A stretch of 37,178 bases of DNA, from positions 1 through 37,178 of IMG/VR virus record IMGVR_UViG_3300048838_000152; one strand, written 5' to 3'. The number at the start of each line of letters is the position of its first letter. Within the stretch, counting starts at the first letter, position 1. The DNA comes from a virus. This document shows, piece after piece, positions 1 to 37,178 of this stretch. The position numbers and the translations under genes are program-made. The notes beneath the pieces were generated by a model that did no database searches, had not been told where the DNA came from, and saw nothing but the letters and a program-made list of their open reading frames with translations.

Positions 1-13
1 TACCGACTCGCTG

Positions 14-50
14 AGCGCCTGCCACCCCAGTGGGGGTAGGGGGCGCTTTG
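14..50 (+). terminator. Possible hairpin at the window's left edge
   Basis: The arms AGCGCC (14-19) and GGCGCT (42-47) are complementary and enclose a second small stem, ACCCC (24-28) with GGGGT (33-37). A short TTTG follows. This resembles a weak intrinsic terminator or leader structure ahead of the first complete gene. The T-run is poor, so the assignment is tentative. Nothing else is recognised in bases 1-94 apart from the purine-rich ribosome binding site at 81-90. Confidence 0.3.
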
Positions 51-94
51 CTCAAGGTCCCCCGACTGCATGAAGACAAGAGGGAGGGGAATTG

Positions 95-421
95 ATGGAT
101 CTCGACGGGCTGGGAATCACTGTGAACACGCCGCGACTTCGACTGACCGTGCCGCCTGAGTGCGTCCGCGACCTGCAGAAACTGCTGGCGCTGGAATCCG
201 ATGGGTTCCTGCCGGCCTCGCGCGTGCAGTACGACGCCGACCAGGGCGGGTTCCTGCTCGAGCTGCACGGCAATGCGGTCGGCCAGGTGCTCGACCTGCT
301 CACGATCGCCACGGACTGCCGCGATGCGGAGACCTGGGCGCAGCGCCTCGAGCGCGAACGATCGCAGATGAGCCTGACCTTTACCGCCGCGGACGAGCCT
401 CTCGATACGGTCTGGCCATGA
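95..421 (+). CDS. Hypothetical phage protein, 108 aa
   Basis: The function is not recognised. The ATG at 95 is chosen over an in-frame TTG at 92 because the purine-rich stretch at 81-90 gives better spacing to it. The product is acidic, without membrane segments, signal peptide or cysteine clusters. It has an alternating polar/hydrophobic pattern around residues 40-70 that suggests a small mixed alpha/beta fold. It is the first complete gene of a tight plus-strand operon: its TGA overlaps the ATG of the next gene (ATGA at 418-421), so the two are probably translationally coupled. Its place before a nuclease and an antiterminator suggests a role in phage DNA metabolism or regulation, but that is only context. 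Confidence 0.6.
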   Translation: MDLDGLGITVNTPRLRLTVPPECVRDLQKLLALESDGFLPASRVQYDADQGGFLLELHGNAVGQVLDLLTIATDCRDAETWAQRLERERSQMSLTFTAADEPLDTVWP

Positions 422-945
422 GCTCGCAACTCTCCATCCTCGACGATCCGCTCTGCGAGCTGACGGCGCGGACGAGCTGGCGAACCTTCGTTCACCCGAC
501 GACCGGGGAGCAGATCGACAAGGTCATCGAGAGCCTGTGCGGTCGCTACTCGATCCTGAAGACCGACGACGCCGAGGGCGGCGAGCTGTTCATCGCCTGG
601 CGCCGCAGACGATCGCCCCAGGGCCGCTGGGAGCCGCCTGACCTGATCGGCGGATTCAAGTCGGGCGATGCCGCCCGCGAGGCCTGCGCCACGCATGCGG
701 AGGCGACGAACCCATATCGCCCGCCGTTCGATCGCTGGTCCGACGAGGTGCGCAAGGCGCATGCGGCCATGCCGACGAACCGCGAGGGCATGGTGATCAA
801 CCCGCGATACCTGCCAAGCCGTACCGAGCAACGCGCCATGACGGCCCGCTGGCGCGAGTGGTCGCGGCGCTTCCCCGCCTGGCTGCACCCGACCTGGCTG
901 GATGGCTGGTTCGCCGAAGCCTCAGCAGGCGGGCTCACCACATGA
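418..945 (+). CDS. Hypothetical phage protein, 175 aa
   Basis: Not recognised. The ATG at 418 overlaps the previous stop by four bases (ATGA). The open frame extends further upstream, but that part is a shadow of the preceding gene. The protein is rich in tryptophan and arginine, with a WxxWxxxFPAWLHPTW-type segment near the C-terminus and an arginine-rich stretch in the middle. There is no signal peptide, membrane helix or zinc motif. Such Trp/Arg-rich small proteins are common in middle operons of GC-rich phages and usually lack a known function. Its own stop overlaps the next start in the same ATGA manner. Confidence 0.6.
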   Translation: MSSQLSILDDPLCELTARTSWRTFVHPTTGEQIDKVIESLCGRYSILKTDDAEGGELFIAWRRRRSPQGRWEPPDLIGGFKSGDAAREACATHAEATNPYRPPFDRWSDEVRKAHAAMPTNREGMVINPRYLPSRTEQRAMTARWREWSRRFPAWLHPTWLDGWFAEASAGGLTT

Positions 946-1307
946 GCCTGCAGCAGCTCGACTGGCTGGCTGACGCACGCGCCGAACGCAAGCGCGGCAC
1001 CAGGGGATTGCTCACCGATACCCCGCGAGCGCGCCGCAGGGACCCGCAGACGAGCCACCAAGCCGCGGAAGGCATCCGCCGCTCCGGCGAACTCGGCAAG
1101 CAGCAGCGCGCCGTCCTGGAGGCCGTACGGGCTCATCCTGGCAAGACCGCCGTCGAGCTCGCGCGCCTGGCCGGGCTCGATCGCTATGCCGTCAGCCGGC
1201 GCCTGCCAGAGCTTCAGCCCGTGCACGTCCGCCGGGGCCCGCCCAGGGACTGCACGATCAATCGTCGACCGCAAAGCACCTGGTACGCGGTGCACAGGGA
1301 GCCGTGA
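942..1307 (+). CDS. Winged helix-turn-helix DNA-binding protein
   Basis: The 121-residue product has the layout of small phage winged-helix proteins. A basic N-terminal stretch leads into a DPQTSHQAA segment. Then comes a helix-turn-helix reading roughly as ELARLAGLDRYAVSRRLPEL (about residues 68-87), and a C-terminal RxCxxxxRPxSTW wing. It probably binds DNA as a regulator or nucleoid-like accessory factor; the target is unknown. The start overlaps the previous stop (ATGA at 942). Two bases after its last sense codon another small reading frame begins. The HTH call is from the visible pattern; the regulatory role is inferred. Confidence 0.65.
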   Translation: MSLQQLDWLADARAERKRGTRGLLTDTPRARRRDPQTSHQAAEGIRRSGELGKQQRAVLEAVRAHPGKTAVELARLAGLDRYAVSRRLPELQPVHVRRGPPRDCTINRRPQSTWYAVHREP

Positions 1308-1432
1308 TGCAAGACCACGACCAGGGTGACCTGCAGGACGGCGTCCGATTCTTTCGCGGGGTGATCAATTCGATCTGGATCACGGCGTCGATCGGCGCGC
1401 TCGGGTGGATGCTCTGGCGGATCTTCAGCTGA
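1307..1432 (+). CDS. Small single-pass membrane protein, 41 aa
   Basis: A very short reading frame begins with the ATG at 1307, sharing its A with the TGA of the winged-helix gene, and ends in a TGA that shares its A with the ATG of the nuclease gene at 1432. This exact coupling on both sides makes it likely to be real. The N-terminal 15 residues are acidic and polar. Residues about 18-40 form one hydrophobic helix with tryptophans at the borders (SIWITASIGALGWMLWRIF). No function is recognised. A small inner-membrane protein in this position could modulate host physiology or immunity. Confidence 0.55.
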   Translation: MQDHDQGDLQDGVRFFRGVINSIWITASIGALGWMLWRIFS

Positions 1433-1827
1433 TGGGCCGACACCTCGAGGACCAAGAGCAGATCGCACTGATGACGTGGGCTTCCCTGGTCCGCGTCGGC
1501 GAGGACTCGCTGGCCGATCGCCTGATTCACTGCCCGAACGGTGGCTGGCGCAGTCCCGTCGAAGCGGCCCGATTCAAGGCGATGGGCGTCAAGCCAGGCG
1601 TGCCGGACGTGCTGCTGCCGCTGCGCACCGAGGCGTACGGCGCCGGCTGGTGGGAGCTCAAGGTCGGCCGCAACAAGCCCACCGAGCAGCAGCTGCACTG
1701 GCATGCCTTGTTGCGCTCGATGGGCCATTACGTGCAGACCTACTGGCACTGGGCCGAGGCCGCGAAGGATATCCTGCGCTACCTCGAGAAGGGCCCGCTC
1801 ACGGTCATCGTGAGGGCGAAGCTGTGA
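1432..1827 (+). CDS. VRR-NUC domain nuclease
   Basis: The 131-residue product is a minimal VRR-NUC protein, a branch of the PD-(D/E)xK nuclease superfamily found in many phages and in the human nuclease FAN1. The catalytic signature is visible as GVPD (residues 56-59) followed by WWELK (73-77) and TEQQ just after. An N-terminal E/Q-rich helix (EDQEQ) precedes it, as in the family. Phage versions of about this length are thought to process branched DNA during replication or recombination, so it may act with RecT encoded near the right end. The ATG at 1432 overlaps the previous stop; in-frame codons further upstream belong to the membrane-protein region. Confidence 0.8.
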   Translation: MGRHLEDQEQIALMTWASLVRVGEDSLADRLIHCPNGGWRSPVEAARFKAMGVKPGVPDVLLPLRTEAYGAGWWELKVGRNKPTEQQLHWHALLRSMGHYVQTYWHWAEAAKDILRYLEKGPLTVIVRAKL

Positions 1828-2039
1828 AGTGGTACGGCCGCCCGCCCGCGATCAAAGCCGAGCACATCGGCGAGCTGCTCACTATCCGCAGCACCCTGCA
1901 CTCGCTGCCGTTTCGCGTCAGGATCTGTGGCAACGATCTCAAGGGCCTGGCGGAACGCTGGGGTGTCAGCGTGCAGACCGCGCGGGATTACCTGGGGAGC
2001 AGACTGCCGAAGCGCTTCGGAGGACCGAGTGTCCGTTGA
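1824..2039 (+). CDS. Small helix-turn-helix protein, 71 aa
   Basis: It starts with GTG at 1824, overlapping the TGA of the VRR-NUC gene (GTGA), which is the coupling mode used throughout this operon. Residues about 35-62 read as a helix-turn-helix (DLKGLAERWGVSVQTARDYL), so DNA binding is likely. The N-terminal half is basic and amphipathic. The protein has no other recognisable domain. It lies immediately before, and overlaps by 11 bases, the antiterminator candidate, which fits a small regulator of middle or late transcription. The specific function is unknown. Confidence 0.6.
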   Translation: MKWYGRPPAIKAEHIGELLTIRSTLHSLPFRVRICGNDLKGLAERWGVSVQTARDYLGSRLPKRFGGPSVR

Positions 2040-2430
2040 CCGTCGCCGCGGGCTGCTCGACGACATTCCGCCGTGGTGTGCTGCGGACATCGATGCCTGG
2101 GCGGAATGGACGAAACAGCACCGCGACGGCCCCGGAGGCTGTGGCTCGATCATCGCGTGGATGATGGAGGCCAAGCGCACCGGGATCTGGGCGCGCGGCA
2201 CGTCGATAGAGCCGACCATGCCGAACAACATCGCCGCGGTGGACGCTGCCGCGAGCCGGCTGCAGGACAAGCGCGAGCAGAAGTCGCTGTTCGTGTATTA
2301 CCTGCAGTACGCTCGGGCCGAGGATAAGGCGAAACTGTGCCGATGCAACGTGAGCACGTTCTACGCCAGGCTGGCACGAGCACGGCGCAAGGTGGCCAAT
2401 TGTTTGGTGCGCACGGCAAACGCGGCGTGA
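2029..2430 (+). CDS. Probable late antitermination protein (Q-type)
   Basis: The 133-residue product begins with GTG at 2029, behind a good ribosome binding site (CGGAGGA, 2018-2024). It shows the outline of phage antitermination Q proteins: an N-terminal WAEWTKQHRDGPGG-type segment, a central short helical run starting MPNNIAAVDAAASRL, and a C-terminal YYLQYA...CNVSTFYARLARAR helix-turn-helix. Q proteins bind near the late promoter and modify RNA polymerase so that it ignores terminators. Position supports the call: this is the last gene of the middle operon, and an intrinsic terminator and then the whole late region follow. Sequence similarity is by pattern only, so another sigma-region-4-like activator is possible. 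Confidence 0.6.
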   Translation: MSVDRRRGLLDDIPPWCAADIDAWAEWTKQHRDGPGGCGSIIAWMMEAKRTGIWARGTSIEPTMPNNIAAVDAAASRLQDKREQKSLFVYYLQYARAEDKAKLCRCNVSTFYARLARARRKVANCLVRTANAA

Positions 2431-2548
2431 CGCGCCCGGAATATCTCTGCTAGTTTCGGCGCACGATCGCGTCAGTCCCGACGGACGAAGCGCGAAGGAT
2501 TCCAACTCCCCCTGACGCCGCGCGACTCCCCGCGCAGCGCCACAACTC

Positions 2549-2571
2549 AACCGGCCTTGCGCCGGTTTTTT
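2549..2571 (+). terminator. Intrinsic terminator before the late region
   Basis: The seven-base arms AACCGGC (2549-2555) and GCCGGTT (2561-2567) pair perfectly around the loop CTTGC and are followed by T-residues to 2571. This is a textbook rho-independent terminator. Because it sits just after the Q-type gene, it is a good candidate for the terminator that antitermination must overcome. The 177-base gap 2431-2607 should also hold any late promoter and Q-binding site, but I could not pick convincing -35/-10 boxes. Confidence 0.8.
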
Positions 2572-2607
2572 ATTGCCAGGTCTAGGCGACGCTGAGGCGA
2601 CCCGATC

Positions 2608-3090
2608 ATGCTGACTGCCGAATCTGTGCGCGCGACCATTGATTACGACCCGGCGACGGGTGAGATGAGATGGCGCGCAGATCGCAACAACAGAGTCAGG
2701 GCTGGCCACCGCGCCGGATCCATGAACGGGCGCGGATATATTTCCATCGAGATCGACGGAAGATCCTATCTCGCGCATCGGGTCGCATGGCTCCACGCCA
2801 AAGGATCCTGGCCGAATGGGGTCGTTGACCACATTAACGGCGATTGTGCTGACAACAGATTGACCAACCTTCGCGATGTCAGCCGATTCGTCAACATGCA
2901 GAACAGGCGCCGCGCCAGCTCGAACTCAAAGTCTGGGCTACTTGGCGCTTGCCCGTCTGGCGGTAAGTTCCGGTCTACGATCACGGTTGCCGGAAAGACC
3001 GTAAACCTTGGTGATTACGACACCGCGGAAGCTGCTCATTTGGCATATATCTCCGCGAAAAGGGATATGCATCAAGGGTGCACGATTTAA
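2608..3090 (+). CDS. HNH homing-type endonuclease with AP2-like domain
   Basis: The 160-residue protein has the core of the phage HNH_3 family: HRVAWLHAKGSWP, then VVDHINGDCADNRLTNLR (about residues 54-90). The catalytic His pair and Asn are in place. The C-terminal part (SGLLGACPSGGKFRSTITV ... LGDYDTAEAAHLAYISAK) matches the AP2-type DNA-binding domain often fused to these nucleases. Such enzymes are free-standing homing endonucleases that cut phage DNA and spread themselves. Codon use is less GC-rich than in neighbouring genes, which suggests recent insertion. It sits alone between the terminator and the late genes. Confidence 0.85.
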   Translation: MLTAESVRATIDYDPATGEMRWRADRNNRVRAGHRAGSMNGRGYISIEIDGRSYLAHRVAWLHAKGSWPNGVVDHINGDCADNRLTNLRDVSRFVNMQNRRRASSNSKSGLLGACPSGGKFRSTITVAGKTVNLGDYDTAEAAHLAYISAKRDMHQGCTI

Positions 3091-3098
3091 CGAGACAC

Positions 3099-3157
3099 GG
3101 GTCGGCCACCGCACACAACCACTGCTTTTCTAGCACACCGGCGGTTCGTGCCGACCC
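3099..3157 (+). promoter_or_regulatory. Inverted repeat upstream of the fibre block
   Basis: GGGTCGGC (3099-3106) and GCCGACCC (3150-3157) are perfect inverted repeats separated by 43 bases. A second, inner pair CCGC/GCGG extends the structure. It lies in the gap between the HNH gene and the next small gene, where a leader RNA structure or operator would fit. There is no T-run, so it is not a typical terminator. Function unknown. Confidence 0.3.
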
Positions 3158-3175
3158 TTCTATTCCGAGGCTCGT

Positions 3176-3271
3176 ATGCCGTACCGCTTCAGCCCTGAGT
3201 TCGCCGCGTTCCTGACGCTGCTGATGGTGGCGACGGTGTTCGGGTATCTGTTCGTCCACGCCTACACCTGA
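3176..3271 (+). CDS. Tiny membrane protein, 31 aa
   Basis: A reading frame of 32 codons starts with ATG at 3176, just behind GAGG (3167-3170), and ends at 3271. After a short polar start (MPYRFSPEF) the remainder is a single hydrophobic helix (AAFLTLLMVATVFGYLFV). The ribosome binding site and the tight spacing to the next gene (14 bases) make translation plausible. It could be a small inner-membrane effector or a leader peptide for the following secreted protein. No family is recognised. Confidence 0.4.
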   Translation: MPYRFSPEFAAFLTLLMVATVFGYLFVHAYT

Positions 3272-3285
3272 TCGAGGATCTCCGC

Positions 3286-3789
3286 ATGTTCAAGCACTTC
3301 ACGCGCGGCCTGGTTGCTGCGCTTGCGCTCTTTGCCGTCACGCCGCAGCTGCACGCGCAGGCGTTCAGCGACTATGTTGAAAACAAGGTTGTGGACCTAT
3401 TGGTGCGCGGCCAGGCGTTCACCGCGCCCGCCACGGTCTACGTCGGTCTGTCGACGACGGCCTGCAGCGACTCGGCCTTCGGCACAGAGGTCTCGGGTAA
3501 CAACTACTCGCGCGTCGCGGTCACGTCGTCGCTGGCGAACTGGGCCGGCACGCAGTCGGCCGGTAGCACGACCGCCTCGAGCGGCACGGGCGGCCAGACG
3601 TCGAACAATGCGGCGATCAACTTCCCGACGCCGTCCGGCACCTGGGGCACGGTGACGCACTGGTTCCTGGTGGATGCGAGCACGTCGGGGAATCTGCTGA
3701 TCTGCGATGACCTGACGACCTCGAAGACGATCAACTCGGGGGACACCGTCAGCTTCGCAATCGCCGCGCTCACTGTCACCGTGCAGTGA
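3286..3789 (+). CDS. Tail-fibre-like protein with N-terminal signal peptide
   Basis: The 167-residue product opens with a clear Sec signal peptide: MFKHFTRG, a hydrophobic core LVAALALFAV, and a likely cleavage site after LHA or AQA (residues 22-26). The mature part resembles small phage tail-fibre/virion proteins: a VYVGLSTTAC start, threonine/serine/glycine-rich beta segments, then a TWGTVTHWFLVDAS segment and a final beta strand. Three cysteines (one in the TTAC segment, one near the C-terminus in ICDD, none in an obvious pair) are present. A ribosome binding site GAGGA (3274-3278) supports the start. An exported virion-like protein is unusual; it may act in the periplasm or outer membrane, for example in receptor masking. 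Both domain and role are inferred. Confidence 0.65.
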   Translation: MFKHFTRGLVAALALFAVTPQLHAQAFSDYVENKVVDLLVRGQAFTAPATVYVGLSTTACSDSAFGTEVSGNNYSRVAVTSSLANWAGTQSAGSTTASSGTGGQTSNNAAINFPTPSGTWGTVTHWFLVDASTSGNLLICDDLTTSKTINSGDTVSFAIAALTVTVQ

Positions 3790-4010
3790 TCGAATTCACC
3801 GAATCGGGCCTGCTCGAAGTCTATCGGGGCACCCGTCGCGTGAGCGGCCACCGGCTCGAGCGCGAGGCGGCCGAGTCGATCGAGCGTGACGCGCTGGTGC
3901 ACGGCCCGGGCCACTACGAGATCCGCCGGCCGGTGATTCGCGCGCGGGTGACGTTCCCGGCCTACGAGTGGCCGGTGTTCGAGATCAACGGGACCGCGGT
4001 GCTGCCGTAA
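3786..4010 (+). CDS. Small fibre-module protein, 74 aa
   Basis: It begins with GTG at 3786, overlapping the stop of the signal-peptide protein. The protein has an amphipathic helix (REAAESIERDALVHGPG) followed by beta-rich residues ending in FEINGTAVLP. Similar small proteins often precede cadherin-like or fibre genes in GC-rich phages, but I do not know a function. There is no signal peptide and no cysteine. Its stop overlaps the next ATG (TAATG at 4008-4012), so it is co-translated with the large fibre protein that follows. Confidence 0.55.
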   Translation: MIEFTESGLLEVYRGTRRVSGHRLEREAAESIERDALVHGPGHYEIRRPVIRARVTFPAYEWPVFEINGTAVLP

Positions 4011-5689
4011 TGCTTGCCCTCGACGCCACCAGCCGCAGCGAATACGACGCCGAGGCCACGGCTGCGGATGCCGCGCAGGCCGTCGTCGACGCGCTCGGCG
4101 CCACGGTGTACGTCAAGGTCTACGACGGCGCCGGGGTCGTGAAGGCGAGCGGCACGATGGGCTCGCCGTGGGCGACGCAGGCCGCGGGTGTCATCACGAT
4201 CGGCGAGGTGTCGTCGTTCTCGATTACGGCGGCGGGGGCGGTGGACCCGACCTGGTATCTCCGGTTCGAGGGCGGCTCGCGCTGGGTGCAGGGATCGTTC
4301 GGGCTCAGGGGATCGGGTGCCGACTTCGAGCTGTCGAGCGACGCATGGATCAACGGCTACTCGATTCGGCTCGGGACGGTGCGGCTCAATGCGCCGTCAA
4401 ATGCGGCACCGTCCCTGGCGGGTGCGGGAACTAGCCTTACGCTGCTGGCCGGCGCGGGTGGCTATTACGACTTCGACAACTACGCCACGGATCCCGACGG
4501 CGACGTGCTCACGTTCACGCTGTTCGGTGGCGTCACCGGCATCTCGATCGATGCGTCCAGCGGCTTGCTGACTGTGACGACGACGGTCGGCGCCGGAACG
4601 TACCCGCTGACCGTGCGAGTGTCGGACCCGGCGGGGCTGTCGAGCGATTTGCCGTTCACGGTCACGATTGGCGAAGACGTACTGATACGCTTCGCGCCTG
4701 GCCATTACTTCCGGCCGGGACTGTCGGACTCGCTGGCGTCGATCCAGTCGAAAATCGCCAGCTACGATTCGCGCGTTAAGGGTTTGACGTTGTTCCGGTA
4801 CTGGAAGGACATCGAAACGTCGAAGGGTGTCTACGACTGGACGTTCTTCGATGCCGTGATCGCGACGGCCCGGCAATACAACAAGCGCGTGCTGCTGCGG
4901 ATTCAGGATCGCATTTTCAACCAGACGAACCCGGCGCTCGCGGTCCCTCAGTACATCATTGACGAGGGGCTGTCCTACGTCACGACGGGGACGCCGCGGG
5001 CCGGGACTGCACTCTGGTTGCAAGCTGCAATGGATTATTCCATTGCGGTCTACACCGCCGCGCTGACGCGCTATGGCAGTCAGGTTTGTGCGGACGGCGA
5101 TCCGGTGCTGGTCGGCACTTATGGCGAGGAGTCGATCTTCGCTGGCGTGGATGATCTCTACCCGAGTTATTCCCCGTCCGCCCTGGTGACGCAGGAATTG
5201 CGGCGGGCGTTTGCGCTGCGCACGGCGTTTCCGAACATCCCGTATTTCTGGCTCACGAATTGGATCACGCCGCACTCGACGCACAGCAGCGGCACATACA
5301 CGACCGATGCCGCCAGCCACGCGGCCATGCTGACCTGGTTCTCGGACGCCTGCCGGGTCGATCCTGGCATCTTCACGAGCTACGGTCCCGACACGCGATT
5401 CATCAACGGCGTGCAGATCGACGGCTGGGACGCGATCCGCGGCACGTTCGGCGGCGTAGATCATCGCGGCGATTACGCGGTCATCGGCTGGACTGAGGCG
5501 CTCGAGTGGAACGCGGGCAGCACGGCCGCGCAGATATACGCCGGGGCGGTGACGCAGGGCACGGCGGCGATCATGGTCTGGTCGACCAATCCGGCGCAGT
5601 GGGCGAGCGAGGCGTATCCGTACATCGCGACGCACGCGACCGATGAAACGATCCCGACGCGCCTGGTCGGCCGTGCGCAGGTGATCTAG
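4010..5689 (+). CDS. Fibre protein with cadherin-like and glycoside-hydrolase-like domains
   Basis: The 559-residue protein has three parts. Residues 1-125 form a beta-rich N-terminal region, probably for attachment. Residues about 130-220 resemble a dystroglycan/cadherin-like Ig fold (YATDPDGDVLTFTL ... SSGLLTV ... YPLTVRVSDPAG). Residues about 225-545 look like a TIM-barrel glycoside hydrolase: LTLFRYWKDIETSKGVYDW at the first strands, GTYGEES as a possible acid/base glutamate, and IGWTEALEWN as a possible nucleophile glutamate. This would make it a virion-associated glycanase acting on host surface polysaccharide. The start at 4010 overlaps the previous stop. The hydrolase call rests on pattern only. 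Confidence 0.6.
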   Translation: MLALDATSRSEYDAEATAADAAQAVVDALGATVYVKVYDGAGVVKASGTMGSPWATQAAGVITIGEVSSFSITAAGAVDPTWYLRFEGGSRWVQGSFGLRGSGADFELSSDAWINGYSIRLGTVRLNAPSNAAPSLAGAGTSLTLLAGAGGYYDFDNYATDPDGDVLTFTLFGGVTGISIDASSGLLTVTTTVGAGTYPLTVRVSDPAGLSSDLPFTVTIGEDVLIRFAPGHYFRPGLSDSLASIQSKIASYDSRVKGLTLFRYWKDIETSKGVYDWTFFDAVIATARQYNKRVLLRIQDRIFNQTNPALAVPQYIIDEGLSYVTTGTPRAGTALWLQAAMDYSIAVYTAALTRYGSQVCADGDPVLVGTYGEESIFAGVDDLYPSYSPSALVTQELRRAFALRTAFPNIPYFWLTNWITPHSTHSSGTYTTDAASHAAMLTWFSDACRVDPGIFTSYGPDTRFINGVQIDGWDAIRGTFGGVDHRGDYAVIGWTEALEWNAGSTAAQIYAGAVTQGTAAIMVWSTNPAQWASEAYPYIATHATDETIPTRLVGRAQVI

Positions 5690-6636
5690 TGGGCGCCTAT
5701 ACGTTCCGCGGTGCCGGCACGGTCGTAGTCAGCACGTCCGGCGCAGACCTGACGCCGACCGTGACGCATTCGAGCGGTGATCTGCTGCTGCTGCATACCG
5801 CACAGCGAGCCGGGGCCGAAACGGTTGCGGCGATGACCGGCTGGACGCAGCTCGGCTCCACGAACGCGAACGGTTCGCTCGAACTGTGGGCGCGGATTGC
5901 CGATGGGGGCGCGAACGATGCGCCGACCGTGAACTGGTCCGGCACGACGTTCTGCGATGCGTGGATCGAAGCCTGGTACGGCGACGTCGAGACGGATCTG
6001 GGCGCGATCATCGCGGCGTCGAATGTCTACACGGTATCCAGTTCGAGCAATCTGACCGTGCCGTCGCTGACGGTGCCGACGGCCGATTGCCTGATCATCC
6101 TGTCGAGCCGCAAGAACAAGACCTCGACCTCGAACGACAACACGTTTACCGCACCGGCATCCTTCACCGAGCGCAAGGAATACGTTTACGCGGGCACCGG
6201 CAACGCGCACACGAGCGCATCGTGGCAGCAGACCACGGCGACGAACGTATCGGCCGGGAACTGGACGCTCTCCGGCACCGCGGAGGCACTGTCGTCCAAC
6301 AGCATCATCGTCGCGCTGCTCACGGCGGCTTCTGGGCTGACGCGAAAACTGAAGCTGCTGGCACACAGCGATGCACAGAGCAAAACCGGCGTGCAGGGCG
6401 TCGTATTCGAGGCGCCTAGTGGTGGGAACCTGACCGGTGACAAGATCGGCGAATTCACCGGCCGCAGCTTCGATGGCACGCTCGAGTCTGGAAAGGCTGT
6501 GCTCAAAGTGCCGGTCGCCGACTTCGGCGGCAGTGCGCTTACAACCAGCGACACGCCGCGCGTCGAGATCCGCTATGACGACGCCGGTACGATCAAGGGC
6601 ACGGCGATCGTCCCGGCGACGGTGATTGAGGAATGA
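5689..6636 (+). CDS. Phage structural/fibre protein, 315 aa
   Basis: It begins with GTG at 5689, overlapping the TAG of the preceding gene by one base. The sequence is rich in Thr, Ser, Ala and Gly. A first domain (residues 1-215) starts YTFRGAGTVVVSTS and contains repeated SLTVP/LTVPS strands; it resembles jelly-roll or beta-sandwich fibre domains. A shorter second domain (about 220-315) is also beta-rich. No enzymatic motif or signal peptide is visible. Its place between the hydrolase-like fibre and other fibre genes suggests a structural tail or receptor-binding component. The exact family is unknown. Confidence 0.55.
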   Translation: MGAYTFRGAGTVVVSTSGADLTPTVTHSSGDLLLLHTAQRAGAETVAAMTGWTQLGSTNANGSLELWARIADGGANDAPTVNWSGTTFCDAWIEAWYGDVETDLGAIIAASNVYTVSSSSNLTVPSLTVPTADCLIILSSRKNKTSTSNDNTFTAPASFTERKEYVYAGTGNAHTSASWQQTTATNVSAGNWTLSGTAEALSSNSIIVALLTAASGLTRKLKLLAHSDAQSKTGVQGVVFEAPSGGNLTGDKIGEFTGRSFDGTLESGKAVLKVPVADFGGSALTTSDTPRVEIRYDDAGTIKGTAIVPATVIEE

Positions 6637-6944
6637 GCGCCGGCAATATCTTCGCGCTGGAAACGAGCGGCGCGTACACGATTGCGGCGATCTACACCGG
6701 CACCGAGACGCAGGCCCTGGCCGGCGCCGCAATCGCTGGCGCCACGGCCGAAGCCGGCATCAATGAATTCGTCATCAACGGCGGCGGGCAGCTGCCGCCC
6801 TCGGTGCTGATGGGCTCGGCGATCGGCCGGGCCACGGCCTCGGGCACGCTGCTGTCGGAAACCGAAGCGGTGCCGCCGCGCTCGAGCCGGCAATGGATCC
6901 TGAAAATCACGTCGGGTGGCGAGATCACCCGGCAGGCTGCCTAA
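6633..6944 (+). CDS. Small structural protein, 103 aa
   Basis: The start overlaps the preceding stop (ATGA at 6633). The protein begins MSAGNIFALETSGAYTIAA and has an alanine/glycine-rich middle, followed by IGRATASGTLLSETEAVPPRS. It lacks cysteines, signal peptide and membrane helix. It is likely a small structural or assembly protein of the fibre block. No family is recognised. Confidence 0.5.
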   Translation: MSAGNIFALETSGAYTIAAIYTGTETQALAGAAIAGATAEAGINEFVINGGGQLPPSVLMGSAIGRATASGTLLSETEAVPPRSSRQWILKITSGGEITRQAA

Positions 6945-6953
6945 GAGGTTCCC

Positions 6954-7523
6954 ATGCGAAAGCTGCTGCTGTTGCTCTGCCTGGTCGCGACGCCGACGCT
7001 CGCCGCAGACGTGCGCGTGTCGTGGACGCAGCCGGTGCAGAATACCGACGGCTCCACGATCCCGGCGAGTGGCGCAGGCAGTATCCAATCGAACCGGATC
7101 GAGTGGGGCACCTGCGTCGGCACCGGCTTCGGCACGGCGGCCGGTTCGCAGACCATTCCGGCGGCCACGGCGTACACGGTCACCGGCCTGGCGCCCGCCA
7201 CGCACTGTTTCCGCGTCACCGCGACCAACACCTACGGCGCCGAGTCGGGCGTGTCGAACGTCGCGCAACGTACCGTGCCGGCGCCGGTCCCGCTGCCGCC
7301 GGTTGTGACTACAGCCGTCATCGCCGGAATGCTGCAGACGCCGGTGTACAGCATCACCGCGGCGAACAAGCTCTCGACGCTGATGGGATTTGCAGACGTG
7401 GGCAAGGCGTGCGTCGGCCCGGTGCTTGCGACCTATCGCGGCGCGGCGTTCCGCGAGGTGGCGCGCAGCGATGTGAAGCTGTGGGGCAGTACGACCTTGC
7501 GGCTTGCTGCACCCTGCGCGTGA
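6954..7523 (+). CDS. Secreted fibronectin type III-like protein
   Basis: The 189-residue product has a second clear signal peptide in this block: MRKLLLLLCLVATPTLAA, with cleavage expected after residue 17 or 18. Residues about 19-108 read as an Fn3 domain (VRVSWTQP ... TAYTVTGLAPATHCFRVTATNTYG). A proline-rich linker (VPAPVPLPP) follows. The C-terminal 70 residues resemble a small domain containing two cysteines (KACVGPV and the C-terminal APCA). A good ribosome binding site (AAGAGG) precedes the ATG. A phage late protein built for export may act in the host envelope. The Fn3 call is by pattern. Confidence 0.65.
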   Translation: MRKLLLLLCLVATPTLAADVRVSWTQPVQNTDGSTIPASGAGSIQSNRIEWGTCVGTGFGTAAGSQTIPAATAYTVTGLAPATHCFRVTATNTYGAESGVSNVAQRTVPAPVPLPPVVTTAVIAGMLQTPVYSITAANKLSTLMGFADVGKACVGPVLATYRGAAFREVARSDVKLWGSTTLRLAAPCA

Positions 7524-7531
7524 TCTGACGA

Positions 7532-9145
7532 GTGACGACTCGATTTTATCTGCCGAGCAGCGGGACGCCGGACATCAGCCCGGCCTTCAATACGACCTCG
7601 TGGCCGACCGTCAGCGAGGCCGACCGCATTGATGCCGTGACGACCCGCATCTCGTCGACGATGACGAGCAAGGCTGGCGTCGGAAATGCAGCCACTACTC
7701 GTCAACTGCTGCGGCAGTACATCAGCGCCGGACTGGCCGCACAGACGATCAGCGGCACGATCAAGGGACAGGTGCGTATTGCGTCCAACGTTACAAACGT
7801 TGGCGTATGTGCCCTCGCGGTGCGCATCGCGAAGTGTTCGTCGGACGGTTCCGGCGTTACGGAAATCCTGGCTGCCACGCAGTCGGCTGTTGCCGAAATT
7901 GAAATCCCACCCGCGAGCAACGGCACGACGCTGACCAATCGGCGGCTAGAGACTTCACCGAACAACACGTTTAGCCTGGCGCTGACCAGCACAACCGTCA
8001 GCGCTGGCGACCGGCTGATCATCGAACTCGGCTACAAGGACAACACGACCAACACTGGCCGCTACGGATTGCTGTCCTTCGGCGATGACTCGGCGACGGA
8101 CCTCCCAGAAGACGAAACCACAACCGCGGCAAATAATCCGTGGGTCGAGTTTTCTGGTGACATCAGCTTTGAAACTGGCGGATCCCAAGCCCTCGAAGGT
8201 GCTGCCGCTGGTAGCGCACAGGCCAGCGCTGCCCTTGCGGTGGCAAAGGCGCTTGCCGGGGCTGCTGCGGCCTCTGGGACGGCTTCGGCCGACCTGGCGC
8301 TGACGAAAGTCCTGGCAGGCGATGCCACGGCCTCGGCACTCGCGGACGCCGGGATCTCGATCGGCAAGCCGCTGGCCGGCGATGCGGTCGCCTCGGGTGC
8401 CGCGTCGGGTGCTTTGACGCTCGTCATACCGCTGGCTGGCGCCGCTACGGGATCGGCCACGGCCTCGGCTGAGTTTGCCGGCGAGGCCGCCCTCGCGGGT
8501 GCGGCACTGGTATCGGCTACGGCCTCGGGTTTGCTGTCGATCACGGTTCCGCTGTCGGGCGCCGCCATTGCTGGGGCGTCGGCCAACGGGCAGCTGCTGA
8601 TCGGCGTCGTACTGAGTGGCGCCGCCCTGGCGAGTGCGCTGGCGAGCGGTGCACTGACCACGACGGGCAGCGCCGACCTCGAAGGCGCGGCCGTGGGCTC
8701 GGGCACGGCCTCTGCGTCGCTGTCCCTGACGGTGTTGCTGACGGGCGCGGCCATCGGCAGTGCTGCGGCATCGGGGCAGCTCGAATCAGCCACGGTCGCG
8801 CTCGCAGGGGCCGCCGCCGGTGGCGCACAGGCCTCGGCCGAGCTCAATTTGCTGGTGCCACTCACGGGCGCCGCGATTGCCTCGGCGCTGGCGAGCGGCA
8901 GCCTGACGACCGTCGTCGCCATGTCGGCGGCTGCGCTGGCAGGCGCAACGGCTTCAGGCCAGCTTGCGATCGGGGTCACGCTGCAGGGCGATGCCGTGGC
9001 GAGTGCAACCGGCACAGCCATGATGGGCTTCCGCTCGGCATCCCCGCGGCGGGTCATCGTCACAGGCATGCCGTCCCGCAGCATCGTATCGAGGGGCCGA
9101 AGTAGGGTCATCCGGGTGGATCTACCGAGCAGGGCTGTGAACTAA
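7532..9145 (+). CDS. Fibre protein with 14 tandem 20-residue repeats
   Basis: The 537-residue product starts with GTG at 7532. Residues 1-219 form a beta-rich N-terminal domain (FYLPSSGTPDISPAF at the start; AGDRLIIELGYKD near its end), typical of phage fibre or capping proteins. From residue 220 about fourteen units follow, each close to 20 residues with consensus LxGAAxASAxASGxLxxxVP, ending near residue 500. A basic C-terminal tail (RSASPRRVIV ... SRGRSRVIRVDLPSR) closes the protein. The regular hydrophobic/small-residue pattern suggests a beta-helix or fibrous stalk. The downstream gene resembles a fibre-tail adaptor, which supports a fibre role. Confidence 0.7.
   Translation: MTTRFYLPSSGTPDISPAFNTTSWPTVSEADRIDAVTTRISSTMTSKAGVGNAATTRQLLRQYISAGLAAQTISGTIKGQVRIASNVTNVGVCALAVRIAKCSSDGSGVTEILAATQSAVAEIEIPPASNGTTLTNRRLETSPNNTFSLALTSTTVSAGDRLIIELGYKDNTTNTGRYGLLSFGDDSATDLPEDETTTAANNPWVEFSGDISFETGGSQALEGAAAGSAQASAALAVAKALAGAAAASGTASADLALTKVLAGDATASALADAGISIGKPLAGDAVASGAASGALTLVIPLAGAATGSATASAEFAGEAALAGAALVSATASGLLSITVPLSGAAIAGASANGQLLIGVVLSGAALASALASGALTTTGSADLEGAAVGSGTASASLSLTVLLTGAAIGSAAASGQLESATVALAGAAAGGAQASAELNLLVPLTGAAIASALASGSLTTVVAMSAAALAGATASGQLAIGVTLQGDAVASATGTAMMGFRSASPRRVIVTGMPSRSIVSRGRSRVIRVDLPSRAVN
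8189..9031 (+). repeat. Coding tandem repeat, about 14 units of 60 bases
   Basis: Within the fibre gene the sequence repeats with a 60-base period. At protein level the unit is LxGAAxASAxASGxLxxxVP. Units 9 and 10 carry one or two extra residues; the rest keep register. The bases have diverged more than the protein pattern, so it is an old repeat under selection for a regular fold, although unequal recombination could still change the copy number. Confidence 0.85.
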
Positions 9146-9429
9146 TGAACGACTACCAGGTGCTGCCCGTCGGTGGCGAGCTGATATACACGCCAGACTT
9201 TTCCGCCGATGTGCCCGCCGGATCTGCTGTGACGGCCATCGCGTTCACGGTCGAGCCTGCGGGCAGCCTTGCCCTCGCCGGGCAATCGAATGATTACGCC
9301 GAGGGGCAGGCATCCATCAGGGTCAGCGGATCCGCGCATGGCGGGCGCTACACGCTCAAGGCCACGGCCACACTGGACAACGGTGAAGTGATACCGAAGT
9401 TCATCGCCATCGTGGGCGTGAACGGCTGA
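9145..9429 (+). CDS. Fibre-tail adaptor-like protein
   Basis: The 94-residue product overlaps the previous stop by one base (TAATG). It begins MNDYQVLPVGGELIYTPDF and continues AFTVEPAG ... GRYTLKATATLDNGEVIPKFI. This resembles small Ig-like adaptor proteins that phages encode beside fibre genes to join fibre to tail. It has no cysteine or signal peptide. The assignment rests on the strand pattern and on its place immediately behind the repeat-containing fibre; a chaperone role is an alternative. Confidence 0.5.
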   Translation: MNDYQVLPVGGELIYTPDFSADVPAGSAVTAIAFTVEPAGSLALAGQSNDYAEGQASIRVSGSAHGGRYTLKATATLDNGEVIPKFIAIVGVNG

Positions 9430-9812
9430 TGCCAACAGCAGCACCTCACCCATGCGCCAAGCCTGGCTGTAGAGAGGTAGTTCCACGGGGAACACGGTAT
9501 TGCAGTGCTCATGCAGTAGCGCACAGGAAGGTACAGGACGAGCGCAGAGGCTCGCGTGAGCAGCGCGGATACGATTGGACGTGGCGAAAGGCGCGGATAA
9601 ATTATCTCGCGCAGCATCCGCTGTGTGAGTGCGAAGACTGCCAAGCTGGTAAAATTCGCGTCACGCCAGCGTCGGTTGTTGACCATATCGTATCGATCAG
9701 GGAACGGTCTGATTTGCGGATGGATCCCGAGAACTGGCGTGCGATGGCAAAGACTTGCCACGATCGCAGGACCGGACGCGATCAAGGCTGGGGGCGGAAA
9801 CGAGTGAGTTAA
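9429..9812 (+). CDS. HNH endonuclease of the packaging module
   Basis: The 127-residue protein carries an N-terminal zinc-binding segment (HPCAKPGCREVV ... YCSAHA) followed by the HNH core: CECEDC, VVDHIVSIRE, DPENWRAMAKTCHDRRT. HNH proteins of this size are encoded next to the terminase genes in many HK97-like phages and are required for, or stimulate, cos/pac cleavage by the terminase. It starts at the ATG overlapping the previous stop (TGATG). In most relatives the terminase small subunit follows directly. Here a second HNH gene lies between them. Confidence 0.8.
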   Translation: MPTAAPHPCAKPGCREVVPRGTRYCSAHAVAHRKVQDERRGSREQRGYDWTWRKARINYLAQHPLCECEDCQAGKIRVTPASVVDHIVSIRERSDLRMDPENWRAMAKTCHDRRTGRDQGWGRKRVS

Positions 9813-9877
9813 GCGAGGCCCGACGGGACGGCAATCCCGACGAGCCTCTGACCACGCAACCTGTATTGGAGGGTGCA

Positions 9878-10984
9878 ATGGCTGACGGCATGGTAGGGGC
9901 GCTGGCCCCGATCAATCAAGATTCTAGGCGCTGCCCTGTATGCGGCACGGCCGTCGAGGTTAAACCCCGAGGCAGGAAGCGCATTTACTGCTCGGACAAA
10001 TGCCGGGATCTCGGCCACCATCCTCGGAAAACCGAGACTCGATGGGGAGTGCGCATAGCGTACTCACCCGTCAGCAGAACGATCGGTCACTGTCGAACCT
10101 GTGGGCGATCGGTTGCGCTGACTAAGGCTCAGAAATACTGCTCTGAAGCCTGCAGAAAGCATGTGCGATCAACACAAGTATCGTGCATCCAGTGCGGAAA
10201 GCCGCGGCGTGTCGTTACTCGACTTGGGCGGACTGACAGCGGGTACTGCAAACGATGCACATGCCTGAGAGCGGCGAGCATCAAGAGCGAAGTTCAGGCG
10301 ATCAGGAGGATCGCGGTCCGCCGACCGCGCTGTACAAGTAAAGCTTACGCTCGATGGTATGCGCAGCACGTTGCGAAACCTAAGCCTAGATCGCCGCGTT
10401 TGCAGATTCCGCGACTCGGCACCAAGTGTGAGCAGTGCGGGAAGCCTCTTTCATACACGAACCCGCGGTACAAACCGCGGTTCTGTTCCAGGTCGTGCTT
10501 AGGGAAGATCCTCAAGACTAGAGGGCGAAAGCCCACGATGTCGCGCAGATGCAAGGCTTGCGATGTTGAGTTCTCTCCATTGCCATCCAAGTATCAGACG
10601 GTTACATGCTCGGATGAATGCGCTGATTTTGTCAAAAGACAGTCTAAGGGCGATAGCAAGCGCAAGCGCAGAGTGAACGAAAGGGATAACGCATACGCGA
10701 TTGATCCGGTCGCCTACTACGTGAGCGCCCTGCAGATATTCAAGCGAGATGGATGGAAGTGTCAGGGCTGCGGTTGCGACACGCCGAGAAGCCTTCGTGG
10801 AACGCAGCATGATGATGCGCCAGAGTTAGATCACATCGTCCCCGTGTGTGATGGTGGTTCACATACAGATGACAACCTGCAGTGCTTGTGCAGGACGTGC
10901 AATGCGCTTAAGTCGAGCATGAGCATGAGTTCGTTCCTTCGTTGGTCATGTTCCAGCGAAGTAAGACACATCTGGAATCAATGA
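9878..10984 (+). CDS. Multi-zinc-finger HNH endonuclease, 368 aa
   Basis: A ribosome binding site GGAGGG (9868-9873) supports the ATG at 9878. The N-terminal 270 residues hold five consecutive Cys-pair zinc modules of the type CPVCG...CSDKC, CRTCG...CSEAC, CIQCGK...CKRC, CEQCGK...CSRSC and CKACD...CSDEC. The C-terminal domain is a classical HNH nuclease: WKCQGCGC ... LDHIVPVCDGGSHTDDNL ... CRTCNALKS. The gene is visibly less GC-rich than its neighbours and separates the packaging HNH from the terminase. A homing endonuclease with an extended zinc-finger DNA-reader is the best explanation. I do not know a close relative with five modules. Confidence 0.8.
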   Translation: MADGMVGALAPINQDSRRCPVCGTAVEVKPRGRKRIYCSDKCRDLGHHPRKTETRWGVRIAYSPVSRTIGHCRTCGRSVALTKAQKYCSEACRKHVRSTQVSCIQCGKPRRVVTRLGRTDSGYCKRCTCLRAASIKSEVQAIRRIAVRRPRCTSKAYARWYAQHVAKPKPRSPRLQIPRLGTKCEQCGKPLSYTNPRYKPRFCSRSCLGKILKTRGRKPTMSRRCKACDVEFSPLPSKYQTVTCSDECADFVKRQSKGDSKRKRRVNERDNAYAIDPVAYYVSALQIFKRDGWKCQGCGCDTPRSLRGTQHDDAPELDHIVPVCDGGSHTDDNLQCLCRTCNALKSSMSMSSFLRWSCSSEVRHIWNQ

Positions 10985-11079
10985 CTTACATGGGGGGGTG
11001 TTGCGCTGGCCGTTTGGCGCCACACCACCGTTGCGCCAGACAAACTTTCGCGTCCGCAATATGAGATCCAGAGGTTGAT
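10985..11079 (+). promoter_or_regulatory. Candidate packaging-initiation (cos) region
   Basis: The 95-base gap before the small terminase gene contains the inverted repeat TGGCGC (11015-11020) / GCGCCA (11033-11038), a G-run at 10992-10998, and near-direct repeats GTTGCGCTGG (about 11000) and GTTGCGCCAG (about 11030). Cos sites of HK97-like phages commonly lie just upstream of the small terminase gene. The signal is suggestive only. Confidence 0.3.
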
Positions 11080-11457
11080 ATGGCGGGTCGCCCGCGAACA
11101 CCGTCGAACGTACTCGAACTGAAAGGGGCGTGGAAGAAGGATCCGCAGAGGCGCCGCGAGCCTGTGGCGGCCGCTGGTGCCTTCAATCGGCAGCCGCCGG
11201 CCCACCTGCCACAGGAATGCGTGCGCGCTTGGCACTGGCTCGTCGAGCAGATCCCGCCGGGCGTGCTGACCGCGAGCGACCATGCTTCGATGGAGGCGAT
11301 GGCGCGGGTGCAGGCGCAATTCTGGCTCACCGGCCAATTGGACTACGTGAAAGAGCTGCGGCAGTGGTTCGGCCAATACGGGCTGACAGCCGCGGCGCGC
11401 GAGAAGATCGCGGCGAAGAAGCCGGACGGCAGCGGCAACCCGTTCGCCGACCTGTGA
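11080..11457 (+). CDS. terS: Terminase small subunit (P27 family)
   Basis: The 125-residue protein begins MAGRPRTPSNVLELKGAWKK, the signature of P27-family small terminases. It continues through the usual PAHLPQECVRAWHWL segment and a helical C-terminal half. Small subunits form a ring that recognises the packaging start site and regulates the large subunit. The ATG at 11080 follows CAGAGG with normal spacing. The stop overlaps the GTG of the large subunit gene, the expected coupling of the two. Its length is in the lower part of the usual range. Confidence 0.85.
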   Translation: MAGRPRTPSNVLELKGAWKKDPQRRREPVAAAGAFNRQPPAHLPQECVRAWHWLVEQIPPGVLTASDHASMEAMARVQAQFWLTGQLDYVKELRQWFGQYGLTAAAREKIAAKKPDGSGNPFADL

Positions 11458-13151
11458 CGAAGGACGCGCCGCACGTCGCGGCGGCCGAGAAGTATTGCCG
11501 GGACGTAGTGGCCGGCAAGCTGCCGGCTGGCAAGTGGGCGCGGCTCGCCTGTGCGCGTCACTTGGACGACCGCAGGCGGGAGCGGACGAAGGCGTTCGCG
11601 TTCAAGTTCGACAGCACCGAAGCTGAGCGGGTCTGCAAGTTCGTCGAGATGCTGCCGCACGTGAAAGGGCGGTGGGCTCGGCTGGATCCGAAGCGGCCGA
11701 AAGATGGCTTGCTGCGACTCGAGCCGTGGCAGTGCTTCATCGTCGTGAGCCTGTACGGCTGGCGCCGCAAGGGGACGACGTTCCGGCGGTTCCGCAAGGC
11801 GTCGATCTACCTGCCGAGAAAGAACGGCAAGTCGACGATGGCCGCCGGGATGGGCTGGTGGATGTTCGGCAAGGACAACGAGCCGGGCGCCGAGGTGTAC
11901 TCGGGGGCCACGACCGAGAAGCAGGCGTGGGAGGTGTTCGGGCCGGCGCGGCAGATCGGGCTGAAGCAACCGGCGCTGGCCGAAGGTCTCGGGGTCACGG
12001 TCAACGCCTCCAACATGATCCGGCTCGGGGACGCATCGAAGTTCGAGCCGATCATCGGCAAGCCTGGCGACGGCGCCTCGCCGCACTGTGCGATCGTGGA
12101 CGAGTACCACGAGCACCCGACGGCGGACCTGTACGACACGATGCTCACCGGCATGGGTGCGCGCGAGCAACCGCTGCTGCTGGTGATCTCGACCGCCGGC
12201 GACAACCTGGCGGGTCCGTGCTACGACGACTGGCTGACGGTGCAAAAGGTGCTCGAGCGCACGGTCGAGGATGACTCCCACTTCGGGATCATCTTCGCCG
12301 CGGACCCTGAAGACGACTGGACCAGCGAGCTCGCGCTGCGCAAGGCAAACCCGAACGCCGGCGTGAGCGTGTCGATCGAGTTCCTGCAGAGCCAATTGCA
12401 GGACGCGATCAACAACCCGCGCAAGCAGGGCATCTACAAGACGAAGCACCTGAACTTGTGGGTGAACGCCCGTGATGCGTACATCAACATGCAGCGCTGG
12501 GCGGACTGCCGGCAGGCGGGCCTATCGCTCGACGACATGGCGGGCCGGGTCTGCTACGTCGGTATGGATCTGGCGTCGAAGGTGGACATTGCGGCCCTCG
12601 AGCTGCTGTTCCCGCTCGATGACGGTGCATACGCGCGCTTCGGGCGGTACTACCTGCCCGACGAGACGGTGCAGGCGCCAGAGAATGACCATTACCGCGG
12701 CTGGGCGAAGTCCGGCCTGCTGACCGTCACGGACGGCAACATCATCGACTTCGGACGGATCCTCGAGGACGTCGAGGCGCTGGCGATGCGGTTCCAGGTG
12801 GAAGCGCTGGCCTATGACCCGTTCCAGGCAACGATGCTCGTGACCGAATTGACGAACGCGGGGCTGCCCTGCGTCGAGGTGAAACCGACCGTGCTGAGCC
12901 TGAGTGAACCGATGAAGCAGGTCGAAGCGCTGATCCGCGACCGCAAGTTGCACCACGACGGGGATCCCGTGATGACGTGGATGATGTCGAACGTAGTGGC
13001 GAAAGAGGACGCGAAGGACAACGTCTATCCGCGCAAGGACCGGCCCGAGAAGAAGATCGACGGATTCGTCGCGCTGTGCATGGCGATGAATCGCGCGATG
13101 GCTGCCGATGAAGGCGGTGAATGGGCCACAGGTCGGCTGGTGACGTTGTGA
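11454..13151 (+). CDS. terL: Terminase large subunit
   Basis: The 565-residue protein is the DNA-packaging motor. The ATPase part shows a Walker A-like LPRKNGKST (residues 120-128), a Walker B IVDEYHEH (214-221) and a coupling motif LLLVISTAGD shortly after. The C-terminal RNase-H-like nuclease starts with VGMDLASKVD (369-378), whose Asp is a metal ligand; a further Asp (AYDPFQA) and a C-terminal DGFVAL lie where the others belong. It converts ATP hydrolysis into DNA translocation into the prohead and cuts the genome. The GTG at 11454 overlaps the small-subunit stop. The open frame runs further upstream but only as a shadow. Confidence 0.93.
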   Translation: MTKDAPHVAAAEKYCRDVVAGKLPAGKWARLACARHLDDRRRERTKAFAFKFDSTEAERVCKFVEMLPHVKGRWARLDPKRPKDGLLRLEPWQCFIVVSLYGWRRKGTTFRRFRKASIYLPRKNGKSTMAAGMGWWMFGKDNEPGAEVYSGATTEKQAWEVFGPARQIGLKQPALAEGLGVTVNASNMIRLGDASKFEPIIGKPGDGASPHCAIVDEYHEHPTADLYDTMLTGMGAREQPLLLVISTAGDNLAGPCYDDWLTVQKVLERTVEDDSHFGIIFAADPEDDWTSELALRKANPNAGVSVSIEFLQSQLQDAINNPRKQGIYKTKHLNLWVNARDAYINMQRWADCRQAGLSLDDMAGRVCYVGMDLASKVDIAALELLFPLDDGAYARFGRYYLPDETVQAPENDHYRGWAKSGLLTVTDGNIIDFGRILEDVEALAMRFQVEALAYDPFQATMLVTELTNAGLPCVEVKPTVLSLSEPMKQVEALIRDRKLHHDGDPVMTWMMSNVVAKEDAKDNVYPRKDRPEKKIDGFVALCMAMNRAMAADEGGEWATGRLVTL

Positions 13152-14452
13152 GAATCTTTGGCTGGGAAATCAGTCGCGAGCAGAAGACGCTTGGCGTCAA
13201 TGACGTGCTGGCGCGGTTGCGCGCCGTGCAGTCCGGCATGGGCGCGACTGTCACGCCCGAGAATTGCATGCGCTCGCCGACGGTCCACGCGATCGTGACG
13301 GCTGTTTCGCGGCGCCTTTCGGTGACACCCGTCCATGTCTACAAGACAGGCACGAAGAACGGCCGACAGACGAAGGAGCAGGACCGGAACCATCCGATAG
13401 CGAAGCTGCTGCAGTACCCGAATACGTGGCAAACCCGACAGGCATTCTGGGCCGATGCGGCATCGTGTTTCGTGCGGCATGGCAAGTTCTACGCCTACAA
13501 GAGCCGCGGCAAGACGGGGCCGATTCGCGAACTTCTGCCGCTGCACGCGAACGCGGTGACGCCCAAGCAGGACGACGACTACAGCGTCCGATACGAAGTG
13601 ATGGAGCAGGGCGGCGGCTACAAGGAACTGAGCGGCAGTCAGTTGTTGCACGTCCGCGGTGCGTCGCGCGACTTCATTGAGGGCGATTCGCCGGTAAAGG
13701 ATGTGGCTCAAGCCATCGCGCTCGAGATCGCGGCCGAGGAATTCGGATCGACGTTCTTCAGCAACGGCGCGCTGCCGCTGATGATCTTGCGGCACATTCA
13801 GGGGTCCAAAGGTTTCAAGACGCTCGAAGAGGAAAAGCAGTTCGTCAAGGACTTCCAAGACGCCTTCGGCGGCGGAAACCGCCATAAGGCGCTGCTGTTG
13901 CCGACCGGGATCGAGGCCGGGAATCCAGTCAGCGTCGAGAACGACAAGGCGCAATTCCTTGAGACGCGCAAGTATCAGCGCACCGTAATTGCGGGCGCGT
14001 TCGGCGTCCCGCCGCATCTGGTCGGCGACCTCGAACGGGCGACGTTCAACAACGTCGAGCAACAGGATCAGGACTTCACGCTCAACGTCATCATGCCCGT
14101 CGCGCAGGCGTTCGAGGCGGCGATGGAGCGGGATCTGCTGACCGATTCGGACTGGTCGCAGGGTGTCATCATCCGCTTCAACCTGGACAGCATCCTGCGC
14201 GCCGACTTCAAGAGCCGGCAGGAAGGCTTGCAGTTACAGCGCCAGAACGGCGTGCTCTCGGCGGACGAGTGGCGCGAGATCGAAGGCAAGAATCCGCTCG
14301 AGGAAGAGAACGGCGGCGACGAATACTGGCGGCCGGGCAACATGCTGGTCGCGGGCGCGCCTGTGCCGGTTCCTGCGCCGAAGCCCGTTCCTGCCGTCGA
14401 AGATGAATTGAGCAAGGCGATCCGCCACCTCAAGAGCGTGGCGAGGGTTTAG
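13148..14452 (+). CDS. HK97-family portal protein
   Basis: The 434-residue product fits HK97-type portal proteins: an N-terminal VHAIVTAVSRRLS segment, a central HPIAKLLQYPNTWQT and FVRHGKFYAYK, and GASRDFIEGDSPVKDV. Then IAGAFGVPPHLVGDLERATFNNVEQQ marks the end of the core domain. A proline-rich tail (PVPVPAPKPVP) precedes a final helix. The portal forms the dodecameric ring at the unique capsid vertex through which DNA enters. It starts with GTG at 13148, overlapping the terminase stop. The protease gene follows after two bases. Confidence 0.92.
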   Translation: MRIFGWEISREQKTLGVNDVLARLRAVQSGMGATVTPENCMRSPTVHAIVTAVSRRLSVTPVHVYKTGTKNGRQTKEQDRNHPIAKLLQYPNTWQTRQAFWADAASCFVRHGKFYAYKSRGKTGPIRELLPLHANAVTPKQDDDYSVRYEVMEQGGGYKELSGSQLLHVRGASRDFIEGDSPVKDVAQAIALEIAAEEFGSTFFSNGALPLMILRHIQGSKGFKTLEEEKQFVKDFQDAFGGGNRHKALLLPTGIEAGNPVSVENDKAQFLETRKYQRTVIAGAFGVPPHLVGDLERATFNNVEQQDQDFTLNVIMPVAQAFEAAMERDLLTDSDWSQGVIIRFNLDSILRADFKSRQEGLQLQRQNGVLSADEWREIEGKNPLEEENGGDEYWRPGNMLVAGAPVPVPAPKPVPAVEDELSKAIRHLKSVARV

Positions 14453-14454
14453 CT

Positions 14455-15147
14455 ATGGAAAAAATGTGCGTTTCGCTCGACGTGAAGTCCCTGAAGGACC
14501 GCGAGCTCGAAGGCTTGGGCGCGGTGTTTCGCAATCGCGACCTCGGCGGCGACATCATCGCGCCGGGCGCGTTTGCAAAGACGCTCAAGCAACCGACGCA
14601 GAAAGTCCGGCCGATGCTGTGGATGCACAAGCCGGATCAGGTCATTGGGCGCTGGGACTCCATGAAGGAATCCGACGATGGGCTGTTCGTAAAGGGCATC
14701 CTGGCCGATACCGACCTCGGCAATGAGATTCATACCTTGCTGAAGATGGAGGCCGTCCGCGGCCTGTCCATCGGCTACGAGGTGAACGACTACGGCTACG
14801 ACAAGAACGGCGCCCGCATCCTGAAGGAGATTGACCTCTGGGAGGTCAGCGTCGTGTCCATGCCAATGAATCCGCTGGCGACGATCACTCACGTCAAGTC
14901 GCGCCTGAGCGCGGCGGGCGAGTACGTCCCGACGATCAAGGAGTTTGAACGCATCCTGCGCAATGCGGGGTGCAGCGCGAGCACTGCGAAGCTCATCGGC
15001 TACAAGCTGCGGTCCCTCGAGGACGAGCTCGACGAAAGGTCGGTCCCGCCCCTGCGCAATGCGGGAGAGGATGACGTCGCGAAGGCGCTGAAAGAGATCG
15101 CGGACAGGATCCAGGCGGCGGCCATTCGACAGGCATTCGCCGCGTAA
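14455..15147 (+). CDS. Prohead maturation protease (HK97 family)
   Basis: The 230-residue protein is the serine protease that removes scaffold and delta domains during head maturation. The herpesvirus-assemblin-like catalytic residues can be placed: His58 in LWMHKPDQVIG, Ser105 in VRGLSIGY and Glu130 in DLWEVSVVSMPMNP, the last a family hallmark. The C-terminal 70 residues are helical and may be the self-cleaved tail. It lies between portal and capsid genes, as in HK97. Confidence 0.92.
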   Translation: MEKMCVSLDVKSLKDRELEGLGAVFRNRDLGGDIIAPGAFAKTLKQPTQKVRPMLWMHKPDQVIGRWDSMKESDDGLFVKGILADTDLGNEIHTLLKMEAVRGLSIGYEVNDYGYDKNGARILKEIDLWEVSVVSMPMNPLATITHVKSRLSAAGEYVPTIKEFERILRNAGCSASTAKLIGYKLRSLEDELDERSVPPLRNAGEDDVAKALKEIADRIQAAAIRQAFAA

Positions 15148-15172
15148 CCCATCACGTACAGAGGAATTGAAA

Positions 15173-16468
15173 ATGTCTGAAATCATGCAGGCCATCGAGG
15201 CCGTCGGCAAGTCCTTCGAGGACCTGAAGAAGACGAACGAGCAGATGCTCGCCGAGGAGCGCAAGGGCAACGAGGTCCGCGCGAAGGAACTGAAGGACGC
15301 GCTCGAGAAGATCAGCGACGATCTGAGCCAGAACGTCAAGCAGAAGGAGATCGCCGAGAAGCGGCTGGCCACGCTGCAGGAACGTCTCGAGATCGTCGAA
15401 GCGGTCAACAGCCGCCCCGGCAAGACGATGCAGGACAAGATCCACAGCGAGCACAAGGATCTGTTCTTCAAGTGGCTGCGCTCGAAGGGCACCGACCAGA
15501 ACGCGGTCGACCAGTACCGCGAGCTCGTCCGCAAGTCGCGCGAGGTCAAGGACGTGTCCCTCACGGATGCGGCCGGTGGCTTTGCGCTGCCCGAGGAGAT
15601 CAGCCGCTCGATCGACAACCTCGTGCTGAAGCTTTCGGCCATCGCCGGCAACGTCAAGAACGTGCAGGTCGGCACCAGCGACTACAAGGAACTCATCAGC
15701 GTCAACGACGCGACGTACACGTGGGCGGCGGAGGCCGACTCGCGCAGCGCGACCGCCGAGCCGACGCTGCGCAACCGTGCGCCGACCTGGGGCGAATTGT
15801 ATGCCTACATGCAGGCGTCGAACTGGAGCATTGAAGACCTCTTCTTCAATGTGGAGAGCTGGCTGGTCGAGAACGCCGCGGAAGGTTTCGCGGTGGGCCT
15901 CGCCACGGCGATCTACACCGGCAACGGTTCGGGCAAGCCCACGGGCATGTTCGCGGCCGCGCCGACGAGCGGTGATGACTATGCGTCGCCTGAGCGGGCG
16001 CATGGGGTGTTCGAGTACATCCCGCTGTCTTCGCCGTCCTCGCCGTTCACCTCAACGGGCATCACGGCCAAGACGCTGATCGATCTCGTGTACCAGCTCC
16101 GCGCCCCGTACCGCAACGGCGCCAAGTTCGCCATGAACTCGGTGACGCAGGGTCACGTGCGCAAGCTGACCGACACGACCGGGCAGTTCCTGTGGCAGCC
16201 GTCGATGCAGGCCGGTCAGCCGGATCGGCTGCTCGGGTACGAGCTGTTCACGTGGGAGGACCTGGGCAACCCGACGACCTCGACCGCGCTCGCGGCCGTG
16301 TTCGGCGATTTCCGGCGTGCGTATACGCTGGCGACGCGCTCGGGCATGTCGATCGTCCGTGACAACATCACGGCGCCCGGCTTCACCAAGTTCTACATCT
16401 CCCGGCGGTACGGAGGCATCGTGACGAATAACAATGCCCTCAAGATCGCGAAGGTGTCGGTGTCGTAA
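15173..16468 (+). CDS. Major capsid protein (HK97 fold)
   Basis: The 431-residue product is the main head protein. Residues 1-85 form a charged coiled coil (EAVGKSFEDLKKTNEQMLAE onward) acting as an internal scaffold or delta domain removed by the protease. From about residue 127 (VSLTDAAGGFALPEEI) the HK97 core begins, and it ends with the usual GGIVTNNNALKI strand. GAGGAA (15161-15166) is a strong ribosome binding site for the ATG at 15173; an in-frame TTG at 15167 lies inside the spacing region and is less likely. A strong hairpin terminator follows directly. Confidence 0.93.
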   Translation: MSEIMQAIEAVGKSFEDLKKTNEQMLAEERKGNEVRAKELKDALEKISDDLSQNVKQKEIAEKRLATLQERLEIVEAVNSRPGKTMQDKIHSEHKDLFFKWLRSKGTDQNAVDQYRELVRKSREVKDVSLTDAAGGFALPEEISRSIDNLVLKLSAIAGNVKNVQVGTSDYKELISVNDATYTWAAEADSRSATAEPTLRNRAPTWGELYAYMQASNWSIEDLFFNVESWLVENAAEGFAVGLATAIYTGNGSGKPTGMFAAAPTSGDDYASPERAHGVFEYIPLSSPSSPFTSTGITAKTLIDLVYQLRAPYRNGAKFAMNSVTQGHVRKLTDTTGQFLWQPSMQAGQPDRLLGYELFTWEDLGNPTTSTALAAVFGDFRRAYTLATRSGMSIVRDNITAPGFTKFYISRRYGGIVTNNNALKIAKVSVS

Positions 16469-16476
16469 CCGATTGG

Positions 16477-16506
16477 GAGGGGCGGGGAAACCCGCCCCTC
16501 TCGTTT
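16477..16506 (+). terminator. Strong hairpin after the capsid gene
   Basis: The ten-base arms GAGGGGCGGG (16477-16486) and CCCGCCCCTC (16491-16500) pair perfectly around a GAAA tetraloop, followed by TCGTTT. It starts nine bases after the capsid stop. It probably terminates part of the transcripts, so that the capsid gene and upstream genes are expressed above the cassette behind it, or it protects capsid mRNA from 3' decay. Confidence 0.85.
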
Positions 16507-16507
16507 C

Positions 16508-16609
16508 ATGGCAAAGCAGAAAAAGCGAATCAAGCGGCGTAAGAAACCCGCGCCCGAGAACAAGTCACTTGGCCGAGCTCCAGCGAATAAATCCCGATTG
16601 GTCGGGTGA
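16508..16609 (+). CDS. Tiny basic reading frame, 33 aa, possible leader
   Basis: An ATG at 16508 opens a 33-codon frame with a very basic start (MAKQKKRIKRRKKPAPENK). It overlaps the beginning of the DUF115-like gene in another frame. The basic start followed by proline resembles the N-terminus expected for the downstream protein, which lacks a good start codon of its own. Three explanations remain: a coupling peptide, a +1 frameshifted N-terminus, or a sequencing indel. No ribosome binding site is evident beyond the hairpin's G-rich left arm. Confidence 0.35.
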   Translation: MAKQKKRIKRRKKPAPENKSLGRAPANKSRLVG

Positions 16610-17252
16610 GCCCTGCATCGTGGCTGCCACGGGACCGTCACTGACGGCCGAGGTGGCGCACCGCTGCCGCATGGCACGGTTGCAGGATCAGTGGCGGGTG
16701 ATTGCGGTGCAGGACGCCTACCGGCGCATGCCGTGGGCCGATGCAGTGTACGGCTGCGATCCGCGCTGGTGGAATCTGCACCAGGACTGCGGCGGATTCA
16801 AGGGCGAGAAGTGGTCGACGCACCACGACGATGAGTCGAATCACAAGTTCGAGCAAGCGGACGCCTACGGACTGCGCCTCGTGCGCGGCGATCATGGCGA
16901 CGAGTTTTCATTCGATCCGGGTCTGATTCGGTACGGGTCGAACAGTGGATTCCAGGCGATCAACCTCGCGCTGCTCAAGGGCTGCCGGTATATCGTGCTG
17001 GTCGGCTTTGACATGCGGCACGTTGGCGGACAGGGCCACTTTTTCGGGGATCATCCGGAGGGGCTGCACAACCGCACCGACTATGAATCGTTCTTGCCGC
17101 ATTTCCGGCGCGGCGCGAAGTCGCTGCCGGCGGACGTGCGGATCGTGAACTGCACGCCGGATTCGGCGCTGGACTGCTGGCCGATGATGGATCTGGAGTC
17201 GGCCATTGCGGACGATCGTCTGCTGCGGCACCGGGCCGTCGCTCACGCATGA
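16569..17252 (+). CDS. DUF115/Maf-like protein, first of a tandem pair
   Basis: The 227-residue product starts at the best available in-frame codon, TTG at 16569, without a clear ribosome binding site. It carries the nucleotide/sugar-binding start CIVAATGPSLT (residues about 17-27), then AVQDAYRRMPWADAVYGCDPRWW, GSNSGFQAINLAL, YIVLVGFDM and GHFFGDHP, and ends ALDCWPMM. This pattern belongs to the DUF115 group, which includes the flagellin glycosyltransferases Maf/PseD and the archaeal MptE pyrophosphokinase. Position behind the capsid gene suggests modification of virion proteins, but the substrate is unknown. The next gene is a diverged paralogue. Confidence 0.65.
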   Translation: MAELQRINPDWSGEPCIVAATGPSLTAEVAHRCRMARLQDQWRVIAVQDAYRRMPWADAVYGCDPRWWNLHQDCGGFKGEKWSTHHDDESNHKFEQADAYGLRLVRGDHGDEFSFDPGLIRYGSNSGFQAINLALLKGCRYIVLVGFDMRHVGGQGHFFGDHPEGLHNRTDYESFLPHFRRGAKSLPADVRIVNCTPDSALDCWPMMDLESAIADDRLLRHRAVAHA

Positions 17253-17826
17253 GCGTGTGGCCGTCGCGCGCGGGCGTGGCTGGCCGATCTACGTTTGCAA
17301 CGATGCGTTCCGGCTGGCGCCGGACGCGGCCTTGCTGCATGCCTGCAACTACGGCTGGTGGGCGGCGCGCTGGCGCGAAGTGGCGTCCCTGCCGGCCGAG
17401 AAGTGGACGACGAACGCACAGGCGGCGTCCGAGTTCGGCCTGAACTGGATTGCTGAGGCGAACCGGCCCGGCCTGTCGACGGATCCGGCGCTGCTGCACC
17501 ACGGGCACTCGAGCGGCTACCAGCTCGTTGGCATGGCACATAGGGCGGGCGCCGAGCGGATCGTGCTGCTTGGCTACGACCTGAAGTTCGCGCCGGACTA
17601 CGACGGCAAAGTGCGCCGGCCCGGGAGCGGTCCGCGGCATTTCTTTGGCGAATACGAGCCCGCTTTGCAGCATTGGCCGTCGGTCATGGTGCGCGACGGG
17701 GTGCATATTGAACTGCTAGACCTGTACCGCTCGATCGCGCGGCAGGGTCTGGTCGAGATCATTGACTGCAGCATGGGGGCGCTGGATTGCTTCCCGAGGA
17801 TGGAAATTGCCGATGTTGACGGATGA
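17206..17826 (+). CDS. DUF115/Maf-like protein, second of a tandem pair
   Basis: The 206-residue product begins with TTG at 17206, preceded seven bases upstream by GGAG (17195-17198), which decides the start. It overlaps the upstream gene by 47 bases. It shares the landmarks of its neighbour: GTGPSLT near the N-terminus, CNDAFRLAPDA, GWW, AEKWTT, HSSGYQLVGMA, RIVLLGYDLKF, RHFFGEYEP and ALDCFPRM. The two are therefore tandem duplicates that have diverged strongly, perhaps for different acceptors or donors. No signal peptide or membrane segment is present, so it acts in the cytoplasm, where heads assemble. Confidence 0.65.
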   Translation: MRTIVCCGTGPSLTHERVAVARGRGWPIYVCNDAFRLAPDAALLHACNYGWWAARWREVASLPAEKWTTNAQAASEFGLNWIAEANRPGLSTDPALLHHGHSSGYQLVGMAHRAGAERIVLLGYDLKFAPDYDGKVRRPGSGPRHFFGEYEPALQHWPSVMVRDGVHIELLDLYRSIARQGLVEIIDCSMGALDCFPRMEIADVDG

Positions 17827-18340
17827 GGCCATGCACGAACGCATGGTGAACGGCTGGCGGGCCGGCGAGCCCTTCACTAAATGCGGCAACGGCAGCTTGC
17901 CCGATGCGACCGCGGTGATCCGCGCCTGGCTGCCTGACGTCTGTAACCGACACGGCATCAAGTCCGTATGCGATGCAGGTGCGGGTGATCTGAAGTGGCG
18001 GCACGGCATGACGTGGAAGGTACGCTATCGGCCGTTTGACCTGATCCCGCGACATGAAACGGTGAAGCAGGCCGACATCACTCGCGACGTGCTGCCGAAG
18101 TGCGACGCGATTCTGTGTCGAATGGTGCTGAATCACCTCGACGCTGAACGCGTCGGCATGGCGCTCGCCCTGTTCCGCCAGTCCGCGAAGTATCTGTTCG
18201 CGACGCAGTTTGATGGACCGCAGCCGCAGAGATCGCCGCAGTTCAAGCGGCTTGACCTGGTGCATTGGCTCGGCAAGCCGCTCGAATCGGCGCGCGACGG
18301 ACGGGAGGCCGATTGTCGGCTGGCGCTTTGGAAGTTCTGA
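17813..18340 (+). CDS. SAM-dependent methyltransferase-like protein
   Basis: The 175-residue product contains a class I methyltransferase motif I, SVCDAGAGD (residues 51-59), and a post-motif segment KCDAILCRMVLNHLDAERV (around 98-116), like the substrate strand and helix of small methyltransferases. A conserved-looking N-terminal FTKCGNGS segment precedes it. It overlaps the previous gene by 14 bases. In a glycan cassette, a sugar O-methyltransferase is a natural partner. DNA methylation is less likely, since no (D/N)PPY motif is seen. Confidence 0.65.
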   Translation: MLTDEAMHERMVNGWRAGEPFTKCGNGSLPDATAVIRAWLPDVCNRHGIKSVCDAGAGDLKWRHGMTWKVRYRPFDLIPRHETVKQADITRDVLPKCDAILCRMVLNHLDAERVGMALALFRQSAKYLFATQFDGPQPQRSPQFKRLDLVHWLGKPLESARDGREADCRLALWKF

Positions 18341-18921
18341 CCGTTGTTTGCTTGAACTGGCGGGACTACCTCTGCCGCGGCCGGGAGTACGTCGATCGGC
18401 TCGAGGCGGGCGTCAATCGGTACTTGACGATCCCGTTCAAGTTCCGGGAAGTGACCGAATCGGACCTGCCGCCGGGCCGCGATGGATGGTTCAACAAGCT
18501 GCACCTGCTCGAGATGTTCGATGGGCCGGCGCTGTATCTCGACCTCGACGTGATCCTGACCGGCAGCATCGATCACCTGGTGCACCTAGCTCGGGTCGAC
18601 CGCTCGCGGATCTGGGCGCGGGACGACTGGTCCTATCCGGTCACGCAGCCGCGCTACGGCCGCGAGGCCACGATCAACAGCAGCGTGATGCTCTGGCACG
18701 GCAGCAAGGACATGAGCGGCGCCGAGCGATTGATCCCGGTGACGCACGGCGACCAGGGGATCATCACGCAGCTATTCTGGCCGGATGGCATTGGCCTGCT
18801 GCCGAACGATTCGGTGAAGTCCTACAAGTACGACGTGCTGCGCGGTGCCGCGCCCGGGCCGATCACGGTATTTCATGGCAACCCGAAACCTCACGAGGTG
18901 GGCTGGCGTTGCTCGCCGTAA
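18313..18921 (+). CDS. Glycosyltransferase-like protein with DxD motif
   Basis: The 202-residue product starts with TTG at 18313, four bases after GGGAGG (18303-18308). It opens with a beta strand LTVVCLNW, then contains WFNKLHLLEMFDGPALYLDLDVI (residues 59-80). The D77-L-D79 triad is the DxD metal/nucleotide-sugar site of GT-A enzymes, and the layout is close to GT8-type galactosyltransferases. Later INSSVMLWHG and THGDQGIIT correspond to acceptor-side motifs of that group. It would transfer a sugar from a nucleotide donor. It overlaps the methyltransferase by 28 bases and the next gene by 13. Confidence 0.72.
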   Translation: MSAGALEVLTVVCLNWRDYLCRGREYVDRLEAGVNRYLTIPFKFREVTESDLPPGRDGWFNKLHLLEMFDGPALYLDLDVILTGSIDHLVHLARVDRSRIWARDDWSYPVTQPRYGREATINSSVMLWHGSKDMSGAERLIPVTHGDQGIITQLFWPDGIGLLPNDSVKSYKYDVLRGAAPGPITVFHGNPKPHEVGWRCSP

Positions 18922-19622
18922 TCCATGCCACGCCGCAGATAGCGTGGCAGCGCGAGTTCGCGCCGAAGATGCTCGCCGGACTGCTCAGGATGGGCGTCTC
19001 GGCCGAGGTCGTGCACGACACGAACCGCCGGGAAGGGCTCCCGATCCTGCTGGGCACGACGCGCTGGCGCTCGCTCGAGCAGGGCGACTATCTGCTGGTG
19101 GACCGCTGCAGCTTCGGCGATACGAACCGCTGGGTGACGCTGGTCCGCAACGGCCACGGGCGCCGGGGGGATCATCGGGTGCCGAATGGTGCGCCCGCGG
19201 AACGGTGGGAGCGGTATGCCGTTCCTGTCATGCCGTGGCAGTCGGGCAAGCGGGTGATCCTGTGCGGCCAGCACGAGAGCTGGTCGCCGCACTGGCCGAA
19301 CGTGCGGGACTGGTATCAGACCGTCCCGGCGACGCACTTCCGCAAGCACCCGGCCGCCGACAACCCGACCGGGCTGCCGGAAACCCGGTCATGGAAGGAA
19401 GCAGGGCTCGCGGTGACGCTGAATTCGAGCGTCGCGGTGGACGCGGTGCTGGCCGGGGTGCCAACGGTGACGATGGACGAAGCGGCGATGGCCTGGGACG
19501 TGACCGGCCATTCGCCCGACGAACGGGTCAAGCCTGAGCGCCGCCGCTGGCTGCACTGGCTCGCCTGGACTCAGTGGACGCACGACGAAATAGCCGAGGG
19601 AAAATGGGCGCATCTCTTGTAA
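18909..19622 (+). CDS. Capsule-transferase-like (GT-B type) protein
   Basis: The 237-residue product begins with TTG at 18909, ten bases after GAGG (18895-18898). Its C-terminal half has VILCGQHESWSPHW, then ATHFRKHPAAD and LAVTLNSSVAVDAVLAGVPTVT. The last segment closely resembles the NSSvgvEAl..G.PV motif of capsule polysaccharide (Kdo-type) and related GT-B glycosyltransferases. It thus completes a five-gene sugar-handling set. The head-tail connector gene follows with an 18-base overlap, showing that the cassette is embedded in the structural operon. Confidence 0.6.
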   Translation: MLAVIHATPQIAWQREFAPKMLAGLLRMGVSAEVVHDTNRREGLPILLGTTRWRSLEQGDYLLVDRCSFGDTNRWVTLVRNGHGRRGDHRVPNGAPAERWERYAVPVMPWQSGKRVILCGQHESWSPHWPNVRDWYQTVPATHFRKHPAADNPTGLPETRSWKEAGLAVTLNSSVAVDAVLAGVPTVTMDEAAMAWDVTGHSPDERVKPERRRWLHWLAWTQWTHDEIAEGKWAHLL

Positions 19623-20194
19623 CTCGACCGACCAGCGAGCCGCTGACGCTCGCCGAAGCCCGGGCGCACCTGCGGATCGAGACGACCGAGCTCGACGCGG
19701 TGATTGCTGCCGAGCTCATGGCGGCCCGCGAATACGTGGAGGGACAGACGCGCCGCGCGCTGGCGCCGCAGACGTGGGACTTCACGTTCGATTTCGGCTG
19801 GCCGATGGTCGGCTGCGAGTACCGCATTGACCTGCCGCTGGCGCCTGTCGTGTCGGTGACGTCCGTGACCTACGTGGACGATGCCGGCGCGACGCAGACG
19901 CTGGCGGCGAACCAGTATCAGGTTGCGGGCCTCGGTCCCGATGGACTGCCGCGAATCGTGCCGGCCTATGGCGTCACCTGGCCGTCAGTGCGCTGCCAGC
20001 GGGAAGCGATCACGGTGCGCTGCGTCTGCGGGTATGAAGTTGGCTCGCCGGCCAGGGTGATGATTCCTGAGGGACTTCGGCACGCGATCAAACTGCATAT
20101 CGAGCTGCTGCACGACCGGGATACCGCGGCGCGGGAAACGATCGAGGCGGCGCGTGATGCCCTGATGTCGCCGCACAGGATCGTCCGGCTGTGA
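19604..20194 (+). CDS. Head-tail connector protein (gp6/gp15-like)
   Basis: The 196-residue protein starts LVTRPTSEPLTLAEARAHLRIE, the hallmark of phage head-tail connector (gp6-like) proteins. It continues with the LMAAREYVEGQTRRALAPQTWDF helix-strand typical of the family. The C-terminal half is somewhat extended. Connectors form a ring under the portal that seals the filled head and joins the tail. The ATG at 19604 follows GAGGGAAA, a good ribosome binding site. Confidence 0.85.
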   Translation: MGASLVTRPTSEPLTLAEARAHLRIETTELDAVIAAELMAAREYVEGQTRRALAPQTWDFTFDFGWPMVGCEYRIDLPLAPVVSVTSVTYVDDAGATQTLAANQYQVAGLGPDGLPRIVPAYGVTWPSVRCQREAITVRCVCGYEVGSPARVMIPEGLRHAIKLHIELLHDRDTAARETIEAARDALMSPHRIVRL

Positions 20195-21123
20195 GTTCAC
20201 TTCGGGGCCGCTCGTTGCGTGACATCCTGACGTTCACGCGCTCGACCACGGCCACGTATTTCGATATCGACGGCACGCTGCAGACGGCCGCGATCGACGA
20301 GCCGCGGATCGAGTACGACCCGGCGACGGGCGCGGTGCGCGGGCTGCTGATCGAGGAGTCGCGGACCAATCTGCTGCTCAACAGCGACACGCTGGCGACG
20401 CAGTCGGTGGATGTGACGGCGGTGCCGCATACCCTGAGCTTTTACGGCACGGGGACGGTCACGCTGTCGGGCGCTTCGACGGCCGGGCCGCTGGTGGGGA
20501 CCGGGGCGTCGGACCGGGTATCGCTCACGTTCACGCCGAGCGCGGCGAGCCTGACGCTGACCCTCTCGGGCAGCGCAACCCGCGCGCAGCTCGAGGCGGG
20601 CCCGTATGCGACGAGCTACATCCCGACGACCTCGGCGGCTGTGACCCGCGCGGCGGACGTCTGCACCACGTCCGTGCTGAATCCGTGGTTCAACGCCGAG
20701 GCGGGCACGCTGTTCGTCGAGTACCTGATTCCGTGGTCGGCGCCGGTCAGCGACGGCCACACGCGGCGCATCATCGATATCAACGGCGGCGACGACTACG
20801 AGAGCCACATGGCCGCCTATGTCAACGATACCGGCGGGCGCGGTTCGTTCAGCTATGCCGGCTCGGTCGAACAGTCGAACTTCAACAATCTCGGCTCGAT
20901 GACGACCGGCGCGGTGCAGCGCCAGGCGTATGCGTTCGCGGAGAACGACATCGCAGCGATTGCCTCGGGCGGCACGCTGGCGACCGACACGTCGGCCGCG
21001 CTGTCGACCGCACTCACGACGCTGCGCATCGGCCCGGCCTACGAGCCGAACGGCTACATCCGCAAGGTGAAATTCTACCCGCGGCGGTTGAGCAACGCGG
21101 AACTGACCGCACTGGTGGCCTGA
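20191..21123 (+). CDS. Lectin/LamG-like virion protein in the connector cluster
   Basis: The 310-residue product starts with GTG overlapping the connector stop. Its N-terminus FTRSTTATYFD (residues 15-25) and EESRTNLLLNS are signatures of phage proteins carrying a concanavalin/LamG-like fold. The C-terminal half (LFVEYLIPW ... IIDINGG ... IRKVKFYPRRLSNAEL) is a classic jelly-roll lectin domain ending in the usual FYPRRLSNAEL strand. Such proteins bind carbohydrate or decorate the virion. Its place between head-tail joining genes is unusual for a lectin-like protein; a head decoration or neck-whisker role is possible. Confidence 0.65.
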   Translation: MSSLRGRSLRDILTFTRSTTATYFDIDGTLQTAAIDEPRIEYDPATGAVRGLLIEESRTNLLLNSDTLATQSVDVTAVPHTLSFYGTGTVTLSGASTAGPLVGTGASDRVSLTFTPSAASLTLTLSGSATRAQLEAGPYATSYIPTTSAAVTRAADVCTTSVLNPWFNAEAGTLFVEYLIPWSAPVSDGHTRRIIDINGGDDYESHMAAYVNDTGGRGSFSYAGSVEQSNFNNLGSMTTGAVQRQAYAFAENDIAAIASGGTLATDTSAALSTALTTLRIGPAYEPNGYIRKVKFYPRRLSNAELTALVA

Positions 21124-21446
21124 TGCAATCCGGCAAGCTGCGGCACTACGTCACGATCCAGCGGGTCACGGTCACGCCGGACTCGCACGGCGACGGAGTC
21201 AAGACCTGGTCGGAGCTCGCGAAGGCGTGGGCGTCGATCGAGCCGCTGTCCGGGCGTGAGTTCCTGCAGGCGTCGCAGGTCATGTCCGACGTGACGGTGA
21301 GGATCAAGATGCGCGGTCGGCCCGACATCAGCCTGACGCCGAAGGATCGCGTGGTCTACGGGACGCGGACGTTCGACATCCGGCACATCGTCGACTGGGG
21401 CGGTAAGAACGTCGAGTGGCACCTGATGTGCACGGAGCGCTTCTAG
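21123..21446 (+). CDS. Head-tail adaptor (SPP1 gp16-like)
   Basis: The 107-residue protein begins MQSGKLRHYVTIQR and ends KNVEWHLMCTERF, the start and finish typical of head-closure/adaptor proteins of the SPP1 gp16 and HK97 gp7-type group. It has the expected central ASIEPLSGREF and YGTRTFDIRHIVD strands. It acts as the stopper or adaptor between connector and tail. Start and stop overlap those of the neighbours (TGATG; TAGTG). Confidence 0.85.
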   Translation: MQSGKLRHYVTIQRVTVTPDSHGDGVKTWSELAKAWASIEPLSGREFLQASQVMSDVTVRIKMRGRPDISLTPKDRVVYGTRTFDIRHIVDWGGKNVEWHLMCTERF

Positions 21447-21937
21447 TGGACGTGACCGTCGAGGTGAAGGGGCTGCGCGAGCTCGAGGCGCGGCTGCAGG
21501 AAATCGACGCACTCGGCTCGCCGAAGATCGTCCGGCGGGTGCTGCGCAAGATCGCGAAGCCGCTCGAGACGCGGGCGCGGCACGGCGCGCAGTCGATTGC
21601 GAAGTCGGGCGCACTGGCCGCCAGCGTCAAGATCGTCGGCCGGCGGCCGAAGGGTCAGCAGGTCGCGGCGCTCGCCGTGACGTCGAAGGCCCGCGAGCGG
21701 ACGGCGCTGTTCGTCCACAATTCGTTCTATCGGCGCCAGCGCAAGGGCGTGTTCTACGGCTGGATGGTCGACCAGGGGCATCAGCCGAATGTCGGCCCGC
21801 GCCCGTGGTTCACGCCGGCCGTGCAGGCGTCCGAGCCGGACATGCCGTCCGCGTTCGTCCGCGAACTGACGGCCGCAATCCGCCGCATCGAGAAGCGCAA
21901 GGGCATCACGGCGAACACCGATGTGGTGACCGAATGA
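21446..21937 (+). CDS. HK97 gp10-like neck/tail-completion protein
   Basis: The 163-residue product starts at GTG 21446, overlapping the adaptor stop by one base. It shows the HK97 gp10 pattern: VEVKGLRELEARLQEI at the start, a basic RRVLRKIAKPLETRAR helix and YGWMVDQGHQPN ... PRPWFTPAVQA near the end. Members complete the neck or tail top. Length and gene order fit the family. Confidence 0.82.
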   Translation: MDVTVEVKGLRELEARLQEIDALGSPKIVRRVLRKIAKPLETRARHGAQSIAKSGALAASVKIVGRRPKGQQVAALAVTSKARERTALFVHNSFYRRQRKGVFYGWMVDQGHQPNVGPRPWFTPAVQASEPDMPSAFVRELTAAIRRIEKRKGITANTDVVTE

Positions 21938-22356
21938 GCACGATCGAGGAAGCCTTCAAAGCCAAGATCGTCAGCCTCGGCACCGCTGCAGGCTCGCGGG
22001 TGTTTCGCGAGGTGATCGAGCAAGAGCCGACGATGCCGGCGATCTCGTTCGTCCGTACCGGCGGGACGCCATTCCGACGGGCGATCGATACCGGCCTGCC
22101 GGTGCTGCGCCGGGCGAGCATCCGCGTCGAGGTGATCGCCAACAGTACCTCGAGCGCCGAATCCGTCACCGAGGCGCTGCGCTCCGGGCTCGACGGCTGG
22201 CGCGGCCGGGCGGTCGACAGCAGCACCAGCCCGATCACCGATCTCGGCATCCAGGTACTGCGCTGCGCGCTGGTATTCCAGGGCGATGCGTCGACGGTCG
22301 ACGGCGACCTGTTCCTCAAGATCGTGCAGCAGGACTACGAAGTCACCTATCGGTAG
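21934..22356 (+). CDS. Tail-terminator/completion protein (DUF3168-type)
   Basis: The 140-residue product overlaps the preceding stop (ATGA at 21934). It begins with an amphipathic helix (STIEEAFKAKIVSLG) and has beta strands RVFREVIEQEPTMPAISF and RRASIRVEVIA, which resemble HK97 gp11/lambda U-type tail terminators. It ends LKIVQQDYEVTYR. It probably caps the tail tube at the head-proximal end. The position between gp10-like and tail-tube genes is as expected. Confidence 0.75.
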   Translation: MSTIEEAFKAKIVSLGTAAGSRVFREVIEQEPTMPAISFVRTGGTPFRRAIDTGLPVLRRASIRVEVIANSTSSAESVTEALRSGLDGWRGRAVDSSTSPITDLGIQVLRCALVFQGDASTVDGDLFLKIVQQDYEVTYR

Positions 22357-22377
22357 ATCGATCCAGTTTCCGCCACC

Positions 22378-22400
22378 GGGCCGCCCTGAGCGGCCCTTTT
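22378..22400 (+). terminator. Intrinsic terminator before the tail-tube gene
   Basis: The seven-base arms GGGCCGC (22378-22384) and GCGGCCC (22390-22396) pair around CCTGA and are followed by TTTT. It separates the neck genes from the tail-tube gene and probably lowers read-through or stabilises transcript ends. A promoter for the tail genes may lie nearby, but none was convincing. Confidence 0.8.
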
Positions 22401-22419
22401 CATTTCAGAGGGTCACGCA

Positions 22420-22845
22420 ATGTCCGAAGTATTCATGTCCGATGGCACGCTGCTCAAGGTCAGCAGCATGGCCTCGCCGGAAGTGCTCACCACGATCCCG
22501 GGCGTGATGAACATCACCCCGCCGTCGCGGGTGCGCAAGTCGACCGACGTCTACATCATGGACCAGTCGGCGCCCGTGGTGAAAACCGGCGCGTACCAGC
22601 CGCAGGAGGTCAGCTTCGAGCTCGCCTATGACAAGGGCGAGGCGACGCACATCGCGCTGCAGACGTCGCAGGCGAACAAGACGGCGATCAATTACAAGAT
22701 CGTATTCCCGATGTCGCCGACGCTGACGATCAGCTTCACAGCTCAGGTCGCGTCGTTCGAATGGGCCGCGATGAACGCCGAGGGCACGGACCCGATCCGC
22801 GCCAACGTCACGCTGAAGCTCTCCGCGGACTACACCACGGCATGA
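22420..22845 (+). CDS. Major tail (tube) protein
   Basis: The 141-residue product has the beta-rich character of tail tube proteins: MSEVFMSDGTLLKVSS at the start, a central VSFELAYDKGEATHIAL segment, and IRANVTLKLSADYTTA at the end, matching the C-terminal beta-strand of the phage tail tube fold. Many copies stack into the tube. CAGAGGG (22406-22412) is its ribosome binding site. It is directly followed by the chaperone genes, as in lambda-type tails. Confidence 0.82.
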   Translation: MSEVFMSDGTLLKVSSMASPEVLTTIPGVMNITPPSRVRKSTDVYIMDQSAPVVKTGAYQPQEVSFELAYDKGEATHIALQTSQANKTAINYKIVFPMSPTLTISFTAQVASFEWAAMNAEGTDPIRANVTLKLSADYTTA

Positions 22846-23159
22846 CCAGTGCAGCAGACCTGATCGCCGCCGCCAGGGCGGCGAGTCTCGTGAAGGAAAC
22901 GATGGCTGGCCTCGACGTGCATCTGCGCGGGCTGACCGGCGGCGAGCGGCGGATCCTGGTCGAGCGCGGGAAGGCGAACGACCCGATGACGGCGCAGGAG
23001 ATCGTCGCCATTGGCGTCTGCCTGCCGGACGGCCAGCCGATGCTGAGCATCGAGGACGCCGAGCAGATCGACGGCGGCGAACTCGACCGCATCGCCAAGC
23101 GCGTGCTGCAAATCTCGAAGCTGCTGCCCGAGGCGCAGGACGAAGCCGCAAAAAACTGA
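22842..23159 (+). CDS. Tail assembly chaperone G-like protein
   Basis: The 105-residue product (ATGA overlap with the tube gene) is a helical protein ending DEAAKN at a slippery sequence. It corresponds to lambda gpG, which with its frameshifted form gpGT guides tube polymerisation on the tape measure. Visible segments are HLRGLTGGERRILVERGKAN and IGVCLPDGQPML, both common in this chaperone group. The stop lies exactly after the slippery heptamer. Confidence 0.8.
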   Translation: MTSAADLIAAARAASLVKETMAGLDVHLRGLTGGERRILVERGKANDPMTAQEIVAIGVCLPDGQPMLSIEDAEQIDGGELDRIAKRVLQISKLLPEAQDEAAKN

Positions 23160-23464
23160 CGGGCGACCCGGAGCTGCTGATGTGGCACCGGGTCGCCGCG
23201 TTGATCGGCCGGACCGTCGCGGAGGCGCAGCAGTGCATGAGCTCCGCGGAGTTCGTGGACTGGTGCGCGTTCTACCAGCTCGAGCCGTGGGGATACCACG
23301 CCGACGCCTGGCGCATGAGTGTCGTGGCGGCCACCGTGGCGAACTATTCGGGGCGGGTGAAGAAAGCCGTGAAACCCTCTGACTTCCTGCCGAAGCCCCG
23401 AAAGAAGCTCACGCCCGCGGAGATGCGCAAGATGCTGAAGAAGACGGAGAAGGATCGTGGCTAA
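22842..23464 (+). CDS. Tail assembly chaperone GT fusion (-1 frameshift)
   Basis: Ribosomes that slip at 23150-23156 continue in the -1 frame through LTGDPELLMWHRVAALIG to 23464, giving a 207-residue protein (105 from the G part, 102 from the T part). The T part ends in basic residues (KPSDFLPKPRKKL ... KKTEKDRG), typical for a tape-measure-binding tail. The AUG at 23180 inside the T part has no ribosome binding site and need not be a separate start. The stop overlaps the tape measure start. Confidence 0.88.
23150..23197 (+). promoter_or_regulatory. Programmed -1 frameshift signal with stimulatory hairpin
   Basis: The canonical slippery heptamer A AAA AAC lies at 23150-23156 and is followed immediately by the TGA of the G-like gene. 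Five bases further, a perfect ten-base stem forms between GGCGACCCGG (23162-23171) and CCGGGTCGCC (23188-23197), with a 16-base loop. Heptamer, spacing and stem are those of strong -1 frameshift sites. Slippage enters the downstream frame at CTG 23156. Confidence 0.93.
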
Positions 23465-25397
23465 TGTCGGCGTCACTTTCGACTTTGCGGCCGAGTCCGC
23501 CAAGCTGCGCACGGAGGTCGACAAAGTCCGAAAGGAGATGTCGAAGCTCACGCAGACGGCGCAGACCGTCGAGAAGGGCTTCAAGGTCGTCGGCACGGCC
23601 ATCGTCGGCGCCTTCTCGATCGGCGCGATCACCGGCTGGCTGCGCACGGTCAACCAGGCGGCGGACACGCTCAACGACCTGAGCACGCGCTTGGGCGCCT
23701 CGGCCTCCGGGCTGCAGTCGCTGCAGATTGCGGCGCAGCAGGCGGGCGGGTCGGCCGAAGGGCTCAACACCGCAATTTCGCGCATGACCGTGACGCTCGG
23801 CGATGCGCTCGCGGGCGAGAAAGAGGCCGTCCGCGGCTTCGAGCGGCTGGGGCTGTCGGCGAAGGAACTGGCCGGGCTCAAGGCCGACGAGGCGTTCCTG
23901 CGCATCGATGCTGCGCTGGGCCAGATCGGCAACAGCTTCGAGCGCGCGAGCATCGGCGCGGACATCTTCGGCAAGACCTACGTCAAGGAACTGGCCGGGC
24001 TGTCGGGCGATGCCGCCGCCGAGGTGATGCGGGTCAACGACGAGCTCGAGCGCCAGGGCGCGCTGCTCTCTGACCTCGACGTGACGAAGATCGGCGTCAT
24101 GAACGATGACCTGGCGCTGCAGTCGCAGATCGTCCAGAACCTCGGCATCAAGTTCTCGGCGAACCTCTCGCCGGCGATCGGCGTGGCGGTCGATTCTGTC
24201 GGCAACCTCATCACCAGCATGGGAGGTGCGGCGGCGGCCGGCAGCGGATTCGGCGTGGCGATGGTCGCGGCGATCAAGTCCATCGAGGCCGTGGTTTACT
24301 CGCTGGCCGCGGCCTTCGAGATTATGCGGTCATCGGCCGCGACCGCATTTGCAGTGCTCGCGACGGGGCCGCAGAAGATCGCGGGTCCGTTCGGCAATGC
24401 GCTCGGCATCCTGACCGGCGCGATTCGGGCGTACGGCGACAACAACGAAGCGGCTAAGAGCGCAGCGGAAAGCCTCGACTCGATTGCTCGGTCGGCGTTG
24501 GAAAACGCGAGACTGGCCGGCGCCGCAGCAATCAAGGCCGGGTCGGACGTATTCAATGCCGCCGCGGTGTTCGACGAGAAGTCGCGCGAGTTCGAAGCGC
24601 GGGCGGCGGCGGCGGCGGCCCGGGCGACGGCGGCGCAGGGTGCCGCGGCGGGTGTCGGCATCGGTGCGGCGGCGGGCGCCACGGCTGACCGCTCCGGGCT
24701 GCTGACCGTCTCGAAGGAGTCCCTCGGCAAGATCGACCCGCAGCTCGACCCCGAGGTGCTGCGGCAGACCAGCATCAACGACACACTCGCTGCCGTGCAG
24801 GACGCGCACAACGCGACCATGCTCGGCAAGATCGAGGCGTTCGAGCAGACGAAGCTCGGGATGCTGCTCACCAATGCCGACCTGATGCAGCAGATCGAGT
24901 TCAACAAAAACGCGACGCTCGGCGATGCGATGTCGTCGCTGGTGGGCCTCGCGATCCAGCAGGGCGGCGCGCTCGGCAAGGCGGGCAAGGCGCTCGCGAT
25001 CGCGCAGACCGTCTGGTCGACCGGCCAGGCGATCATGAAGGCGATGGCCGAGGTGCCCTGGCCGGCGAACATCGCCGCGGCTGCGAACATCGCCGCGATG
25101 GGCGTGGCCCAGCTCGCCAACATCAAGCGCACGAACATCGGCGGCGCCGGCAGCATCACGGCGGGCCGCGGCGGCGGCGCATCGGCCGCAGCCTCGCCGG
25201 CACTCTCGGACAACGTCGGGCCGCAGGGGCAGCCGCTCGAACAGCAGACCGCCGTGCAGATCATCGTCAACGGCTCGCTTTTTGCCGCTCAGGAAACCGT
25301 CGACTGGCTGGCCGAAAAGCTCGGCGAGGCCGTGTCGTCGCGTGACATGGTGTTCATCAGCAACACCAGTCGGCAGGCGATGGAGCTGCGCGGGTGA
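23457..25397 (+). CDS. Tail tape measure protein
   Basis: The 646-residue protein is long, helical and alanine-rich: a coiled-coil N-terminus (FAAESAKLRTEVDKVRKEMSKL), a hydrophobic core (ARMTV... KVVGTAIVGAFSIGAITGW; FGVAMVAAIKSIEAVVYSLAAAF) and a glycine/alanine linker region. The C-terminus contains the Ala/Gly-rich LAIAQTVWSTGQAIMKAMAEVPWP segment common to tape measures. At about 0.15 nm per residue it predicts a tail near 100 nm, a siphovirus tail. It starts with GTG at 23457, overlapping the T gene. Confidence 0.9.
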   Translation: MANVGVTFDFAAESAKLRTEVDKVRKEMSKLTQTAQTVEKGFKVVGTAIVGAFSIGAITGWLRTVNQAADTLNDLSTRLGASASGLQSLQIAAQQAGGSAEGLNTAISRMTVTLGDALAGEKEAVRGFERLGLSAKELAGLKADEAFLRIDAALGQIGNSFERASIGADIFGKTYVKELAGLSGDAAAEVMRVNDELERQGALLSDLDVTKIGVMNDDLALQSQIVQNLGIKFSANLSPAIGVAVDSVGNLITSMGGAAAAGSGFGVAMVAAIKSIEAVVYSLAAAFEIMRSSAATAFAVLATGPQKIAGPFGNALGILTGAIRAYGDNNEAAKSAAESLDSIARSALENARLAGAAAIKAGSDVFNAAAVFDEKSREFEARAAAAAARATAAQGAAAGVGIGAAAGATADRSGLLTVSKESLGKIDPQLDPEVLRQTSINDTLAAVQDAHNATMLGKIEAFEQTKLGMLLTNADLMQQIEFNKNATLGDAMSSLVGLAIQQGGALGKAGKALAIAQTVWSTGQAIMKAMAEVPWPANIAAAANIAAMGVAQLANIKRTNIGGAGSITAGRGGGASAAASPALSDNVGPQGQPLEQQTAVQIIVNGSLFAAQETVDWLAEKLGEAVSSRDMVFISNTSRQAMELRG

Positions 25398-25855
25398 TTC
25401 GCGTCACGTTCACGGCGCAGCGGAGCTTGACCGGCACGCACGAGCCCGGCGACACGATCGTCCTCGAGTTCAGCGCCGCGCAGCCGCTCACGCCCGGCCG
25501 CAAGGTGTCCCGCGACGTGCAGGAAGCCATCGGCGGCCACCGCGAGACGCTGCACCACTACGGGCTGCGCACCTGGGACGTGACGACCGGCCCGCTGCTC
25601 GGCGCCGCGCTCGAAGCCGTCATGGAGTTCCTGGACTCTGCCGAGGACGGACAGACGTTCGACTTCGAGCCGTGGCGGTATGAGCTCGGCCCGTCGCTCG
25701 ATCTCGACTTCACCACGGCGCGCTTCCGCGTGGCCGAGGAAATCACCTGCTACCTGTCGAGCGAGGGCTACTCGCTCAGCCTGTTGACGGCCGAGGGGAC
25801 GGGCGGCGCGGACGACTGCTACCAGCTGTCGTTCACGGTGATCGAATCCCCATGA
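25394..25855 (+). CDS. Minor/distal tail protein
   Basis: The 153-residue product starts at GTG 25394, overlapping the tape measure stop. It is beta-rich, with an acidic C-terminal half (VMEFLDSAEDGQTFDFEPW ... ARFRVAEEITCYLS). Its position between tape measure and tail-tip genes matches a distal tail or minor tail protein that starts the baseplate. Family-level recognition is weak, so the name comes from gene order. The stop overlaps the next ATG (ATGA at 25852). Confidence 0.6.
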   Translation: MIRVTFTAQRSLTGTHEPGDTIVLEFSAAQPLTPGRKVSRDVQEAIGGHRETLHHYGLRTWDVTTGPLLGAALEAVMEFLDSAEDGQTFDFEPWRYELGPSLDLDFTTARFRVAEEITCYLSSEGYSLSLLTAEGTGGADDCYQLSFTVIESP

Positions 25856-28800
25856 GGACGGACCCGGCCGTATTCGCGGTGCGCAACACCTCGGCGCAGA
25901 AGTCGCCGCGGTTCGTCATCAAGATCGAATACAGCAGCTACTCGCTGCACCTGTCGAGTCACAACGATATCGACGGCGTGCCCTCGCCGCACCTCGAGGG
26001 CTGTGTCGTCGAGCCGTCGATCTCCTCGCAGAAGCTGAACCCCGACCAGGGCCGCGCCGAGATTGGTGCTGCGTCCTTTGCCGTGCTGGACCGTACCGGC
26101 GCGCTCACCTCGCAGCTGCGCTCGCTGCTCGTGGGCGGGCAGGGGCTGCGCGGTCGCCAGGTGCGCTTCTACCTCGGCTATGAGGGCATGAACTACACCG
26201 AGTTCGTGCTGGTCGGTACGCAGATCGTCAAGGAGGCGGCCTACGATCGCGGCGCCTACCGCATCAGCTGCCACGACATCCAGCGGGCCGCGCGCAAGGA
26301 CATTTTCGTCCTGGCGAATACCACGATCTCCGCGACCGTCGAAGCCACCGACACGACGATCAACGTGTACTCGACGACCGGCTTCAGCCGCGTGCAGCAC
26401 GGCGCCGGCTGGTCGGACGCGGCCTCGTCGACGGTCGGGTACGTCAAGATCCGCGACGAGATCGTCAGGTACACCGGCACCACGCCGACGAGCTTCACCG
26501 GCTGCACCCGGGGCGTGCTCGGCACCTCGGCGGCGCGCTATGTCGCCGACGGCGCCACCGCCGCAGCCCGGCGCGAGAAGGTGGCCGAGTACGTGTACCT
26601 CGAGCTGCCCGGCCCGAAGCTGCTCTACGCGATCCTCACGGGCCAGATCCACGGCCTCGGCGCGACGCTGCCCTCGGCCTGGCACCTCGGCATCAGCACG
26701 AACCTCGTGCGCCTGGTCGACTTCACCGGGCTGGGCACGGACCTCTGGGACACCTCGGACGATGCCCGTGGCGTCATCCTGCGCTTCGAGGGGCTGACGA
26801 AGGTCGACGGCAAGGCGTTCGCCGAGCTCGAGATCCTGCGCCTGCTCGGGCTGTACATGCCCGTGTATGCCGACGGCACGCTCGGACTCAGGCGCATGAC
26901 GCGCGTGCTGGCCGACGCCGGCAGCGTGGTGACGCTCGACGCCTCGAACTCCGTGATGACCGGCGACCTGCAGCACGACATGGAGTCTCTGCACAACGTC
27001 TTCTCGGTTTTCTGGAACTGGAACGGCAAGGACTACACCCGGCAGACGACCTACGTCGACGCGGCCTCGGTGTCGGTGCACGGCCGGGCGTCCGACATGG
27101 AGCTCAAGTTCAAGGGGCTCTACGGCGGCCGGCACACCGACGGCCTCGTGTTCAAGATGCTGGACTCGATCCGCGACCGCTACAGCGCGCCGCCGGTCCG
27201 GCTCTCGGTCGACGTGCTGCACTCGTTGAACCCGATCGAGGTCGGCGACATCGTCCGCGTGCGCCACTCGCACCTGCGCGACTACGCCGGCCAGGAGTCG
27301 AGCGTCGATCGCGCCTTCGAGGTGCAGTCGATCTCGGTCAATCACCGCTCGGGCGCCGTGTCGCTCGATCTGTTCGGCTCGACGAGTTCGGCGGCGGTCA
27401 CCTCTCCGACCACGCCGACCACGGCCGCCGCAGACGGCTTCTATACCGCGGCCGGCACGAACCTGACCGGCGTGATGACCATCACGTCCGGCGTTGTCTC
27501 GGGCGGACCGTACACGCTGGCCGGCGGCACGGATCTCACCGCGGCCGGATCGATCTGGTATCACGACGGCGACCTGACGATCCCCGAGGGCGTCACGGTC
27601 AACATCAGCGGCAACGTGCAGCTGCGCGTCAAGGGTTACCTGACGCTGAACGGCACGATCACCGGCGTCGGTGGTGGCCTGGCGGGTGTCGCCGACAACT
27701 CGAACGCACTCACCGTCGTCACCGGGAACCCGGGCTGGGTCGGCGCCGCGCGCGGCCACGACGGATGCGTCATCACGGCGCTGTCGGCTGACCGCATCAA
27801 GTACCGCACGATGCCGCCGGCCACCACGGCCGGCAAGCACCCGACGTTCCCGTACATCGCGCTCGAGGTGAGCGGCAACTCGATCCTCGGCATCCCGACC
27901 GACCTGCGCGGCACCGGCGGCGGACCGGGCGGCAAGGTGCTGCGGGTGCCGCGGATCTTCGGCCTCAGCGTCGACGACGTGACGTTCCTGAAGGCCGGCG
28001 GCACCGGCGGCGCGGGCGGCGCGGGGCTCTGCACCGTGTCGCGTGGCCTCGGCCTCGGCGCCAATGGCCGGATCAATCTCTCCGGCGCGGACACCGCGGC
28101 GGCGGCTGCGTATTCGACCAACGTCGAAGGCAAGACGGTGACGTTCTACCCGGGCGCGGGCGGCGCGGGCGGGCCGGGCTCCTACCTGTGCCTGATCGAC
28201 GGCAGCCTGCTCTCGGTGCCGGACCTGGCCGGGCGGTTCGTCGCGCGCACCGGGCGGCCGGCGGTGCCGACGCACACGACGGCGCTCGCCTCGCCCGAGG
28301 AGGAGAAGTGGAAGCGCAAGGACTCGCCGTTCGTCGGCTTCGTCAATGAGCCGTCGGTGATCTCCGCGCTCGACCTGAGCTACGCCTGCCAGCGGATCCA
28401 GTACGTGCCGGCCTCGGAGACGGCGGTGCCGGATTCGCAGACGCTGGCGGCCGTCACGGACGTGATCGTGTTCCAGGGCTCGAGCGGCTACGTCGTGTCC
28501 TTCACGCCGAGCGAAGGCGCGCCGACCGGGACCATTTACGAGATCTGGGAGCACACGGCTGCGACGCCGTTCGGCTCCGCGGTCAAGCGCATGGAAGGCG
28601 CCGCGACGGCCTTTTTCGTGCCGCGCCCGAACACCACGACGGTCTACGTCTGGGTGCGCGCCCGCTACCGGATGGACACCGGCGTCGTGATCTACTCGAC
28701 GCAAGTCCCGGCGGCGGACGGGATCCCGGCGGCCTCGGCTGCCAATGCCGGCACCTACGCCACCGCAACCCCGACCAGCGTGTCGGGGGTCGCGGCGAGC

Positions 28801-29655
28801 ACCTCGATCACCACGGGCGCCGTCACGGCGGGCCTGGTGGGCGCCACGCCGACGACGTACTCGTGGGCGCGCATCTCGGGCTCGACGTCGATCTCCGCGA
28901 ACAGCGCGAGCTCGGCGGCGACCACGTTCACCGCCACGGGCGTCGGCACGGGTGTGACGGTCTCGGCGGTGTTCCGCTGCACGGTCAACGGCAGCTATAC
29001 GGTTGACGTGGCGGTCGATTGCACCAACCAGGGCAGCACGCTCGCCGTGACTGCCAGCCCGACGACGCTGACCGCCAGCGCCGACGCGGCACAGATCACC
29101 ACGGCCGCCTCGACGGCCAATGCCTCGGGCGGCACCGGCTCGTATTCGTTCGTCTGGGCGCGGGTGTCGGGCTCGACCGGGATCTCGCCCGTGTCGCCGA
29201 ACGCCGCGGCCTCGACGTTCACCGCGACCGGCCTCACCAATGGCGAGGCCCGCTCGGCGGTCATGCGCTGCACCGTGACGGACGCGAGCTCGAATACCGC
29301 CACCGTTGACGTCTCGGTGACGATCACCCGGCTCGCGGCACCGATCGTCGTGACGCTGGTGCCGACGGCGCTCTCGGCCGACAGCCCGTACTCGACGATC
29401 ACGACGGGCGCCGTGGCGGCCTCCGCCGCGGGCGGCACCGCGCCGTACAGCTACGCCTGGACACAGGTGAGCGGCGGCGGCATCAGCGCCAACAGCCCGG
29501 CGAGCTATTACACGACGTTCACCGCGACGCTGGTCGCCGTGTCCGAAACCCGCACCGCCACCTGGCGCTGCACCGCGACCGACGCCCTCGGGCTCACCGG
29601 AACGCGGGATATCGACGTAAGTGTGTTCCGTACATGGTCCGGCGAAGAGCCGTAA
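25852..29655 (+). CDS. Tail tip/central fibre protein with three Ig-like repeats, 1267 aa
   Basis: The protein combines tail hub and fibre. Residues 1-520 form the hub-like part (FVIKIEYSSYSLHLSSH; YRISCHDIQRAARKD; RLSVDVLHSLNPIEVGDIVRV). Residues about 525-870 are glycine-rich beta material similar to tailspike collars (GTITGVGGGLAGVAD ... GGPGGKVLRVPRIFG). An Fn3-like domain follows (residues about 870-960). The C-terminus has three tandem Ig/PKD-like repeats at about 966-1061, 1062-1161 and 1162-1261, each with a T-F-T-A-T ... RCT signature. No separate tail-peptidase or J gene is seen, so this large protein probably also covers those roles. It likely contacts the host receptor. Confidence 0.78.
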   Translation: MRTDPAVFAVRNTSAQKSPRFVIKIEYSSYSLHLSSHNDIDGVPSPHLEGCVVEPSISSQKLNPDQGRAEIGAASFAVLDRTGALTSQLRSLLVGGQGLRGRQVRFYLGYEGMNYTEFVLVGTQIVKEAAYDRGAYRISCHDIQRAARKDIFVLANTTISATVEATDTTINVYSTTGFSRVQHGAGWSDAASSTVGYVKIRDEIVRYTGTTPTSFTGCTRGVLGTSAARYVADGATAAARREKVAEYVYLELPGPKLLYAILTGQIHGLGATLPSAWHLGISTNLVRLVDFTGLGTDLWDTSDDARGVILRFEGLTKVDGKAFAELEILRLLGLYMPVYADGTLGLRRMTRVLADAGSVVTLDASNSVMTGDLQHDMESLHNVFSVFWNWNGKDYTRQTTYVDAASVSVHGRASDMELKFKGLYGGRHTDGLVFKMLDSIRDRYSAPPVRLSVDVLHSLNPIEVGDIVRVRHSHLRDYAGQESSVDRAFEVQSISVNHRSGAVSLDLFGSTSSAAVTSPTTPTTAAADGFYTAAGTNLTGVMTITSGVVSGGPYTLAGGTDLTAAGSIWYHDGDLTIPEGVTVNISGNVQLRVKGYLTLNGTITGVGGGLAGVADNSNALTVVTGNPGWVGAARGHDGCVITALSADRIKYRTMPPATTAGKHPTFPYIALEVSGNSILGIPTDLRGTGGGPGGKVLRVPRIFGLSVDDVTFLKAGGTGGAGGAGLCTVSRGLGLGANGRINLSGADTAAAAAYSTNVEGKTVTFYPGAGGAGGPGSYLCLIDGSLLSVPDLAGRFVARTGRPAVPTHTTALASPEEEKWKRKDSPFVGFVNEPSVISALDLSYACQRIQYVPASETAVPDSQTLAAVTDVIVFQGSSGYVVSFTPSEGAPTGTIYEIWEHTAATPFGSAVKRMEGAATAFFVPRPNTTTVYVWVRARYRMDTGVVIYSTQVPAADGIPAASAANAGTYATATPTSVSGVAASTSITTGAVTAGLVGATPTTYSWARISGSTSISANSASSAATTFTATGVGTGVTVSAVFRCTVNGSYTVDVAVDCTNQGSTLAVTASPTTLTASADAAQITTAASTANASGGTGSYSFVWARVSGSTGISPVSPNAAASTFTATGLTNGEARSAVMRCTVTDASSNTATVDVSVTITRLAAPIVVTLVPTALSADSPYSTITTGAVAASAAGGTAPYSYAWTQVSGGGISANSPASYYTTFTATLVAVSETRTATWRCTATDALGLTGTRDIDVSVFRTWSGEEP

Positions 29656-29684
29656 GAAGATCGCTCGTAGAAGGAAAAGCACGA

Positions 29685-30119
29685 ATGGGCGCACTGAAAG
29701 ACATCTTCAGCTCGCTGATGCTGGACGCGACGCCGGAGGAGCGGGCTAAAACGCTGCGGCTGATGTTCCGCATCATCGTGAGCGTGCATATCGCGTGGGC
29801 GTGCGGGCTGCTGGCGCCGTGGGGGCTGTCGGGGTTCGTGTTCGCGGGCGAGGTGGACGACAAGATCCAGAGCGCCGTCGAACCGATACGCAGCGAGCTC
29901 GGCCAGGTGGCGGCGAAGGTGGCGCGCACCGAGGAAATCAGCAAGCGGATTCTCGTCGGGCAGATTGCCTCGCAGTTACGCGACCTCAACCGGCTGCGCT
30001 GCACCACATCCGACGAACACGTTCGGATGCGCATGGAGAGGGACATCGAGGAAGGCGAGCAGGAATACAAGCACCTGACCGGCGAGCGCTACCCGCTCGC
30101 GGCGTGCAAGGATTTGTGA
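29685..30119 (+). CDS. Membrane protein of the lysis region, 144 aa
   Basis: The protein has a short cytosolic start (MGALKDIFSSLML) and one or two hydrophobic segments (residues about 27-55: LRLMFRIIVSVHIAWACGLLAPWGLSGFVF). A charged coiled-coil tail follows (VDDKIQSAVEPIRSELGQVAAKVARTEEISKRI ...). AAGGA before the ATG supports the start. Its place before the endolysin gene suggests a lysis or pinholin-like role, or a membrane effector. No family is recognised. Confidence 0.55.
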   Translation: MGALKDIFSSLMLDATPEERAKTLRLMFRIIVSVHIAWACGLLAPWGLSGFVFAGEVDDKIQSAVEPIRSELGQVAAKVARTEEISKRILVGQIASQLRDLNRLRCTTSDEHVRMRMERDIEEGEQEYKHLTGERYPLAACKDL

Positions 30120-30120
30120 C

Positions 30121-30603
30121 GTGGCGAAGCGTGATAAGACATTGTATCTAGTATTTCATTGTAGCGCGACGAAGGGCTCGCTCGACATCGGAGTCGAGCG
30201 CATCCGCGAGTGGCACATATCGAAGGGCTGGTCGGACATCGGCTATCACCTGGTCATCCGCCGCGACGGGCGGATCGAGGCGGGGCGGCACCTCGACGAG
30301 GTCGGCGCACACGTCGCCGGCCACAACCTGCACTCGATCGGCGTCTGCATGGTCGGCGGGCTCGACGAGCAGGGACGCAGCGCCGAGAACCGCCCGGACT
30401 TCTTCACCTCCCAGCAGTGGGAATCGGCCGAGCTGGTCGCCAAGCTGCTGCACCGCATGTACCCCGGCGCGCAGATCGTCGGCCACCGCGACCTGAGCCC
30501 GGACAAGAACGGCGACGGCAAGATCGCGCCCGGCGAGTGGCTGAAGTCGTGCCCGTGCTTCGACGCACAGAATGAACTCGGGAAAGGAGTGCTGCTGCCA
30601 TGA
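30121..30603 (+). CDS. N-acetylmuramoyl-L-alanine amidase (T7-lysozyme type endolysin)
   Basis: The 160-residue enzyme cuts the amide bond between muramic acid and the peptide in peptidoglycan. Residues that match T7 lysozyme are visible: His13 (FHCSAT), Tyr42-His43 (IGYH), His122 (VGHRD), Lys142 and Cys144 (LKSCPCFD). These correspond to the zinc ligands His, His, Cys and the catalytic Tyr and Lys. Between His122 and the Cys lies a perfect 12-residue EF-hand loop, DKNGDGKIAPGE (128-139). No signal peptide, so export needs the holin. The GTG start follows the previous stop directly. Confidence 0.92.
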   Translation: MAKRDKTLYLVFHCSATKGSLDIGVERIREWHISKGWSDIGYHLVIRRDGRIEAGRHLDEVGAHVAGHNLHSIGVCMVGGLDEQGRSAENRPDFFTSQQWESAELVAKLLHRMYPGAQIVGHRDLSPDKNGDGKIAPGEWLKSCPCFDAQNELGKGVLLP

Positions 30604-30839
30604 ACCCGACCCTACGCGGCGCGCTGGCGTCGAAGACCATCTGGATCAATGTCGCATTGGCCGTGCTGTCCGGCCTCGAGCTGATGTCGTCGCAGATCAC
30701 GACGCTGATGGGACCGCAATGGGCCGCGGGGCTCGTGATGCTCGGCGCCCTGACCAACGTCGGGCTGCGGGCCTACACGACCATGAGCCTGGCCGACAAG
30801 GGCCAGCTGGCGATCGACCGCAAGGCAGAAGGGCAGTGA
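30600..30839 (+). CDS. Holin candidate, 79 aa
   Basis: The short protein has two hydrophobic helices (about residues 13-34: IWINVALAVLSGLELMSS; and 41-59: WAAGLVMLGALTNVGLRAY) and a charged C-terminus. This is the profile of small two-helix holins. It overlaps the endolysin stop by four bases (ATGA), and spanin genes follow. The pore-forming function is inferred from topology and position, not from a known family signature. Confidence 0.7.
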   Translation: MNPTLRGALASKTIWINVALAVLSGLELMSSQITTLMGPQWAAGLVMLGALTNVGLRAYTTMSLADKGQLAIDRKAEGQ

Positions 30840-31009
30840 CCGAGCTGGTAGCGTTCCCCGGGCGGGCGCGCGAGCCGTGCCTGTACTGCGGCGCGACGGA
30901 CCACCCAGCGCCCTTTGCCTGCCCGCGGGTGAAGGCTGTCACCAGCTACGGCGACGGCGTGATCGAGGTGGAACTGCGCGACCCGACGGAGCCGGAGGAC
31001 GCCGCGTGA
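30836..31009 (+). CDS. Small zinc-knuckle-like protein, 57 aa
   Basis: Starts with GTG at 30836, overlapping the holin stop. The middle contains PCLYCGATDHPAPFACPRV, a Cx2Cx4Hx5C arrangement close to a zinc knuckle (the classical form is CX2CX4HX4C). The rest is acidic with no membrane segment. It could bind nucleic acid or protein in a lysis-region context, but no function is known. The stop overlaps the i-spanin start (GTGA). Confidence 0.5.
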   Translation: MTELVAFPGRAREPCLYCGATDHPAPFACPRVKAVTSYGDGVIEVELRDPTEPEDAA

Positions 31010-31578
31010 TTCAGATCGCCGCCGCGAAGGCGTTCCTCGTCGGGCTGCCCTGGCGAATTATCGCCGCCGTCGCCCTGGTCGTCGTCGTCGCCATCGCCGG
31101 CCAGCGGGTGTCCACCTGGCACGAATCGCACCATGCGCTCAAAGCCACGGAGAAGGCGCTGGCGACGCGCACGGCCGAGCTGGCCATAGCTCAGGACTCG
31201 CTCGCGGTCTCGGCGCTGGCGTACGCAGACGCAGCGGGTAAGGCCGAATCCATCGCCGCCGCTGACCGCGAAACCAGACAGAGGGTCGAGAGTGAACTGC
31301 AAACCAATTTGGCCGCTGCTGACGCTCGCGGCCGTGACCTCGCTCGCCGGCTGCGAGACTACCAGGCCCGTCGGTGTAGCAGCCCCGTGCCCGCCACTGC
31401 CGGACCCGCCGTCGAGCTTGCTGGCGCCGCCGGAGAGCCCGGCGACGGCGAAGCGGTTGAGCGAGCGGCTGCCGAGCATTTCGCAGCCTGCAGCCGTGAC
31501 GCTGAACGACTAGCCGGCTGGCAGGGCTGGTGGCGGGAGGTCAGCGAGAACCGGGCGGCGGCAAAATGGTCTGATTGA
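31006..31578 (+). CDS. Inner-membrane spanin (Rz-like)
   Basis: The 190-residue protein has an N-terminal signal-anchor (PWRIIAAVALVVVVAIAGQ, about residues 15-33). It is followed by a long alanine-rich charged coiled coil (ALKATEKALATRTAELAI ... VESELQTNLAAADARGRDLARRL) and a C-terminal helix in the periplasm. This is the i-spanin pattern. With the nested lipoprotein it forms the complex that fuses inner and outer membranes in the last lysis step. It starts with GTG at 31006. Confidence 0.82.
   Translation: MIQIAAAKAFLVGLPWRIIAAVALVVVVAIAGQRVSTWHESHHALKATEKALATRTAELAIAQDSLAVSALAYADAAGKAESIAAADRETRQRVESELQTNLAAADARGRDLARRLRDYQARRCSSPVPATAGPAVELAGAAGEPGDGEAVERAAAEHFAACSRDAERLAGWQGWWREVSENRAAAKWSD
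31292..31513 (+). CDS. Outer-membrane spanin lipoprotein (Rz1-like), nested in Rz
   Basis: A second frame inside the i-spanin gene begins with GTG at 31292, behind GAGGG (31281-31285). It encodes 73 residues with a lipoprotein signal (PLLTLAAVTSLAGC; lipobox LAGC, Cys20) followed by a proline-rich tail (APCPPLPDPPSSLLAPPESP). Full nesting of an o-spanin in its partner is the arrangement known from lambda Rz/Rz1. The two proteins meet across the periplasm. Confidence 0.85.
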   Translation: MNCKPIWPLLTLAAVTSLAGCETTRPVGVAAPCPPLPDPPSSLLAPPESPATAKRLSERLPSISQPAAVTLND

Positions 31579-31900
31579 ACTTGCGTATGCGTAGCCCGCA
31601 CTCTAGGCACAGCCAGTCGCTATATGTCGGCCGTTCTATAACTTTGGTCGTGCTTCCGTGTAGGCACGCGCTGCTCGCCAATCGACGCAGCTTGCCGCAG
31701 ACCGGGCAATCCTTTCCGTCATTCTGCCATTCACCGTCGCATTCCCTGCAGACCTGCCCGTAGATTTCCGTCAATAGATCATCCACGAAGTTCAGCAACG
31801 CCCGACGATCTAACAGCGCCTCGGTTAGGTTACCGGCACCGTCTGCGGCGGCGTCGCGCTCCCGCATGGCGTCAAGGTCAATCCGTTGCGCTTCGTTCAT
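31541..31900 (-). CDS. Zinc-ribbon protein, convergent with the spanins
   Basis: The 119-residue product starts with the ATG complement at 31898-31900, behind GGAGGG on the minus strand. A helical N-terminal half (MNEAQRIDLDAMRERDAAADG ... LLNFVDDLLTEIYG) is followed by a zinc ribbon CRECDGEWQNDGKDCPVC and another Cys pair LCLECGLRIRK. It overlaps the spanin end by 38 bases in opposite orientation. It lies alone between the lysis genes and attP, the usual place of cargo ('moron') genes expressed from the prophage. Function unknown. Confidence 0.6.
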   Translation of the reverse strand: MNEAQRIDLDAMRERDAAADGAGNLTEALLDRRALLNFVDDLLTEIYGQVCRECDGEWQNDGKDCPVCGKLRRLASSACLHGSTTKVIERPTYSDWLCLECGLRIRKFNQTILPPPGSR

Positions 31901-31965
31901 AGGCGTGAAACCCTCCAATCGTGCCGATGGTAACCCACCGCCCGCCGGCCTGATCTCCACCGGCC

Positions 31966-32113
31966 TCTAAGAATGGCCGGCCGTGAAGTCTCGCAGAATC
32001 AGGATCTTTCGACCGACGAAGGTCAGACTCTTAATCAGTAGGTCGTAGGTTCGAGTCCTACACGGCCCACCACTTTCGAGGCATTCCTTCTAAGCCTCCA
32101 ATGCGCTTCTAAG
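31966..32113 (+). repeat. Repeated TCTAAG words around attP
   Basis: TCTAAG occurs at 31966-31971, 32089-32094 and 32108-32113, and the last two extend to TTCTAAG with 19-base spacing. Tyrosine integrases bind short arm-type repeats on both sides of the core, so these are candidate arm sites. Only three copies are seen and random occurrence is possible. The hairpin CCGGCC/GGCCGG (31960-31965, 31975-31980) is also in this interval. Confidence 0.3.
32026..32072 (+). other. Phage attachment site attP: 3' end of tRNA-Lys(CUU)
   Basis: Forty-seven bases reproduce the 3' half of a bacterial tRNA-Lys: anticodon-loop bases CTCTTAA, variable region, the T-arm GTAGGTTCGAGTCCTAC and the acceptor 3' strand ending CCA. 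No 5' tRNA half precedes it, so it is not a functional tRNA. It lies 43 bases from the integrase end, as attP sites do. Phages that target tRNA genes carry exactly this 3' fragment to restore the tRNA after integration. Its position between lysis genes and integrase indicates a free or excised phage genome. Confidence 0.85.
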
Positions 32114-32114
32114 A

Positions 32115-33089
32115 TCATCGGAGCGCCTGCACCTTTCGCTCGCGCACGTAGACGCCCAGCATCTGTGCGCCGTGGCCGAGGATGTTGTGGCCGGCGTCGC
32201 TCGCCGCCTTCGCCCGGATGTCGTGGAAGTGCCAGTCCTTCGGCATCCGCTTGATGGCCGACTGCAGCCCGCCCATCGTCCACGCCTGGTTGAACCTGTT
32301 CGTCAGGACGTACTCGCTCACCGTCCGACGCTGCCGATGCTTCCTCGGGTCCGGCTCCCTCGCCGCGATCCGTTCCTGCCGCTCGAGCGCCCGCCTTACG
32401 AAGAACCGCAACGCATCCGACCAGGCGATCAGTCGCCGCTTCCCGGTCGTGCCCGCGGTCTTTCCCTCCAGAATGTAGATCCCGTCCGGTCGCAGATCCT
32501 CGCGGCGCAGCTTGCGTAGATCGCCCTGCCTCGCGCCCGTCAGCAGGGCCAGCGCCAGCACGTCCTGCAACGGCTCTGGTGCCACCTCGAAGGCCGTCAG
32601 GAATTCCACGTCCGTGACGTACCTTTCCCGCCGTCTTTCTTTGTTGCGCCGCACGCCCTGGCACGGATTGAACTCGGCCCACTTGTTGCGCATCGCGAAC
32701 TCGTAGGCCGACGACAGCACCGCGCGCTCGCGGTTACCCATCGGCCCGTGCCCGTCTCGCTTGCGCTTCTCGAGGTAGGCCGCCACGAGGTTCGGGCGCA
32801 CTGCGCCGATCCGCATCCGGCCGAAGTGGTGCATCAGCCGTGAATCGATGATGCGCGTGTACTCCCGGCGCGTCGTCTCGCTGATTTCGGCCGCCGGTAG
32901 GTAGCGCGCCAGCAGCTCGCCGACGGTCTCGGGGTCGCGCTCGATCGGCGTCTCGCGAAGCGCCCGGTGCAGGGCGGCGACGCCCTCGTCACGCCTGGTG
33001 AGTGCGATCCAGCGATTCCTGACGACGCGGTAGTACCTGCCGTTTCGCAGGTACACGCCTTTCGGGATCGGAGAGGTCAAATCCGGCAT
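32115..33089 (-). CDS. int: Tyrosine integrase
   Basis: The product, about 324 residues from the ATG complement at 33087-33089 (a GTG three codons earlier is an alternative), is a phage integrase. The N-terminus starts MPDLTSPIPKGVYLRNGRYY, an arm/DNA-binding motif seen in this family. The SAM-like core-binding region covers about 55-150. The catalytic domain has the first Arg in TGARQGD, a Lys in EGKTAGTTGKRR, HFHDIR with His and second Arg, the LGHGA His, and the nucleophile Tyr in GVYVRERK. It recombines attP with the tRNA-Lys gene. The attP site lies beyond its 3' end, and it overlaps the upstream excisionase candidate. Confidence 0.9.
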   Translation of the reverse strand: MPDLTSPIPKGVYLRNGRYYRVVRNRWIALTRRDEGVAALHRALRETPIERDPETVGELLARYLPAAEISETTRREYTRIIDSRLMHHFGRMRIGAVRPNLVAAYLEKRKRDGHGPMGNRERAVLSSAYEFAMRNKWAEFNPCQGVRRNKERRRERYVTDVEFLTAFEVAPEPLQDVLALALLTGARQGDLRKLRREDLRPDGIYILEGKTAGTTGKRRLIAWSDALRFFVRRALERQERIAAREPDPRKHRQRRTVSEYVLTNRFNQAWTMGGLQSAIKRMPKDWHFHDIRAKAASDAGHNILGHGAQMLGVYVRERKVQALR

Positions 33090-33252
33090 CCTCTTCACGG
33101 TACAAGCGGCGGTTGATGGCATCAAGGGTCGTGAATGGCTGGCCCTTCGAGTCACGCAGGTAGGCCACGCCCTGGCGCTTCAGCCATGCCTTGACGGCCA
33201 CCGGCCGGGTGAGGCCTGAAAGCCGCTGCAGCTTGGCGAAGGTCACGATCAC
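32989..33252 (-). CDS. DUF4224-like protein, excisionase candidate
   Basis: The 87-residue product begins with GTG (complement at 33250-33252), overlapping the previous stop. The N-terminal part reads VIVTFAKLQRLSGLTRPVAV ... LKRQGVAYLRDSKGQPFTTLDAINRRL, which fits DUF4224, a small winged-helix-like domain found beside phage integrases. It overlaps the integrase start by about 100 bases in another frame. Excision control or control of integrase is likely, inferred from position and small size. Confidence 0.72.
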   Translation of the reverse strand: MIVTFAKLQRLSGLTRPVAVKAWLKRQGVAYLRDSKGQPFTTLDAINRRLYREEDAGFDLSDPERRVPAKRQVLPRRQESLDRTHQA

Positions 33253-33377
33253 GGGACTGACGGCCACCACCTCGCCGCCGGCTCCGAGTTCCACGCCAGA
33301 AACACCGCGAGCGCGCCAAGCGCGAGGATCACGGCCGACCAGACGGGGTCGAGCTTGGGCTTCCCGCTTCGCTTCAT
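33249..33377 (-). CDS. Small membrane protein, 42 aa
   Basis: The reading frame starts at the ATG complement 33375-33377 behind AGGGA on the minus strand. It has a basic start (MKRSGKPKLDPV) and one membrane helix (WSAVILALGALAVFLAW) followed by a tryptophan pair near the end. Its stop overlaps the GTG of the excisionase candidate. It is too short for a family call, but start signal, coupling and topology support it as a real gene. Confidence 0.5.
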   Translation of the reverse strand: MKRSGKPKLDPVWSAVILALGALAVFLAWNSEPAARWWPSVP

Positions 33378-33379
33378 GG

Positions 33380-33976
33380 TTAGATCCCTGTAGTGGTGGA
33401 TGCTGTGCCGGACGTGAACAGGTAGACCTGCATCTGCGCCGGGTCGCCCGTCCATCGGCACGCCTCGAGGAGCTCGATCGCGCGATCGAAGGCGGCGAGC
33501 TGCGATTCGAGGCCCTGCCGTCCGCGGGTCAGGTCGCCAGCGCGCTGGTCGAAGAGCCCAGCGAACAGCCCGCCGTCCTCGATCTTGCTGCGCGCCGCCT
33601 CGAGCCGTTCCTGCCGGCGCTTCACGTCGGACAGCTTGCTGCGTCCTTCAGCCCTGGCGCTCTGCAGTGCGTTGCGCACGGCCTTGACCAGGTCGGCGTC
33701 ATCGCGCAGCTGGTCGAGTGCTCTCAGCATCGCGCCGAACAGCACCTCGCGAGCCAGGGAATCAACGCCTGGCGGCTCCCGCAGGTTCCCGGTCTCATCG
33801 AACCGCTGCCGGCGATCCGGATCGCTCAGCGTCTCGTAGGCGGTGTTGATCTGCGCCATGCGCTCGCTATCGCCGCCACGGTCGGGATGATGCTCCGACG
33901 ACAGCCGGCGATAGGCGGCCTTGACTTCGGCGGCGCTGCAGCTGGGATCGAGGCCGAGGGTCTGGTAGGGGTTCAT
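33380..33976 (-). CDS. J-domain (DnaJ-like) protein, 198 aa
   Basis: The N-terminal 65 residues form a typical J domain (NPYQTLGLDPSCSAAEVKAAYRRLSSEHHPD ... INTAYETLSDPDRRQRFD), with the HPD tripeptide that activates Hsp70 ATPase. The remainder is helical and charged (KAVRNALQSARAEGRSKL; ERLEAARSKIEDGG) and lacks the Gly/Phe and zinc-finger regions of full DnaJ. It probably recruits host DnaK to a phage or host target bound by the C-terminal part. It sits in the minus-strand operon between RecT and integrase. Confidence 0.85.
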   Translation of the reverse strand: MNPYQTLGLDPSCSAAEVKAAYRRLSSEHHPDRGGDSERMAQINTAYETLSDPDRRQRFDETGNLREPPGVDSLAREVLFGAMLRALDQLRDDADLVKAVRNALQSARAEGRSKLSDVKRRQERLEAARSKIEDGGLFAGLFDQRAGDLTRGRQGLESQLAAFDRAIELLEACRWTGDPAQMQVYLFTSGTASTTTGI

Positions 33977-33986
33977 GCTGTCACTT

Positions 33987-34322
33987 TCACGCGACCATGT
34001 AGGCGGGCGGGCGCGGAATCTCCGCGGCTAGCGGCCGCCATAGGTGCAGGCAGTTCGGGTGACAGCTGATGTGTTCCGAAGGCGGTACGTGCAGCTGCAT
34101 GACCGTGTCGGAATCGCTCCAAAATTCGCGTTTTACCCACTCCATTTCTTCCCACGTCGGGCACCGATCCTTGTGGCTTACGCTGACGTGTTCCCATCCC
34201 TCGCCATTGCTGAACAGGATGACCAGCCCGCGGGCCGGGATCTGCATGAGCCCGTTGTGTGCGTCGCCCGAGTCTCCGTGGTACGGGCGGCGGTAGATCT
34301 CCAGATGCCTCGGGCAGCGCAT
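33987..34322 (-). CDS. Hypothetical phage protein (DUF7694-like), 111 aa
   Basis: The product starts at the ATG complement 34320-34322, which overlaps the upstream stop. The conserved-looking middle LVILFSNGEGWEHVSVSHKDRCPTWEEMEWVKREFW and the end LHLWRPL are features of a small protein found widely in siphophages. Two Cys/His pairs (SCHPNCLH) may bind metal. The function is unknown. I place the family from memory of the motif, with moderate confidence. Confidence 0.65.
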   Translation of the reverse strand: MRCPRHLEIYRRPYHGDSGDAHNGLMQIPARGLVILFSNGEGWEHVSVSHKDRCPTWEEMEWVKREFWSDSDTVMQLHVPPSEHISCHPNCLHLWRPLAAEIPRPPAYMVA

Positions 34323-34921
34323 CACGCCCGCGCCTCCCGGGCCCCTTTACCTCGGAACTTCGCCACCGTCTTTCCGTCGCCGTCGCGGATCTCGATCGAC
34401 TCGATGCCGTCCTGCGCAGCCAGGCGCCGAAAACCGTCAACGGCCTGCCGCGCCGCGGCCTGCACCAGATCCTGCTGCCCGCCATCGGTCAGCCGCCACT
34501 GCACGGCGACCAGCTTGCCGAGCAGCTCGGTCACGTCCTCCACCTCGTCGCCGCGCGCCTTCCACGCGAGCGATCCCGCCAACAGTGCACCGAGCGGTAT
34601 CAGCTCGAGCGACACGCCGTCGAGCGTCGCCTCGAGCAGGTTCAGCTTCCCGGGCCGCTTCTCGCCCTGCGTCAGCGTGCCAGTCACGGACCACTCGCCC
34701 TTCGGCAGACCGAGCACCAGGCGTGCCACCGGCGCGCCCTGGTCGTCGTACAGCGCCGCATGCCAGCCAATCGGCTGCCGGCAGAGCTCGTCGAGTTCCT
34801 CCCGCGACACGAACAGGTCCGCGAACTTCAGGTGGCAGGCCACGACCTCGGAGTCCTCCTGCTTCTCGCGCTTCACGGCGAGCGACTTGCCCAGCTCGGC
34901 GGTCGATTTGATTTCGATCAT
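34322..34921 (-). CDS. Hypothetical protein, 199 aa
   Basis: Starts at the ATG complement 34919-34921 (MIEIKSTAELGKSLAVK), overlapping the previous stop as ATGA. The open frame upstream is a shadow. A LHAALYDDQGAPVARLVLGLPKGEWSV-like beta region is followed by a helical half. It has no signal peptide or catalytic motif. As a member of the RecT operon it may act in recombination or DNA metabolism; the function is unknown. Confidence 0.6.
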   Translation of the reverse strand: MIEIKSTAELGKSLAVKREKQEDSEVVACHLKFADLFVSREELDELCRQPIGWHAALYDDQGAPVARLVLGLPKGEWSVTGTLTQGEKRPGKLNLLEATLDGVSLELIPLGALLAGSLAWKARGDEVEDVTELLGKLVAVQWRLTDGGQQDLVQAAARQAVDGFRRLAAQDGIESIEIRDGDGKTVAKFRGKGAREARA

Positions 34922-35145
34922 GCGGGCACCTCTGTCTCGTAACTCACCAGTCCCTTCCTGTGCGCCGTCACGGCGATGCGCGCGTCCACCGCCTGCCAGT
35001 CGCCGTTCGAATACTCGATCGTCCACTGCCGCCAGCTGCGGTCCTGGCTCACCTGCCACGGCTGGCGGTACATCAGGCGCCCGCCGGACGCGATTGCCCG
35101 CAGCAGGGCGCACACGGAGCGGATAAGGGGAATGCGCTCGGTCAC
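34918..35145 (-). CDS. Hypothetical protein, 75 aa
   Basis: Begins with GTG (complement at 35143-35145), overlapping the RecT stop. It reads VTERIPLIRSVCALLRAIASGGRLMYRQPWQ ... RQWTIEYSNGDWQAVDARI. The final part (residues 30-75) looks like a small beta-rich domain. It has no membrane segment. Its place directly behind RecT suggests a recombination accessory, with no direct evidence. Confidence 0.55.
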   Translation of the reverse strand: MTERIPLIRSVCALLRAIASGGRLMYRQPWQVSQDRSWRQWTIEYSNGDWQAVDARIAVTAHRKGLVSYETEVPA

Positions 35146-36065
35146 TGCTGGGTCAGAGCCGCCAGCCGCTCGTGCCGGCTTCGCGTCAGCTCCTCGGGCA
35201 CCTCTACCTGCAGCTCGGCGAGCTCTTTGCAGGCGGCGGCGTAGATCCGCTCGATCGTCTCGGCGTCGTCGGCCTCGCTGATCGCCAGGCGCGCGTCGGC
35301 GATGTGGTGGAACGTGGTCGATTCGTAGCTCGAGGCGTCCGGGAGCTGCGCGTGCTGCAGCTGGTCGGCCACCTGGGGCGCGAGCTCGCGTTCGACGACC
35401 GGGACGGCGTTCAGATAGCGGTCCATCTCGGTCGAGGACGGCAGGCGCTTGTAGAGCCGCCGGATGACCGTCTTGCGGGCCATCTCGTCGGGCCACTTCG
35501 CCCAGGGGCCATCATCGCTCGTCGCACGGCTCACGGACTGCACCTGGCGGATGGCCGTGGCGTCCATCACCTCGCGCTCGATCCCGCCGCTCTTGAGCTT
35601 GGCGATCGCGTAGGCCGCGATGGGCTTGCCGCGGTCGCCGATCGCCGGCTTGTGCACGATGCGTTCCTCGTCGCCGAGCTCGTAGTCGAAGTGATCGCGC
35701 TCATACACGACGTTCGCGCTGATCGAGACCAGCTCGCCGGTGTTGCGGACCTTCTTCAGCAGGCCGGCGTACATCGGCATCCACTGCGCCGTCTTGATCT
35801 TCCGTTTCGAATCCTTGAACACCACGAACGCGCCCTCGCGCCCGTCGGGCATCAGGCCGTCATTCGCCGCGCGCAGGCAGGCGAGCAGCAGCGACTTGCG
35901 CTCGCACTCGAGGAGCTCCGGCTGCAGCTGGATCGCGGTGAGCGTCACCCGGATGAACCGGTCCGCGGCGATCCCGGCCGGCAGCGCTTGCGCCAGGTGG
36001 GATTTCATCTCGATCAGCTGGACGCCGAATTCCCGGCCCGGGTTCGGTCTGGTTACCGCGTTCAC
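35142..36065 (-). CDS. recT: RecT-family single-strand annealing protein
   Basis: The 307-residue product is a RecT-type recombinase. It starts with GTG, overlapping the previous stop. Family features include LTAIQLQPELLECERKSLLLACLRAANDGLMPDGREGAFVVFK, WMPMYAGLLKKVRNTGE and ANVVYERDHFDYELGDEERIVH. It anneals complementary single strands during phage recombination. The usual partner, a RecE-type exonuclease, is not in this window; the VRR-NUC protein at 1432 is the only nuclease candidate nearby in the circular order. Confidence 0.9.
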   Translation of the reverse strand: MNAVTRPNPGREFGVQLIEMKSHLAQALPAGIAADRFIRVTLTAIQLQPELLECERKSLLLACLRAANDGLMPDGREGAFVVFKDSKRKIKTAQWMPMYAGLLKKVRNTGELVSISANVVYERDHFDYELGDEERIVHKPAIGDRGKPIAAYAIAKLKSGGIEREVMDATAIRQVQSVSRATSDDGPWAKWPDEMARKTVIRRLYKRLPSSTEMDRYLNAVPVVERELAPQVADQLQHAQLPDASSYESTTFHHIADARLAISEADDAETIERIYAAACKELAELQVEVPEELTRSRHERLAALTQQ

Positions 36066-36253
36066 TTGGTTTTCCCGGTGTAGCAGCAGAACTTGAATTT
36101 CTGGCCCGACCCGCAGCCGCAGGCCGAGTAAAGTCGAATCTGCATCTTCATTTTTTCCTTCACCGTGAGGTCTCTCTGCACGGCGACCAAGCCTTGCAGG
36201 CGGGCGATCTCGGCGTCCTGAATCATCTGCAGTTTCCCGTTGCTTGGGTCCAT
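36062..36253 (-). CDS. SEC-C zinc-motif miniprotein, 63 aa
   Basis: The product has an N-terminal helical region (GKLQMIQDAEIARLQGLVAVQRDLTVKEKM) and a C-terminal SEC-C motif: ACGCGSGQKFKFCC. SEC-C is the zinc-binding tail best known from SecA, where it contacts SecB and ribosomes; it also occurs as a small adaptor on diverse proteins. Its stop overlaps the RecT start. A free-standing SEC-C protein may recruit another factor. The role here is unknown. Confidence 0.72.
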   Translation of the reverse strand: MDPSNGKLQMIQDAEIARLQGLVAVQRDLTVKEKMKMQIRLYSACGCGSGQKFKFCCYTGKTK

Positions 36254-36257
36254 GTCA

Positions 36258-36485
36258 TTACCTCGTGATGTGCTTCACCGCCCACATGACGGCTTCCTCG
36301 ATCTTGGTCTTGGCGATGGACAGCTCGCGGCTCTCGCCGAGCGCGCCGATCTGCTGAAAAATGAGCAGGCCCTGGTCCTTAAGGGCCTGCATGTCGGCCT
36401 TCTCCTGATCGGACAGCACCCGATACTGATGGCGCATCACGTTGTTCACTGTGCGATCGTCACCGGTTGAATCGACATGGTTCAT
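36258..36485 (-). CDS. Acb2/Tad1-hairpin-like protein, anti-CBASS candidate
   Basis: The 75-residue protein reads as a short helical hairpin: residues about 24-48 (LSDQEKADMQALKDQGLLIFQQI) and 52-74 (SRELSIAKTKIEEAVMWAVKHIT). The second helix, with its SxAKTKxEEAxMWAVKHI pattern, matches from memory the Acb2/Tad1 hairpin domain. Acb2 proteins sequester cyclic di- and trinucleotides made by CBASS defence. The stretch (residues 1-15) before the hairpin is polar. It overlaps the upstream stop (ATGA). A different small helical protein remains possible, since I could not compare sequences. Confidence 0.55.
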   Translation of the reverse strand: MNHVDSTGDDRTVNNVMRHQYRVLSDQEKADMQALKDQGLLIFQQIGALGESRELSIAKTKIEEAVMWAVKHITR

Positions 36486-37033
36486 GTGGTCAGGCTCCTG
36501 TGAAGGCGTTCGACCCGCGCGACGTTGCGGGCGGTCATGCGTTTCGGCTGGAACTGCAGCGCCGGGCTGGCATAGCCGAGCCGGCGGGCGAGCTCCCGCT
36601 TCGTGAAGCCCTCGTCGACCAGCTGCTCGATCAGCTGGTGCGTGCGGCCCGGCTTCACGTAGGCGCGGTCGCTCACCTGGGCGGGCGTCACGGCGAGGAT
36701 CTTGCGTTCGGTCCGGGCGCGGATCCGCTGCTTGCGGCCGGTGCGGATCTCGGTCAGCACGGATAGCGCCACGTCGGAGGCAGACTGCACGGCGCGCTTG
36801 CCGACGCCGCGGCGCGACAGGCTCATCAGGTGAGCCCGGGCCTTGTCGGCCGAGACGAAGCCGTTCCAGTCGCCGGCAGCGCGGGCCTTCGCGCGCTCCC
36901 GCTCATAGTCGCTGTTCGACCGCCGGCAATCGAAGCACTTGCAGCCGGCCAGGTAACGCAGGCGCGTGCCGTGCGGACGTTCGGCGCCGAGCTCGGCCAC
37001 GGGGCGCAGGCCGCGGGAGGCGAGGGCGGTCAT
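36482..37033 (-). CDS. Zinc/HTH DNA-binding regulator candidate, 183 aa
   Basis: The N-terminus HGTRLRYLAGCKCFDCRRSNSDYERERA forms a likely metal-binding motif (CxCxxC) seen in a widespread family of small actinophage/proteophage proteins. Residues about 60-85 and 130-160 each resemble helix-turn-helix regions (SLSRRGVGKRAVQSASDVA; LVDEGFTKRELARRLGYAS). It may be a transcription regulator or DNA-binding factor. Start overlaps the preceding stop. Confidence 0.6.
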   Translation of the reverse strand: MTALASRGLRPVAELGAERPHGTRLRYLAGCKCFDCRRSNSDYERERAKARAAGDWNGFVSADKARAHLMSLSRRGVGKRAVQSASDVALSVLTEIRTGRKQRIRARTERKILAVTPAQVSDRAYVKPGRTHQLIEQLVDEGFTKRELARRLGYASPALQFQPKRMTARNVARVERLHRSLTT

Positions 37034-37178
37034 GGATTGTCACTCCCGAAATGCGGCAGCAGCGGTGGCATCTGGCCCGTTTCATAGGCGCGGGCAATCA
37101 GCGGGCGTGCGTGCTCGCTCATCGTCTGGCCGTTGGGCAGCACGACGTGTGCCATAAACTCGTCTTCAAATTCAGCGA
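37030..37178 (-). CDS. Partial gene at the right edge
   Basis: A minus-strand frame ends at 37030 (stop overlapping the next ATG) and is open to the window end. Readable residues include EFEDEF, then MAHVVLPNGQTMSEHARPL ... MPPLLPHFGSDNP. An ATG at 37155 would give 41 residues; the in-frame residues upstream suggest it may be the C-terminus of a longer gene. No family is recognised. Confidence 0.4.
   Translation of the reverse strand, partial: AEFEDEFMAHVVLPNGQTMSEHARPLIARAYETGQMPPLLPHFGSDNP

Follow-up and report, generated by a model that had tools for sequence, protein, structure and literature searches.

The five overlapping genes that separate the HK97-type capsid gene from the head–tail adaptor gene of an environmental phage (IMG/VR record IMGVR_UViG_3300048838_000152; the window is the whole stretch of 37,178 nucleotides that was analysed) encode enzymes of well-supported classes, and we consider it probable that they form a virion-glycosylation cassette, which would act late, be co-transcribed with the capsid gene and place sugars on a head protein. 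Dozens of other phages carry these genes in the same order. This suggests that phages commonly coat their heads, by a route so far undescribed, with a sugar that is methylated and probably acidic. Phage heads are usually regarded as bare protein; if our reading is right, head glycosylation is common, leaves a recognizable mark in the genome and is predictable from sequence.

The cassette comprises five plus-strand open reading frames (ORFs; roughly 16569–19622). An earlier, sequence-only reading had placed it after the capsid gene and before the head–tail connector, and profile matches to the capsid protein upstream and the adaptor downstream bear this out:

15167–16468, plus strand: HK97-type major capsid protein, a candidate acceptor (PF05065, E 4e-54; phrog_10, 3e-60)
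16474–16503, plus strand: 13-bp GC-rich hairpin with a GAAA loop, immediately 3′ of the capsid stop (dG −29.8, z −4.6 versus shuffles)
16508–16609, plus strand: Lys/Arg-rich (basic) small ORF of 33 codons with an ATG start
16569–17252, plus strand: gene 1, Maf/DUF115, GT42-like glycosyltransferase A (phrog_4603, 8e-37)
17206–17826, plus strand: gene 2, Maf/DUF115, GT42-like glycosyltransferase B (phrog_4603, 9e-23)
17813–18340, plus strand: gene 3, class I SAM-dependent methyltransferase-like (phrog_3382, 4e-17; DAGAGD and LNHL motifs)
18313–18921, plus strand: gene 4, GT-A, GT8/glycogenin-like glycosyltransferase (phrog_1962, 3e-7)
18909–19622, plus strand: gene 5, KpsC-like GT-B glycosyltransferase with a beta-Kdo transferase fold (family profile, AlphaFold2 fold)
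19604–20194, plus strand: head–tail adaptor, downstream of the cassette (phrog_442, E 2e-24)
20191–21123, plus strand: head-spike-fibre-domain protein (NCBIfam NF048003.1 GTA_spike_fiber, 5.9e-12, above the curated cut-off)

Each gene overlaps the next, at 17206–17252 (genes 1 and 2), 17813–17826 (genes 2 and 3), about 18313–18340 (genes 3 and 4, gene 4 starting at 18313 or 18328) and 18909–18921 (genes 4 and 5), and the end of gene 5 overlaps the adaptor start at about 19604–19622. Profiles, folds and synteny show that the overlapping five-gene block directly behind the capsid gene is real. Its start had been set at 16508, where an ATG opens the 33-codon ORF in another frame; gene 1 begins with a TTG at about 16569, a position that is approximate as an upstream start is possible. 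Genes 3–5 gained no assignment when their single sequences were scanned against Pfam and NCBIfam; family profiles and folds were required. The labels first given to the five products (two Maf-like proteins, a methyltransferase, a DxD glycosyltransferase and a capsule-transferase-like protein) gain support from profile, fold and synteny, and structure prediction, proposed as a check, recovered glycosyltransferase folds for genes 1 and 5.

The product of gene 1 is modelled by AlphaFold2 with a pLDDT of 96 and finds its best PDB fold in the Maf glycosyltransferase 5mu5 (E 1e-5, TM 0.63), and its family profile reaches CstII with an E value of 1.5e-3. Gene 2 is a paralogue with 30% identity that retains the GTGPSL, SG, GYD and HFFG motifs. 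Matches of the two genes to PF01973 are weak and under the curated cut-off; 43 of the 48 members of the Maf-like family match it at E < 0.01, and the nucleotide-binding motifs GxGPSL, SG and G[FY]D are found in 199–209 of 211 relatives. Fold and motifs together place both proteins among the Maf/GT42-like (DUF115, MptE-like superfamily) glycosyltransferases, and they may transfer a CMP-nonulosonic acid to protein or glycan. We rejected an MptE-like pterin kinase role for them, as the Maf fold is a closer match than that of HPPK. The Magnetospirillum Maf of 5mu5 is a flagellin glycosyltransferase, and the likeness of the predicted gene 1 fold to it makes protein-linked glycosylation plausible as a first step, although that chain has 632 residues, whereas its phage counterpart consists of one domain of about 227 residues, and the gene for it neighbours a capsid gene.

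Gene 3 has no Pfam match, and a PDB search with its family was also empty; the DxGxG (motif I D/ExGxG) and NHL-type motifs, present in 70/70 relatives, mark it as a predicted class I SAM methyltransferase-like protein. Gene 4 carries the motifs LYLDLDV (DxD), HGDQ and FHGNPKPH, and its family profile matches glycogenin-1 (GT8) with an E value of 6e-9. Its relatives keep DxD (76/80) and xDQ (78/80), and the protein has the GT-A sequence with DxD and the C-terminal GDQ and HG motifs of the GT8/glycogenin type. As Pfam GT8 recognizes only 3 of 23 family members at E < 0.01, gene 4 is a divergent member.

Gene 5 finds no family match by its sequence alone, and a single-protein scan of viral contigs found no relative; its relatives were collected from the neighbourhoods of gene 1 and gene 3 matches. 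Their family profile matches KpsC (E 1.3e-3) and WbbB-type chains (E 4e-3), and the AlphaFold2 model (pLDDT 94) matches KpsC 6mgd (E 4e-6) and the retaining Kdo transferase 9yfx (E 2e-4), the overlap with the KpsC fold being partial, as the TM-score of 0.53 by query length indicates. The protein resembles the KpsC/WbbB beta-Kdo transferases in fold and in the HP/NS motif region, where it retains the RKHP and NSSVAVDAVLAGVP motifs, and differs from them in its smaller size and in the QxxxD aspartate (the residue replaced by Cys in PDB 8fux), in whose place stands QHESW. A loose regular expression finds QxxxD in 26 of 81 relatives, and it is absent from the window subfamily. Because RKHP is kept and this aspartate is missing, we call gene 5 KpsC-like and do not class it as a Kdo transferase; its product may have another activity or be inactive.

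The missing aspartate would suit a reading in which the Maf-like pair modifies the virion while the remaining genes have another purpose or are decaying passengers, as would the many contigs with a Maf-like gene alone at the capsid–adaptor site, such as D3-like PMG1. We regard this as improbable given how the cassette is kept elsewhere. Context-blind searches of IMG/VR yielded 59 methyltransferase loci without redundancy, of which 45 contain all four families. The gene order, which had been proposed as something to look for in other phages, is the same in each of these 45: Maf-like gene or genes, methyltransferase, GT8-like, KpsC-like. Almost all of them have the cassette between capsid and neck genes. 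Compared with three relatives, the cassette genes have amino-acid identities of 56–81% and dN/dS values of 0.14–0.44, and all five are under purifying selection; together with the constant order, this excludes chance. In all 53 non-redundant loci from the context-blind searches that have a capsid gene and a Maf-like gene, the latter lies downstream of the former, and in 37 of 41 it stands between capsid and neck genes, so these glycosyltransferase genes are linked to virion genes. The combination had seemed unfamiliar, which fits our search of the open-access literature, where we found no description of the cassette and its conserved capsid–neck site, but it is recurrent and not unique.

Cassettes of relatives hold extra genes for a sugar epimerase, a further GT8 and TylF-type and other methyltransferases, as well as a weak sulfotransferase-like protein, and the neighbouring small ORF and adaptor gene also occur in some phages in which the cassette is absent, which fits an accessory module. 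The window region had no close counterpart in the phage collection, the window capsid is only about 35% identical to the closest isolate capsids, and a host-genome scan returned only two loci, both in alphaproteobacterial MAGs. Partial relatives occur in D3-like phages, P1 and Caulobacter jumbo phages. The P1 cluster pmgO–pmgP–ppp–pmgQ likewise encodes two Maf/GT42-like proteins and then a GT8-like glycosyltransferase; unlike in the window, a phosphatase gene is interposed, the capsid gene is not adjacent and no cassette-type methyltransferase or KpsC-like gene was found in the stretch examined. In Pseudomonas D3/PMG1, the Orf7 region has a Maf/GT42-like gene between the major head protein and the head–tail adaptor, a separate methyltransferase gene after head closure and an annotated terminator at the major head protein, which in PMG1 matches the place of the window hairpin (capsid 3′ end), whereas there is one Maf-like gene and GT8-like and KpsC-like genes were not detected with the profiles used. 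A role in head glycosylation would give a testable purpose to the long-unexplained D3 Orf7 and P1 pmgO/P/Q, the latter being non-essential (PMC10695390).

From the sequence alone, the enzymes had been proposed to modify the capsid. Their classes and position stand; that they target the capsid or virion, and not a host surface glycan, we infer indirectly from the fixed placement in the head operon, the overlapping genes, a promoter scan that found no promoter-like site for the cassette and the hairpin 3′ of the capsid gene. Alternatively, the enzymes might act on a glycan of the host surface (LPS core, O-antigen or capsule), late in infection or during lysogeny, so that, for instance, progeny do not re-adsorb or other phages are excluded. 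KpsC and GT42 (Cst) enzymes usually work on lipid-linked capsule or lipo-oligosaccharide, the host is probably Gram-negative to judge from an Rz-like spanin match (6e-5), and the phage may be temperate, given a weak integrase match. We nevertheless hold this to be unlikely, as the cassette is fixed in the structural operon, overlaps head genes and showed no promoter-like site of its own in the scan, whereas classical seroconversion genes are usually separate morons that include membrane proteins. Hypermodification of phage DNA (glycosylated, methylated bases) in place of protein appears very improbable: DNA-modifying phages such as Shewanella phage Thanatos do carry glycosyltransferases and methyltransferases, but the nearest folds here are protein, lipid or glycan transferases, the cassette sits with head genes and not replication genes, and we found no base-hydroxylating or nucleotide-synthesis gene among the scanned proteins, several large ORFs being matchless.

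A stable hairpin occurs at the same place after the capsid gene in 88 of 104 cassette loci, compared to 17 expected. That of the window (16474–16503), with its short T tract, is absent from the list of a consensus terminator scan; it is a putative leaky terminator or mRNA-stabilizing element, which would reduce cassette expression relative to the capsid. If the cassette glycosylates the virion, it would be transcribed late in infection together with the capsid gene, probably through the leaky hairpin, yielding the enzymes in smaller amounts than the capsid protein. The sugar on Ser/Thr of a head protein would be attached by one of the transferases, most likely a Maf-like enzyme, in the way that Maf proteins modify flagellin. 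The GT8-like enzyme would contribute a sugar from a nucleotide-diphosphate donor, the other Maf/GT42-like and the KpsC-like enzymes would extend the glycan by one or more residues, for which host CMP-activated acid sugars (Kdo or nonulosonic acid) are the probable source, and the methyltransferase would cap or alter a sugar. The window's cassette contains no sugar-nucleotide synthesis gene, so the donors would have to be host-derived. The acceptor would most likely be the capsid protein, or else the head-spike-fibre-domain protein, whose gene lies between the adaptor and a head–tail joining gene and which is a second candidate acceptor or glycan binder. Such a coat may shield the head, conceivably from antibodies or nucleases as the sequence-only reading had proposed, or change its adhesion.

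Capsid glycosylation has a precedent in mycobacteriophages Che8 and Rita (Freeman et al. 2023, as relayed in PMC11256854 and PMC12691614), where, by the same accounts, phage-encoded glycosyltransferases are credited with covalent glycans on the major capsid protein and mycobacteriophage virion glycans hinder antibody recognition. In the related Maravista the glycosyltransferase genes lie near the genome 3′ end (PMC11256854), whereas those of the window lie between capsid and neck genes. More tentatively, environmental siphophages, most of which would probably infect Gram-negative hosts, may share in this cassette a widespread, standardized glycan factory linked to the capsid. It would turn host CMP-Kdo or CMP-nonulosonic acid into a methylated acidic head glycan, and its accessory site would be a constant one, flanked by a hairpin-terminated capsid gene and the adaptor gene.

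The small ORF that follows the hairpin carries the motifs APENK...APANK, spaced by 9 codons, and its 3′ end overlaps gene 1 in another reading frame. A full-text search of the open-access literature for APENK returned unrelated text only. We consider it unlikely to be a dedicated glycan acceptor, since the tandem motif lies at the same junction in many cassette-less phages: tandem APENK small ORFs are found at the capsid–adaptor junction in 45 of the 46 viral contigs with the pattern, whether the cassette is present or absent.

Profile scans recognised a large terminase, neck protein, major tail protein, tape measure and Rz-like spanin in the 37-kb window, an IMG/VR virus record, together with the head genes listed here.

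Features around the capsid–adaptor junction
13121-14452, portal (profile scan)
14455-15147, maturation protease (profile scan)
15167-16468, HK97-type capsid (profile scan)
16508-16609, small basic ORF of 33 codons with tandem APENK, at the capsid–adaptor junction
16569-17252, plus strand, gene 1, Maf/GT42-like
17206-17826, plus strand, gene 2, Maf/GT42-like
17813-18340, plus strand, gene 3, methyltransferase-like
18313-18921, plus strand, gene 4, GT8-like
18909-19622, plus strand, gene 5, KpsC-like
3' of the cassette, head-tail adaptor (profile scan)
20191-21123, GTA-type head-spike-fibre-domain protein, between the adaptor and head-tail joining genes (NF048003.1, 5.9e-12)

The five overlapping plus-strand genes proposed in the sequence-only reading are all present, flanked by the capsid gene on one side and the adaptor gene on the other. 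The reading had started the cassette at 16508, but that coordinate belongs to the separate 33-codon ORF, and gene 1 starts at about 16569.

The families read from the sequence also held up. Genes 1 and 2 are paralogues that singly match phrog_4603 (E values of 8e-37 and 9e-23) and, under its cut-off, PF01973; a 48-member profile of their family reaches the GT42 sialyltransferase CstII (E 1.5e-3), and for gene 1 the top PDB match of the predicted AlphaFold2 structure (pLDDT 96) is a Magnetospirillum Maf glycosyltransferase (E 1e-5). Gene 3 is class I methyltransferase-like (phrog_3382, 4e-17; DAGAGD motif), and gene 4 carries LYLDLDV (the DxD), HGDQ and FHGNPKPH, its family profile matching glycogenin/GT8 at 6e-9. 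Gene 5 has no match as a single sequence; its 31-member profile matches KpsC (1.3e-3) and WbbB-type chains (4e-3), and its model (pLDDT 94) matches KpsC (4e-6) and a retaining Kdo transferase (2e-4). The aspartate of the KpsC QxxxD motif is replaced (QHESW) in the window's subfamily, while some relatives keep QxxxD. Sugar-transfer chemistry is well supported, and the Maf/GT42 and KpsC affinities would point to CMP-activated acid sugars as donors.

A context-blind search of viral loci with gene 1 found 80 loci; after removal of near-duplicates, the Maf-like gene lies downstream of the capsid gene in 53/53 loci with a capsid gene, and between capsid and neck genes in 37 of the 41 having both. 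A second search, seeded by nine of its own gene 3 sequences, gave 70 loci (59 non-redundant), 45 of which hold all four families, bounded here by iterated profiles whose weak matches in single loci may be wrong. The order Maf-like gene(s), methyltransferase, GT8-like, KpsC-like is kept in 45/45, tolerating a second Maf-like gene after the methyltransferase in two, and adaptor and joining genes follow in most. Relatives' cassettes also include an NAD-dependent epimerase, further GT8 proteins, TylF-like and other methyltransferases, weak matches to a sulfotransferase and a 2OG-Fe(II) oxygenase and, in one, a radical SAM protein. Measured against three relatives, the tested cassette genes have dN/dS values of 0.14-0.44 and the capsid gene 0.49-0.67, rough values because synonymous change is high; that only the Maf-like proteins act on the virion, the other genes being otherwise used or decaying, seems improbable.

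The complete cassette was not found in any isolate phage searched. In PMG1 a single Maf-like gene occupies the matching site, and in CcrColossus, next to tail genes, KpsC-like and other transferase genes come after a Maf-like one. Phage P1 carries pmgO/P/Q, reported as non-essential (PMC10695390). In the P1 stretch (L083, 3923-6478) the Maf/GT42-like profile picks out two genes, pmgO and pmgP, and the GT8-like profile picks out pmgQ, which suggests a partial version of the cassette in a model phage.

Directly 3' of the capsid stop lies a strong 13-bp hairpin (16474-16503; dG -29.8, z -4.6), possibly an attenuator between the capsid and downstream genes. Of 104 cassette loci, 88 have a comparable hairpin after the capsid gene, where random places on the same contigs would give an expectation of 17; in the PMG1 record a terminator is annotated at this spot. 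No sigma-70-like site turned up when the cassette region was scanned for promoters. Read-through of a leaky hairpin would co-transcribe the cassette with the capsid gene, presumably yielding less enzyme than capsid protein. From placement, gene overlap and the lack of a recognised separate promoter, we favour a virion protein as the target; modification of the host surface is a less likely use, and modification of DNA a very remote one. Capsid glycosylation is reported from mycobacteriophages (PMC11256854, PMC12691614). Among virion proteins, the capsid protein would be the first-choice acceptor and the head-spike-domain protein the second. Outside the window, proteins similar to the latter were recognised in three loci only (L009 and L087, from one contig, and L088), making it unlikely as a general acceptor.

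In the window and in loci L150-L194, small ORFs at the capsid–adaptor junction carry two APENK motifs nine codons apart. Each of the five codons shows synonymous variation from locus to locus, which means that selection acts on the peptide. When all IMG/VR contigs were scanned for the DNA pattern, 46 tandem matches came up, 45 of them just 3' of a capsid gene. A Maf-like gene lies downstream in about 14 of these contigs and none is shown in about 31, in some because the stretch ends there; since it occurs with or without the cassette, the motif goes with the capsid–adaptor junction and not with the cassette.

Several long ORFs 5' of the terminase gene (3968-9142) have no PHROG match, and one contains a putative Ig domain (PF05345). 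On the minus strand, 32115-33155 weakly matches tyrosine integrases (three Pfam models, all just under cut-off), which suggests that the phage is temperate.
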